Part shown: piece by piece, positions 1 through 64,000 of the stretch
How positions within the stretch are numbered: the first letter of the stretch is position 1
How the letters are laid out: each line of letters begins with the position of its first letter
DNA from: Wolfiporia cocos
Lineage: Eukaryota; Basidiomycota; Agaricomycetes; Polyporales; Phaeolaceae
Length of the DNA stretch: 64,000 nt
Assembly: GCA_029448655.1 (NCBI GenBank)
Contig: JACCLO010000006.1
Location: 1,240,001-1,304,000, forward strand
Direction of reading: 5' to 3'
Program-made: the position numbers and the translations under genes
Notes under the pieces: generated by a model
Database searches by the model: none
Told to the model about the DNA's origin: nothing
The model's input: the letters and a program-made list of their open reading frames with translations, nothing else

Positions 1-155
1 GGTTCCCGAGGGACCAGCTACCGGGGTCACCGGACCTTCTGAGCGGAGGCGCATCTTGCGGGGAGCGAGGGGGGTGCTGACGGAGGAGGTGGAGGACATT
101 GTGAATCTGTTTGTGACGAATGTTAGTTTCCGGTTACTCATTGTCTTAGATTCTT
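1..155 (+). CDS. possible 3' end of an unidentified ORF, truncated by the window edge
   Basis: An open frame enters from the left edge and ends at a TAA at 153-155, giving about 50 residues rich in Arg and Glu (it includes RRRILRGARG and LTEEVEDIVN). There is no start in the window and no motif I recognise. It faces the minus-strand ORF at 243-1166 tail to tail. It may be the end of a retroelement or an ordinary gene, or chance. Confidence is low. Confidence 0.2.
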
Positions 156-242
156 AAGAAGGGATTGGTTTTGAAAGCTGCAACTTTCGTTATAGATCAC
201 ACTCGCACTCTATTTCAGAGTTAAAAGATGATAGTATTTCTA

Positions 243-1166
243 CTATACAATCGCGAGTATATCCTCTTCTACCGAAGTAGTTGAGGGCCCTGCCACCTTG
301 TCAGGTGGTGTTACACCGAAGGCAAAAGTAATTTGTAGCGCTACGCATTCTGCTACGATACGAGCTAAGTCCGTACGCCAATCCAAAAAGGAAATATTGC
401 CGAGCTGTTTGCCATACTTTTTCATAATTCTCCAGTCTCTATTGGTGATCCTCCCCCGTCTCGCTCTATCCTTTACGTTATCCACCAGATCCTCCAATTC
501 TACTACCATAGTATGGAAACGCATGTCGTTTTCCATATGGAAGCCTGGGTAATTAGGGGGGTGATTGGCGAGAGGAGTGAGGCGAGTGAGAGTGCCTTCT
601 AGCATGGGAATAACTTGATCGCATGCTTGGAGAGGCTTCTTCTTCCCGAAGACGAGGGAAGGGTCGAGAATCTTGTGGTTGGCCGGAACAGAAGGTCCGG
701 CCGCCGGGCTGGAGAGACGGAGCGCCAGTGAAGAAGCTGCTTGCTTGGCTTCCTTGGCGGCTTGTTTGGCGGCGATTCGCTTATTCAGCTTATCGCGGGC
801 GAGCTTGAGCTTGTTGAGTTCGCGGAGTTCGATTAGGTTCTCCATGGCGGTAATGGATTGCGCTAGCTTCTCTTCCTCTGTCCAGATTCGTTTGGCGAGT
901 GGAACTGGTTTGGGAGGTCGAGGAGCGGGTTTCCCAGCCTCAGCGATGTGCTTTGGCATGTGGACGGGAATCTCCCAAAGGTGGAGCTTCCCGGTGTAGT
1001 CTTCCTTTACAGGAAGCGTGTAGGTGACGTCCTCTGCCCGAGGAATGTCGGTGGTGTCGATGCGGCTGAGAAGTGACCGCTTCGCCGGCTTAACGTAAGG
1101 GGCAGTGGAGGAGCCACGGGTGCGACGGGTAACGCGGGGCATGATTCTAGAAAGTGCAGCCTTCAT
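243..1166 (-). CDS. unidentified 307-aa basic protein, possibly transposon-associated
   Basis: One uninterrupted frame runs from ATG at 1166 to the stop at 243. The N-terminus (residues 1-40) is rich in Arg/Lys, residues about 95-150 are rich in Lys, Ala, Leu and Glu and should form a charged helix or coiled coil, and the C-terminal 100 residues look globular. I recognise no domain, signal peptide or membrane segment. An intronless long ORF is unusual next to the intron-rich genes of this window, and it lies in a repeat-rich block, so it may belong to a mobile element. I do not assign a function. Confidence 0.45.
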   Translation of the reverse strand: MKAALSRIMPRVTRRTRGSSTAPYVKPAKRSLLSRIDTTDIPRAEDVTYTLPVKEDYTGKLHLWEIPVHMPKHIAEAGKPAPRPPKPVPLAKRIWTEEEKLAQSITAMENLIELRELNKLKLARDKLNKRIAAKQAAKEAKQAASSLALRLSSPAAGPSVPANHKILDPSLVFGKKKPLQACDQVIPMLEGTLTRLTPLANHPPNYPGFHMENDMRFHTMVVELEDLVDNVKDRARRGRITNRDWRIMKKYGKQLGNISFLDWRTDLARIVAECVALQITFAFGVTPPDKVAGPSTTSVEEDILAIV

Positions 1167-3700
1167 GAGAAACGAAGTTTCCCAGTGATACGTCCAAGAA
1201 CAGGAATAAAAGGGATTAGGTAAGGTAGGGTAGTGGACTCCTTTTCAGGAGCAAAGAAGGTGTACTACGGGGCATAATTACTCTTATGTTGCGCGCAAAC
1301 CCTGTGCCGAGATGGCGCGGATATTCGCATGACCCTAACGGTCAGAGGCGCCGACTCCAGGGGTAGAGTTGCTGACTGCCAGGCCGGTTCCTGGGTCAGA
1401 TGATTGGGAATCGGATACACGACACCGCCCCGGAGGGACGCTGCCGGAAAGTGGCTGGGATTTTACATCCCTTAGCCTGTCCATGCTTCAACAATGAGGT
1501 TGCCGTCTGTAGCCACATGGGTGTCACATCAGGGCTAAAAAAACCACTGTCGGCCCGAAGACCGCGAGACAGCAGCGCTCCACATCCCGAAGGAGTGGGC
1601 TACGCGCTTCTCTTCCAATGGGGCCCCAAATCCGTTTGACCCATGCTCGCACGCCGAGCTGCCCGTAGGACTTATGCTATTGGCTACCGCGAGTGACCTA
1701 TGGCAGGGTGATTTTTTACGTCACCCCCCTCACTGCTTTTCCCATAACGGGTTCAAAGCAGGTCCCTTACGCCTGGGAGGCGGCTTTGGAAAATTCCCAT
1801 GCCATCATAATGATGACCCTATGGATAGTGATGGGGCGCTGAACAACGCTTGCCATGACAGGGGGTTGGGCGCACACAGGCAGACCGTCCCCTTTTCTCC
1901 ACCGGCGGGTCTTAACCGCGCATGGTCCAAGCTTGTCAGCGAGGATCATGTCTCCTTGACCCTGGAGTCCGGGTTAGGTAGGCCTCCTGCCTAAAAAGGC
2001 GGTGTGGCTTCCCTGGTTGCCTATCCTCTGCCGAGGATGGCGATGTATCCCCCAGATCTCAACTATCATCCCAATCGCCTTGTCAGGCAGAAAGGGATGT
2101 GCGCAGCAACAAGTAATAGCCCCTGTAGGATAGAAACCCAGACCCAAGCGCAAGCGCAAGGGCGGGGGTAGGGGGAGATTTGTTCTTATGACACAGACTA
2201 GACTGTGGGACTCACACTATAACCTAATAAGCGACTTGAAGGAGTTGCTGGAGGTTGGTGAGGAGGCTAGTGGGCGCAAGCAGAGATGATATGTAACTGT
2301 GCGAATGCAGAGAACAAATCTAAGGCTTATCCGCAGTGATAGCCCTACTTATATACATGCTTTGTTTGGTTACCGGTAAGGGAGCCAAACATGAAGGTGG
2401 TCTGTGCGCAGACATAACTAATATGGTTAAGTCGTAAACTACAATAGACCATGTGCGCCGGTAATGGCCGCACCAGTAAGATCGTTTGTTTGGACCGTAG
2501 GTCCATGTTGTGGAAGTGGCTGTAGCTACGTTAGTAAGCCATGCATGTGATTCTTATATACCGGTATCGGAATATGAGTAATCGTGAGGGCATTGGCATG
2601 TGATAACGAGCGGGCCGCTTATCCAATTGTACTGACATAGCCCGGTACCGGGATATGAGTAAGGCGCGTGACACCGGAGGTTAGTCCGCTGAGTCATTGA
2701 CGCGTACAAACGTGTTATGTACGTGTTGTTATGACAGGTGGACGTATACCGCGTTGTGTACGTGTTGTTTGTTTGCGTGTACGTGTAGACGAGCGCTTGG
2801 CAGCGTAAATGTCTACAAGGTCGTAGAAATACCAGATAAATAGGTAAAAATACGGGAAAAATAGTGGAATGTCCCAAATCTGTGACAAAATTGGCGTGTG
2901 ACAAATGCTCACCTGGTGACCATGCTCAACCAGTTTCCAAGCAGCTTCCACATATCCTGCAGCCGGCATATAATCTCTGCCCATAATAGAACACAGCTAG
3001 ACATTGGAAAATATGGGTTGAGGTAGGGATTTCCTGCTACTTTAAATTAGCCACATTCCAAAATCACAAATACAAAACACGTCACTCACTTCGTAATCGG
3101 GGCATTTCTCCAGCTGAAATTGGGGTAGGACGTTGTATCTGTGCGACCCACACGTATCTGTATGCATTAGTCCACTCATTGTGGGATGTGTGGCTTCGCT
3201 TGTTTCAGTGACCTGTGGTAATGATTCAGAAGAAGAATCAATTGGATCTGCTGCTGCTTCTGTCAGATCAACAGGTGTGGGTCATGTATAACCCTATGAT
3301 ATTTATAGATACTCTGCTTATTATCAAAGTCGCTATAGCTGAGTCAGAAGATATTCTCGTTCCTTTCATAAGTTGTAAGTCCTTGAAGCCATAAGTTCAA
3401 ATCCTCGCATGAGCATCATTGTGTGAGCATCATTTACTCACAAACTGTCTAATGTTGTCGACAAGAAAGTGTAGAAACCAGATAATAATTGCCTTTTTAT
3501 TCACTGTTTTCAATCCAGGTAAGTATGATGCACTCATAAGTGTGGGAAAGTGATTCCAAACGAAGCGTTACGGTTGTAATCGGCAGTGTCAGACATAAGG
3601 TCATTCCAATTCAAGAGTTGACTACAACACTAGTAGATGATTGTAACTCATTTAAACACTCCATAGCAATTGCAATGTGCTTGCAATTGCAGGCCATGAC
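1167..3700. other. region without a recognisable gene
   Basis: Short ORFs on both strands here carry no recognisable protein. The part from 1200 to 2160 has few stops in several frames and may be the leader of the 243-1166 ORF. 2700-2790 holds imperfect repeats of GTACGTGTTGTT-like sequence. No RNA gene was identified. Confidence 0.4.
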
Positions 3701-3841
3701 CCAGGCTCCTAGAACCAGCCGCTCTATGCGTTCCACATTCCTGTTGTGGCTAAGTCAGGTGATGTTCCCAATATGGGAATGACTTAGCCGAACAATGAGG
3801 AAGTGAACGCTATAGAGCGGCTGGCCAAATATGTTGGCGCT
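3701..3841 (+). repeat. 141-bp dispersed repeat, inverted copy at 6256-6396
   Basis: This segment, from CCAGGCTCCTAGAACC to ATGTTGGCGCT, matches the reverse complement of 6256-6396 at about 90 percent identity. It contains a short hairpin around AAGTCAGGTGAT and ATGACTTAGC. The ending TTGGCGC followed by TGTGGAGGGG resembles the join between an LTR and a primer-binding site, so it may be the end of an old LTR element, but no coding part remains. Confidence 0.6.
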
Positions 3842-4781
3842 GTGGAGGGGTAGTGTGTTTCTATACTCAAATCCGTATAAGTCACAAGATCACCACTCAA
3901 ACAACAATTACAAGATAGCAAGCTCAACTTCTCAATACTCAAACTCTTCGATCATGCGTACAGGTCGTCGTCCTGTGCTTATATTTTTATTTTTGGTATT
4001 TTCGGTTATTTTTCTTACTGTACTAAAACCTCTCCACCGACTCTACCAGCATGCAAGACATGTCCCGAGGGAGCAGTACGTGAACGTGAAGTAGGATCCA
4101 CGACATTCCAGACTGACATTCCCATGCTCAAGGGCAGTGAGATGCGCACATAAATAGGGCACGGTCTTGACATCGTTGACAGAATCTGAGCCATCGCGTG
4201 TTTTGTACGCCAATCCTGACGGTATGTCAGACGTGTCTGTGCCGACGATGTGGCCCCCATCTGTTTTTCTCCACTACTTCACATGGAATGATAGCCACAG
4301 GACTGTTATGGTAGTCATTTTTCCTTATCAAGTTACATGATCACTCGCTTCTCTCGATCACATATCACTACTTTTTCTTCTGTTGTATTTCGGTTGGCTC
4401 TCGAAACTGTGTCGTTTGTAACATATAACAGCGGCCACGCGGAGCACGCAATCTATCTCTCTCTCCTCGCATTTTTTGTGTGATGCTGTCCTCTGAGTCT
4501 TAGCGAGGCGATGCCGAGCTCAACCACAGCTGATCGAGTCTTCACGGTGAAGAGATCACTGGTGAGTCTATAGTTTTTTTGAGTTGTTTCGTCTCGTAGT
4601 ATCTCCTCGTCATTAGTAAACGTGATCACACATTAGTATTCGTCATTGTGCGCGTTAGTTTGTGGCCAATATTTTGTTGTGGGGTTTTTCTCACATTCTC
4701 ACACATACACTCTGGTCTCTCACGCTACGTATCAGTGACCTGCCATTCACTGCATCTCCACACAGCCCTTCCACAGCGCTC
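3842..4781. other. region without a recognisable gene
   Basis: Only short ORFs are present, none with a recognisable domain. The base composition is AT-rich compared with the gene-dense part of the window. No promoter-gene pair, tRNA or repeat was recognised apart from the elements that flank it. Confidence 0.35.
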
Positions 4782-5539
4782 GATTAGCCGAGCTGACAAA
4801 TCAACTAAGTTCCCATTTTTGCTGGGCAGGCACGCAGGAAATTACTGCTATTGGAATGCATAATGGCTGAGTCAGAGCATCACATCAGCTCACCTGCTGC
4901 CTCATCCAGTTTCTGTGCTCCGAGCATAGTGTAGTTAGTGTAGTACATACTGTGCCGTGCTGTGGCAATAAGGCCACAGCTTGTATCGTGGCTAGAAATA
5001 GGTGGCTGTATGTTAGTGTACTACACCACAATCTCTGCCGTATCCCAGAATGTCGCCAGAGTCATTTACATTCACCAACGTTCTAGATTTTGCAACAATA
5101 CTTTGTCAATGCCAAGTAGCATCGAAGACTTCATCCTAGCAAGGCTACGATATGGTGTGACTACAAATCACCTGTTGATGGCTGAGGTTCACTTAACACT
5201 TTAAAACATTCTAGACATTTTGCACAATGACTCTGGCCATTAAGCAGCTATAATAGAATTGACACTGAGGATTGCACATATAGAACACATGAGAGAGGTC
5301 AATATTATGGTCAACAAAACCATCAGCACGAAGCAAGCAGGTTGACCAGTTTGATATTGCAGAATTTGATAAGTCTATGCTGCTGCACTGCATCAGCTGT
5401 CAGTGTTTCCAATTCCAAATTAGGCACAGGTGAGCCAATGTGATGCTCTGACTCAGCTGTTACACATTCCAATAGCAGTAATTTCCTGCGCACCTGCCCG
5501 GGCGAAAATGACTTAGTTGATTTGTCAGCTCGGCTAATC
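4782..5539. mobile_element. 758-bp element with about 115-bp terminal inverted repeats
   Basis: The left end (4782-4895, beginning GATTAGCCGAGCTGACAAAT) is the reverse complement of the right end (5425-5539, ending GTCAGCTCGGCTAATC) with about 88 percent identity over roughly 115 bp. The interior holds no transposase-like ORF, so this is a non-autonomous, MITE-like or foldback element. A target duplication cannot be scored because an LTR begins two bases after the right end. The superfamily is unknown. Confidence 0.75.
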
Positions 5540-5541
5540 AA

Positions 5542-6251
5542 TGTTACGGATATTCGGATTTTTCGAACACTGATAGAACTCACCATTGGGCGAATACAAT
5601 ACAGGGATTTGTTGCGCAACCAACCCCCTGGCTACTCATGACTCTACTGGGCGCATCCTCAGTTGTACTAGCGTATAGGGCGCATTTCACCTTTGGCAGA
5701 TCCAACTCTGCCCCCGTTTCATATTAATCATTTGTTAGCTGATAGATGGCGTTCAACCGCCATCATCATTTATATCTATCGTTTCAGATATATCGCTGCA
5801 TACCTATCAAACGTTTCATACTATAGTGTAGATGGTAGTGGTGACATCTGGGACAGACCTGACCCCTAAAACTTAACGTAGTATATAAACTCATGTACTT
5901 ACTGTTGAGGCTCTTCAGCTCGACCTTGTTGTATAAACAAGAAGTCTTATACTCGTTCTCAAACGTAGGAAACTATGCTCAGTATTTCTCTCGAGCAACT
6001 CGAACGACTAAGTCCTCAAAGTGCACACTGACTTCTCGGACTTAGGCAAGTCTCATACTCTATTAGACTTGCAACCCAAACAGATTATATCCTCTTACAC
6101 ATATTGGATATCGAATGATCCCCTAGGAACTTCACCTAGGGCTTGAAGGCATCTAACGAGTATTTGCCTTGCATATGTCCCTTGGACTACGTGCAGAAGA
6201 ACAATCTATATCCACAACTCAAATATACGAACGGGTATTCGACCTGTAACA
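5542..6251 (+). repeat. solo LTR of the Gypsy family (710 bp)
   Basis: It begins TGTTACGG and ends CCTGTAACA, the same ends as the three LTRs of the element at 6710-15723, and it aligns with them along its length, including the TATATAAAC box and the self-priming sequence AGCTCGACCTT. It has the long version of the LTR, with the roughly 80-bp segment absent from two of the other copies. The five bases before (ATCAA) and after (ATTGA) do not match, so this LTR probably arose by recombination between two insertions, or its flanks have changed. Confidence 0.85.
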
Positions 6252-6255
6252 ATTG

Positions 6256-6396
6256 AGCGCCAACATATTTGGCCAGCCACTCTATAGCATTCACTTCCTC
6301 GTTGTTCGGCTAAGTCGTTCCCATATTGGGACTATCACCTGACTTAGCCACAACAGGAACGTGGAACGCATAGAGCGGCTGGTTCTAGGAGCCTGG
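6256..6396 (-). repeat. 141-bp dispersed repeat, inverted copy of 3701-3841
   Basis: This is the reverse complement of 3701-3841 with scattered substitutions. It begins four bases after the solo LTR. The two copies bracket the inverted-repeat element and the solo LTR, so 3701-6396 as a whole has inverted ends. Confidence 0.6.
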
Positions 6397-6543
6397 CCAC
6401 GACCCCGCCTCCCGGCGATTGGAACACCCTCAGCAATCACCTGAGCCCAAAGGATTTTCGACCCAGGGTAAGCCAACCTCACCGCCATTACCGGCAACGA
6501 CCATGACAATCTGTTACAATACCTAACACAAGTACGACCGCTC

Positions 6544-6672
6544 ACACCACCCTACTCGTTTCTACGATAATCTTTACTTCCACCATGGCTCTCGTTAGCT
6601 GCCGCACATGTACATAGGATACTGACTGCGGGGTATAAATGGTTGTCTCTCTCTCTCTCAGCAATCACCTGA
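6544..6672 (+). repeat. 130-bp direct repeat, left copy, containing a TATA promoter
   Basis: It matches 17073-17202 in direct orientation (about 88 percent). Both copies contain the core GGGGTATAAATGG (TATAAA at 6634-6639) followed by a TCTCTCTCTC tract, and both end in CAGCAATCACCTGA, which also occurs at 6431-6444. It looks like a promoter or an LTR-like terminal repeat driving rightward transcription. The Gypsy element is inserted 37 bp downstream, between this promoter and the ORF that begins at 15785. Confidence 0.65.
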
Positions 6673-6709
6673 CGGACCCTCCTTTCTCTCTTACCACCAC
6701 CATCGCCTT

Positions 6710-7417
6710 TGTTACGGGTCGAATACCCGTTCGTATATTCGAGTCGCGAATATAGATCGTTCTTCTGCACGTGGGCGTATAGCCGTATGCAAGGCAAATG
6801 CTCGTTAGATGCCTTCAGGTCCTAGGTGAAGTTCCTAGGAGATCGTATAATATACAATACGCGTTAGAGGATATAATCTGTTCAGGTGCGAGTCTAATAG
6901 AATATAAGACTCGCCTAAGTCCGAGAAGTCAGTGTGCACTTCGAGGACTTAGTCGTTCGGTTGCTCGAGCGAGAAATACTGAGCGTAGTTTCCTACGTTT
7001 GAGAACGAGTATAAGACTTCTTGTTTGTACAACAAGGTCGAGCTGAAGAGCCTCGACAGTAGGTACATTAGTTTATATACTACGTTGGGTTTCAGGGGTC
7101 AAGTCTGTCCCAGATGTCACCGATACTATCTACGCTATAGTACCAAACGTTTGATAGGTATGTAGTGATATATCTGAGACGATAGATAGGAATGATGGCG
7201 GTTGAACGCCATCTCTCAGCTAACAAACGATTAACATGAAACGGTGGCAGAGTTGGATCTGCCAAAGATGAAACGCGCCCTATAGACTAGTACAACTGGG
7301 GATGCGCCCAGTAGAGTCACGAGTAGCCAGGGGAGTTGGTTGCGCAACAAGTCCCTGTATCGTATTCGCCCAATGGTGAGTTCTGTCGATATTTGAAAAA
7401 TCAAAATAACCGTAACA
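6710..7417 (-). repeat. 3' LTR of the Gypsy element (708 bp, long form)
   Basis: On the minus strand it reads TGTTACGGTTATTTTG to ACCCGTAACA. It contains the TATATAAAC box and, about 26 bases after the box, AGCTCGACCTT, which matches the complement of the primer-binding site at 13991-14001. It keeps an 80-bp segment (roughly 6830-6910) missing from the two inner LTRs. The flanking GCCTT at 6705-6709 matches that at the other end of the element. Confidence 0.9.
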
Positions 7418-7428
7418 TCAGCCCCTCC

Positions 7429-10400
7429 CTAAGCATTCGTCGGCCTCGACGAATTTTCCAAGTTCCCCTCTTCAGAGTGCCTCGGCGTCCTGCTCGTTGT
7501 AGATGTCGCCGTTCCCGCTGAGGGACGGGGTCGTAGGAGTTCGCCATACGAAGTGTTGGTGGCATTCATTCTGTCGATGACCTGGTTGATTGAGCCCACA
7601 AGTTCTGCAAATATAATCGGGGCAGTCGAGGATCCAGTGGTTAGCGGAACCACATTGTCGACACGACTGCTCGGGTGAGGGCCTCGCTGGTACCCGTAGG
7701 GAAGGGATATCGCGGAGGTATTCGTTATGTTGGTACCTCCAGTGGTGTGCGGCTCGGTGGAGGTTTCGTGCGGCCCATGTTGGTAGGGAGGCGGTGTCTC
7801 GTTCGTGCTCCCTCGCACCTCGCTCAAACTCCTCGCGGGTAATACTCTGCACTGAAGGAGATCGTCGAATAGGCGGCGTGCTATTCGCTCTTCGCTGTCG
7901 CGCTGGGGTAGCCCTAGGGCTCGTCGGGCGTGCAGGTGGTTCACGTCTCCCGTTGCCTCCCATACCAGAAATACGTGGCGTCGGGTCTCTAACTCCTGTT
8001 CGGCGGGCCCTCTGAGTCTCGGTAGGCAACGGAAATAATACTCTATCGCCCTCCATAAAATCAAACGGCCTTGCAACTCGGCGTCGTTCGTCGGGGGTGA
8101 AAAAGCGGGCGGGTCGCGGTGTGTATTCGGGTCGACTGGGAGCAACGTGCTCGCGATCCTCGAAGTCGTTGAGTGCATGTCGTAGTCGGGCCGTCGTGGT
8201 GGCGGCCAATCGGTCGATAAGTCTGTCGGTGAGTAGCTCGAGTCCCTCTCTCTGCGCTCTGATCTGCCCCTCCATTCGGACGAGGTCCTCGGTGATGTTC
8301 TGGTACGAGCTGTAAACGTGGGTGAGGTCCTGCGTGATGTCGAAGAGGGCCGACCAGCCATCGGCTCGGCCAGCAAAAGGTCCCTCGGCCCTGTACCAGA
8401 GGAGGGCGTGTCTAATCTGTAGATGCTGGGGGGAGTACCTTCTTGGTGGCGTACCTCGCGGTCGGCCTTCTCGACGATCTGCATCGCCGGGGGTCGTGGT
8501 ACGGCGGGGGAGCTGGTGGCGAGTCGTCGACATACTATTACTGTCCTGTTTTCGAGTGCCGGGGTTGTCCTGACTCTCGTCCTGTGGTAGTCTTTTATCA
8601 GCTCCTTGGAGTGCTCCAAGTTCGCCTTGTCTTCCCATGAATTGTCGGCCGTGGCATAGCCTTTCCACTTGACGAAGTATTGATGCTTCTTTCCTTTCCA
8701 TCTGTCAGCCAAGATGGCTTCGACCTCGTATTCTTCCTGTCCCTTGATGACATCAGGTGGCGGCCGTAAATAATTGGGTCCATGCACCCTTGTTTCTTTG
8801 AATGGTTTTAGTAAGGCGGCGTGGAATACCGGATGAACTTTCCAGCTTGTTGGTAATTGCAGCCGGTATGTCGTGGGTCCCATCTTTTCTGTGATAGTGA
8901 AGGGTCCTTCCCTTTTTGGTGCCAGCTTGTTAGATTCGTAGGGGATAGTTAGGTTCTTTGCGTCGAGCCAGACCTTATCCCCTTTCTCAAGCTTCGGCAG
9001 TTCTCTGAGGAACCGCCCTGCCATTCTTTTCTGGGCTAATTCATGCGCGATGAATGCCATCTTTCGCGCCTCTTTGATCTTCTTGATCCTGTCGACAGCT
9101 GCCGGGACGTTCCCTACTCTGTCATAGTCTGGGAATCCTCTCGGGACATATCCTAAGATTATTTCCAGTGGCGCTGGCCGGTTTTCGGTTCGTCTGGTGT
9201 TGTGCGCAAATTCGACGTCAGGCAGTCGTTGTACCCATTGGAACGGGTCGTTCATGCAATAGATGCGAAGGTATACTTCGATCTGTTGATTCATTCTTTC
9301 TGTCTGTCCGTCGGTCTGTGGATGGTACGCCGTACTCATCGCTGATTCTGTTCCCTGCAGCTTGCATAATTCCTTGAAAAGCTTTGATGCAAACTGCGGT
9401 CCTCTGTCTGAAATGATCTTTCGGGGGATGCCATATAGCGAGTAGATTTTCCGGTGAAATATCTCTGCCGCCCCTTCGCTAGTGATCGTTTTGTCGCATG
9501 GGGTGAGAGAGATGGCCTTGGATAGGCCATGGTCGACAATCACCATCATGGAGTCATACTTTCCGACTCTTGGCAGGTCGGTGACAAAATCGACTGAGCA
9601 CTGTGAGAAGGGGAGGGCGTCTTCCCGTGTCGGTATTGGTTGCAAAGGGGGTTTCAGCTGATTCCTATCAGGTTTCATCTGTTGACAGATTGCACAGCCC
9701 CGGACGTATTCCGCTATCATTGTTCTCATGTCCGGCCACCAAAAGTGGGTCGTAACCTGTACTGTTGTACCCCAGATCCCAGGGTGTCCGGCCGGGATCG
9801 TGTCATGGTATTTTGAGATGACGTCCCGTCGAAGGCCCTCATCCTTCGGCACGTACATCCTGCCCCTGTAGAGCAGTATCCCATCTGTTTGTTGCCATTC
9901 ATCTGCGGTGGTTCTCGCGGGGAATTCGCCTGTGCCCCCTAGAGCGCGGATCGCCTGTTCCGCAGATTCATCTCGATCGTTGGCGTTCTTGATTCGATCG
10001 ATGATCGGGATCTGGATTGCGTGGACGACGAGTTCGTCTGGAATCATGGTGATTCCCTCGTTGTCTTCGTTGCTTTTGTCCAGGTGGTACAACTTGGAAA
10101 GCGTGTCGGCCATGACTAGTTTCCTTCCGGGGACGTGCTGCAATTTCAGGTCGAATTGCGAAAGGAATAGATGCCATCTCGCTTGTCGCCGATTTAGGCG
10201 CTGTGCGCTTCTCCAGTACGTCAGGTTCTGATGATCACTTCGGATCAAGATCCGATGCGGTGCTCCTTCCAATAGGTGCCGCCATTCTTCTAATGCTCGG
10301 ACTATCCCGAGTAGTTCGCGATCGTAGATTTCGTAGTTCCGTTCTGTTGGTGTCAGGGATTGTGAGAGATATCCCACCGGCCGTTCGCTCCCTGTTTCAT

Positions 10401-12102
10401 CTATCTGTTTCAGTACTGCTCCTGTGGCGAACTGAGATGCATCTGTTTCGAGGATAAACGGTTTCTCCTTATCTGGTGTTCCTAGTGCGGGCGCCGTCGT
10501 GAATGCTTTCTTCATGAATTCGAATGCTTTCTGTTCTTTCTCCGTCCATTGGAACCCTGTCCCTGTGACCGTTTTTGTGAGGTCTACCAAGGGTCGGGCA
10601 TGCGTAGAGTAGTGATCGATAAATTTCCGATAGAAGTTCGCAAATCCTAGGAAGGATCTGACTTCTTTGAGATTTCGGGGAGTCGGCCACTCCTTAATCC
10701 CATTGAGTTTTGCTGGGTCCATCTGGATATTTCCTGGGGTGATGACTAGTCCCAGAAATTCGACTCTGTCGACACCGAAGGCGCATTTCTCGGGTTTCAC
10801 AAAGAGGTGGTTATCCACCAATCTCTGAAGGATCCGCCGCTCCCGTTCCTTGTGTATTTTCTCGTTTTCTGAGAAAATGAGGATGTCGTCCATATAAACA
10901 AGCACCCATCCTTCGAGGATTTCTTCTTTCAGGATTTCGTTCATCATTGCCTGAAAGGTCCCGGGTGCATTGCACAATCCGAAAAACATAACCGTGGGCT
11001 CGTACAACCCTCGGTTCGTTTTGAAAGCCGCTTTCCATTCGTCTCCTTTTTTGATTCGCACGTTGTTGTATCCCGCTCTAAGGTCCATTTTTGTGAAGAT
11101 CTTTGCTCCTTTTAGCTTTTCCAGGAGCTCTGAGATCAGTGGCAAGGGATAAACGTTCTTTATCGTCCCTTCATTCAGATATCGATAATCTTGACAGGGT
11201 CGTAGGCCGCTGTCTTTCTTTGGGACGAAAAAGAATGGTGACGCCATTGGGGATTTTGAAGGGACTATGAATCCCTTGGCCAAGTTTTCTTTTAGGAATT
11301 CGTCCAGCGCCTGTTGCTCTTTAGGCGAGAGTGCATAGACTTTGCAGTCTTTCGGTACGAAATCGGGTTTTAATTCGATTGCGTGGTCCCATGGTCTCGA
11401 TGGGGGAAACGCTGCTGCGGATTCCTTACTGAACACCTTGGCGAAGTCCAGTAGGTGTTTCGGGACCATCTCTTCAATCGTTCGTTCTGGTTCGGGGGTT
11501 TTTTGTGCGAATTCCTGGGATTTCGTCAGCGCTTTCCTGACAGCGTTGATGATTTGTATCTTTGTTCGGAACTTCTTTCGCGTCTCCCCTTTCTTTCCTA
11601 TGATCCTAGGGTTATCTTTTGCGAAGCGTCGGATCGCTTCGTACTCTTCGGGAGTATAGAGCCGCTGCGCTGTTTCTTCTGGCTGGTCCGTGGATCCGAA
11701 TCCTTTCTCCCCTCGTTCTGTTTCGTCTAGGTCTTCGACTTCTAAGATGTCGGGGGTGAGGTGTCGTTCGAAAATTATCTGGGCTATTCGCATGCCCGGA
11801 ATAATTCTATGCGCTTTGTCTGAGTAGTTGAAGACGATGGCTCCGACGTCTCCTCGGTAGTCCGAGTCTATGATTCCGGCTTGTACCACCAATCCGTGTC
11901 TGAGGGTGTTGCCTGATCGTCCGGCCAGCCTTCCATACGATCCCTTTGGGATCTTCATTTTTACTCCTGTGGAGACGAGTTTCCATCCTCCGGCGGGAAT
12001 CTCGGTTTCTTCTGCGGCGTAAAGGTCATACCCTGCAGCTTCTTGGGTCCCCCTTGTTGGAATTTTTCCTTCTGGGGCAACTACCATCTCCACTGTATCC
12101 AT
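7429..12102 (-). CDS. pol: Gypsy Pol: dUTPase, reverse transcriptase, RNase H, integrase, chromodomain
   Basis: Domains in order (residues from ATG 12102): dUTPase 10-140 with the family motifs AGYDLYA, GRLAGRSG, GIIDSDYRG, GMRIAQIIF and RGEKGFGSTD; reverse transcriptase about 240-450 with catalytic YMDD at 403-406; RNase H about 545-680 (ETDAS, YDRELLGI, DHQNLTYW); integrase with an HHCC-type N-terminus (about 766-807) and catalytic D838, D899 and E935, the last two 35 residues apart as in the D,D35E family; chromodomain about 1134-1184 (YEVEAILADR, FVKWKGY, NSWED). It copies element RNA into DNA and integrates it, and the chromodomain suggests targeting to modified chromatin. The frame stays open for 370 more residues without any domain and overlaps ORF3 there. 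Protease lies upstream in the same frame behind a TGA. Confidence 0.9.
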   Translation of the reverse strand: MDTVEMVVAPEGKIPTRGTQEAAGYDLYAAEETEIPAGGWKLVSTGVKMKIPKGSYGRLAGRSGNTLRHGLVVQAGIIDSDYRGDVGAIVFNYSDKAHRIIPGMRIAQIIFERHLTPDILEVEDLDETERGEKGFGSTDQPEETAQRLYTPEEYEAIRRFAKDNPRIIGKKGETRKKFRTKIQIINAVRKALTKSQEFAQKTPEPERTIEEMVPKHLLDFAKVFSKESAAAFPPSRPWDHAIELKPDFVPKDCKVYALSPKEQQALDEFLKENLAKGFIVPSKSPMASPFFFVPKKDSGLRPCQDYRYLNEGTIKNVYPLPLISELLEKLKGAKIFTKMDLRAGYNNVRIKKGDEWKAAFKTNRGLYEPTVMFFGLCNAPGTFQAMMNEILKEEILEGWVLVYMDDILIFSENEKIHKERERRILQRLVDNHLFVKPEKCAFGVDRVEFLGLVITPGNIQMDPAKLNGIKEWPTPRNLKEVRSFLGFANFYRKFIDHYSTHARPLVDLTKTVTGTGFQWTEKEQKAFEFMKKAFTTAPALGTPDKEKPFILETDASQFATGAVLKQIDETGSERPVGYLSQSLTPTERNYEIYDRELLGIVRALEEWRHLLEGAPHRILIRSDHQNLTYWRSAQRLNRRQARWHLFLSQFDLKLQHVPGRKLVMADTLSKLYHLDKSNEDNEGITMIPDELVVHAIQIPIIDRIKNANDRDESAEQAIRALGGTGEFPARTTADEWQQTDGILLYRGRMYVPKDEGLRRDVISKYHDTIPAGHPGIWGTTVQVTTHFWWPDMRTMIAEYVRGCAICQQMKPDRNQLKPPLQPIPTREDALPFSQCSVDFVTDLPRVGKYDSMMVIVDHGLSKAISLTPCDKTITSEGAAEIFHRKIYSLYGIPRKIISDRGPQFASKLFKELCKLQGTESAMSTAYHPQTDGQTERMNQQIEVYLRIYCMNDPFQWVQRLPDVEFAHNTRRTENRPAPLEIILGYVPRGFPDYDRVGNVPAAVDRIKKIKEARKMAFIAHELAQKRMAGRFLRELPKLEKGDKVWLDAKNLTIPYESNKLAPKREGPFTITEKMGPTTYRLQLPTSWKVHPVFHAALLKPFKETRVHGPNYLRPPPDVIKGQEEYEVEAILADRWKGKKHQYFVKWKGYATADNSWEDKANLEHSKELIKDYHRTRVRTTPALENRTVIVCRRLATSSPAVPRPPAMQIVEKADREVRHQEGTPPSIYRLDTPSSGTGPRDLLLAEPMAGRPSSTSRRTSPTFTARTRTSPRTSSEWRGRSERRERDSSYSPTDLSTDWPPPRRPDYDMHSTTSRIASTLLPVDPNTHRDPPAFSPPTNDAELQGRLILWRAIEYYFRCLPRLRGPAEQELETRRHVFLVWEATGDVNHLHARRALGLPQRDSEERIARRLFDDLLQCRVLPARSLSEVRGSTNETPPPYQHGPHETSTEPHTTGGTNITNTSAISLPYGYQRGPHPSSRVDNVVPLTTGSSTAPIIFAELVGSINQVIDRMNATNTSYGELLRPRPSAGTATSTTSRTPRHSEEGNLENSSRPTNA
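7472..8533 (-). CDS. Gypsy ORF3: 353-aa protein with two zinc knuckles, overlapping the pol frame
   Basis: The ATG at 8533 lies just after the chromodomain codons of pol (which end near 8550), in another frame, and the ORF runs to 7472. The frame is also open upstream to 8701. Near the C-terminus are two consecutive CCHC-type motifs: C-x2-C-x4-H-x4-C (CRQCGSANHWILDC) and C-x2-C-x6-H-x4-C (CRTCGLNQPGHRQNEC). The middle is Arg- and Pro-rich, and an N-terminal stretch (about residues 50-110) is helical. The location, 3' of integrase, is where some elements carry an extra or env-like gene, but there is no signal peptide or membrane segment. Inference: a nucleic-acid-binding accessory protein. Both frames are open for over 1 kb, and I favour this one because of the zinc motifs. 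Confidence 0.6.
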   Translation of the reverse strand: MSTTRHQLPRRTTTPGDADRREGRPRGTPPRRYSPQHLQIRHALLWYRAEGPFAGRADGWSALFDITQDLTHVYSSYQNITEDLVRMEGQIRAQREGLELLTDRLIDRLAATTTARLRHALNDFEDREHVAPSRPEYTPRPARFFTPDERRRVARPFDFMEGDRVLFPLPTETQRARRTGVRDPTPRISGMGGNGRREPPARPTSPRATPARQRRANSTPPIRRSPSVQSITREEFERGAREHERDTASLPTWAARNLHRAAHHWRYQHNEYLRDIPSLRVPARPSPEQSCRQCGSANHWILDCPDYICRTCGLNQPGHRQNECHQHFVWRTPTTPSLSGNGDIYNEQDAEAL

Positions 12103-12147
12103 TCGGATCGTGGCTTCCTGTTTCTTTTCTTCTGCCCCTAGTATCGA

Positions 12148-12573
12148 TCATACATCGACTGTTTGGTCCTTCCAGTCGATTGTGGGGTTTTCGTCTTTTA
12201 GCCATCCATACCCTAGAATCATATTTTCCGTTCCTATTGATCCTACCAGGAATCGGACTTTTCGCGTTTTCTGGGTCTTCGGATATCGTAGTAGTATGGT
12301 AGCTTCTCGGTCTATTCGCCCATCTTTGTTTTCTGTTCCGTCAACATTTTTGACGATGATCGGGTTCTTCAAGGGTTGTGTGGGCACCTTGTATTTTTCT
12401 ACCACTCTGCTGTGGATCAGGTTTGACATTGCTCCTGAGTCGATTAGTGCATTGCACTTCACGGGTTTTGCCAGCGTCATGATTACCGGGATGAAGAGGG
12501 ATCGATTCTTCTCGAACGAGGTAATTACATGCGCTGCTTTCTCGGAGGGTAAGACCGTGGGCTTCCCTCCTAG
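12148..12573 (-). CDS. Gypsy protease (retropepsin) segment, in the pol frame but ending at a TGA
   Basis: The frame is open across the end of gag. It contains the aspartic-protease signature ALIDSGAMSNLIH and, about 70 residues later, the hydrophobic ILGYGWL.  It cleaves Gag-Pol during particle maturation in this family. It lies in the -1 frame relative to gag, with a TTTT run just before the gag stop at 12570-12572, which could allow a -1 slip, although no canonical slippery heptamer is visible. It ends at TGA 12150-12148, in frame with the dUTPase-RT ORF that begins 46 bases on. This is either stop-codon readthrough or, more simply, a point mutation in this copy. Confidence 0.75.
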   Translation of the reverse strand, partial: LGGKPTVLPSEKAAHVITSFEKNRSLFIPVIMTLAKPVKCNALIDSGAMSNLIHSRVVEKYKVPTQPLKNPIIVKNVDGTENKDGRIDREATILLRYPKTQKTRKVRFLVGSIGTENMILGYGWLKDENPTIDWKDQTVDV

Positions 12574-13361
12574 GCAAAATCCTGTTCTTCTACGAGCCGT
12601 GCTAGGAGCTCGGGGTTCTTGGCTTTCAGAGCCCTAATTGCTGTGACCGCCCTGTTAGCGGTGATGTATTCAGTCTCTTCCTCGGAGACTTCTTCGATGC
12701 GAGCTTCTTGCTCGGCTTCTTCTTCTTCGGTTTTTCGAGTAGTCCGCCTAGGGCGGGCTGGCTTCCTCGGCCTCTTCGGGCAGTCTCGCGACATATGTCC
12801 TGGCTGATGACAGGTGAAGCATTTTCCCTTCTTGATGTGATCGTCCCTTTCCTGGGTGGTCATTCGATCTACATCCATCGCATTCGGATCTTTCGGTGCG
12901 GTTGTCTGTGGAGCACTAGTGCGTCCGTTATTCTGGTTCGAGGCTTGCCAAGCCTTTTTCTTGACAAACGGTTTATCCCGTTTCAAGAATATCTTGTACG
13001 TATTTTCATAGTACGAGGCAGCGGACTGCCATTCATCAATGGTCGCTGGTAGCGGCCGAACGCCGATGATGTATCGGGTCGTGTGTTCGGGTAACCCTTT
13101 CTCAAAGAGGGTTATGAGCAACGCGTTCCTGTCCGCGCTGTATCGATCGTACTGGGCCTTTCCGGCCAAGTTGTTGAACTCGGTGATATAATCATCAATG
13201 TCCTTCCTGTCCTGGATTACGTCCAGGATTTTCTTCCGCGCCTTCTGTACCTCTTCGATGGCTCCGAAGGCTTTCTGGAAGTCTGCATCAAACTGTGCAA
13301 GACTAGGCGGGAAGAATCGTTTCGTCTGGGGGTTCGTATAAAACGGTGATAATTCTGTTTC
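12570..13361 (-). pseudogene. gag: Gypsy gag, 3' half (capsid and zinc knuckle), cut by an LTR
   Basis: The frame enters from the neighbouring LTR, whose bases supply an artificial ATG at 13439. Real Gag sequence begins at 13361, next to the GTTTC/GAAAC target duplication. It carries capsid-type sequence (FDADFQKAFGAIEEVQ, DIDDYITEFNNLAG) and a CCHC knuckle CFTCHQPGHMSRDC, followed by an acidic tail. The missing N-terminal half lies at 14036-15095 in opposite orientation. Ignoring the LTR, the two halves are out of frame by one base near a run of T, so this gag is broken independently of the inversion. Confidence 0.85.
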
Positions 13362-13989
13362 TGTTACGGTTATTTTGACTTTTTGAATATCGTCAGAACT
13401 CACCACTGGGCGAATACGATACAGGGACTTGTTGCGCAACCAACTCCCCTGGCTACTCGTGACTCTACTGGGCGCATCCCCAGTTGTACTAGTCTATAGG
13501 GCACGTTTCATCTTTGGCAGACCCAACTCTGCCACCGTTTCATGTTCATCGTTTGTTAGCTGATAGATGGCGTTCAACCGCCATCATTCCTATCTATCGT
13601 CTCAGGTATATCACTACATACCTATCAAACGTTTGGTACTATAGCATAGATAGTATCGGTGACATCTGGGACGGACTTGACCCCTGAAACCCAACGTGGT
13701 ATATAAACTAATGTACTTACTGTCGAGGCTCTTCAGCTTGACCTTGTTGTATAAACAAGAAGTCTTATACTCGTTCTCAAACGTAGGAAACTACGCTCAG
13801 TATTTCTCGCTCGAGCAACCGAACGACTAAGTCCTCGAAGTGCACACTGACTTCTCGGACTTAGGAACTTCACCTAGAACTTGAAGGCATCTAACGAGCA
13901 TTTGCCTTGCATACGGCTATACGCCCACGTGCAGAAGAACGATCTATATTCGCGACTCGAATATACAAACGGGTATTCGACCCGTAACA
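13362..13989 (+). repeat. inner Gypsy LTR (628 bp, short form), inverted relative to the host element
   Basis: It reads TGTTACGGTTATTTTG to CGACCCGTAACA on the plus strand, opposite to the outer LTRs. The base pairs outside its left end are GTTTC (13357-13361). It lacks the 80-bp segment found in the 3' LTR and the solo LTR. It has the same length as the LTR at 15096-15723, consistent with the two having exchanged sequence during the inversion. Confidence 0.88.
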
Positions 13990-13990
13990 G

Positions 13991-14001
13991 AAGGTCGAGC
14001 T
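13991..14001 (+). promoter_or_regulatory. candidate self-primed primer-binding site (11 nt)
   Basis: The sequence AAGGTCGAGCT, two bases after the LTR end, is the exact complement of AGCTCGACCTT in the LTR (intact in the 3' LTR, the LTR at 15096-15723 and the solo LTR; one mismatch in the adjacent LTR). That LTR sequence begins about 26 bases after the TATATAAAC box, where transcription should start. This is the arrangement known from Tf1/sushi-type elements, in which the 5' end of the RNA folds back and primes minus-strand synthesis. There is no TGG start as in tRNA-primed elements. Confidence 0.65.
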
Positions 14002-14035
14002 TATCACACCCTCACCTATCACGGTGTAAGGGCAC

Positions 14036-15095
14036 ATGATATTTGGACCAGAATTCCCAGCACGACTGATTGAACTCTTGCCCGAGGACATTCAGGGAGT
14101 CTACAGACTCAACCGATACGAGTGGACTGACACCATTGGAGCCTTCCGTAACCGCGGAGGAATTGTTGTCATTCCAAGAGAAGATAGGGCATCGAAGTGG
14201 GTAGAAGTATACCCCTCCGCAAGAACGACCGCTTGGGAAATAACGCGTGAAGCATTCGAACGATTCGGAGAAATCCCTCCGATGTCAACCGCGACGTTGA
14301 CCGAAAACGAAACCGAAACCATCAACAGAACCTTCGATGCCGATGGAAATACGAATCAGCCTTCGGGCGACACAGGAATGGCAGGAACTGAGCGCATCGG
14401 AGATGATGGGAGAAATCCTGGAAACTTTACAGGAACAGATAACAGCCAGACCGGAGGACAGGACCCTCCAAGATTTATATCTGCTTTTGCGCAGAGTGGG
14501 ATTGGGCCTATGGCTGGAGGAACAGACCTCTTTGGAAACCCCCCACAGAACGCACCCGGAATGGGTAGCGGAGGAAATCCGTCTTGGACTAGCCCAAGCG
14601 GAGGAATGGGAACGACAAACCCAGGAACATGGCCTTCAGGCCTATTTGGACGAACCTCCGCAGGTACAAGCGGAGGAGGACTGGGAGGAAACTTCGGACT
14701 CGGAGGAGGGAATGCCCCCCCTCCTGGAGGACTCGGAGGAGGAGCCCCCGCGAACCCCGGAGGAGGAAACCCTGGAGGGAACCCAGGGAACCCCGGAGGA
14801 AACCCAGGAAACCCGGGTGGAGGATACCCGGGAGGAGGAGGACCCCCAGGAGGGCCTCCACCACCGAATGCGCCGCAGCCTCAACCTCCGGCGCCGAACC
14901 CGTACTACCGACCCCCGATGATAAAGATCAATCCCCCAGACGTATTTGACGGGGAAAGATCCGACATGCAGAACTTCATAAACCAGTGCAATTCCTGGTT
15001 TACGATGTACGAAACGTCATTTCAGAACGACGTTCAGAGAGTGATCTTTATCCTCTCTTATATTTCAAACAAGGGGAAAACGGGCCAATGGAAAC
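14036..15095 (+). pseudogene. gag: Gypsy gag, 5' half, in inverted orientation
   Basis: The frame opens 35 bases after the primer-binding site. It encodes a polar N-terminus, a Gly/Pro/Asn-rich low-complexity stretch (about residues 160-285, repeated GGNPGN units), then Gag matrix/capsid-like sequence (INPPDVFDGERSDMQNFINQ, FILSYISNKGKTGQW). It stops being Gag at the GAAAC duplication (15091-15095), where the next LTR begins. It is the missing front of the gag at 12570-13361 and lies on the opposite strand because of the inversion. Confidence 0.82.
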
Positions 15096-15723
15096 TGTTA
15101 CGGGTCGAATACCCGTTCGTATATTTGAGTCGCGAATATAGATCGTTCTTCTGCACGTGGGCGTATAGCCGTATGCAAGGCAAATGCTCGTTAGATGCCT
15201 TCAAGTTCTAGGTGAAGTTCCTAAGTCCGAGAAGTCAGTGTGCACTTCGAGGACTTAGTCGTTCGGTTGCTCGAGTGAGAAATACTGAGCGTAGTTTCCT
15301 ACGTTTGAGAATGAGTATAAGACTTCTTGTTTATACAACAAGGTCGAGCTGAAGAGCCTCGACAGTAAGTACATTAGTTTATATACCACGTTGGGTTTCA
15401 GGGGTCAAGTCCGTCCCAGATGTCACCGATACTATCTATGCTATAGTACCAAACGTTTGATAGGTATGTAGTGATATACCTGAGACGATAGATAGGAATG
15501 ATGGTGGTTGAACGCCATCTATCAGCTAACAAACGATGAACATGAAACGGTGGCAGAGTTGGATCTGCCAAAGATGAAACGCGCCCTATAGACTAGTACA
15601 ACTGGGGATGCGCCCAGTAGAGTCACGAGTAGCCAGGGGAGTTGGTTGCGCAACAAGTCCCTGTATCGTATTCGCCCAATGGTGAGTTCTGTCGATATTT
15701 GAAAAATCAAAATAACCGTAACA
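15096..15723 (-). repeat. outer 5' LTR of the Gypsy element (628 bp, short form)
   Basis: On the minus strand it reads TGTTACGGTTATTTTG to ACCCGTAACA, the same orientation as the 3' LTR. GCCTT follows at 15724-15728 and matches 6705-6709, so this is the true outer edge of the insertion. It lacks the 80-bp segment kept by the other outer LTR, which is unexpected for two LTRs made in one integration and points to later exchange with the nested LTR. Confidence 0.9.
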
Positions 15724-15784
15724 GCCTTAGGCGCTCACGTACCGTCCACCTACACAACAACCCCTACGCATCGTCCACCTCACC

Positions 15785-16918
15785 ATGAACCCCCCACGCA
15801 CCGTCCCTGGCACACAGAGGGTCCCTAACGACATCACCCCCGCTACCTTTGCCTTTGATCTACTTTTCAACGCCGCCCAAAGCATTCACCGGGCGCATGA
15901 AACCACCCCATCAACTTACGCTCTTCCTCTCTGGAAGATGCATGTATCCTACCTTCTCACCGCTATCACCCATGGTGCCAATGAATTGGCCCACACTGAA
16001 CTCCCTTCCCTGCTCACCTTGCAGCAGGACGTCAACAACTTGTGCTCCACCTCACCTCACTCCTAGTGCCCACTTTCAACAACCCTTTGCCCACCCCCCC
16101 CCCACCCCCTCCACCCCTAAGCCATGCACCACTCCATCCACACGCCTCACCTCAAACACGTTTCCAAACGATCTCTCCGACCCACCCCGAAGAAGCTCGA
16201 ACCGCGTCTACACTGGGTTCCGAATCGTCCCGAGACACCACCTCAAACACCATCCCCACAACCTTCACCTCCTCGTACCCCATCACCCACCCCAAGTCAT
16301 CACTCTGTCAACTCTGTCGACACCGTCGAATTCCTACTCGAGCCACCCCTGTATGATCACCCTATTGGGCCCCTCGAGAAGCCCCTTTACGACCGTCCTG
16401 CAGGTCCTATGGAAGGACCTATCTACGACCGACCCACTGGTCCTATGGAAGGACCACTTTATTCACGACCCGCCGGCCCCAAACCGTGGGGTGACGTGTT
16501 GTACACACCTCCTCATATCTTCGTCCCCACCCATTCTCTTACCCTCCAAATCAACAACGTCCTTCGACGTCCCTCCACGACCACCGAGCCTTACGACTCT
16601 CACCTACTCAGCATGGAATGGTACGAGGTGCTCCGGAACACCATGTTCTGGTACCGTCTTCACCGTGCCAACGTCCAGCACAATGACCCTATTCAATTCT
16701 CCAACTTCAACTGGATCAACGACAAATCCACGAAACTCCGATCCTCCATTTACGTATCCTTCCCCGACAACAACACACATGTCATCCTCGAACACATTGA
16801 AGAATCTCTTGCCGGCGTCCAACGCATCGCCCGCAAATGCAACGTATTCAACCCTCAGATCTCTTGGGAGATCGTCACCTCCACACCCTTCTCTGCAGCG
16901 AGTACTTCTGCGTCATAG
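15785..16918 (+). CDS. unidentified Pro-rich protein with 12-residue repeats, in two ORFs of one frame
   Basis: Two ORFs lie in one frame: 15785-16066 (93 aa, helical) and 16124-16918 (264 aa). Between them are a TAG at 16064-16066, a C-rich tract and a TAA, so either an intron I cannot place removes them or the gene is broken. The second ORF has an SP-rich segment, four 12-residue repeats (residues 75-122), and a globular C-terminal 140 residues with no family I recognise. The C-rich base composition is unlike the neighbours. Its natural promoter appears to be the TATA at 6634, now separated from it by the 9-kb Gypsy insertion. Confidence 0.45.
16346..16489 (+). repeat. four tandem 36-bp coding repeats
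   Basis: Four consecutive in-frame units encode PLYDHPIGPLEK, PLYDRPAGPMEG, PIYDRPTGPMEG and PLYSRPAGPKPW. The 36-bp period keeps the frame, and the changes are mostly conservative, so the repeat is under coding constraint or is recent. Confidence 0.8.
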
Positions 16919-17072
16919 TTATCCTTTTTCTACTCATTTTCCACCCGTATTCCCAAGTATTTATTGAACAAGCGTCGGCCTAACTCAGGGCCCGTATGAC
17001 GTTAGTTCCACTCCTTCGGAGTACCTTCGACCCCTTCCCCTTTCACTACAACTAACAGACGTCCCATCACTA

Positions 17073-17202
17073 ACACCACCCTACTCATATTTGCGATACT
17101 CTTTACCTTCGACCATGGGCTCTAGCAGCTGCCGCACATGTACATAGTATACTGACTGCGGGGTATAAATGGTTGTCTCTCTCTCTCTCAGCAATCACCT
17201 GA
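17073..17202 (+). repeat. 130-bp direct repeat, right copy, with TATA and CT tract
   Basis: It matches 6544-6672, with TATAAA at 17164-17169, a TCTCTCTCTC tract, and CAGCAATCACCTGA at its end. GATTGGAA occurs just outside it (17207-17214) and also at 6417-6424, outside the left copy. The pair of direct repeats brackets the unidentified ORF, and now also the Gypsy element, like the ends of an older non-autonomous LTR-type unit. Confidence 0.65.
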
Positions 17203-17334
17203 CCTCGATTGGAAGCGCCGCGCGCGCGTTACAACTTGTTTACAATTGATTGTATTTAGTTGCAATTTATATTGATTACGTGTTCATTACTATTAGTTGC
17301 GTTGCATTGCAACGCGCGCTCGGTTTGCCCGACA

Positions 17335-17742
17335 TAGCTTGCCCATCACCGCGCCATCAGTTTGCCATCGCCGCGCCATCCTGCGCCCTGGCAACACCGC
17401 AGACCCCAAATTGCAACATGGTGCGGGTGTGTATAATATCCCATGGGCCGAGCCATTGCGCTGACCATCTGATCATGACAACGTTCCCTCGATTGCGTCA
17501 ATGTAATGCATCGGGCTCAGCCCGACCGAATGCGCATTTGACATGGCTGACCCACATAGATTCAGCGATATAACCGGTATGGACCATAGTGTAAAAGAAG
17601 CCCTTCGGAGTGCCTGGAGGGTCTCGCGGAGATTTACATGTCCACATTATAACAACAGTGTTGCAATTTGGGGTCTGCGGCGTTGCCAGGGCGCAGGATG
17701 GCGCGGCGATGGCAGACTGATGGCGCAGTGATGGGCAAGCTA
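17335..17742. mobile_element. 408-bp foldback element with 84-bp inverted ends
   Basis: 17335-17418 (TAGCTTGCCCATCACCGCGC to AATTGCAACA) is the reverse complement of 17659-17742 with few differences. The 240-bp interior has no coding capacity. The ends could be read as a TA duplication plus GCTTGCCC, but a two-base duplication is not evidence. It is a MITE or foldback of unknown superfamily. Confidence 0.75.
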
Positions 17743-17745
17743 GGT

Positions 17746-18244
17746 CGCTAGGGCTGCCGGTAGTGTACTTAATCCGGGCGCGAGCAGAGTGGATCACCAC
17801 CAGTTTGTAACCCACCTACGTTCACTATCCTACAAAGGCCCTGCGGCCACGGAATTTCCACAAACAGTGACACCATGATGCAGGACGTGACCGCACGAAG
17901 ATATGTTCTAATTCATGCTGACGCGCTGGCGCTAACTTTCAATCCCTATATCCAGCTAAGTAGCTTTGGCTCGCATCAGTTTCTGAACGTAGTGGATATC
18001 ATCGAGGACAATTGACTATACGGACCAGTGATTTTGCAGTTAATACCAGCATGTCTAATTCCTGCCTATGCGCGCTGCATGGGACATTACGGCATTGATA
18101 TGAGTCATGACCTCGTGAGCGCACGGAAGAACGGTCAATCAATTGGCGGGAAGCTGAGTTTCTATTGATGAATGTATATAAGTATGAGCACGCTCGTGTG
18201 CTTGTGTAGTACACACTGTCGATCTCACCCAGAGCATTCGAAGT
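17746..18244. other. intergenic, promoter side of the first reductase gene
   Basis: No gene is visible. GTATATAAGTATGAGC at about 18174-18189 is a good TATA box some 60 bases before the ATG at 18245. Nothing else was recognised. Confidence 0.4.
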
Positions 18245-19420
18245 ATGCCCACAGTCTCATCGGGAAAGGTGCTTGTCACCGGGGCTAACGGCTATGTCGC
18301 GTCCTGGGTTGTGCGCACATTGCTCGAGCAAGGTTATTCAGTGCGAGCCACTGTTCGTTCGGAGAGCAAGGCATCTCACCTGCGCACAATCTTCTCTGCT
18401 TATGGCGATAAGCTGGAATTCGCCATTGTAGAGGATATGGTCAAGGCATGGCTACCCGATGGCGCAAAATATATCATATCTGACGCGCAGTAGCCAGGGG
18501 CTTTCGATGATGCAGTCAAAGGCGTGGATGCTATCGAACATGTGGCATCACCCTGCCAAACCCAAGCAGACGACCCGGATGAATTGATTGTGCCTGCAGT
18601 GAACGGTGTCTTGCACGTTCTAGAGTCTGCACGGGATTATGGAGCCTCCGTGAAGCGCATCGTCATGACCTCGTCCTGCGCGGCGATCTTCGAATGGCAC
18701 GCCACGCCACGCGTATTCACCGAGGCCGATTGGAATGAGCAAACCCTTTCTGACGTTAAGCTGAACGGCCGGGGTGCAGATCAGCTGAGCAAATACATGG
18801 CGAGCAAAGTATTGGCGGAGCGTGCGGCATGGGACTTCGTCAGCAAGCACAAGGGCGAGATCGGTTGGGAGCTTGTCGTGTTGAATCCGCCTTGGATATT
18901 CGGTCCGGTCATTTCTGAAGCAAAGAACGCTGAATCAATGACTTCGAGCATGAACGTTTGGTACCAAGTCGTTCTACAGAACGCAAATAATACCAGGACC
19001 GAGGGGTGAGCAAAGCCATGGACATCCTATGATAGACATGACACTTATAATCCATGCAGTGGCGTATGGATTGACGTACGCGATCTCGCTGAGGCGCATG
19101 TCCTTGCTATCAAGAAGCCAGAGCCTGCAAACAACAGGATCATTGTAGCACAGGGACCGTTCAAGTGGCAGGACTGGGGTGAGTACTCCCCATTTGTTCA
19201 TATGACGTAGTCGCAAATAACATGTACTCTAGTCGTTGCGGCAAGCAAGTGTGGCGTGAAGACATCTGCCATCGATGACACTAACGATCCTTCCAATGCC
19301 GGGGCCTCGATCACCTTCGATACCTCTAAAGCGGCGAGTTTGCTGGGATTGAAGTATCGCACAATCCAGGAGAGCGCATTCGATATTATCGAGGAATTTA
19401 GGAGGAGAGAATGGCTGTGA
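18245..19420 (+). CDS. extended SDR NAD(P)H-dependent aldehyde/ketone reductase, copy 1
   Basis: Exons 18245-18445, 18494-19005, 19060-19178 and 19233-19420 give 339 aa. The N-terminus has the cofactor motif LVTGANGYVASWV, the centre TSSC and the catalytic YMASK (Tyr-x3-Lys), and the C-terminus ends in a conserved helical cap. The family (dihydroflavonol-4-reductase, cinnamoyl-CoA reductase, yeast-type aldehyde reductase II) reduces aldehydes or ketones with NAD(P)H in the cytosol; the substrate here is unknown. The first intron starts with GC (AAG/GCATGG) at exactly the position where all paralogues have GT, so it is a GC-AG intron. It is the first of four intact copies in the window. Confidence 0.85.
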
Positions 19421-19584
19421 ATTGATATTGCGGGGATCAGGGATATTGGAAGGAACATCAATGGCATGCTGAATCGTGCTTAGGGCCCGAATTCGCCACA
19501 GATAGAGTTGAACGTGATGAATGAGCCTGGTTTTGTGATCACTGTGTGAGACTCAAGGCGGGCACGCTGAGTGGCCGTGATCGG

Positions 19585-20698
19585 CACGCGCGTTGCTCGA
19601 GCAAGGTTACTCGATTAGAGCGACACTACGGTCAGAGGCCAAGTCAGAGCATCTGCGCAAGCTGTTCGCCTCTTATGGCAACAAACTCGATTTCGTGGTC
19701 GTCGAGGATATAACCAAGGTAGGTAATGCAATACTGTAGTGGAAGGCGGCCTGGATGACAGAACGTAGGAAGAGCATTCGACGATGCGGTGAAAGGCGTG
19801 AATACAATCGAGCATACTGCTTCTCCCTTCCATTTCAACGCAGAAGACCCTCAAGAAATCGTCGAGCCCGCCGTACAAGGCACACTACGCATCCTCGAGT
19901 CTGCTCTTGCTCATGGCCGCTCCGTCAAGGGCGTGATTATTACTTCTTCGTGAGCAGCCATCATTGAGTTGCTCGATACCCCCGGGTATTCACAGAGTCT
20001 AATTGGAACGAGAAGTCGGTCACGGAGATCAAAGAGAAAGGTCGAGCAGCGAGCGGGCGTGGCAAATATTTCGCTAGTAAAACGCTGGCGGAACGGGCAG
20101 CATGGCAGTTCGTCGAGAAGCACAAAGGCGAGACGAAGTGGGACCTCGTCGTACTCAACCCGCCGTACGTTTTCGGACCTGTCATCCACGAAGTCTGCAG
20201 CCCGGACGTTTTGAACGAGAGCACGTACAATTGGTTCCATGCCGTATTCAAGAATATATACGAACCGAAGGACCTGGGCATCATTGTGTAAGTCTATGTC
20301 ACCGCGAAAAAGAAGCACGCTAATCCTTCCCTTGATAGACAGTCATGGATCGACGTGCGGGACTTGGCGGATGCTCATGTCCTCGCTTTGCAGAAGGAAG
20401 AAGCGGCGGGGAATCGGATAATCGTTGCTGAGTGTATATAGAAGTGGCAAGACTGGGGTGAGTCGACTACACCCTGGCCAGGATGTGGCAGAATGCTGAA
20501 TTCTCAGTAGTTAATGCCGCACGCATCTGTGGCGTGAAGACGTCCAACAGTGACGATTCCTACGATGCCACGAAGGCGATCCACTATGTCGCGTTTGACA
20601 CAACTCAAGCCAAGCAGTTGTTAGGAATGAAGTACCGCTCCCGCCAGCAATGCACTGCGGACGTTATCGAGGACTTCAAAGCGAGGAGCCGGATTTAG
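19585..20698 (+). pseudogene. SDR reductase pseudogene, copy 2
   Basis: The four-exon plan is recognisable (first exon ending VVEDITK, last exon 20508-20698 ending at TAG), but the first about 20 codons with the start and the GxxGxxG motif are missing. TSSC has become TSS-stop (TGA near 19952), one C is missing in the run ACCCCCGGG (near 19980), and exon 3 has an in-frame TAG (near 20440). YFASK and the rest of the core are otherwise intact, so the inactivation looks recent. It lies 160 bp downstream of copy 1 in the same orientation. Confidence 0.85.
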
Positions 20699-22985
20699 CG
20701 GGTTCGTTCATGATGCGATGGTGTAGCTGTGCGATGTGAGATATATATGGTATGTGCAAAAAAAGTATAGATCATGCAGATGAATGGATACAAGAGCTCA
20801 GAACGCTTGCATAGTAGCCGTTGCCAAAACGCTCTAACATATCGGAGGAAATCTCGTCGTGTGGATTTGACCATGCTATGGTGACCGCGCTGGAGGTAAA
20901 TCATCTTGCACAAGATCAAATTACACCACAGAATAATCGATCTGTGTAGAATGATTGACGCTAGCAGAAGTGAGACGTTGTATCGTCCAGCAAAGAGGTC
21001 ACGGTTAGACTCGGAGAAGCCAGATTCAGTGTCCACACGATTTCAACGACAGAAAGATTCGACGGTCAAACATCCAAAGTTAACACAAGCCGTTGTTAAA
21101 AGGTCATATTTCAAGCCATGCCGGCTTCAGCAGTGTGATTTAATTACCTTCGACTGACAAGGAGAAGGTTGACTTGTCAAAATTGAAGCCAGTTTCGACC
21201 AACAGACGCCCATACGCACGTGTGTGCTTGATGACGACGGTTCGACTCCCACAGAGCGCATACATGGCATTCTATAATCACCACTTTGAGAAATGTTGCT
21301 ATGCCTATATTTTGTCTCATTCAGTGTTTAAGCTTGCTTGTAGTATATTCCTTCTCCAGGGTGGAGACTTAATCATTTAGTGCGTGGCACTTGGTGCGCC
21401 ACAGTCTATCAGTAGGCGCCGCAGTGATGTGCATTGCCGCGACGCCAGAACACAGCTGCGCACCAGCTTCCCTGCGAAGATCGCTGCCCGTTTCGCATAC
21501 CATCTGGTGCAATGAGCGGACCAACGCATACGGATACGCGTAGGTCGCTTAGATATGACGCCCTACTGTCGTGTTCCCTCCCGCCTCGATCCGCTGTCAC
21601 CTCCCTCACCAGATGTGCTGGTCAAGCGGCCACGCTTCTAGTATATTCAGTGTACGTACTGCTTTGCCGGTTTGGAGACTCATTCCATAGTGTTGGGATT
21701 GCTGAATGGTTGTGACCTTCAGTCACTTCGGACTTGACGCTGTTATGTCTAGTAGATACAGCACTGTATGATTTACATAAAAAAATCACTATCCCTCTTG
21801 CCGTAGCCATCACGGATGTCCTAGTTGTGAAATGGTACAATAGAGTGCATGAACGCATTCAGGCGAAGGTCAAGCGCCAATGCCAGTTGGCACTTCCTCG
21901 TGATGGAATATAAGCCACAATCACACTCTGATCGTAGACTCAAGTGAGCTCGTCAATCAGACAACGGTGCTGCCCGAATCTGGCAAGCTGATGGCGCCGT
22001 CGATAACAGTTGCTGATTATAATTACCTTCCATCCCCATTGTTTCCTGCTTTCCGCTCGCATGAACACTCGATGATATCTTAGATCGGTGAACTGTCGTG
22101 AGTATCGCGCCTATGCTGTGGCGGCTTTTGCAGTCACTGCAATCCGCACACGAACTCTCCTTCTGCGCGCCCACATAAGTCTTCTAAAAGGAGGTATATC
22201 ACTTCGTCACGTCTCGACTATTCGACGTTCGCAAAAGCCCGTCCGTTTTCCATGATGTATTGTTGGTGTGTACAGAGGAGGATGAACCCGTACAGTAGCT
22301 AAGCTTATCGACGCTCCGCTTTGTTAGGCATGCAACGACTTTCACTCACGATCGCTGTATCAAGTTTGATCACATCTATTGCAATTCTTTGATGCAAGAC
22401 ACAGGATAATCGAATATGATATTCGATCGGAAATAGCTGTAGCAGTGATACCTATGCCTGCCCCATAGAAGCTACTACAAACAATGTACTTCCGACTCGA
22501 TGGACTGGCCAGGTTCATTTCGTGCCACAGCGTCATGCACATGTGATAGGAAGTCTGTTGCATATCGCTGATCGATGTAGCCTCACGGCCAAGGTGAGGC
22601 GTCGACATTACAATAGGATTACTTCATGCATTCGAAGCCGACAAATGATCTCTGGATTGCCACGGACCAATCAGACGCTTTACATCACAAAGCGAGATTA
22701 CAGTAGGCGTGAAAGACTAAGCCTCAGGATTCTTAATATTCATTTGCAGTTCTTCACTGATGAGAGGGTGGTGCGAAGATCACTTCCGCTCGTTCATCAA
22801 ACGCATGTGAACCTAGAGCCTTCATTCGACTGATCAAGGGCCGCATCCTCGTTCGGTCGCTGAGTATCCAGTAGCACACCGGATATTCTGCATAACCAAT
22901 GAAGCGCGCACGTTTACAACGCGATATCGGCGTGCTCTGGTCGCTGCGCATATATGCCCCGAGGATATTGAACAGCATTGTCGGG
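20699..22985. other. 2.3-kb region without a recognisable gene
   Basis: Only short ORFs are present, none with a domain or a plausible exon chain that I could build. AT content is higher than in the genes. No repeat with clear ends was found. Confidence 0.35.
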
Positions 22986-22993
22986 CATATAAG
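22986..22993 (+). promoter_or_regulatory. TATA box of the small cysteine-peptide gene
   Basis: CATATAAGAGC lies about 70 bases before the ATG at 23063. The same CATATAAGAGC occurs at the same kind of distance before the paralogous gene at 32649-32806, so it is likely a conserved core promoter. Confidence 0.6.
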
Positions 22994-23062
22994 AGCGTTG
23001 GCCTACCGTCGATTTTCTTCAGCCCTCGACTACATCTCAATCGACTCATCTATCCAATCGAC

Positions 23063-23221
23063 ATGTCTGTCAGTACATCTTTCTTTGTTCTATCATTCTG
23101 ACACGAGGCATTGATTATCGTTTCCCAACAGGACACTGCACAGTGCGCTAACACGCAGGCCAACGGCGGCACCTGCTCATGGCCGACATGCGGCTGCGCT
23201 GAGCCGCCAAAGGGCAAGTGA
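23063..23221 (+). CDS. 31-residue cysteine-containing peptide, copy A
   Basis: Exon 1 is only ATG TCT (23063-23068). A 63-bp intron (GTCAGT...CAACAG, 23069-23131) follows, and exon 2 is 23132-23221, ending TGA. The peptide has Cys at positions 7, 17, 22 and 24 (C-x9-C-x4-C-x-C) in the context GGTCSWPTCGCAEPP, ends in lysines, and has no signal peptide. A second copy with the same gene structure and 27 of 31 identical residues lies at 32649-32806, which argues strongly that it is real. I do not recognise the family. A metal-binding, metallothionein-like role is possible, but the Trp and the low Cys count are unusual for that. Confidence 0.65.
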
Positions 23222-24189
23222 ATTGGGACCTTGTTCTGCAGGTACGCGCAGGATCTTCTTGCCTCCAGGAGTTTCTGAGACTGATGAGGTGAGCGCAGGC
23301 ATACCCGCCAAATCGACTACGTTCCCCGAGAGCAGGAGCTAGACTGATATGATGCTTGGTCATGTCGTGTTATAATGTCTGCAAACAACGGATGATCGGA
23401 AAGCTACTCATCTGAGGAGACCGCAGATGGGTCCGATTTGAGCCTAAGACACAAGGTGACGACATGGACCGTGATAGATTACCTGAGTTTAAGAGATCCG
23501 AGGATCTGGCAGTGATCTGAAAATTTCAGCAGCGATCTGGGCATATGGGCTGCGGCTTGAAGGGCTGCATCAGCATCGGAATGACGTGACGCTGCTGCCT
23601 GATGCAAAGTGACCAAATACGTTTGATATGGCGCCCGCTTCGTTCAGGTGGACGTTTTGAAAGAGTAAATCCACCGCGCACATTGCATCCGACCGTCAGG
23701 AGACACTCCAAGTGTTCCGCACAATGGCGCCCCTGCCACAATGTTGGTTGAGATGAGTGTCATCTGATAAAACCATCCCACTCACCGGTGAATTTATGTC
23801 GAAAAGCACTCTCGCGGGGCAAATACACGAGAATAAATACAACGAGCGATGTATTGTACCCTCTATGAACATACATCGCATCTAAGACACATGGCATGCC
23901 GCAAACGTATACGATAGTTAACGGGGCCGGTAGCAAACATAATAGGTCGGAAGACGATGACGATTAAAGGGGTTACGGGAGAGGGGTGTCATGCGGGTCA
24001 TAGTTCATCAATGCTAGGATTAGATCGTCACAAATACAGGTGGAACATAGCCGAAGAGAATACACGATATGCTGAGTGTGCAGGTTGAATTGTCGATCCT
24101 TGCTTTGTTTATATGCGAATATACAGCGCCATGTCCACGCGCTGCCTCCCTCATCCACCGGAAACGAATAAGGATACCAGCACGTACCC
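23222..24189. other. region without a recognisable gene
   Basis: This lies between the small peptide gene and the 3' end of the T6P synthase gene. Short ORFs only; nothing recognised. Confidence 0.35.
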
Positions 24190-26394
24190 CTATGCGCTCG
24201 CAGTCACGGCCGGCGCGTTGGATGGTGGCGTCATCGGCACAGTGCCATTCACGAGGAGGCTACCCTTCAGGTCTTCGCGCTTCAGGAACAGCTCGGCTTG
24301 ACCGCCCTTCTGCTGGACAGCGGGTTCCACCTCAGGCGTTCGCAACTTGGTCATCTCCCCGACGAAAGACGTGCCCCAGAACGCTGCCGAGTACTTGTTG
24401 ACATACTACATAATATAATCAGATGGCTATTTTAAGTGATGAAACAATACGTACTTTGAACAGTTTTCTGTGGTTCTCTGCTCGTGACTCAGGATCCATT
24501 GTGACCGCCTCAAAGATCGCATCAGCGACCTGCTGCGAGTCCCAGGGGTTGACGACGAGACTGCCGTTCAGGCTCTGCGCCGCACCGGCAAACTCGGACA
24601 GGATCATGACACCTTGTCTCTCCTGCTGGCATGCAATGTACTCATACGATACCTTCCTCGGTAGTGAGCCATCAAGACATACGGGAGAACCGGGATGCGC
24701 ACCAAGTTCATACCGTCCCTCGTCGAGCTGACCAAGCATACGTCACTGACGGCATACAGCGCACATAGCTCGTCGAACGGCAAGCTCTTGTGCATGAAGT
24801 GGATCGGAACGAAGTCGACCGTCCCGAAGCGGCCGTTGATCCGGCCCACGAGCTCGTTGACCGTCGCACGCAGATTCTGGTACTCCTCGACGTCCTGGCG
24901 CGACGGCACGGCGAGCTGCGCGAGGACGACCTTGCCGATCCACTCGGGGTGCTGGCTTAGGAAGAGCTCGAGCGCATGCAGCTTCTGCGGCACGCCCTTG
25001 ATGTAGTCGAGCCGGTCGACGCCAACGATCACCTTGACGTCACCAAAGCGTGACTGAAGCTGCTGGATGCGCTTCTGCACGCTTTCCTTCTTCAAGTTCT
25101 ATTTTCCAGTGAGTATGAGCGTGCGCCGGTTATGATGGGTGCAGCTCACCTCGATAAACGACGTTGGGTCGATTCCAATCGGGAACGTTCCCACATGGGC
25201 GAGGCGCCCTTCGAACTCCACACCGTTCGGCATGGTTGGGAGGGCCAGGATACGTGTGCATGACGACAGGAAATGCCGCGCGTAGTCATACGTGTGGAAA
25301 CCAATGAGGTCTGAGTAGAGGATCCCCAACAAGATTTCGCGCCGGACGGGGAGAATTCTGCCCAATGGTCATGATGAGTTTTGGGGGACAGACGCAGCAG
25401 TCGAGAAGACGGAGATAGCACGTCGCAGCAGCACACTTCAACCGGATAAGTCGAAGATGATAGCCGCAGTCTAAAGTCTATGCTAGCGTGAGCCGACTCC
25501 ACGTTCTTCGATTCGCGCTATGCGTTTACATCTTTGCCTCGCGCGCGCAGTCCAGCTTCCTCGCGACAGCGACAAAAATTGCAAGACGAGTGATCGGAGA
25601 ACTCACCTGTAGATTTCGCTAGATGGGAAGGGCGTGTGCAGGAAGAAGCCGATCTTTACGTCCGGCACACGTGGAGGAGGGACCTCGTCAGCGTCAATGC
25701 CCTCAAGAATGTGCTCGATTTCAATGCTCGTCGTCTCGCCCACATTTTGGGGGCCGTCGAGGAGCGTGCGAAGGAACATGGGAAGGAGCATTAGGTGGTA
25801 GTCCTGCACCCACACCATAGAACCCGGCTTGATCTGCTGCAAGATAGCGTGCGCGAATGCCATGTTCGCCTGCCGGTATGCCAGCCAGTTCTCCTCGTCA
25901 AAGTTCATCTCGCCAGGGTGGTAGTGGAAGAGGGGCCAGAGGATGGAGTTACTGAAGCCGTTGTAATGTCTGTCGGCGACATCGTCATCGAGGTAGACAG
26001 CCTGGCAGGAGTACTCCTCCATGAGTCGTTTATCAACGATCGGGCGATCTTTGGGCGGAATGAAGAAACCCGGCCAGCCGATCCAGGTGAAGGACATGGA
26101 CTTTTTGCAGCCAGAGAGCGCGGAGACGAGTCCGCCAGAGGACATCTTGAAGTGGTATTCGCCTGAGGCATCCTTTGTTATGGTAACGGGAAGTCGATTT
26201 GAGACGACGATGAAGTGTCCCTGTTCGACGTCGAGCTCGGGGACACTAGTCGAAGTAGGGGAGAGCAGCTCTGAGGTGCTGCTCGAGACAGATGGGCGGG
26301 CCATGACGGAAGCTGCTGCGGTCGACGGTGAGGACGAGTACAGGAGCGGCGGTGGCAGTTGCCTGCGACGAGGAAGAGGGAAGACGAATTGCAC
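24190..26394 (-). CDS. TPS1: alpha,alpha-trehalose-phosphate synthase (UDP-forming)
   Basis: Exons 26394-25607, 25357-25150, 25098-24703, 24652-24455 and 24405-24190 give 601 aa. It is a GT20 glycosyltransferase that joins UDP-glucose and glucose-6-phosphate into trehalose-6-phosphate in the cytosol, the first step of trehalose synthesis for stress protection and spore reserves. Visible hallmarks: SNRLPVT near the N-terminus, WIGWPG, VQDYHLMLLP, FFLHTPFPSSEIYR, VDRLDYIKGVPQKL, STRDGMNLV split by an intron after Leu, SEFAGAAQSLNGSLVVNPWD. There is no phosphatase domain. The N-terminal 60 residues are low-complexity, so the second Met (26304) is an alternative start. The first intron (249 bp) is long for this window. 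Confidence 0.92.
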
Positions 26395-28101
26395 GACGCG
26401 ACTGCTCGCGCGGGGTTAAGTATCTGGCTCTTGGGCAGGCGAAACGGAGGAGTTATAGATGATGTCACGCGTGCGGAAAGAACCGTCAGAATTTTCCAGT
26501 AAATTCCCTCCAGCATCTGATATCCCGGAAATGGACATTGAAATATTGTTAGCGTACTTATCCAGGAAGTAATTTCACCGCCAAGTATACGCGATCTGTC
26601 ACATTCGCCTGTTTTGCTGCGCGATGCTTAGCCGTTGCACGGTCTCCTCTCCATTGGACGCTAGGCTAGCTTGACTGGGGGCGCTGGCACCTCATGCTTG
26701 TGTTGATATTAGGTATTCGGAGCCATTCGCTAGTCTCGAATGACGAGGGGATCGCGCAGACGATTGCCCAGGTTGGACATCGCAGGCGCGCCCACGACCC
26801 ATGACCGGCCCGTAAACCTCGTTCAGGAATACAGACTCAACGATAGAGCGTACGAGGCTGCTTAGAATTGACGGCATTAGTTCGGAGAGTACAAAAGGCT
26901 CGACGCGTCCGCAACGAGTCCGTTGTCCCGGAGGACAAGTCCAGATTCCGTGGCGAACTTGGTCTTGCTACGTCCTATGCTGCGGAAAATCCTGCTATGA
27001 TCTCTCGATTTGGGCCGCTGGATGGCTGTGCGACTTACGAAAGCTCTCCTACGAGACTGGCTTGTTGAGGCTGATGAGCATGCTCTTGCTCGGTGAATTC
27101 GAAGTTGCTCGTGACATTAAGCTGGGTCGCCTTAATTTTGACTCGCCGTCGGTCATTGCCTTCGCCGTAGTGCCGGTTTCTCTCGTTTCCACACCTTTGT
27201 CCATGGGAGCAACCAGCTGTCTCTTTTGAAGTCAAGCTGCTGTCGACAAATACCGGATTGCTATCTGTATTTCAGCTGACTGACATGACTACAACTGTCC
27301 TTGTAGGGTGGTATGTTCAGACATCTGATGGCGACTTGCTCTCGAAGGTGATTATCTCGTTAGTGCTCTTTGATCAAACCTGGACTGGTTTCGAGTGGGA
27401 TCGAGGGTTATTTGACGATGTTATGCCGCTAACAACGCATTCTATGAGAAGGAAGCCCACACATTCGCACTTATCATGAGGGTCAGTCTGTCGTAAGTCC
27501 CCTATCAGTGCAGCCGCTGCATTGACTGCGACGGCCCATGTATGCTTTCCAGAACTATGCTATCGTATTATCTTCAGCCTAGATCGATGGAATCGAGGGC
27601 CCTTCCGTTCCGGGAATCTTGCCAAACTCATCGGGGGACATATAATATCCCCTCTAAGGCCGAGCTGACTCGTCTGAAAGATAGAGCAGTGTCCTAACCC
27701 TAACGTTACTCTGAATGTTGCGACATACTTGAGTACGTCTCTACATAGCACTGATGGCCACGATTACAATAATATACGCGGCGACAGCCCACAAGCCTAA
27801 GACACCGGTCTTTCAAGTAGTAATCAACTTGACTCATTGGATCCACATCCAACACCGAAGCCAAGTCCATAAGTAAGACATCTGGTGGTGTTCATATGTC
27901 CTCGCATGCGTTCTGGCGAACTGTCCCTCGGACGTCGCGCATATTAATACACCGACAGCCGCTTCCGCGCCGATCTGACAAAGACGAACCGTTATAAGGA
28001 TCGTCGATTTCCACGGAAGGGCTCCCGCAACTCCCGCTCACCCTCGTTTCTCAGCTTACACCTGAACCCATACGCACTACTGCGCAGAGCCGCTGATCAT
28101 T
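26395..28101. other. 1.7-kb intergenic region without a recognisable gene
   Basis: It separates the divergently placed T6P synthase and reductase copy 3, so both promoters should lie here. Short ORFs have no recognisable product. Confidence 0.35.
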
Positions 28102-29304
28102 ATGCCCGCTGTTACTACAGGCAAAGTGCTCGTCACCGGAGCTAATGGCTTCATCGCGATGTGGGTTGTGCGCACGTTGCTCGAGCAGGGTTACACAGTC
28201 AGAGGGACGGTGCGTTCCGAGAGCAAGGCAGCGCATCTCCGTCAGGTCTTCGCTACGTACAGCGATAAGCTCGAGATCTTGATCGTCGAAGACATTACCA
28301 AGGTGCGTGCCGATTCATATTGCAATCGACTCGAGTGAAGCTCATGGCATTTTATGATAACCCCATTAGGAGGGAGCGTTCGACGAGGCGGTACAGGGCG
28401 TAGACGCGGTCGAGCACACTGCGTCACCGTTCCACTTCAAGGCGGACGACCCGGATGAGCTGATCGTCCCCGCGGTGCACGGCACGACGCGCGTACTCGA
28501 GTCTGTGCGGACGCACGGTACAAGCGTGCGGCGCGTCGTCGTGACGTCGTCCTGCGCGTCCGTGATGCAGCTGCAGCCGGAGCCGCGGGTGTTCTCCGAG
28601 GTGGACTGGAACGACGCGGCGATTGCAGAGGTGCGCGCAAAGGGCCGCGCCGCGCCGCAGCCCGCCAAGTACCGGGCGAGCAAGACGCTCGCGGAGCGGG
28701 CGGCATGGGAGTTCATGGAGCGCAACAAGGGCAGCATCGGCTTTGACCTCGTTGTGCTCAACCCGCCATACGTGTTCGGCCCGGCTATCCATGAGGTTGG
28801 CGCGCCGGAGGCGCTAAACGAGAGCATGCACGACTGGTTCCACACGGTGTTCAAGGGATCGAAGACGGCCACGCAGCTGTCGAGCGTTGGGTAGAATCAA
28901 ATGTCCGGACGACGTGAGCTCTGCTGATTTGGTGCATGTAGATCGAGCTGGATTGACGTGCGCGATCTGGCGGAGGCACACACGCTGGCACTGAAGAGAG
29001 AAGAGGCCGGCGGTGAGCGGATTATCGTCTCCGAGGGTGCATTCATGTGGCAGGACTGGGGTGCGTCATTAGGAGCTTCCGAGTGCTATTGACTTGTCTC
29101 ATCTACAAATACCTAGTGAATGCTGCGCGGGTCCACGGCGCCAATGTCCCTGCAGGCGACGAATCCTACGATCACGCCAAGGCTGTGCACTCCCTCAGAT
29201 ACGATACTTCCAAGGCTGCCAGACTACTCGGGCTGAAGTATCGCTCGATCAAGGAGAGTGCCAAAGATATGTTCGAGGACTTTAAGGCGAGGGGCTGGGT
29301 TTGA
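28102..29304 (+). CDS. extended SDR NAD(P)H-dependent aldehyde/ketone reductase, copy 3
   Basis: Exons 28102-28302, 28370-28890, 28942-29060 and 29117-29304 give 342 aa with GT-AG introns at the same positions and phases (0, 2, 1) as its paralogues. Cofactor motif LVTGANGFIAMWV, TSSC, catalytic YRASK followed by TLAERAAWEF, and VLNPPYVFGP are all intact. The second exon is notably GC-rich compared with the other copies. It should be an active cytosolic reductase of unknown substrate. Confidence 0.88.
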
Positions 29305-29550
29305 AGTGGCCCAACACTTATGAATGGAAATCGCGAATATGAAAATTTCTATATTTCGGCATGACGCTATGTTTATAGATATGTTGAACTGTTATGTCGT
29401 AAAGCTATTGTTCTCGCACGACGCAGTGGTCTTCCCTTGTAGAGGACTCACAATCTGGCAATATCCGTGGTTTGAGACATCGGGTCGAATTATTGCTTTC
29501 GCGAGCTTGAAAGTGGTGCGCGTCACTGCAGGAGAAGATTTACAATATAC

Positions 29551-29739
29551 TAACGCCGGACCCCTTCTGCACAATGGACCCCTTCCCGTCTGCACAATCG
29601 ATTCTGCAGAGGCAACAATGCATCGAAAAATATTGTGTGGATGCTAGACATGTAGACGAAGATTTCTGTATCATTTTCCTTGACACTCCTGATTTATGTC
29701 GTTATACAAAATCGATTGTGCAGAAGTGGTCCGGCGTTA
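29551..29739. mobile_element. 189-bp MITE-like element
   Basis: The left end TAACGCCGGACCCCTTCTGC is the reverse complement, with few changes, of the right end GTGGTCCGGCGTTA, and CTGCACAATCGATT recurs in inverted form further in. It has no coding capacity. It lies 155 bp upstream of the RFC5 start codon and so inside its promoter region. Confidence 0.6.
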
Positions 29740-29894
29740 AGTATTGGAATCGTGCCCGATGCGCTGATCTAATATATGGTAAACGCGTTATGTCACGCGT
29801 TTTGTCACATTCGCGGTTGTTTTGCCGCCGCAGCTGACACCCTTCGTCCACTCCTCTCTGCCGTTCGTTTTCCCTTCTGCCTCTCTCGACCGTC

Positions 29895-31570
29895 ATGTCT
29901 CTCTGGGTTGACAAGGTAAAACGCTCCTGCCAAGACCTCCCATCGGGTACCTCCTAATGCTCTCGCTGTAACAGCACCGACCGCGCGTCCTCGACGACCT
30001 CCATTATCACGCAGGCCTCTCTGCGCGATTACGCGCATTAGTAAGCTAATACTTCAGTATTCTTGCGCTTTGTAACGCTCGCGCGGACTAGGCTGCGTCT
30101 GGAGACTTCCCACACATGCTCTTCTATGGCCCATCGGGCGCGGGGAAGAAGACGCGTATTGCTTGCACGTTAAGGGAGCTGTTTGGCAAGGGGGCGGAGA
30201 AGGTATGTGTACTTCCGTATCTATGTGATCATTGATAGCTCAAACAATATGTGAACGGGTGTAGCTCAAGATCGACCAGCGTGTATTCATGACGCCCGCC
30301 CGACGGAAACTGGATGTGAACGTCGTACAAAGCAACTACCACATCGAAATCACGCCGAGGTACGTGTCATGTTCTTTCCACCGAATACTATTAAACACGT
30401 TATCGCCAAAGTGAAGTGGGAAACTACGACAGAGTAGTCATTCAAGAGTTGCTGAAAGAAATCGCGCAAACGCAGCAAGTTGATCTTAGCGCCAAACAAC
30501 GCTTCAAAGGCCAGTCCTCCTGCTAACGTAACGCACGATCAATCCTTGATGTGCAGATGTAGTTGTCATCATCAACGAAGCTGACTCACTATCCCGCGAC
30601 GCGCAGGCCGCGCTGCGACGCACAATGGAGAAGTACATGTCGAATATGCGAATCATCCTCTGCACAAACTCAACATCAAAACTTATTGCGCCAATAAAGA
30701 GCCGGTGTCTCCTTGTCCGTGTGGCCGCGCCTACCACCGAAGAGGTGCATGTTAACACGCAGAAGGTGTACGGGAACTTCGTGCTGACAGTGACTGCAAT
30801 GCAGATGATCGACGTTCTGCGACACGTTGGTAGAAAAGAGGGCTTCGACGTCCCTGACAAGATCGCGCACGAGATCGCAGAGGATGCAAACGGTAACATG
30901 CGCAAGGCCGTTCTCGTGCTCGAGGCACTGAAGATGCAGTCGTATGTACCTCAGCCATCGTTCATGCAGATCAACATCTAACTTCAGATTTGTGATCTTT
31001 GCGGGATGAGCAGGACAGACCTTGATAAGCCTCTCACAATCGCGAAGCCCGACTGGGAGACGTACTGCCACAAGGTGGGCGACATGATCATCCAGGAGCA
31101 GTCACCTGCGCGCGTGATGGAGGTGCGCGCGAAGCTGTACGAACTGCTCAGCCATTGTATACCACCCACCATTGTGCTAAAAGTATGTTGCTTTCGTGAC
31201 TCCACTCATTTGCGATTAATTCTCAATGTTGGCATGATCAACGTGCATTAGACGATCGCCGAACGCGTGGTGCAGCAAGTCGATGAGAGCCTGAAGGCAG
31301 AGATTATGCACTGGGCCGCGATATATGTACGTCCTACTATGATCACTCTTCCTCGTGTGTTGCTGATCGTTGAACTGGTCTGTCGGATTCCAGGAGGTGC
31401 GCATGCGTATAGGCAACAAGAAGATATATCACCTCGAGGCGTGGGTTGTCAAGGTCATGAGTCTATACAAGGTATACAAGCCTCTTATGTGCTTTCGGAG
31501 ACGGGATGCTGACTGATTCTGATCGCAGCATCTCTTCTATGATATCAATATGACAGATTTTGACGACTGA
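29895..31570 (+). CDS. RFC5: replication factor C subunit 5 (RFC3 in animals), clamp-loader small subunit
   Basis: Eleven exons (29895-29915, 29975-30040, 30092-30202, 30265-30359, 30412-30509, 30557-30744, 30805-30941, 31014-31182, 31252-31326, 31394-31471, 31529-31570) give 359 aa, close to the 354 of yeast Rfc5. The AAA+ protein is part of the nuclear RFC pentamer that loads PCNA at primer ends. Visible are the N-terminal MSLWVDK, P-loop [11 protein letters not shown], the Rfc-box IINEADSL in place of a DEAD box, ALRRTMEKY, and PIKSRCLL (SRC motif). Oddities: the usually constant Tyr after WVDK is His; intron 5 is GC-AG (AAAG/GCCAGT); intron 6 (30745-30804) is 60 bp with no stop, so an unspliced RNA would read through. 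Confidence 0.9.
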
Positions 31571-32648
31571 AAGTATTATTGGAACCAGGCAGTGGATTCG
31601 ATTGTGTAGGATTCGCATTAGGACACGGGACGCACCTTGTGAGGTTGCACATATGCATGGTATTGCACCAAACCGCAATGATAATGCCAAGTTAATGGCG
31701 ATATGTGTTCCATTCGCGGCATTCCGTCTGCCGTTCTATCCAACGCATGATTATGGGTTCAAGTATGTGGTGCAGATAACCATACTGACGGTGACATGTT
31801 TTCCAAAGGCAGTCTCCGATCGTGAAAGCTGCAAACGAAGCAACTCCGGATGACAAGACGCTGTTGCGTCAAGATAGTGAGGCAGGGAGATAACCACGCA
31901 GGGCCACGCTCAGTTTAGCCTTCAGTATGCTAAAGGACTTTTACGGACTTTCATTACAGTGCAGGAACAGACATCAACGCAATTAACAATTATCAACAGT
32001 CCAAAGCTCACGCATCTCCTATACTCCTGCCACGGTCAGCTCTATACGATGCTATCCAGCCGGATGTCTAGAGGTTCGACGTCTCAGCCACTACATTCGG
32101 ACGGCCGTCACACCAATAGTTCATTTAATGCACGTCGCGCTCTCCGTCCTGATCGATATCATCATGCCTGCAATGCTAACGCGTATTGAACCCCTCCGAC
32201 GCTGACCTGCTCATTATCTGCTACTGGTACGAGTTGTGTGGCAAGAAGACATTCTCCTCGCATGAGGTGGTTGATTTCGCATGTCTCGGTGCGGCGCCGC
32301 GACGATCAATAGGTAGAAGCACTGCTAGAAGGTTACTTGGTCCGATTTGTTTCAGAATTAGCTGTTGCGAAGGCCATGTCCCTTCAGTTGTGTCAGGTGA
32401 CTATCCCTGTCAAATACACTGCTGGTTGTGGCTCATTATGAATTGCGGCAGCACTCAAGACGGAAGCCCATGAATAACGATGCATTATCTGCAGACCCGT
32501 GCATCATGTTACCGACAGCTCCCCCCAGCATTTCGCATCCCAGGATACAACTACATGTCGGGATGTCTGCACACTGTGCATTAGTTTCATTGCTCTCTGA
32601 ACGGCTGGAACAGTTATCTTTATTCACCTGCAGGATTGATCCTGGACT
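31571..32648. other. 1.1-kb region without a recognisable gene
   Basis: Short ORFs only. The convergent ends of RFC5 and the small peptide gene copy B flank it. Confidence 0.35.
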
Positions 32649-32806
32649 TTACTTGCTTTTGGGTGGCTCAGCGCAGCCGCAGGTCGGCCAGGAGCAGGTG
32701 CCGCCGTTAGCCTGGACGTTAGCGCACTGTGCGGTTTCCTGCCGCGTAGAAATCATTAGCTCTATGGCCAGAAATAAGACATCCATTATGCGATACTAAC
32801 AGACAT
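32649..32806 (-). CDS. 31-residue cysteine-containing peptide, copy B
   Basis: Exon 1 is ATG TCT (32806-32801), the intron is 32800-32739 (GTTAGT...GGCAG, 62 bp), and exon 2 is 32738-32649 ending TAA. The peptide differs from copy A at four residues (Asp/Glu at 3, Thr/Val at 10, Gly/Ser at 30 and one near the N-terminus by codon use only), keeping all four Cys, the Trp and the Pro residues. Intron position and phase are identical. The third-base changes between copies with few amino-acid changes suggest purifying selection. It lies in opposite orientation to copy A, about 9.4 kb away. Function unknown. Confidence 0.65.
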
Positions 32807-32875
32807 GTTGTATGAGTGAGTCGGTTGGAACTGTGGTGTAGTCGAAGACTGGGGGATCCTAACTGTGAGCGAGGG

Positions 32876-32886
32876 CTCTTATATGC
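32876..32886 (-). promoter_or_regulatory. TATA box of small cysteine-peptide gene copy B
   Basis: On the minus strand CATATAAGAGC lies about 70 bases upstream of the ATG at 32806, the same sequence and spacing as before copy A. Confidence 0.6.
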
Positions 32887-34324
32887 TCGAGCAGTGCGTT
32901 CACTGTCAGCATCAATGTCCACGAGACGCGCTAGGCCCGCGTTGCAATCGCGCGCACTCCGTTGGCTGCTCGCAATGCATGTTACGCTACTGGTCACCGC
33001 AGACGCCGGAAGAGAGCGCAGCGCTTCGTCAGATGTCCCAGGACTTCAGATCTGCACGAGTATCCCGTATGCGTCAGAGACGAATCCACGGCGGTGCATA
33101 TAGTGTCGTACTTCATTCCAATCCGACAAATCTGACTGGTCCTCAACAGCTCTGAGCGAAGAGCCGAGTCAACGAAGCGACTGATATCAGTGCCTCATCC
33201 CGAGCGGAGAACTACTGCCAATGAACATTGCTCATCAGATATCAGAGCGCGGATATCCCAGCGCACGAGGCTACGGGCACGGACCCGGCTCTACGCGTGA
33301 TCCCAAGACCCGTCTGCTACTTAGCTGAGCTATGGGAGTGGGGATGGGCAACCCCGCCTAGAAATGTGTTCTGAGCTTATCACGTCGGAGTCTGAATTAC
33401 TTACCCAATGTGGTATTTAGATGCCGAGACTGCAAATGTGCCGCTATCGACGCTGGTACTATCGGGACCTGAGCCTGTACCACTGTAGACATGGCTATGT
33501 ACTGCAACATTCATTCAAGATTCAAGCTACGTAGATGCTCAAGATATAATGAAACATACAATGAGCCCTTGATATCTTTGCCAGTTCTTTTCAGCAACTC
33601 CTCGACAATATCGAGCCATCGAACGCGACGTGGCGGCGCTCGCATCCCAGTTAGGAAGGCGGGTGCATTCATACCACTGGCACGTAAATATTCTGCACCT
33701 CACAAGTACATTCATTCTGTAGGTAGGTAATGATCTCAGAGCGCTTTCTTGATAGTGTAGTTTCGACCTGAGCGATCTGAGGGTCCTATCGCTTTTCACA
33801 TCATGATTGGCAAGCATTCTAAATCATACTCCCATACATTGATGGATTGGTATCTCCTCCTTCAATAGTGATCTACAGCAAAAACCTAGTACACAGATCA
33901 ATCTTGTTTGCTTTTCTGCAGAAATCGTTGGGAACACATTTCCGTTAAACTGTCTCGTAGTTGCGGTGTGCCATGTGCGATGTACGAAATTGTACAGTAC
34001 AGATTTTATCTCAAAATTCTGTTCCGAAGAAATTGATGTATTCAATGTTCTGAGCAATACATCCCATTGATACAAGGCATGAATGTTTTTATCTGAGGAG
34101 CCTTTACATTGATACCGTCGCGCTCTGCGCGCCAGCGCGCCAAGCTCGTGCCGCAGTGAGAGCTGTCCGGCATGTACTGTGGTGTGTGATAGACGCCGGA
34201 CATCCGGAATTTGCCGCTCCCCTACGGTTGCCCCTCCCCAATGGGAGATCATCGCCATGTTTCATCTACTCACGGTGCTGCAAATAGTGTGGCTCTCACT
34301 GATTCAAGTACCCACTATGCGGGG
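32887..34324. other. region without a recognisable gene
   Basis: Short ORFs without recognisable product. 33270-33350 on the minus strand has a tRNA-like A-box (ATAGCTCAGCTAAGTAG) but no matching arms, so no tRNA is called. Confidence 0.35.
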
Positions 34325-34885
34325 TAGTGATGTGCAAAGCACGGCTCAAAGCCGTGAGCCGGGCCTGGCCGAGCCGACTTAAGCCGGGCCGAGCCGAGCC
34401 TGGGGGGGCGGCTTAAGACGGCTCAGGGCCCAGCTTGGAGGATCGTGAGCCGGCGGCTTTAGGCGCGCAGCTGTGGTGTTGTTAGAATTAGGTTTAAGAT
34501 TTTACATCAATTCACCTTATATGATCTCAACGACCATTACAATGACTCGTGATCTGCTAACACGGTGCGGAACGTTGTGACTACTGTTGTTGTGACTACT
34601 GTTGCGATTGGGGTTGTGATCGAGATCTGGATTTTCGGTCAACATTATAAGCAGCTGTAAAAACACTTGTAGATCAGAATAACAACAAATATAAGCATTC
34701 TGAATATGTTGTGCTTTCATTTGAACTGCACAAGCCAATAATTCCGAGGTCCTACCTGACTATCCATAAGCCCCGGCCTGAGCCGTCAAGCTAAGGGCCC
34801 GGCTTGACATTTCGCTGAGCCCGAGCCCTTCAAGGCCGGGCCCAAGCCCCGGGCTTTGAGCCGAGCCGTGCTTTGCACATTACTA
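34325..34885. mobile_element. hAT-type MITE, 561 bp, with 8-bp target duplication
   Basis: The ends TAGTGATGTGCAAAGCACGG and CCGTGCTTTGCACATTACTA are inverted repeats (one mismatch in the first 20). The element is flanked on both sides by ATGCGGGG (34317-34324 and 34886-34893). An 8-bp duplication and TAGTG-type ends are typical of hAT. The interior (AGCCGGGCC-rich subterminal repeats and an AT-rich middle) has no transposase, so it moved using an enzyme encoded elsewhere. Confidence 0.88.
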
Positions 34886-35135
34886 ATGCGGGGATGCCCG
34901 CTGTCTCAGCCAAGTTGAATGTGGCATTGCGCCCACCATATCGAACTGAAACTGATTTCCGCCGGATGCAGCGCAAGGATGTTTCGTTCAAGATTCATTG
35001 ATATCATTCAATTGCGTGGCGTTGAGAAGATGGAGCAGCAGCGAACGGGTCCGCCAAGGCGTACCCCATTAGAGCTCGACAAAAGTGTAAGGAGCCCTGT
35101 CGGCGGTCGCGTTGGGATCTATGCTAGTAGTATAA

Positions 35136-38100
35136 TCAACCTCCACCTCCACCACACCCGCCACCACCACCTCCGCACCCTCCTCCGCCTCCGCCTCCGC
35201 CTCCGCCGCCGCATCCCCCGCCACCTCCACTCCCGCCGCATCTCCCGCCACCTGAAGCTCCACCGCATCCTCCCCCACTGCCTGCGTAGCCACTCGCACC
35301 CGTTCCTCCTCCGCATGCCACGCCGCTACCTCCGAACAGTCCCACGCTGAAACCTGAGCTCGTGCCTCTTCCTCGAGCTCTGCCTGCACGGGCTTTTCCG
35401 CCAGCTCCATTAACATGTCTGGTGGGTCCACTACCGCCAACATGTCTGGTGGGTCCACTACCGCCAACATGTCTGGTGGATCCACTATCACCCATACTCT
35501 GACTGGATACACTGCCACAAGCCACCAGACCCACCGTTGGGCCATTATTCCCCACACCGCACGCAGCCGCGCCCTGCACAGCCATCGAAAATCAGCTTAT
35601 CTGCACAAGAGAGTCGCTATGGGACAAACCACGGCGCATTGAGCTGCATTTCCTGCATCCGCACCGATTGGAGCACCGACGACAACGCATGCTGCAGCAG
35701 GGCGATAGAAAGGTATGGGCGCTAGGTATGCATCGTGCGCAATCCTGCTAGCGTAGACCGCCTCGGACATGGAGCCATCGCGGACCATTTTATCGTCCTG
35801 TTTGCGCTCCTTTCCGATTCTCTTCTGCCTTTTCACAGCCGCATGCTCGCGAAGCAGCACCAATCTCGCCGCTCGATGTCCACTGCCTTGTACGCGCGCG
35901 GCATTGTGAAGGCTGGGATGCGTAGCAGAATATGCATCTGGACGGTCTAGCACAACGAGATCCTTTCGAGTTTCTATAACCTGCTTGCGTCCGGCCACCA
36001 GCCGCCGAAGGTATTGCCCGACACTGTGTGTGCCGTCTGGAGGTGGGCACCCACAGTGCATGTATGCGATACCGAACCGTTTCTGCAGAAGGATGCACCG
36101 GTTAAATACTGCACAATCAGTGAATGATTCGTTACAACCTCCCATGCTCGACAAGTCGCTGTCAGGGAGTCATCAAGATAGTTCTCTTCAATCTTGTCAT
36201 CGCTGGGGGGAGCGAGGTCGAATCGTCTCATAACAGCTTCGAAACAAATGCGCCAAGCTTACTGGTCAATGTACCGACCAACATACGCCTTGCAGTCTGT
36301 GCCATATTGCTTCGCCATCAGTTGATGAGAATGCCACACAAGGTCAATGTCCAAAGTGGGTACATAGAGAGGTGTTGCTGACGTCGAGATCAGATCCAGA
36401 AACCTGTTATGCACGACTTAAGTGGAGTGCGACAATTAGGATAGATAGATGCTAACGCATGATATCTCGTAATTGCGTGATCTAGGACGATCTGCTCGCT
36501 CTCGTCTTGATAGAATGCAGGCTCGGTCCATCCAAATTCGTACATCTTGTCAATGAATGAACCCTGCCGAATTATCTTTCAAGGCTCGTTTTAGATGAAA
36601 ACCTGCAAAAAGACTTTTATACTTACAGCGCCCACTAGATCGACAGAGAACGGACGATCGTCGGTGTATGCATTCAATACGCGGTTGATGCTGGAAGACT
36701 ACTTCAGTCATACATCTGATGCGCTTGCTGACCAGACCTCACGCGCGCTTGTGGCTCACATCCCGCGATGTGAAGTGGTATAGTGTTCTGGGAACATTCT
36801 TGATAGAATACCCCAGTGTATTCTGGATTCTACGCCGCCAGTCGTCATCAGTGTCCTTCGAGGAGTGACATCAATGAATGTGCATGACAGCAACTGAAAG
36901 ATTGATCTACGCACTGGACCCCGGCGGCGGAATATGGTCAATTGCAGCAACTCCCTCTTGATCTCAGCGGCCCCGTGCGTGTTGTTCATGTCTGTGTGTG
37001 AATGAAGTGTTCCTCTATTGCAGTTAGCTTTTTTTAGATTTCTGTATGCATCAATACGTACGCAAGACAATTCACAGGCATGGGTACCTCGGCGGAGGAT
37101 ACAACCGGTCCCGCAATGAGGTCTTTGACGAACTTAGTCAAAGCAAGGCTTTCCTTGGCAATCGCGTGGTTACAAGTAGGACATAATATCGAGAAAGAAT
37201 GCTGAGCATATCCATTTCCGGCAGTGGTTAGATAGGCTGTATCCACCGTCAGTCATTGTCCACACAGGAAACTTGGGAAATAACTCACGGACTTCCACGG
37301 GTGCCAAACATTGAGAGCATTTAATCGTGCGATGAGTCGTTTCAGCAGCAGCCTCGATGGGATCAAACTTCGTATGAGTTTCTGCAAGCCAGAATGATGC
37401 AAGGCGATGTGAAGGTTGAAATGAAGATATATCTCCCGGGTTCATCTGCATCCATAGACTGAATTGTTGCGCAGGTTGAATGAAACCTCTGAGCACTCAC
37501 GACTGTAGGTAACAATTTGTCGCCCATCTCTTGGAATGTTTGCATCAACGGAATTCGCTGGCAGTCCTCAGCATACCATCTATGATAATTGAAAGTCGGG
37601 TCAGAATTGGTGGGATGATCTCTATAGAACCATCATACATTGGATTCAGCATGTATGCATGCCATACCATGAGAACATCCAGTGGTGGAATGAATTCTGC
37701 ATCCCAGTTGCGTGACCCATTTGCATTGTGCATGATTTCGGCCCATTTATGGAATCTAGGGGTCGTGGTGTTTGGTCTTTTATGATGTTAGACGTATGCA
37801 TGCTGGACTTACCGATCTACAGCGAGATTAACAAACCAGCACCAGCGCTGCGATTGATTGAGATCCTTAGCCAGTTGAGGAAGATGCAGATGTTCATTAT
37901 GTTCGATGGTGATGCGGAGTTTCTTGAATTCGCTGAGTAGGCTCAGGTGAGCCCTCACGTATGCCACATTCACCAGAGGACTTTGCAGGCTTGATGATCC
38001 GATTCGATATGGTGACGGCCCATCTAGATGTGGCCAGTCGTATGTAGCTTCTGGTGAATCGGTATCAAACTGTGGCAGATTCTGAACGGGTTGTGATGCA

Positions 38101-38429
38101 TGCGATGCATGTGATCTCTCGCGAGAGGATTCCAGTCGATTGTGGCTGTGTTCCAGTGCTCTTCTGTCAGCACTTGGATACTCTTGTACGGAGTCAAGAT
38201 GCCTGTCCGTAGGGTCTGCTGCACTTGTGAGTGTTGACGGCTCGTTTCTGAGCTCTATGGGCCCATCAGTGACTGTGTATGGTTGTTTATTAGCTGAGAC
38301 AAAAGTTGGAGGGTCATCAGAGTATATCATCTCTTCAGTGCCTGTGCGATTTGAGACAGGCGTTGAACTGAGCAATGGACTGGCAGATAAGCATCTGAGG
38401 TACTTATATCTGGGAATTGACGCCTGCAC
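35136..38429 (-). CDS. glycine-rich domain (GRDP/DUF1399-like) protein with a Gly/Cys-rich tail
   Basis: Thirteen exons (38429-37813, 37755-37639, 37579-37501, 37445-37289, 37236-37062, 37014-36915, 36855-36760, 36698-36627, 36563-36457, 36403-36263, 36202-36139, 36082-35630, 35573-35136) join in frame to 871 aa. Family hallmarks appear twice as in GRDP proteins: PPLDVLMVWHAYMLNP and PTLDIDLVWHSHQLM, followed by GRYIDHDDKIEENYL and FGIAYMHCGCP. A two-Cys pair (CSQC, CPTC) lies between the halves. The first 120 residues are Ser/Pro-rich and look disordered. The tail has three 9-residue repeats (GGSGPTRHV type) and then long Gly runs punctuated by Cys. The biochemical role of fungal members is not known to me. 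Confidence 0.8.
35412..35492. repeat. three tandem 27-bp coding repeats
   Basis: Three copies of a 27-bp unit (AACATGTCTGGTGGGTCCAC...) encode, on the minus strand, the repeated GGSGPTRHV of the GRDP-like protein tail. The third copy differs by a few bases. Confidence 0.8.
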
Positions 38430-38684
38430 TGGCGCTGTCAGGAAAGGGCCTTTAAAGTGGAGGAGCGATATTTGGAACTGATGCAGTACTAGTGCGCACC
38501 GGCGCTGTCAGGTGTCGGGCCTTGCGCTTGAGCGCCGACGCCACTTCCTCACACTGACTAAGGCCGTATACGTATGCGCCAATCGAATGAGCGTGTCAGC
38601 CCCATTGTTCGGCTGAGTCAACCGGTGGCCGCAGTACTTCTGAGGCTGAAGCTAATCTATGATGGAATTCTGGCCTTCAAAAAT

Positions 38685-39882
38685 TGGTCTCGTACCCAGA
38701 CCTGTCAGATGGCTCGCACCCCACCACCGCAGTCTCATACACGTCTGGGCAGTCAAACCGAGAAACCCCCCATATGATTTGACGCCCAATTATCACGGTC
38801 ACATCAGCTTCGCGAAGCTGTCAAACGTTAGATCCCTGATGTAGCTGTCCGATCCCTGACTGCCTTGGCGCCCACCCTCATTTTTCGCCGCCGTACCTCT
38901 CCTCATACATTATATTATCATCTCGCTTTATAGCTATATCCGCTCTTTCTTTCAATCACTATGGCATCCCCAATTAAGTTGCCACGCCTTCGAACTCTTG
39001 ACAGGCGACATCAGTGATGGTACCGGAATTTGGATGATTGCGCACGAACGTTGGCTCGTGATCAGAAAGGTTACAGTTCATCCAATACACGCACAATCAT
39101 GAGTGCCGCATTCGTTGAGAACTTCGGGGGAAGACATCCCTATGAATGGCAGTTGGATGTGGCTGAGGCAATACTGCTGGGTCTGAACTGTACTGTAATT
39201 GCTGGTACCGGACGGGGAAAAACCATACCGTACATGCTGCCACTATTGTCACCAGTATTCAATCAGAAGCTGTTAATCGTTGTCTCACCCTTGAAGACAC
39301 TACAGAAGGATCAGGTACAGCATATCATCATGAAGAAGACGTACTCTAATATTCAACAAGGTTGAACGATCTCGGAAATCAAAGATACCAGCTGTTGAGA
39401 GTCATATTCATCAGTACCAAATGCTCTTCGTAAACTATACTTTCGTCGAGGATGCCATCCTTGCCTACGTCCTCATCATAGAATGTGATGTCGTCGACAT
39501 ACGATCTATCTGACCCCGGCTCAGTATCTTCGCCGTCAGAGAACAGCCGCTGTGTTCGCGATCGATGCTGTCTACGCCGCTCGGGATGGGTGCCGCGCAT
39601 ATTCGCTGGATCCTGGGGCTGAAGTAGTGGGGGCACAAGAGCAACGTATTTTAATGAAAAAATTACTGTATAAAGATAATCAACAACGCGAGGCCCTCAG
39701 CGAGGCAAAATAGCGCTGGGCTGTCTGAGGAATCGGACAGCTACACCGGGGATCTGACTTTTGACAGCTTCGCGAAGCTGATGTGACCGTGATGATTGGG
39801 CGTCAAGGGGCATGGGGGTTTCTCGGTTCGACGTGTAATGAGACTGCGGTGGTGGGGTGCGAGTCGTCTGGGTACGAGACCA
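38685..39882. mobile_element. 1.2-kb inverted-repeat element carrying a helicase fragment
   Basis: About 180 bp at the left (38685-38866, from TGGTCTCGTACC) is the reverse complement of the right end (about 39710-39882, ending GGTACGAGACCA) with several small indels. Both arms contain the palindrome CAGCTTCGCGAAGCTG (38805-38820, 39765-39780). No clear target duplication was found. Between the arms lies a RecQ-like helicase fragment. Confidence 0.7.
39030..39364 (+). pseudogene. RecQ/DEAD-type helicase fragment
   Basis: The ORF of 111 aa contains a Q-motif-like PYEWQLDVAEAILLG, Walker A IAGTGRGKT, and motif Ia-like LLIVVSPLKTLQKDQV, then a stop. A complete helicase would need about 300 further residues (DEAH box, motifs III-VI), and these are absent downstream. 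ATP-dependent DNA unwinding cannot be expected from this piece. It resembles the N-terminus of RecQ-like helicases that are abundant in agaricomycete genomes. Confidence 0.7.
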
Positions 39883-40203
39883 CAAAGTTACTATCAAGGG
39901 CCAGCAGGCTTCACACCAAAACGTGCCGCAGCAGCTTGCCTGTCGTTCGGGACGGTAGTTCCGTTGCAGGTTGTCATACCAGTGACATGAAACAAATCGG
40001 GCTGCTGCACTATCCAATTCGAAAGACATTATGTGCCCCTGGCGCCACAGTTGGCACCGGGCGTCGGACAAGTGCACAGCTTCGCCTTCTGGGATTACGA
40101 GCATTCTCTAGGGAACATTAACTCAGGGGCTATACATATACACTGGTATTTCGTCGAAGTTCAGGGCGCTTACTTCGTCTCAATGCAGTGCTCAACTCCA
40201 TAA

Positions 40204-40410
40204 ATGCCTTCACTATCAATCGGCACAGTTCCTGTAACCGGGCAATGGATTCGTATCCGCGTGGGCTGTGCATGCAATGCTCAAAAGAGATATTCTGTCA
40301 ATGCTACTGTGCCGACTGAGAACAAATTTGTGCACCTCCGCAAGACTTCTGCGGCGTTCGGAAATGATATAGAGATGAATGTTGTTGAGGGCATCACTAA
40401 GGTCCACCGC
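40204..40410 (+). pseudogene. SDR reductase relic: lone degenerate first exon, copy 4
   Basis: It aligns with exon 1 of the SDR paralogues from ATG to the exon end (VVEGITK before GT), but the cofactor motif has decayed (VPVTGQW in place of LVTGANGF) and the region of VRATVRSE is changed. None of exons 2-4 follows before the next copy begins at 40828. It has the right length (about 67 codons), so loss was by point changes and by deletion of the rest. Confidence 0.7.
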
Positions 40411-40827
40411 TCATGCATTAGCGTTGAAGATTGAGCTGATGCGTAGCGGGGCAAGCCATCAATGAAGCGATTCAAGTAGTGATACTGATCACGTTGATCG
40501 TAAGATCAGCAAGCCGTAAGGTTGCAGCAGACTCGAGGTCTATCGGGAGCAACCAGAATGGATAAGAAGGCGTCTGACCCGAGCGACTGTCTGCACATGC
40601 TCGCTACAGACTAATTGGCATTTTAGTAATATGATCGGTGGTTCCAGACCGCTTACTTGTAGTAATGGCAGCTATGGCGACTGAGTCCGCTGGCACGTCA
40701 GGCAAAAGTCCCTGCGCCACATAGGCCTGTGAACAATGGCGGAGATGCTGTAGGTCGCAGGGCTATATAAGCAGTACGCAAAGATATTCAAATCACCAGC
40801 TTCTACCTTCGAGATACCTACGCAAGC

Positions 40828-42019
40828 ATGCCGGCAGTCACTTCCGGAAATGTCCTCGTGACCGGCGCAAACGGCTTCGTCGGAGCATGGGTCGTTGATG
40901 TTTTGCTGAAAGGAGATTTTTCGGTACGAGCAACAGTGCGATCCGAGAGTAAGTCGACCCACTTGCGTAAAGTATTCGTGTCTTTCGGAGACAAGCTGGA
41001 ATTTGTGATCGTCAATGACATTACCAAGGTCAGCAAGATTCTCCCTCTATCAGTACGAAGTGATATTATTTCGCACTAGGAAGCAGCATTCGACAATGCG
41101 GTGCAAGGTGTAGACGCAATCGAGCACATTGCCTCTCCCTGCCATCTCGGCGGTGAAGATCCCCAGGAGTACATTGCACCTGCTGTCAATGGCACCATCC
41201 GCCTTTTAGAATCTGCTCGTACATTTGGAAGCTCCGTCAAACGCATCGTATTCACCTCCTCTTGTGGGGCCGTCGCAGAGCACGGCCACACCACACCGCG
41301 CGTGCTCTCCGAAGCCGATTGGAACGAGTTATCACTTGTAGAGGTGCAGGAGAAGGGACGCGACGCAAATCCGTTCATGAAATACAAGGCGAGCAAGGTC
41401 CTGGCGGAGCGTGCGGCTTGGGATTTCTTTGAGAAGAACAAAGGCGGATTAAGCTGGGACCTTGTTGTGCTCAATCCGCCCCCCGTACATGGACCAATCC
41501 TGCACGAGGTTAACAGCCTGGACCGATTGAATACGAGCATGGACATGTGGTACCGCATCGTCTTCAAAGACATGTACGACCAGAAGAAGCTGAGCACCGA
41601 AGGGTGAGTGTAACTGCCTCGATACGGAGAATTGATCTCACGCACCCACAGCAACGAGTTCATCGACGTCCGAGATCTAGCAACGGCTCACGTACTCGCG
41701 ATCCAGAAAGAAGATGCGGCAGGCAATCGCATTATTGTGTCTCAAGGCTCCATAAAATGGCAAGATTTGGGTAAGCCTATCACGCGCATTGATCGGTGTA
41801 AAAGAACACGTACTGACGTGTTTACTAGTGGACGCTGCTCGCAAATGTGGCGTAGAGACGTCTGCACGCGATGAGTCGTACGATCCATCAAACACTAAAC
41901 CAAATCTGGTCACATATGACTCATCAAAAGCAATACACTTGCTTGGAATGAAGTATCGCTCGACAGAACAGAGCGTCTCTGACATTATCGGGGACTTTAA
42001 GGCCAGAGGGTGGATCTGA
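40828..42019 (+). CDS. extended SDR NAD(P)H-dependent aldehyde/ketone reductase, copy 5
   Basis: Exons 40828-41028, 41080-41603, 41652-41770 and 41829-42019 give 344 aa. LVTGANGFVGAWV, TSSC, catalytic YKASK and LNPPPVHGP are intact, and introns have GT-AG ends at the shared positions. A TATA-like GCTATATAAGC lies about 60 bases upstream of the ATG. It resembles copy 6 most closely (shared HIASPCHL and TEGNE/TGG ends), so those two are likely the most recent duplicates. Confidence 0.88.
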
Positions 42020-42558
42020 GACACTGAATATAGTCAGCGGTGAAAGGTGGAGACGTCTCACAGTTTTTTGTCGTAGTACCCGAGTGGCATACTTCCAGTC
42101 ACAGTGAATTCCCGGTTCTGTATTCGTGGTACAACGTTGAACATCAGATATGGTCAGTGTAATCTTCAATTGAAACAACACCGATGTGATGTTTTCAGAA
42201 ATGCACAGAGAATCAGTGTGAAACGACACGTGCGGCGTTGCTGGTTCTGAAGATGCGATCGGCGAGTCGGCGGTGGTCCGTACGCGAGGGATCGATTGGG
42301 ATTTCATGATGAGGTTGGCCCGCGACAGGTACAGCTAGCCAGCATCAGGGGGCGCGAGAACCAAATTGAGCGGCGCGTTATCCCACTGCGAGTTAGTGAT
42401 GTGGGCTTTGCGTAGCTAGTGCGGCTAAGTCTGTCCATGCCTCAATGGTACCTGCCCCACTACGACTCCGTGAATGATGGCGGTGATGCTGTGGGTTTCA
42501 GCAGTATATAGACGGTGCGCAGAGATTTGTATCCCCACTGCTGCGTCTGTACTCAGCT

Positions 42559-43746
42559 ATGCCAACAGTCTCCTCTGGGAAGGTCCTCGTGACCGGCGCA
42601 AATGGCTTCGTCGCGACATGGGTCGTCGACGCTTTGCTCAAAGGAGGTTACGAGCTACGGTGCGGTCCAAGAGCAAGTCAGCCCACTTGCGGAGGGTATT
42701 CGCATCTTTCGGGAACAAGCTAGAAATAGTGATTGTCGATGATATTGCCAAGGTAGGCTAATTCTCGCTCTGTTGACTGTAAATGATTTTATATCGCGTC
42801 AGGAAGGGGCATTCGACGACGTGGTGAGAGGCGTGGACGCAACTGAGCACATAGCCTCTCCCTGTCACCTTCGCGGAGAGGATCCCAAGGAGTATATTGG
42901 GCCAGCTGTGGACGGTACTGTTCACCTTTTGGAGTCCGTCTGTACTTACGGCACCTCCGTCAAACGCATCGTCTTCACCTCGTCTTGCGGGACAATCGCA
43001 GACCATCATCACGGCACACCTCGGGTGTTTTACCGAAGCCGATTGGAACGAGCAAGCCCTTTTGGAGGTCCAGGAGAAGAGACGCGATGCTAGTCCAATC
43101 ACCAAATATCGGGCCAGCAAGGTTCTGGCGGAGCGTGCCGCATGGGAATTCGTCGACAAGAACAGGCATGAGACGAGCTGGGATCTTGTCGTGCTCAACC
43201 CGCCCATTGTTTTTGGACCATACCTTCACGAGGTCAACAGCATAGATGGCCTGAACGCGAGTATGGACATATGGTACCGCATCGTTTTCAAGAATCTGCA
43301 TGATCCGATCAAGCTAAGCACCGGAGGGTAAGCTTAGTGGTTCAGATCTTAGACGTTTCACTTACTCGCAGCTAGCAACGAATACATTAATGTCAGAGAC
43401 CTGGCGGACGCCCACGTCCTGACATTTCAGAAGCAAGAGGCGGCAGGAAATCGCATCGTCGTCTCTCAAGGGTGCATTAAATGGCAAGATTGGTGTGAGC
43501 TGGGCATATTGTGTCGAGAAGCGTGAGTATCTTTAACTGACCTGTCGTTAGTGGAAGCAGCTCGCAAGTGTGGCGCCACTAGAGACCTTCGCGCGCAACG
43601 AGTCCTACGTTCCCTCAAATCCAACGGTCAACATGATCACTTGTGATGCATCGAAAGCAGCTCGGTTGTTGGGAATGGAGTATCGCTCGGCACAACAGAC
43701 TACCTCTGACATCATCGAGGACTTTGAGTCCAGCGGGTGGATCTGA
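42559..43746 (+). pseudogene. SDR reductase pseudogene, copy 6
   Basis: All four exons are recognisable, but exon 1 lacks 7 bases after GGAGGTTA (near 42650, between two TA pairs), exon 2 has an extra T in GTGTTTTACCGAAGC (near 43030), the intron-3 donor is altered, and exon 4 has an insertion at GGCGCCACTAGAGACC (near 43583). The start, GANGFVATW and YRASK remain. Because copies around it are intact, it is a recently disabled duplicate. Confidence 0.85.
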
Positions 43747-44279
43747 TCCGCCGGGTGTCACGAGTAGACACGGATCAGGCTGTCTCCGCTGGTAACATGC
43801 CATGGTATACAGCTCTTGTTTGATTTTAGTAAGATGTTGAATGTGTCACATCGATTTAACCGTCGTCAACCAAATATAGTTTGTTCACAGTTTGAGTTCT
43901 TTACTCGAGGCACTCGAAGATTGGCCTGCTCTGCTGTTGAATAGTAAAACGACCTTTTTTGTGGCAGCCTAATATTAACGTTCATCTGTGCCCATTAGGC
44001 CAGACTAACACGCACCTACAAGGCGCTCGAAATGTGATGTTCAACTATAGCTGACGTCAGCGACCGCGAGCGCCTGATCAACAGCTTGGGACTTGTACTG
44101 CTGTATGGCAGTATCATGATGCAATCATATTTCCGATCTCACGTCGGAAGAAAATGACCGCACATACTGGGTATAGCGGGAAGAACGCGTCCAGTTGAAG
44201 TGAAGCATGCACTGATAATCAGAGCGGACTCACTCTTCAGCGCTCAGCTTCAACCACCACGATCGACCTCAAAAGCAGA

Positions 44280-45470
44280 ATGCCGGCGGTCACTCGCGGA
44301 AAGGTTCTAGTCACCGGCGCGAACGGATTCGTCGCTGCCTGGGTTGTGTATGACCTATTAAAGCAGAGTTATTCGGTCAGGGCGACTGTACGCTCCGAAA
44401 ACAAGTCGACCCACCTTCGCAATGTATTCGGCTCCTATGGCGACAGGTTAGAGATTGTGGTAGTAGAGGACATCACGAAAGTACGCCGCCACAATCACCT
44501 ATGTAGCTGTATGATCTTGACACATACTAGGAAGGGGCGTTTGACGAGGCGGTCCAGGGTGTGGATGCAATAGAACATATCGCGTCACCTTGTCACCCTG
44601 GCACGGATGACCCACAGGACATGATAATACCAGCGGTTAATGGCACCTTAGGCATTCTACAATCCGCTCGCGCCCATGGAAGCAACGTTCAGCGTGTTGT
44701 GATTACTTCATCCTGCGCCACGATTGCTGAATACACCAACCCACCGCGTGTGTTCACCGAGTACGATTGGAATGAGAAAGCTGTCGTAGAGGTCAAGACA
44801 AAGAAGCGAGATGCACATCCGATAAGCAAATATCGTGCAAGCAAAGTATTGGCGGAACGCGCTGCGTGGAACTTTGTTGAAGAACATAAAGGCGACTTGC
44901 AATGGGACCTCGTAGTACTATGTCCATCATATGTGTTTGGGCCGATGATCCATGAGGTGAAGAGTTTGGACACTATGAATGCAAGTATGAACGGGTGGTA
45001 TCAATGGGTCCTCAAAGGTCTATTTGATCCCACAAGATTGGACATAGAAGGGTATGAATCTGTACAATCGAGGCTAATATACGTACTTACGCTTTCCATA
45101 GCTTCAACTGGGTAGACGTGCGGGATCTTGCCAATGCGCATGTCCTTGCAATACAAAAAATGGAGGCTGCTGGTAGCAGGGTCATCGTCTCTCAGGGCCC
45201 TTGGGACTGGTACGAATGTAGTGAGTCAAGCTGATTTCCTACAAACTAGCGAAATTTTACTATCTATTCGCAGTTGATGTCTGCCGGCAATGCGGAGTGG
45301 AGACACCCGTGAAAGAGCAACGCCCTCGTGCCACCGCAATACCCCATCAGTGGACATATGACACCTCGAAAGCAGAGAAAATACTCGGCATTCGATTCCG
45401 CTCACTACGGGATAGCACAAACGACATCATTCAAAACTTAAGGAGTAAGGGGTGGATTGAGGTCCAGTGA
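44280..45470 (+). CDS. extended SDR NAD(P)H-dependent aldehyde/ketone reductase, copy 7
   Basis: Exons 44280-44480, 44531-45051, 45102-45220 and 45274-45470 give 345 aa. LVTGANGFVAAWV, TSSC and catalytic YRASK are intact. It is the most divergent intact copy: VVLCPSYVFGP replaces the usual VVLNPP, WDWYEC replaces KWQDW at the exon-3 end, and the C-terminus is slightly longer. These differences could mean a different substrate preference. Confidence 0.87.
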
Positions 45471-45623
45471 TGGGCGTGGAAATCAGCTGTGAATGGATGT
45501 AGGCAACTGTTGGTCGAGATGTAGTTGGCGCGTCGAAGAAAGAACATGTTTATGAGACGAAACCATTTGCTCATGTCAATCAGTGAATATCGCATCGGAA
45601 TGCGATATTTGGCATTGCGGGAA

Positions 45624-45686
45624 AAGGCGTGGACGCAAATATTGAACACATAGCCTCTCCCTGTCTCCTTCGCGGAGAAGATTAGG
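45624..45686 (+). pseudogene. SDR reductase scrap (exon-2 fragment)
   Basis: About 63 bases match the start of exon 2 of copies 5 and 6 (AAGGCGTGGACGCAA, then ACACATAGCCTCTCCCTGTC and CTTCGCGGAGA), encoding GVDAN-IEHIASPC with a small indel. Nothing else of the gene is present. It is an eighth trace of the same family. Confidence 0.65.
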
Positions 45687-46095
45687 AGTAAGATGGGTCA
45701 GGGCGAACGCGAGCGCCGAGTCACATAGATATCGGTACTCTCACGGTCTTGCATAAAGCAGCACGTAGTATGGACGGGAGCACAGCAGTAGGCGGCGATG
45801 CATGAACGATTCGAGCTGGTGAATATCACCATCGTCGTCGAGGAGCGCGGTGAGTTGAGATCGTTTTATAGGATTTCAAATAAATAGGTACAAATCGATA
45901 CGAAGTACAGGTAATGGTTTTGTGGTTTTACATTTATGAACGAGACAAAGTCGAGCATCAATAAATACGGTCAATGTATGGGTTTTATCTTTTTCTAGAC
46001 GCATCAATGATAAATAATAAAATCCGGATAAGTTCGATCATTCTGCAAACATCAAGTAAGACAGAGGCGCCGGAGTGCATCGAAGTAACGTACCT

Positions 46096-49000
46096 TCACT
46101 TCCGTCTCTGAGGCTTACGTGGACGCGCAAAAGGACGGTTCTCCTGTTGTCCCAGAGACATGTGGGAAGCCTTCAGCTGTGACCCACTCGCATCCACGAT
46201 CTCGTCCGGAACACTGTCGACCGAGCGAAGAGGGCCGGCTTCGTCTACGATCGATGACTCGGACGGAGTACGAGAGAAAACATCCTCTTGAGCGCATTCG
46301 GTGCTTTGATGAGCGAGGCCTGTGTCCGTAGATGTACCAGACTCGGCGAAAGAGGCTAGAGATGAGTCGCCAGGACGGCCGTCGACGCAGGATGAGGCAG
46401 ACCCGGAAGAAGACTCCAGAAGATCTTGAATCTGCTGCTGTTGGTCGATGATGGTGTCCCTGGCTACCACCAACCATTCTTCCATCTGTGCACGATCCGC
46501 GTCTGCCTTGATACGAACCGCATCGAGGTTGACCTGAGCCTCTGCTGCTTCGTCCTTCGCGATCCACAACCGCCGCTTGAGTAGCCTGATGTCGCCACGA
46601 GCACTCGCCAGTTCGTCTAGAATATCCTCCAACTGTTCCTCTCTCGCCTCTTGCAGCTTCTGGAGCTCGCTCTTGATGTCCTCGAGTTCACCGTCTACAC
46701 GTTGCTTCGACTGTATCCTGAACTCGATCTGTTCTTGAAGGCGCACCACCTCGAGCCCCAGTTCCCGCTCCCGAGTCTCCGCGGCGTCCAAGTGCGATCC
46801 CAGTGACTCGATCTGATCTCTCTGAGCGAGCGAAGCAAAGTGAGCCTCCGCACGTAAGAAGTCCATGCTGCCGTGCAAAGCATCAAGCTGTTCGTTCAGA
46901 TTGAACCGAGACCGTTCCAGCGAGACAAGCCGTTCCGTCAGCGTCTTGATTTCCGAGACGAGAGTATCCTCCAGTGCGCCGTCGACCTTTCCAGATAACC
47001 TGAGGGTGTCCCAAGAGAGCTTGAAGTGCCGCCTGTCGTCGTTAGCAGAGCGAAGAGCCACCTGGCAAAGCTTGAGACGCGAGCCCTGATCCTCGAGCAT
47101 AGACCTGAGTGTTGCGTTCTCCGCGACCAGTCCATCTTCGACAGCCGCGTCCACCTTGTGTGACATCTTGAGCGTCTCCCAAGAAAGCTTGAATTGTCTG
47201 CGATCGTCGTTGGCAGAGCGGAGAGCAGCTTGACATAGCTTGAGACGCGAGCCCTGGTCCTCGAGCATCAACCTGAGCATAGCGTTCTCCGCAACGAGAT
47301 TGTCCTCGACCGTTCCATCGACCTTCTGAGACATCTTCAATGCCTCCCATGCGAGCTTGTAATTCCGCCGTTCCTCTGAAGCGATCTGGAGGGCAGCTTG
47401 ACAAAGCCTCAAGCGTGATTCCCCGTCAGCGACCAGAGCCTTGAGCTGAGCTATCTGCGCGACTTGTCCATCCTCCACTGCGTCGTTGACCTTATGCAAT
47501 GCTTGCAGTGCGTCCCGAGCGAGCTTGTATTGCCTACGTTCCTCCGCGGCAGAAGAGAGCGCAGCTTGGCAGAGCTTGAGTCGCGAACCCTGCTCTTCGA
47601 GCCTGTTCTCGAGTTCCGCGATCTCCGCGCGTGCTTCCAGAAGCTGTGGCGAGTCAATATCGAAGGATTCTGTTGCGTCCTCCTTCGTCTCGACATTTCC
47701 GTCGTCGTCGGTCTCCCAGACGTCCTCCCATGCCGATTGCGCCTTGGGGGTCAGTCCTGCGTCTTCAAGGAGAGCGTTCCACTCCTCGAAGCTACTCATA
47801 GTACCTCCCGGATCAACACCCGGGTCCCAAATCTCCACCGGACCAGTCTAGCAGACGCAGAAGTAGGCTGCTTAGGTGCCACGACATAACAGCTGACGGA
47901 GTCACTGACCTTTCCATCATCCACGCACGTCGAAGCTGAACAACCACTTTCCGATCCAACATCTGACATCCCCAAGGGGAAACACGCTCTATCGCCTGTG
48001 GAGGCGAGGTCGTCCATCTCGTATTGACGTTCCTTGGGGAAGGTGCGGTCCAGTCGATCCTCTTCGACCGCACTCGAGCGCACGGTGGAAGAGGTCGACG
48101 GCTCCAATCCAGACTGTTGTGTGGTCACGGCAGTCTCGATGTCACGGAGGTCGCTCGCGATGTTGGTGAGTTGCAGCGAGGGGCCCGACGGAGTGGCGGT
48201 CTGCTCCGTAGCGAGAGCCCTTAAGCCGCAAGAGTGGTATTGTTCCGCTTCATGCTGTGTGATATTGTTGAGTATATGCACCTTACACATCACGCCAGAT
48301 ACGCACCTTTGCACGAATGACGTTCAATCCGAGGTCCGCGATGGTGGATTCGTACCCAGGACGTTCGTTGCCATGATACGAGTGTACCGATGTGGGTTTC
48401 GCATGGCGAGCTTCGATTTCAGCCTGTAATTAGTGAGGGTCTCGCTCTTACCGATTAGAAATAAAATGAAATATCTACCTCGAGATTCGCCGTCTCTGCT
48501 TCAGGCCGAGCCTTTCCGGCAGCTGCAGCCTTGTTCTGCTCCACAAGTCGTAACAGTGTATCCTGGTCCTTGTTCAGCTGCACGTTCAGCGTTACGTCAA
48601 TCTGCTCCTGGTCAATACACCTCTCTTCCGCTTCCGCCGCACTCCGCTGTGCCGTCTCGAGCTTGGCAGCCAGGGTGGTGCTGTCGTGCTTGGGAGCGGG
48701 AGCGGCACGGTGAATAGTGTCTTGAACCGCATTGAGAAGCGTGAGGGACTTGAAAGTGTAGGTCGTGTCAACATCCTCAGTCGAGCCCGCGGTGGTAGGT
48801 CCCGCGGACACGACCGCCAGAGGGAAACGATCGAACAGAGAGGAGTTGAGATCGATCAGAGCTTGAGAACGTTGTGCAAAATTGAGAGTAGTGATCGTCT
48901 CGATGTCGCTGTCGTCGTATTCAGAATCTGAGAGGTCTTCATCTGAGCCAGACGATGAGGAATAGACAGCGCCATTGCCATTGTGATGCCCCTGCTCCTG

Positions 49001-50463
49001 AGTGGACGGCCTGCGTGGACCAGAACCAATCTAGACAACACGACGAGTTGTTCAGTCATAGCGCACTTTACAAAGTCCAATGAACGCACCCATGACGAGC
49101 AGGGGACAAGCCAACCAGGGATGCCTCCAGACCCGCGCAATTGAACATATTTACTCCGCAGGTTATGCAGAGCAAAGTGCGCACTCGCACTGAGGACCGA
49201 GATGTACGCGAGCATGAGTCGGAGACCAGATCCAAGGATGTCACCAAGCATCAAACCAGAGATGGTACCGAGCCAGATCGGAGATAACCCGTAAGTGATC
49301 GTTCGCACAATGCCCTTAGCAATAGGGCACGTTGCCAGTATACCGGCCAGGGCAGCGTCGATGCAAGCACAGTAGATGCCAGAGAGCACACGTCGAGTGA
49401 GGACCATCGACGTGTATGCGCAGCTTGAGGATCGAGACTTGACAACGTTGAGGGAGACGCTGAGAAGCCCGATCACCCGATGTGCATGACTCAGAGATTG
49501 TACCAGAGCAACGTTGAGGGAGACGTTGGTTTGGTCAATGAGCTGAGTTGCTGATCTGTACATCGAAGTGGTTGATACCAGCTGTTTGAGATGCTGACCG
49601 AGAACGTGGAGGGCGCAACTGGAGCTTGTGCGAACATTGCTCAAGAGAGCGAAGCCGGGCAGAATTGACGATCCGATGAAAGTGGTAGCGGTAAACGCAA
49701 TCACTGAGCGCAAGTATGTGGTTGTCGAATAACCTGCGTACGCGAGAACGTTGTTGCTATGATGAACGAGGTGCTGCACAGTGGAGCACAATGCAGCGAT
49801 ATTACGGCCCACTACATCGGAGGAACCCTGCAAGATTGATACCAGAGCGGGCGAGAACGTCGACCCGACCCGGTGGAGCCCAATCCTGGTCATGGTGGTG
49901 TGCGCCCCATGTACATTGACGATGTTGGGGCTCGGGTGCTTGACGAGACGGTTGACGACTTGCCTGATGGACGTGGCATGAAGGATCCTACGGAAGTTGA
50001 TCATCTGATCCTTGGATTCGGCAATGAGCCCCGCCGCAAGATGGACCGGTCTTCTTAACGTAACTTCTACGGACGGCACAATGTCTGGCGTGAGCAACGA
50101 CCAGATCATATGGCTGACTGTAGACGCGACCATCTTGTGTCGGAAGCGTTTGATCATCCGAGGGTATGCCGTCGTCGTCGAGGATTTGACATAGTCGCGA
50201 AGCAGCAGCGCAAGCACTTTGGACGTCCAGCACATCAGAAGGACCGAGACGACCAGTACAAGCAGGTAGCCTGCCGGACGAGATGAACCACCGTTTCCCA
50301 GCTGAATCTCATCGTGACTAGAGATCCAACCGAGCGACGGGCGCGACGAACCTGAGACGGCGTCGAGAGGACCTTGACCAACCTCACAGACACCGTCTCC
50401 AGCCGTCGCGTATCCGAGCTCCCAGAGCTCGAGTTGATAAAGAGACTTGTTGTTAAACGCCAT
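46096..50463 (-). CDS. 1379-aa membrane-anchored coiled-coil protein
   Basis: Exons 50463-49090, 49030-48479, 48423-48307, 48254-47910 and 47847-46096 join in frame. The N-terminal part (exon 1, 458 aa) has one clear membrane segment at about residues 66-88 (LLVLVVSVLLMCW) and other amphipathic stretches. The middle is acidic and Ser-rich (SSSSGSDEDLSDSEYDDSD), then comes a short coiled coil. The last exon holds four 56-residue repeats and a long charged coiled coil, ending in a basic tail (RPRKPQRRK). It has no enzyme motif. Joining the exons into one gene is inference from compatible phases; it could be two genes split near 49,050. A structural or tethering role is only a guess. Confidence 0.6.
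46930..47601 (-). repeat. four tandem 168-bp coding repeats (56 aa, eight heptads)
   Basis: On the minus strand four consecutive units share SRLKLCQAAL, then ERR/DDRR, YKL/FKLSWETL, and KVDGAVED. The unit length of 56 residues equals eight heptads, so each copy adds a full coiled-coil stretch without shifting the register. Units 3 and 4 are the most alike. Confidence 0.8.
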
Positions 50464-50834
50464 ATTACGCAGTAATACGAGATGATGATATTCACTGAAG
50501 AAGAGGAAAGGGCAGCGGGGCGCGACTTTTATACTTGAACATGCGGCTGACCTCCTTCCGGATCGGGCTTGTCAGCACATGGAGCGATCTGGGTCCCGCT
50601 GTCATAGTTATTGCCCCAATTCTCGCGGAGTAAACAGGTTTTGAGGAGGAGGAGGGTTTGGGTTTCTGAGAGGGAAGGGATAGGAGGGAGAATGATGGTG
50701 GTAGTCCTCACCGATCTTATCACGGGCGCCATCGCCCAACCACAGGACCTGCCCGAGTCGGACACACGCTGATTGGCGCGTGCATCTCAGATCAAATCTC
50801 ACTTCACTCCGGACATCAAATCCCTACGGCACGC
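50464..50834. promoter_or_regulatory. 371-bp bidirectional promoter region
   Basis: This lies between the divergent starts of the coiled-coil gene (minus, ATG 50463) and TAN1 (plus, ATG 50835). It includes a purine-rich stretch GAGGAGGAGGGTTTGGG at about 50644. TTTATACTTGAAC near 50530 may serve the minus-strand gene. No repeat or other gene was seen. Confidence 0.4.
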
Positions 50835-52102
50835 ATGGCGGAAGGCAAACGCAAAAGCAATGGTAAAGACAAAGGACGCAGGAGATATCGTTCGGTGCGC
50901 ACATCTGCGAGTCCATCTTCCCCATAGCCTTACCGCGATGTGTACGATATCAGGATGGGACACCTATATGGACCCAGCCATCGATCAGCGGACCAGGAGT
51001 CTGGGTATCTTGTGTAAAAGGAAAGGAGAAGCAGACCGTTGGCGAACTGTATGAGCTTTTTGAGAACGTGACGTGTCTTTGTCTTTGCGCAGGGAGTCAC
51101 TACTCACCCAGATACTACTCTCTAGATTGCATCAGAGCTTTGGCCGGACGACTCGCTCAAGGCAGCACAAGGGGACGACGGGAGCGATGATAGCGAAGAG
51201 GAAGACGACGGCGACATTGAGAAGCAAATTGCCAAGGAAGTTGCATCTATGAAGCGACCTCGCAAAGAGCAAAGGTTCGGTATGTCACTGTGCGTGATGT
51301 GCAAACATATCATCGACTAGTCTGCTCTAGCAAACTGTCAAATTAATACTCCATGCGGTGCGAAATCAGTTCATGTTGCCGTGATAGAGTGTACTCAAGT
51401 TCTCCAGCCAGTTGTCTTCATATCGTGCAAACCACCCGTCGATCCCGTCCAACTCGTCGTCAAGCATGTTCAAAACATCGCTGAAACAGGTGTAACGCAC
51501 ACGAGGCAGGTTTTGTCATGCCTTTGGTGTTCTTACTCGCATGGATGAATGATTTTGATCTCAGATACACCCAACGGCTCACACCTGTCTCCGGCACTTG
51601 CGCTGCGAATATTCCAGAGATTCAATCTCTGTGCAAACGCGTCATCACTCCATTCTTCGAGTCTGACCCAGAAAGGTCCTACAGAGTGAGTTGCTAATGG
51701 ACAACGTCGCATCTCGCTGCCATCGTCGAACAGTCGCTCATGGTTGCGTTGCCGTCATAGTACAAAATCGAGCTGCGTATGCGCAATCATAACACGCTCG
51801 CGCGTCCCGTCCTGATACAGGAGCTGGCAAAATGTATCCCGGAACAACACACGGTCGATCTCGACAACGCAGAGGTATTTGTACTCGTTGAAGTCTTCAA
51901 GGTATGCTCGGTTCATACCGCTCGCCGAACTTGTTGCCATAATGTACGGGTTTGACAGAACGTGTGCGGTCTGAGTGTGGTAAAGGACTACTACAAGCTT
52001 CAGAAGTTCAACGTGATGGGGATAGCTAATTCGACGAATGCGAAGGTGGACGAATGTGGACGGGTGACGGAGAAGTCAGAGGGAACGACTAGCCATCCTT
52101 AG
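50835..52102 (+). CDS. TAN1: tRNA acetylation adaptor Tan1 (THUMP domain)
   Basis: Eight exons (50835-50894, 50954-51067, 51126-51279, 51331-51357, 51412-51505, 51565-51685, 51761-51901, 51959-52102) give 284 aa, near the 289 of yeast Tan1. The protein binds tRNA through its THUMP domain and helps the acetyltransferase Kre33/Nat10 make N4-acetylcytidine at position 12 of Leu and Ser tRNAs. Visible: GVWVSCVKGKEKQTVGEL, an acidic insert, FISCKPPVDPVQLV, THTRYTQRLTPVSGTC (split by an intron), YKIELRMRNHN, and VVKDYYKLQKFNVMGI. Exon 4 is only 27 nt. Intron 5 begins with GC (ACGAG/GCAGGT), which is needed to keep Arg-Tyr in frame. Confidence 0.9.
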
Positions 52103-52154
52103 ACGGTCTTGCGAGGTGATGGACATAGCAGTGGAAGTACAGTATATAAGCACT

Positions 52155-52222
52155 TCACAACTGTTTGCATAGGATTTCATCGTCCCACTCTGAGCCCACG
52201 CCTTTGTAAACAACCAGGTCGT
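52155..52222 (-). pseudogene. 3' scrap of a BBE-type FAD oxidase gene
   Basis: On the minus strand the sequence encodes DLVVYKGVGSEWDDEILCKQL and a stop, nearly the same as the last residues of the intact oxidase at 53213-55293 (DLLIVYKGVNSEEWDDQIICKRL). Nothing upstream of it resembles the rest of the gene. It is the tail of a lost tandem paralogue. Confidence 0.75.
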
Positions 52223-52230
52223 TAAGTTGT

Positions 52231-53212
52231 CGACGAGCCATCGGTGCTGGAAGATTGAGCGCCGGGGTTAAGTAATTCGTCACTCGTTACCGGGCTATTG
52301 CGTCCGCCTGGCCACTCTGAATGCTGGACAGGGCGACCAGGTGACCCCGAGGTAAGGGCCAGATTATACAGTCCTGGCGCAGGCTTTTATGTGGCCCTCG
52401 GGATAAGTGCATGTCCGTATGCTGCCAAGCTTGATGGTTGTGCACGGATGGGGAAACTAACGTGCACCTGAAGTGAGTCAACGATGGGCCATGGGCCTTG
52501 GACAGTGTGTGAATTTGACCGGTTGATCATTCCGGATTCTGCGCTCAAACATTTGAGTACCCGTTGTGCAAATGTATCAGCTGTTGCTCTGCCTGTCTAA
52601 ATAAACTATCTCCGCGTCATCGGACAGCGCTGTTGTGTTTGGTGCAACCCTGTGTCTGACTTTGGGAGCTCAATAGTCAGTGGAACGTACTTGACATTTA
52701 CAACAATGATATAGACTGTTGATATTCGACACATTACTGCCTAATGAAGTCCTACATTCGTGGCTAATTTGTCACGATGGCCCACAATATTGATAGTACA
52801 GGAGTGTGCCCGTAATGAACTGAATACATGCCAGCGGGTATCTGGGACCATGGACACTGATCATGAAGTACTAGTAGTGGAGATATTCGCTTTTGAGATT
52901 TCAGACGCTTAAATAATTTCCTCCCATTTCCATTTTGCTGATGAGGAAATATTCGGAGTCTTTGTGATTGTCCTCGTCCCATGGAGCGCGCTGTGATACG
53001 CCATTCATGCCAACATCGTCCGTTCTGCTCATGAATGGTGCTTATTGGTGTCACGCAGCATGCCTACATAGGTTGCTATTGGCATCCTGAGCGAGGACGG
53101 CTTAGACATAGTCGAACGATTGGTGCGGATCCCGATATTTCGGCTCGCCCTACAAATGCATGGATATCCATTTCATGTAAGTACAGTGTACAGTGTACGA
53201 TATGCAAGCTGG
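52231..53212. other. region without a recognisable gene
   Basis: No ORF here resembles the oxidase body or any family I know. It is probably decayed sequence of the lost paralogue plus the 3' flank of the intact oxidase. Confidence 0.35.
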
Positions 53213-55293
53213 TCATAGCCGTTTGCAAATAATCTGATCGTCCCATTCCTCTGAGTTCACACCCTTGTATACGATGAGCAGGTCCTTAGGGTCGATTTCC
53301 CTCTTGATAGACAGCAATCGAGGATAGTGCGCTCCCCAGTATGCCCCTTGCCAGTTGGTCTCGAGTATGTCCGCCTGAAATTCTGGCTGAGCACATGGTC
53401 TGTGAACCAAGGTAGGATTCCCTTACCTCGTTGATATACTGACCGCCATACGGAATTGGCGCAAGGCGCTGCAGCGGTTCTGTATAATTGTGTGCGGCCT
53501 GCCGGTAAGCCTCGACCACTTTTGGATCTGATGTCTGATTAAACGGTGCGAGGGCGATGACATGTGTGATCATCCTGCGCCATGCCGGGGTTACCGCTGC
53601 TGAGTCTGGGTCGATTGTGGAGACGACACCGCCTCCTACCACGCTGCGCGAGATGTCAGAACGTTGAGACATGGTCGTTTGGTAGACAATGTACGTACTA
53701 TGTTAATGCGGTCGGTATCAATGCAAGCGCATCTGCTAGTTCATCCGTACTAAGTTCGAATACTTCGGGAGGAACAAGCCACGAAGAAATCGCGGTTGGA
53801 ATCCCAACCTCGATCGTGTTTTCGCTTGATACTACGCTGGCATTATACCACTCGTAAAAGGACGAATAAGGCACGGTGGTCGCAACCGACACGTTGACAC
53901 CCGGAATGGCTTTAGATGCGGCGTAGAATGCTTCAAGGGTCTGGATCGCCAATGGTCTCGTAGGTGGTATTCCTTGTGCAATCAAAGCCAATTGCAGCGT
54001 GTTGTCCGCATATGGCCACGAGCCACTCCACCCTGCATCCATCACTAGGTTGTGGTATTCTAACCAAACTTGAAGAAGCTGGCGGAATGATTCAGGAGAG
54101 TCTGCACTTGCGACGTAGGATGATGCAGTGTACGGGAGGTTGGGATGAGTCCTGTACGTCACCGAAGTGACAACACCAAAGCTCGGGCCTCCTCCGCCCC
54201 GCAATGCCCAGAATAGGTCACTGTTTTGGTATTTGTTGGCAATGACGTGCGAGGCGTTTGGTAGAACCACACTGAGTTGCAGTACGTTATCCACACCTGC
54301 CATACACATTCAGTGAGAAGGATATGGGATGAAGCTCACATTCATTCACTCACCTAGGCCGTAGAACCGCGCAAGCGGACTATGGCCGGTGCCAAGAACC
54401 CAACCTGCACCAGCACCGACAGTAACAAATGGAGGAAATGCGCCAACAACGGTGCGGTCGTGTTGCTGTGCTGCGAGATAGAGTTCCCCCCATTGTACGC
54501 CTGCTCCAATTGTCACCGCTTGTAAAATATCACGAACATTAACTGATTTTGTCATTATATACCAATATCATGACATACCATGCTGTGCCTCTACATCATG
54601 TCCCGAAATTCCGCTAGGGACGAAATCGTCGGTGAAGTTGATACCTTGTATATAATGCGTAAAGATCTCTACGGAGCCCACACCGAATTCGCGACCTATG
54701 AATTCGTGCCTATACATGCAATCCATGACAAGCTGCGTGAATGTTAACTAAAGTTATTCTTACCCTGTATTTTTGACTACAAGGTGTAGGTTGTACTTAG
54801 ATGCGAACGCAATCGTGGCCTGTATGTCTTCAATCGTTGTGGCATTGATCGAAAACGATGGAACACGGCCTTGATGGCAAATTGCACCCGGTCCTGGATT
54901 GAAAGGGCACTGTTCGATGCCGAGCGGTGTGACAACATCTTCGAATATCGTCCATTGTATGGCATTGCTCGATGCAGATAGGAAGGTCCCGTTGTTTTGA
55001 TCAGCCGAGACCTGCTCGCATTCGGCAGGGCTGTATTCAGGTGAGTTCTTGTAGCACACTGCAGCAAGTGGGCGTTGATCATAGATCACGGGTTGGCTCA
55101 ATGTGTGTGTGAGTCTATCCCATTCCTCCCGGCTAGGGAAGCACGGATCACCAGGAAGACATTTGCAAGCTCTGGGAGTCATAGTTCCAGGAGAACTCCA
55201 AGGGACATTAAGCGGGATCTCGAAAGGGAGCAGAGAGGTGACCGTCCCTAGTGCGGCTAATGTGCCGCTTAGGATCTCGCCGAAGGCACGCAT
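53213..55293 (-). CDS. secreted BBE-type (VAO family) FAD-dependent oxidase
   Basis: Exons 55293-54764, 54709-54579, 54542-54354, 54296-53699, 53643-53427 and 53374-53213 give 608 aa. A signal peptide is likely (MRAFGEILSGTLAALGTVTSLL). The FAD-binding part has LVVKNTGHEFIGREF, whose His is the usual covalent attachment site, TIGAGVQWGELY, and LRGGGGPSFGVVTSVTY. The C-terminal BBE motif is YWGAHYPRLLSIKREIDPKDLL. Relatives oxidise sugars, alcohols or alkaloid-like compounds with O2. The segment VVGAFPPFVTVGAG has no Cys where bicovalent enzymes carry one, so flavin attachment is probably through His only. It has several N-glycosylation sequons, fitting secretion. A scrap of a paralogue lies 1 kb downstream. 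Confidence 0.88.
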
Positions 55294-56405
55294 TGCTACG
55301 AGTGTCGGCGCTGATGACTAGATGAGAGTTCTGTGGTAATCTGAACAGTTGCTTGTTTATATGGTTCCTATACAGTCAGCCACAACCGCGCGTATAGGAC
55401 CATTCTAAGACTAATTACCAATGATAGGTACACAAGCCGGTGTTAAAGCTTGGTCGATACACCGGGATATGATGTGATTGACTCCGGACGTTAGGTCTAC
55501 TGTCCATCATGCCAATGGTCTACGCTGACGTTTGGCGCCATGGGAGCTGTCAGTTGCTTCGCATCGAGCGCTGAGTGGCGGGCACACCTGTGTAGCGCCT
55601 CAGGACTTGTTACACGGGCGCAAATTCCATGCGTTAGCGCATTTCATTGTTCTATTACGGAGTAATTGGCTTCCTTGGTGTAAGTATGCGTATCAGTCAT
55701 TTGGTTCACGATATGTTCTGAATGTGGTGCCTATGCCCTCAGTCAGCTTTTTGATCAATCAAACACCGCGGAAGCTCTGCATAGCCAGTGGCGCTACGAC
55801 ATGAATGATGGCAATGTAACAGTTATGAGCACTGCTTGACTAACGCTGTTCGGGTATCCGTCGGCCAACGTCTTGATGCAGTCTATATCTTCGCAATGGG
55901 CGAGGCGTTAGCTGGAGTTTGCATGGAGACTGGTGTCTGAATGTCATTATCCGGCGGCAAATGGGTTATCCTACAAGTGAGCGCAGCGCCATGCCCGCGA
56001 TTCTGCAGGCAGCATGATGAGATATACGTCCAGGTCCTTGTCGCTTTGAGAAGAGGCAAGTGCACGTCAGCCTATCGCACCCTGAATACGATGCGCCTAG
56101 GCCCTGAAAGTCAAGCAGATCTCGTACAACTTCATGTCTTACAGCAATGTGTTGTGCGACGAATGTGTGCGGGTCAGCAAGCGCTGGCTTTCTATCCTAG
56201 TCACGCGTCATGTGTGCTGTGACCTTTCGCGTCCCCGTTCAGTGCCATCACATGCTCCCTCTTGAGGCACTCTATTCCCAAAACTTTGCTGTGCACAGTG
56301 ACAGATTTTTGCTTCATCAGGCATACACGTGTATTCGCTATCGATGTTGCAACTCATACCTTTCAAACCCACCCATCTTCGTTGTCTCAAATTTTGCCGC
56401 AAACC
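55294..56405. other. 1.1-kb intergenic region without a recognisable gene
   Basis: It lies between the oxidase and the MYND gene, which are divergent, so promoters for both are expected. No TATA of note near the MYND start. Short ORFs only. Confidence 0.35.
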
Positions 56406-58385
56406 ATGAATACCAATAGTCGCAACGGCGTCCAGGGAGACATCTTTCACGTGGATTCGTCGAACCCTAGTGCGATCGATTTTGAGCATTTATGCTGGCC
56501 TGCTGATGATTCACAGATCCGTCGAGTCCCGCCGCCATTGAAGGTCCTACTGGCAGAAGAGCTCCAAGGCAAACCGTCACATACCCCTGCCTTCCTGCAG
56601 AAATGCTACAGTCATTCAAATCTGACGAGAAGATATCCTTCGACTCCTCCTTGATATATAGGAAGATATTTGACGAATTCAGGGTTGCTACGTTCACGTC
56701 GATCCTGGGGCCTGACACAGAAGTCAACGACTACGTACCTGATTCCACAGCGTTGACCTGCGACGTCAAGCTGAAAATGAGTTCCTTATATAAGTGTGGG
56801 ACGAGCCGTCAGAAGACCTGGCTTCATTATGCCGCATGGATGGGGGACGTGCCGTTAGCGCACGAATGCGTCCGTCTGGGTGTCACCATCGACCGCAAGG
56901 ACCAGGAGGGGGCAACGGCGCTATTCCTCGCATGTGACAAAATGCTTCTCTGTGCAATTATTGGGCGCCAGGTGGATATGATCGAGGGCGATAACCGCGA
57001 CATCCTCGGGTTCACCGAACTCATCGGCTGCAGCCCTGATCAACTTCAGAATCAGCAATGGCGTTGCGGGCGCATCGCAGAGATGCTCGTGTGGCAGCAC
57101 GCGAACGTTAACGTGAAGGTCGGCAATATGACACCTCTGCAGATCGCATGCAGGCTGCACGATTGGCCGTTCGTCGAGACCCTCCTCAGTCACGGCGCAG
57201 ATCCGACAATATGCGGAACCCATGTCCTGTTGTCCTACTGTCGCACGCCTGGGACGAGGCAGCGCCTGCGCCAACTCCTTTCCGCATATACACCCAATGC
57301 CGGAAGAACTCGTCCCGAGCGCCTCTGTCCTTGCTGGTCAGGCAAGACGCTAAGGGATTGTCACAACTCTGGCGCCACCCAACCTTTTCCTCCCTACTTC
57401 CTCTGTCGCTGCGGCTCACGCAAATGCTTCAGTAAATGCTGCTCGAGAAGGGGTATTATGTTCATAGATCAATGGGACCATCCAACGCAGTGCATCAGAA
57501 CGGACGCTACCTTGACGGCGACGATATCCTTCTCAAGCGCCGATGTCAGCGACACATTCGATCAATTTCAGCAGTACCTCAGAAGATACGGGGATGATAA
57601 AAAAGCAGAACTCGGAAGGGGCCAGATACGACACATGGAGCGGATTACAGACAAGCTGCTGGGGCAGAAGCGCTTGAGCATTGCGTACTGGTTTGCCATG
57701 AGGACTTTGGCGCCATTCTTTGCCATGTACGACCTCTCTATGTTGTTTATGTTCATGGGTACTTACATTTCCTCCCGCAATAGGCCATTTGACTGTACGA
57801 TGCCGAAGTTCGCTTGCAAGGAGCTTATGAGTAAGTGGAATGCGGCGGTCGACGAGTACATCGGTCTAGGCACAAACGGTCAGTCCCGCCCCGCAATCGA
57901 ACTCGAAGCCAAGATCGGACTTGATGGCGGGCCGCTACATAAGCACTGCGAAGCCACCGGGTGTGGCAATGTCGACGGCGTGGGCGGCACGACGTTGAAG
58001 TATTGCAGTGCATGCAAACGGGTGACGTCCCCATCTCTCTCCAGATATGACTGTCACGCCCTAACACTGTCGTAACACATATGTGCATGCACAGATCATG
58101 TACTGCAGCACTCGCTGTCAAACTGCCGACTGGGTTCAACACAAGCGGCATTGCAAGGACGGCAAACACGTGTTGCAAATGCTACCTTCGCAGCGCGCAC
58201 TGAAAGAAGAGATCATTCAGACAGTCGAAGAGGCCCTGCGACGCATACACCGGAGGGGCGATATCCAGCAGGCGTTTGAGGGGGACGCAATGGACGCCGC
58301 GGCTGTGACGCTGATATTCGTGTTGTCGCTGCAGTCGTTCCGAGATCTACAAAGCGGAGGTGCGGATAGCATACGTCATCACTAA
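56406..58385 (+). CDS. ankyrin-repeat and MYND zinc-finger protein
   Basis: The main exon (56603-58021 in frame) and the last exon (58095-58385) join across a GTGACG...GCACAG intron. Residues follow an ankyrin-like pattern (TWLHYAAWMGDVPLAHECVRLG, GATALFLACD, MTPLQIACRLHDWPFVETLLSHGADP), then a Cys-rich segment (CPCWSGKTLRDCH, CRCGSRKCFSKCC), and a C-terminal MYND finger with CGN...YCSACKR-IMYCSTRCQTADWVQHKRHC. MYND and ankyrin modules bind proteins. The 5' end is unsure: an ORF from ATG 56406 (LCWPADDSQIRRVPPP) ends in another frame, so an unplaced intron between about 56525 and 56600 is needed; otherwise the start is 56603. Beyond 58350 an alternative frame (YKAEVRIAYVITNVDLIDHP) hints at another 3' splice. 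Confidence 0.75.
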
Positions 58386-58678
58386 TGTCGACCTAATTGA
58401 CCATCCTCCCAGGTTACAACCCCATTGAAGCTCTGTCCCCAACTTGACAAATTTCTCCATCGCTCGCCTTCTGCATCTTTCCGGCTGTTTCTTGCGATCC
58501 TGGTCCGCACAGTGGTATCTGCCCTCGCCTTACTTGGGCTTTTCCTTGTGCTATCATGCCTTCCAACCGCAAGCCTCGAACTTTCTTGTAGCAGTATTTT
58601 GACGTTTATAAGAGCATGCGATGCGCGACGTCGCTTGCAAGTACACCTGAGCTTGCTGTACAATACGTACTTTCCCGC

Positions 58679-59704
58679 TCATGCCCAATGAGTATCGTAG
58701 ATCACGTCCACATCCTTAGATCGACTCAGAGAACAATAGTTCAGTGAGTATTCCTCGTCAACATTTTGTAGGAACTGCAACATCTACGGGCACAATCGTT
58801 AGATCTAGCGCCTCGATATGCGACAAGCACGACACGGACCAAATTGTGTCGCTTTTCAGCCATCCTCCTTCCAGGTTCCGTCTTCAGCCTCTCACGAATA
58901 TGCAACAATTTATCGTAGAAATGCTGTACTGCCGAGGAAGAATGCGCAGGATCACCGTCAGGAGTATGTAGCGGACTGAATAGGAAGACATTGAGGAATC
59001 TCGTAGAGTGTAGTTAGAACATCAGACTCACTGATTTGTCGCGGCACTGTAGGCTGCGCATCGCAAGATACCTATATGGAAACCCATGGTCACCCCCGAA
59101 ACGAAGTATTGCGTGTCAGTCACTGAGAGTCGTACCGAAGGCTCCTATCGCATCCAGTCGATCCGCATCTTGCACACAGTGCAGCTCAACGCATTCTCGA
59201 TGCCAGTCTTCAATCAGCCCATTCTCTCGCAGGCGCCTTTCCGTGCTCCACGAGACGTTGTCTACAATCCTCGCAATTGTCCGCGCTCGACCATCTTGCA
59301 CGAGATCAATGCCATGTCTCGTCTTTACAGTCTCAAAGAATGGAAGGAAGAACGCATATGGATCTGAAGCCTCAGCGGCGGACACATATTTTTTGTCTAG
59401 TACGTCGTGCAGGAGGGCAGCGAGTTCAACGGTGAGTAAGTCGGGATTTTTGGTTGGGTCTTGCGCGGAAACGGCACGGGCGAGGTGAAGCGCCGTTCGT
59501 CTCACACGCTGTACTAGAACCAGTATTCAATAATATACAAACGTGTGTCAGAAGGCGGCGAGGCTCACCATGGAACGCGTCGTGCGAAGGGTCATACCTT
59601 GCCATTGTCGTGGTCATGAGCTGCTCTGCTGCATGGAGAGCGGCTGCTTCCTCGGAGCTCGGGTATGGCCCGTCTCCATGAGCTTGCGCATATTGGGCAG
59701 CCAT
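58679..59704 (-). CDS. HD-domain metal-dependent phosphohydrolase (YedJ-like)
   Basis: Exons 59704-59569, 59513-59136, 59071-59032, 58975-58840 and 58783-58679 give 264 aa. The HD metal-binding residues are visible in order: DPSHDAFHVQRV, ELAALLHDVLDKKY and CVQDADRLDAIGAFG. The family resembles E. coli YedJ and an uncharacterised fungal group; it probably hydrolyses a nucleotide or another phosphate ester with a divalent metal, but the substrate is unknown. The third exon is only 40 nt. It is head to head with the ZIP transporter, 107 bp apart, and converges with the MYND gene. Confidence 0.88.
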
Positions 59705-59811
59705 GCAACCACTGAACCAGGCGTTCTCTTACAGCCACAATCAGCGCGCGACGCGTCGCGCGGCAGACGCGTCTCTGCCACGTGCCGCGACGTGTTCGAC
59801 CTAGCTTGACA
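59705..59811. promoter_or_regulatory. 107-bp bidirectional promoter region
   Basis: Only 107 bases separate the start codons of the HD-domain gene (59704, minus) and the ZIP transporter (59812, plus). It is GC-rich with CGCG steps and has no TATA box. The two genes are likely co-expressed, at least in part. Confidence 0.55.
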
Positions 59812-62026
59812 ATGACCATGGCCAACGCGCTCGCCATGATATGTCGACAGAGGCTCCTGCTGCTCGCCGCCGTTGCTAGCGTCGCAGTGGGGGCTTCCAT
59901 AGTCGCCGACACCGCGAAGGTGCCCCTGGAAATATCGGTCAGTGTCTTTCCTGCTGCGCGCACGTTTGTAGCGCAGGGAACTGTAAAAGCGGAAGTTCTG
60001 ATGATATTCTTGTCATGGCTTCTCGCCAATCCCTCAGGACGTTGACGTACAGCAATGCGCGCCCGTGCAGCAGCTCAGTGCGCTCAAGCACGAGCTAGAG
60101 GCAGCCCAGTCGCCGATTATGCGTCAGGTCTTCTCATGGCTGTTCCCCTTCGGTCCTGGCTGGAACTCCGGTGCGCCGTCTCGCAAACGTGTCTACGAAG
60201 CATTGTCGCGTCGCTCACGTCGTGCCCCGGAATGCAGTTCTGGGGACCTTCTACATCAGCTCGTGAGCGCGTTCGGTGGGCATGGGCATGCCTGGCACGC
60301 TGACACGCAGCTCGCAGCGTCCCCAATTTTATCCTCGCATTCATCCCTGCGCAGATCAACCCCAACACGCTGAACACCATGACGGCATTTGCGGTGCGGT
60401 GCTTCTCTCCGTGCCCTCGCGTCCCACCCGCGTCCTGACCGCGCGAACGGGCTGTCCAGACCGGGGGCCTCCTCTCTGACGTGTTCCTGCACCTTGTCCC
60501 ACACTCCTTCATGGGAGAGCACCAAGACGATGGCGTGCAATTTGTCATGGTCGAGGAGAAGCGCAATATCTTGATCGGGTGACGCTCGCTCGCGCCGCTT
60601 GTGCATGGCATCAGCTGACTCCGCAAACAGGCTAGGCATATTCGTCGGGTTCGCGTCGTTCTTCATCATGGAGAAGACGCTGCGCGTTCTTGGCAGCGAG
60701 GACGGGCATGCCGGCCATTCTCATAGCCACTCGCATGCGGAGAAGCCGGCGGCGGAGGAGACTGGCAAGGCCTCGAGCGTCGCGGTTTCCTCGACGAACA
60801 GTGAGCTCCGAGCCCGATCTGGCAAAGCCGCCGACCGCACGTCTAGCCCGTCGGATGAGCATGAGACCGAGACCGAGCCCGCGCCCAAGCAATCATCCAA
60901 GCTGTCGGCGTATCTAAATCTCTTTGGCGATTTTGTTCACAATATGTGTGCCTTACGAATCGTGCCCTGATGATGTGCAGCTAATTCGTCTTTGGAATTA
61001 TTAGCACAGATGGCCTTGCGTAAGTCTGCGCGAAATTCACTCTGACAGTGACGTTCAATGGTACTGGTGTTAGCATGGCCGCGTCCTTCTATTCATCCCC
61101 CCTTATCGGCGCGACAACCACACTCGCCTGCTTCGCTCACGAAATTCCTCACGAGATCGCCGACTATTCAATTCTCGTGCGCAGCGGTTTCACCAAGAGG
61201 CAAGCGATGCAGTCGCAGTTCCTGACCGCGATCGGGGCCTTTGTGCGTGCCTTTCCTTTCCGACCAGGTCCCCGTCTCCGTCTCTTCATCCACTCCGTGT
61301 GGCACCATCATTGTACGGCTGTCATGCCTAATTACATTAGCTGCCGTCCTCGTATTTCGAAGGAGAAGCTGACACGGTCAGATGCTCTTCCCCCTTTGCG
61401 ATAGGTCGGGTGGGTGACACATCGCGTATCCCGGCCTAACCACACTGATCAACAGTTGACGGATCTCCTTCAATTGCACAATGTAGCACATTTATGGGTA
61501 TAGGCATTCGCAACCTCTCCGCGTCCGATAGTGTGGACAACGACGCGACGAACCTGGCTGCTGCGGTGCGTCAGACGGCCGCTGGGCTCCTAGGCACGAC
61601 TGTGCAGCTGGCAGACCTGGTACGCTCTCCGGGTTCCACGCCTGCGTCACTGTGATGTAGCTCGTGACGCGCGAATCTGACGGCGCTGCTTAGGTGATTC
61701 CGTTCGTGGCGGGTGGGTTCATGTACATCGGAGCCGTCGCAGTACTGCCAACGTGCGTCGATGTCTAGCACACAATTCAAGACTAAAGTGCTGACGCTAG
61801 GCGTGTGCTAGGTTGCTGGAGGAGAGCAAGAGCGGCAAGCAAGCGCTCCGGGAGGTGGGTCCGGAATCTGGATGAGTCGGTGTGGGTTCTGACCGGCCTT
61901 TGGATCCGTAGTTTGGCGCGATGGCTTTTGGCGTGTTGTGCATGTTCCTTGTTGCGTGCGTCTGCGACACTGTCCGTATTTCTTTTCTTGCGGTGCTGAT
62001 TCGTTCATTGCAGGTGGAACGAATAG
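59812..62026 (+). CDS. ZIP-family zinc transporter, KE4/ZIP7 (Yke4) type
   Basis: Fourteen exons join to 407 aa: 59812-59919, 60071-60170, 60238-60262, 60318-60393, 60460-60578, 60631-60945, 61005-61019, 61074-61242, 61405-61409, 61487-61619, 61694-61752, 61812-61854, 61912-61955, 62014-62026. It moves zinc out of the ER/Golgi or secretory lumen in its relatives. Visible: a signal-like hydrophobic N-terminus, GGLLSDVFLHLVPH, the His-rich loop GHAGHSHSHSHAEK, the metal-site helices FGDFVHNITDGLA and CFAHEIPHEIADYSIL, then GTFMGIGI. Three exons are micro-exons (15 nt, 5 nt and the final 13 nt coding WNE and stop); the 5-nt GTCGG is inferred because it restores AFVGTFMG. Confidence 0.85.
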
Positions 62027-62855
62027 AAGCGGGTAGCATCGACGGCCATCTCGGACCTTGACCTGGACGGATCTATATGTTGCTGCAGTGGCGTTTGGTG
62101 TGCTTTGCGGGTTGGTGCGCGTCTCGTGCGCTGCTGATCTGCAAAGATGCAGATACCAAGCGATACCCTCTGATCCTAATATGCTGGGTGCTTTCGTCGA
62201 GGCGTGGGTGACGTCGGTGTGCGGGGATCTGCGGGAGCCATATCGGTGGAGAAGCGCATGTACTTCGAGAACAGTGTATAGAGACTAAATGTGCGAGATC
62301 CCTGAGCGTTCACACGGGGCAGCCGGGAGAAGAGGCACGAGATGGACGCCCGCGGGTGGGCGGCCGAGGAACGTGCGTGAGGTCATTGGCGTGGGCGTGC
62401 GAGGCGCGGCCGCTCGTCCATGCACTTGACTTTTTCCTGACACTGCCCGCACGCTGACTTGTCTCTCGGTTCATCACGCTCGAAGCAACCAGACGCTCCT
62501 TGCCGTCTCCATAAGATACGCTGCGCTTGCCGCTAATTTGCGGGTCGTGTGCCTCTTCTCCGCGGTCGTCTTCGTCCTCGTCCGCGGCTGCACTCCGAAC
62601 TCCAGGGCTGAGCCGGAATCTTCTGGACACGCCTCGCAGCCGCACCGTCGCTCTGCACGGCAGCACAGAGGCACTCTACCGTACACCACCTCGTAGTCGC
62701 CAATACACGTCAGCCCGACACCCGATCGTCCCTGAGGGCGGCATTTCGGCTTGCTCAGCCCAAATTTCAACTGCTGAACAGGAAGCAACCCCTGCCCGCG
62801 TCATTGCCTCGCACCAGGCGGTCTCTCGTCTCAACCACCACCGTCACCCGCCACG
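62027..62855. other. 0.8-kb intergenic region, with a possible relic exon of the zinc transporter
   Basis: No full gene. GTGGCGTTTGGTGTGCTTTG after GCTGCAG at about 62081-62102 resembles the penultimate transporter exon (AMAFGVLCMFLVA against AVAFGVLCGLVRV), which may be a duplicated exon or chance. The rest is GC-rich with no recognised feature. Confidence 0.35.
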
Positions 62856-63428
62856 ATGAGCAACAAGAGCAACAAGGGCCGCACAACACCGCGGGTCGTC
62901 TGTTGCGCGATCCCAATAGCCCGTTCGGTGGGCAAGGTCCTCGTAATCACAAGTCGTAAACGGCCGAATAACTGGGTCTGTGAGTGCACCGGCCGCGTTT
63001 GCTTCCGCGCCCGCGTCACTGACTCTCCTGTCCCCGACGCCGCACAGTACCGAAAGGAGGGTGGGAGCCCACAGATGGGGTCTTGGAGGCAGCAGCGTCG
63101 CGGGAAGCCTTGGAAGAAGGTCTCATCCGTTCCTTCTCCGTCCCCCCGCCCCTTTCCTGACTCTCGCCCGTCACCTCATGCCTTACCTGTGCATTTTCTT
63201 GCAGCGGGCGTACGCGGCAAAATCACACGCTTCGTGACGACGATCCCCTCCGCGTCCTCGACGTACCACTTCTACGAGCTCGACGTCGCCGACCTCGACG
63301 CGGACTGGCTCGAGAGCAAAGAGCGGCGCCGCGAGTGGGTCGACTACTCCGAGGCCGTCAAGCGCCTCGCGTGGAAGGCCGAGCTCGCGCAGGGGCTGTC
63401 GCTCTCGACGCTCGCGCCCAACCGGTGA
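62856..63428 (+). CDS. Nudix hydrolase, diphosphoinositol-polyphosphate/Ap6A type
   Basis: Exons 62856-62979, 63048-63119 and 63205-63428 give 139 aa. NWVLPKGGWEPTDGVLEAAASREALEEAGV contains the Nudix box, with the metal-binding RE-x2-EE-x-G intact; the first Glu of the consensus (G-x5-E) is Gly here, with Glu and Asp close by. The PKGGWE lead-in is that of yeast Ddp1 and fission-yeast Aps1, which remove phosphate from inositol pyrophosphates and diadenosine polyphosphates in the cytosol. The C-terminal half (FYELDVADLDADWLES, EWVDYSEAVKRL) fits this group. The length is short but complete for it. Confidence 0.9.
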   Translation: MSNKSNKGRTTPRVVCCAIPIARSVGKVLVITSRKRPNNWVCECTGRVCFRARVTDSPVPDAAQYRKEGGSPQMGSWRQQRRGKPWKKVSSVPSPSPRPFPDSRPSPHALPVHFLAAGVRGKITRFVTTIPSASSTYHFYELDVADLDADWLESKERRREWVDYSEAVKRLAWKAELAQGLSLSTLAPNR

Positions 63429-64000
63429 CCGCGCCCGCGGCGCGGTCGCCGCCGTGCACGCGGCGGCGGGCGCACCGCCCAAAATGCTACGCCGGCGGCG
63501 CGCGGCTGCCTGCGCCCCGCGCGACGGACGGACACTGCACGCACCCGCCGCGCCCGCCGCGGACAGACACTCGCATCGCTTTCGCCCGCACTGCATCTGC
63601 TACCATAGAGCGCCCGGCCAGAGGACGCCCCTTCGCACAGCGCTGCTGCATATCTTAGCCACATCTCTAGTTCGTTTTGCCACTGCCAGATACCTTCGCC
63701 GCCGCCGCCCGCGCAGGTGTAGACAGTACATCTTTCGTGGTTCGCCATCATGTACATTAGTTCGCGCGTCGGGCTTCCGACAGTATTCGACTTAGCGTAT
63801 AGACCACTGATGCACGCGACGCGACGACGGCCGCGCGCGCACGCGGTGACGATGCCCGGCCGAGCACGCGGGCGTGTATCGACGGCGTGCCGTGGCGACA
63901 CATCAGTAAGTCCAGGGCGAACCGAGCGCGGGACGTTACGCTGACGACGGCTGGCTAGGACTTGTCTCGCAGGCGGATGGCGTCACGATTGCAATCCGCT
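63429..64000. other. region without a recognisable gene (3' flank of the Nudix gene)
   Basis: Very GC-rich just after the stop, so ORFs on several frames are long by composition. No domain was recognised and no transcript signal beyond the end of the Nudix gene was seen. Confidence 0.35.

Follow-up and report, generated by a model that had tools for sequence, protein, structure and literature searches.

Very short four-cysteine peptides encoded by an amplified gene family of Wolfiporia cocos may be an overlooked counterpart of metallothioneins

Metallothioneins are peptides that keep metals bound within the cell. The available text of PMC12508003 gives as the hallmark of agaricomycete metallothioneins a heptaCys motif, C-x4-C-x-C-x2,3-C-x-C-x4-C-x-C, and places the Cys content of metallothioneins between 13 and 35 mol%. 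Another described group is formed by the bacterial metallothioneins of family PF02069, represented by PDB entries 6gv6 and 6gv7. In Saccharomyces, CUP1 encodes a small Cys peptide from amplified copies, dosage being the likely point of the amplification; it is longer and far richer in Cys than the peptide described here, and its copies form a tandem array. To our knowledge, classical metallothioneins contain no aromatic residues. This study concerns a family of 31-residue peptides in the wood-rotting polypore W. cocos which, judged by sequence, may be an overlooked and very short counterpart of these proteins.

The stretch of DNA analysed, referred to below as the window, comprises 64,000 nucleotides of W. 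cocos contig JACCLO010000006.1. Reading of the sequence and a script identified in it a spliced gene on the forward strand (copy 1, 23063-23221) that encodes the 31-residue peptide MSDTAQCANTQANGGTCSWPTCGCAEPPKGK. Its first exon (23063-23068) is ATGTCT, the codons for Met-Ser, and is followed by a 63-bp phase 0 intron (23069-23131, GTCAGT...CAACAG) with a branch-like CTGAC starting 34 nt ahead of the intron end, and by a second exon (23132-23221) of 29 codons and a TGA stop, which holds all four Cys. The gene model of the preliminary description, with a two-codon first exon, a 63-bp intron and a 29-codon second exon, was thus reproduced, as was its paralogue on the reverse strand (copy 2, 32649-32806), which encodes MSETAQCANVQANGGTCSWPTCGCAEPPKSK and has the same build: a Met-Ser exon (32801-32806), a 62-bp intron (32739-32800), likewise in phase 0, and a second exon of 29 codons and TAA (32649-32738). 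When the two copies were compared with 1500 bp on either side, a single blastn match was obtained (E up to 1e-8; 86.8% identity over 91 bp), extending from the splice acceptor to the first position of the stop codon. The coding exon has been kept while promoter, intron and flanks have diverged, short promoter elements excepted.

Several other frames lie in the window. Between the two peptide genes, two frames on the reverse strand (24604-26394) match glycosyltransferase family 20 and are presumably of the trehalose-6-phosphate synthase type. NAD-dependent epimerase/dehydratase frames occur on the forward strand at 18524-19009 and 44561-45115, 26 kb apart. A 1557-aa Ty3/gypsy pol frame on the reverse strand (7432-12102) carries a dUTPase domain at residues 12-138, preceding the matches to reverse transcriptase, RNase H, integrase and chromodomain, and a 391-aa forward frame (14036-15211), which matches DUF4939 over residues 295-372, is possibly, as a guess, a gag-like retroelement remnant.

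The two genes had been described as a pair, but they are only two of at least 22 intact genes in the genome. A protein search of the genome found at least 26 family copies on three contigs (C56, C2 and C12), and a DNA search found 20 places, both counts being lower bounds. The full model ATGTCT|GTNAGT...AG|exon 2 was recovered by script, with a product of 31 residues, in 22 of the 26 copies, which encode 11 distinct peptides. Across the family, introns of 55-83 bp follow the two-codon first exon, and in every one of the 22 intact copies the unspliced reading is broken by an in-frame stop or a frame-shifting length. The four copies left out of the intact set are L040, in which the start of exon 2 is damaged and the product shorter; L042, with an in-frame stop and without ATGTCT; L044, also without ATGTCT and with one Cys lost; and L043 (C12:2158858-2158935, reverse strand), a divergent copy whose frame is intact, which has lost two Cys and bears the in-frame N-terminal extension MFFSTRPPAQTTFYPSPHNIFAPTID. 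Copies of the L043 type may represent a separate, N-terminally extended ortholog group.

Family copies occur singly, as pairs and in inverted blocks, in contrast to the tandem array of CUP1. On C56, three genes each are gathered in two blocks, at about 1.418-1.421 Mb and 1.521-1.524 Mb (inverted-repeat coordinates C56:1417660-1421550 and C56:1520086-1525529), the outer two genes of each block being mutually inverted. With self-overlaps of the fetched loci set aside by coordinates, the arms of the first block are 99.5% identical over 1170 bp and those of the second 100% identical over 1945 bp, up to the end of the stretch compared, while between the blocks the arms are 86-92% alike, depending on the stretch. 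The higher identity within blocks suggests gene conversion within each of them, with assembly error as an alternative. Amplification by local and inverted duplications is the best reading of the arrangement as a whole.

The promoter element that the preliminary description had reported as common to both window copies was recovered as the TATA box CATATAAGAGC, located at 22986..22996 (+) in copy 1 and at 32875..32885 (-) in copy 2, its TATA standing 75 nt (copy 1) and 77 nt (copy 2) ahead of the start codon; in all 22 intact copies a TATA box lies at -63 to -93. An initiator-like element, CAGCCCTCGAC, is found 32 nt past the TATA box of copy 1 (23020..23030, +) and is likely to mark its transcription start; the corresponding sequence of copy 2 is CAGTCTTCGAC (32841..32851, -). 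The element, CAGTCYTCGAC, 31-33 nt past the TATA box, is present in 18 of the 22 intact copies, in L028 and L031 only in a looser form, and under the pattern used it is absent from L025, L027, L032 and L034.

Motif enrichment was assessed in 13 representative upstream regions, which we chose from the 22 to cut redundancy. CCAAT, seen upstream of copy 1 at 22896..22900 (+), occurs on either strand in all 13 regions, against a mean of 5.5 of 13 in shuffles and with none of 300 shuffles equalling it; of 469 tiles of this length taken from the window, 189 contain one as well, and CCAAT is a general promoter box. No enrichment was observed in these regions for MRE (5/13, compared with 4.2 in shuffles), Ace1-type sites (2/13; 2.9 in shuffles), TTTGCTC (0/13; 0.4 in shuffles), or for the GCTG core, HSE, STRE, AP-1, TKACTAA, GATA and Zap1-like motifs. 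Over-representation was also seen for two strings that had been selected by eye in these very regions: GCGATTRCA in 3 of 13 regions (0/300 shuffles) and CAGTAG in 4 of 13 (17/300 shuffles). The lack of enrichment of the metal and stress motifs tried speaks against simple induction through a known metal element; metal-response elements are, in our judgement, poorly known in these fungi.

All four Cys of the pattern C-x9-C-x4-C-x-C are invariant in the 22 intact copies, as are T4, A8, N9, A12, N13, G14, G15, T16, S18, P20, G23, E26, P27, P28, K29 and K31. Position 19 is always aromatic (W in 16 copies, Y in 6), and His is absent from all 11 distinct peptides. Pooled over 231 pairs of intact copies, pS was 0.417 and pN 0.063, giving a pN/pS of 0.15, the pairs not being independent because the copies share descent and some recent conversion. 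Strong purifying selection acts at the protein level. AlphaFold models of 12 sequences were uninformative (mean pLDDT 56.6).

It could be argued from the many copies, four of the 26 not being intact, that these loci are no genes but either a non-coding repeat that has been conserved or the decaying cargo of a transposon. The probability of this is close to nil, since conservation follows the exon, with variation at synonymous sites and almost none in the amino acids, and nearly the same peptide is present in other genera; the codon pattern already contradicts it. A search of window positions 22000-34000 against Rfam gave no match.

A second alternative is a peptide stapled by disulfides and exported without a leader, with an antimicrobial, signalling or defence role, in which C-S-W-P-x-C would pack around two disulfides. 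In its favour, small disulfide peptides were matched weakly in sequence searches (E 0.7 to 2.4). Cystine-knot and other secreted disulfide peptides, however, carry a signal peptide and at least six Cys, whereas the spliced product begins MSDTAQC, has four Cys and shows on reading no hydrophobic leader. The Cys of a C-x-C also do not lend themselves easily to disulfide pairing, and diversification is usual among defence peptides, while the present sequence is nearly frozen, as the low pN/pS indicates. Together with the Rhizoctonia proteins discussed below, these features make a disulfide-stapled peptide unlikely.

Searches of 5.8 billion proteins, yielding 3, 12 and 11 proteins per search, gave 13 distinct relatives. 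Laetiporus sulphureus accounts for two, each associated with a contig of 642,529 bases; single proteins belong to Rhodonia placenta (P0004), Fomitopsis betulina, Rhodofomes roseus and W. cocos itself (P0012); the remainder are five ENA proteins and two proteins of Rhizoctonia solani (P0013 and P0014). The four Cys are kept in 12 of the 13, the exception being P0012, a decayed member close to the divergent copy L043, N-terminal extension included. The Rhodonia protein, which keeps the four Cys, has PAQTTFYPSP in common with the L043 extension. Three ENA models (P0008, P0010 and P0011) contain MSVSI, which corresponds to ATGTCT read on into an intron beginning GTGAGTAT, so that, as far as proteins can tell, the intron position looks conserved. 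A lack of homologues outside this locus was part of what would have refuted the preliminary description; homologues were found, the genome holding at least 26 copies, the two of the window included, and 13 proteins being known elsewhere. Its statement that no family fits also agrees with our results, as none of five proteins submitted to Pfam matched any model. The eight named records among the 13 proteins are labelled "hypothetical" or "uncharacterized", and a literature search of titles and abstracts by peptide strings, locus tags and topic found no description of the peptide family.

The distribution of these relatives bears on a third alternative, a thiol buffer or antioxidant whose abundant Cys would scavenge the oxidants of brown rot (Fenton chemistry) with no specific metal site. 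Apart from those of Rhizoctonia, the relatives that have a species name and keep four Cys (P0002, P0003, P0004, P0006 and P0007) come from polypores that are brown-rotters, and the high gene copy number would suit such a role. But a plain thiol buffer would need neither exact Cys spacing nor the frozen W/Y-P-x-C-G-C-x-E-P-P, and AP-1, HSE and STRE are among the motifs lacking enrichment in the 13 upstream regions; we regard this explanation as improbable.

The two R. solani proteins probably connect the family with described metallothioneins. Starting at Met 20 of a 73-residue model in P0013 and at Met 1 in P0014, each contains a similar 31-residue module that aligns without a gap, with 15 of 31 (P0013) and 14 of 31 (P0014) residues identical to the nearest family member. 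One residue past the module begins C-x4-C-x-C-x3,4-C-x-C-x4-C-x-C; P0014 fits the heptaCys hallmark exactly, while P0013 has x4. That a similar module sits within a metallothionein-type protein is a further argument against the disulfide-stapled peptide. When P0014 was searched against the 64-Mb genome, all 21 matches were family copies, the best (E 7.2e-5) at window copy 1; no separate heptaCys gene was found, although introns could hide one. A pattern search for C-x4-C-x-C with RRN as middle codon gave 2146 genome sites compared with 1585 in a reversed control, and proved useless for finding a second metallothionein.

Profile searches of the whole database gave P0013 an E of 0.012 with profile A1, which is longer and has one row with residues supplied by us, whereas a clean 31-column profile of the polypore peptides gave E 0.32 for P0013 and 8.3 for P0014. 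In shuffles with the Cys fixed, none of 20000 reached the score of either Rhizoctonia module; among database best hits, two bacterial metallothionein segments were reached by 89 and 11 of 20000 shuffles and a scorpion toxin segment by 46 of 20000. The shuffles alone prove nothing, because unrelated segments picked from the database score high too. Against the heptaCys stretch itself, the family profile gave no match (-8 to -9 bits). We regard the Rhizoctonia module as a likely, though not proven, homologue of the polypore peptides.

By membership tests, the peptide family is neither a heptaCys metallothionein nor a PF02069 protein, as far as its sequences tell, but it may function like a metallothionein. 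The 22 intact copies have only C-x9-C-x4-C-x-C instead of the heptaCys motif, their Cys content (4 of 31 residues, 12.9 mol%) is just under the 13-35% range, and position 19 bears a fixed W or Y where aromatic residues would not be expected. Shared with heptaCys metallothioneins of the AcMT2, AsMT2, PiMT1 and LbMT1 type are the C-x4-C-x-C triad, gene duplication, and, going by the parts of PMC12508003 at hand, short length (31 aa here, 32-59 aa in Table 1 of that paper) and small introns (55-83 bp here, about 50 bp in AcMT1 and AcMT2); in the two Rhizoctonia proteins the two modules are joined. The family differs from them in having four Cys where the motif has seven, in the C-x9-C with which its pattern starts, in the invariable presence of an aromatic residue and in copy number (at least 22 intact genes), and it shows no profile similarity to the heptaCys stretch.

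The bacterial metallothioneins 6gv6 and 6gv7 have an identical C-terminal C-x9-C-x4-C-x-C spacing, and 6gv6 and the family have N-G-x-x-C-x-x-P-x-C-x-C in common, but the fungal peptide lacks His and profile support. A PDB search returned 6gv7 at E 3.0 and 6gv6 at E 7.5, neither of which was among the PDB matches of family profile A3, and the single genome match of PF02069 scored under the cut-off and lay elsewhere than at a family copy. Bacterial and archaeal genomes were scanned as well; among 11 pattern matches, one locus, in a Thermococcus MAG, reached 47% over residues 10-28. An origin from bacterial metallothioneins was rejected in favour of convergence of spacing, since the profile match was lost and PF02069 finds no family copy.

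We consider it rather probable that these very short intracellular peptides work like metallothioneins, as a metal-binding buffer in the cytosol. The preliminary description had suggested a cytosolic metal-binding or redox peptide; of these, metal binding is the best reading and has gained support from the four invariant Cys, the strong purifying selection and the joining of the Rhizoctonia module to a metallothionein motif. A thiolate metal site in the cytosol also agrees with the make-up of the peptide, which has four Cys, one C-x-C, and neither His nor a leader. Each 31-residue chain would use its four thiolates to coordinate a soft metal there, either one Zn2+ or Cd2+ with S4 coordination or a few Cu+ ions on the C-x4-C-x-C triad and the first Cys, possibly shared between chains. 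Such binding would lead to buffering or detoxification, with output raised by the dosage of at least 22 intact genes and by TATA-type promoters. Metal binding, the identity of the metal, cytosolic location, expression, and dosage as the reason for amplification are what we infer from these sequences.

The frozen non-Cys residues exceed the needs of chelation and leave room for a chaperone or partner role. N13, G14, G15, P20, G23, E26, P27, P28, K29 and K31 are as fixed as the Cys, and the peptide, holding one zinc or copper ion, could act as a chaperone that passes the metal to a partner protein or as a small regulator that binds one, W/Y-P and E-P-P-K forming the partner surface. For a protein of this kind at least 22 copies would, in our judgement, be unusual, and no metal-handling domain was found in the 19 frames scanned, a subset of those in the window; the chances of this explanation therefore appear slim. 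A metallothionein-like buffer remains the reading that we favour. In its extended form, which we put forward tentatively and regard as rather doubtful, brown-rot polypores of this group would have replaced the canonical metallothionein by a minimal four-Cys peptide, formerly the N-terminal module of larger metallothioneins, with dose set by copy number and the inverted blocks held identical by gene conversion.

Copper-tolerant brown-rot fungi reduce the value of copper wood preservatives, according to the available part of PMC7746681, and a comparative study, in the portion of PMC9320278 at hand, reports no metallothionein gene in Rhodonia placenta. The family member P0004 of this fungus is a candidate that the latter study, as far as that portion goes, would have missed; gene finding easily misses such a peptide gene because of its small size and two-codon first exon. 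Should the peptides bind metal, the missing buffer inside the cell would have a concrete candidate in this family, which would also exemplify dosage through gene amplification. If the proposed replacement of the canonical metallothionein were also true, the fungi that rot wood treated with copper would possess a hidden intracellular system of metal tolerance.
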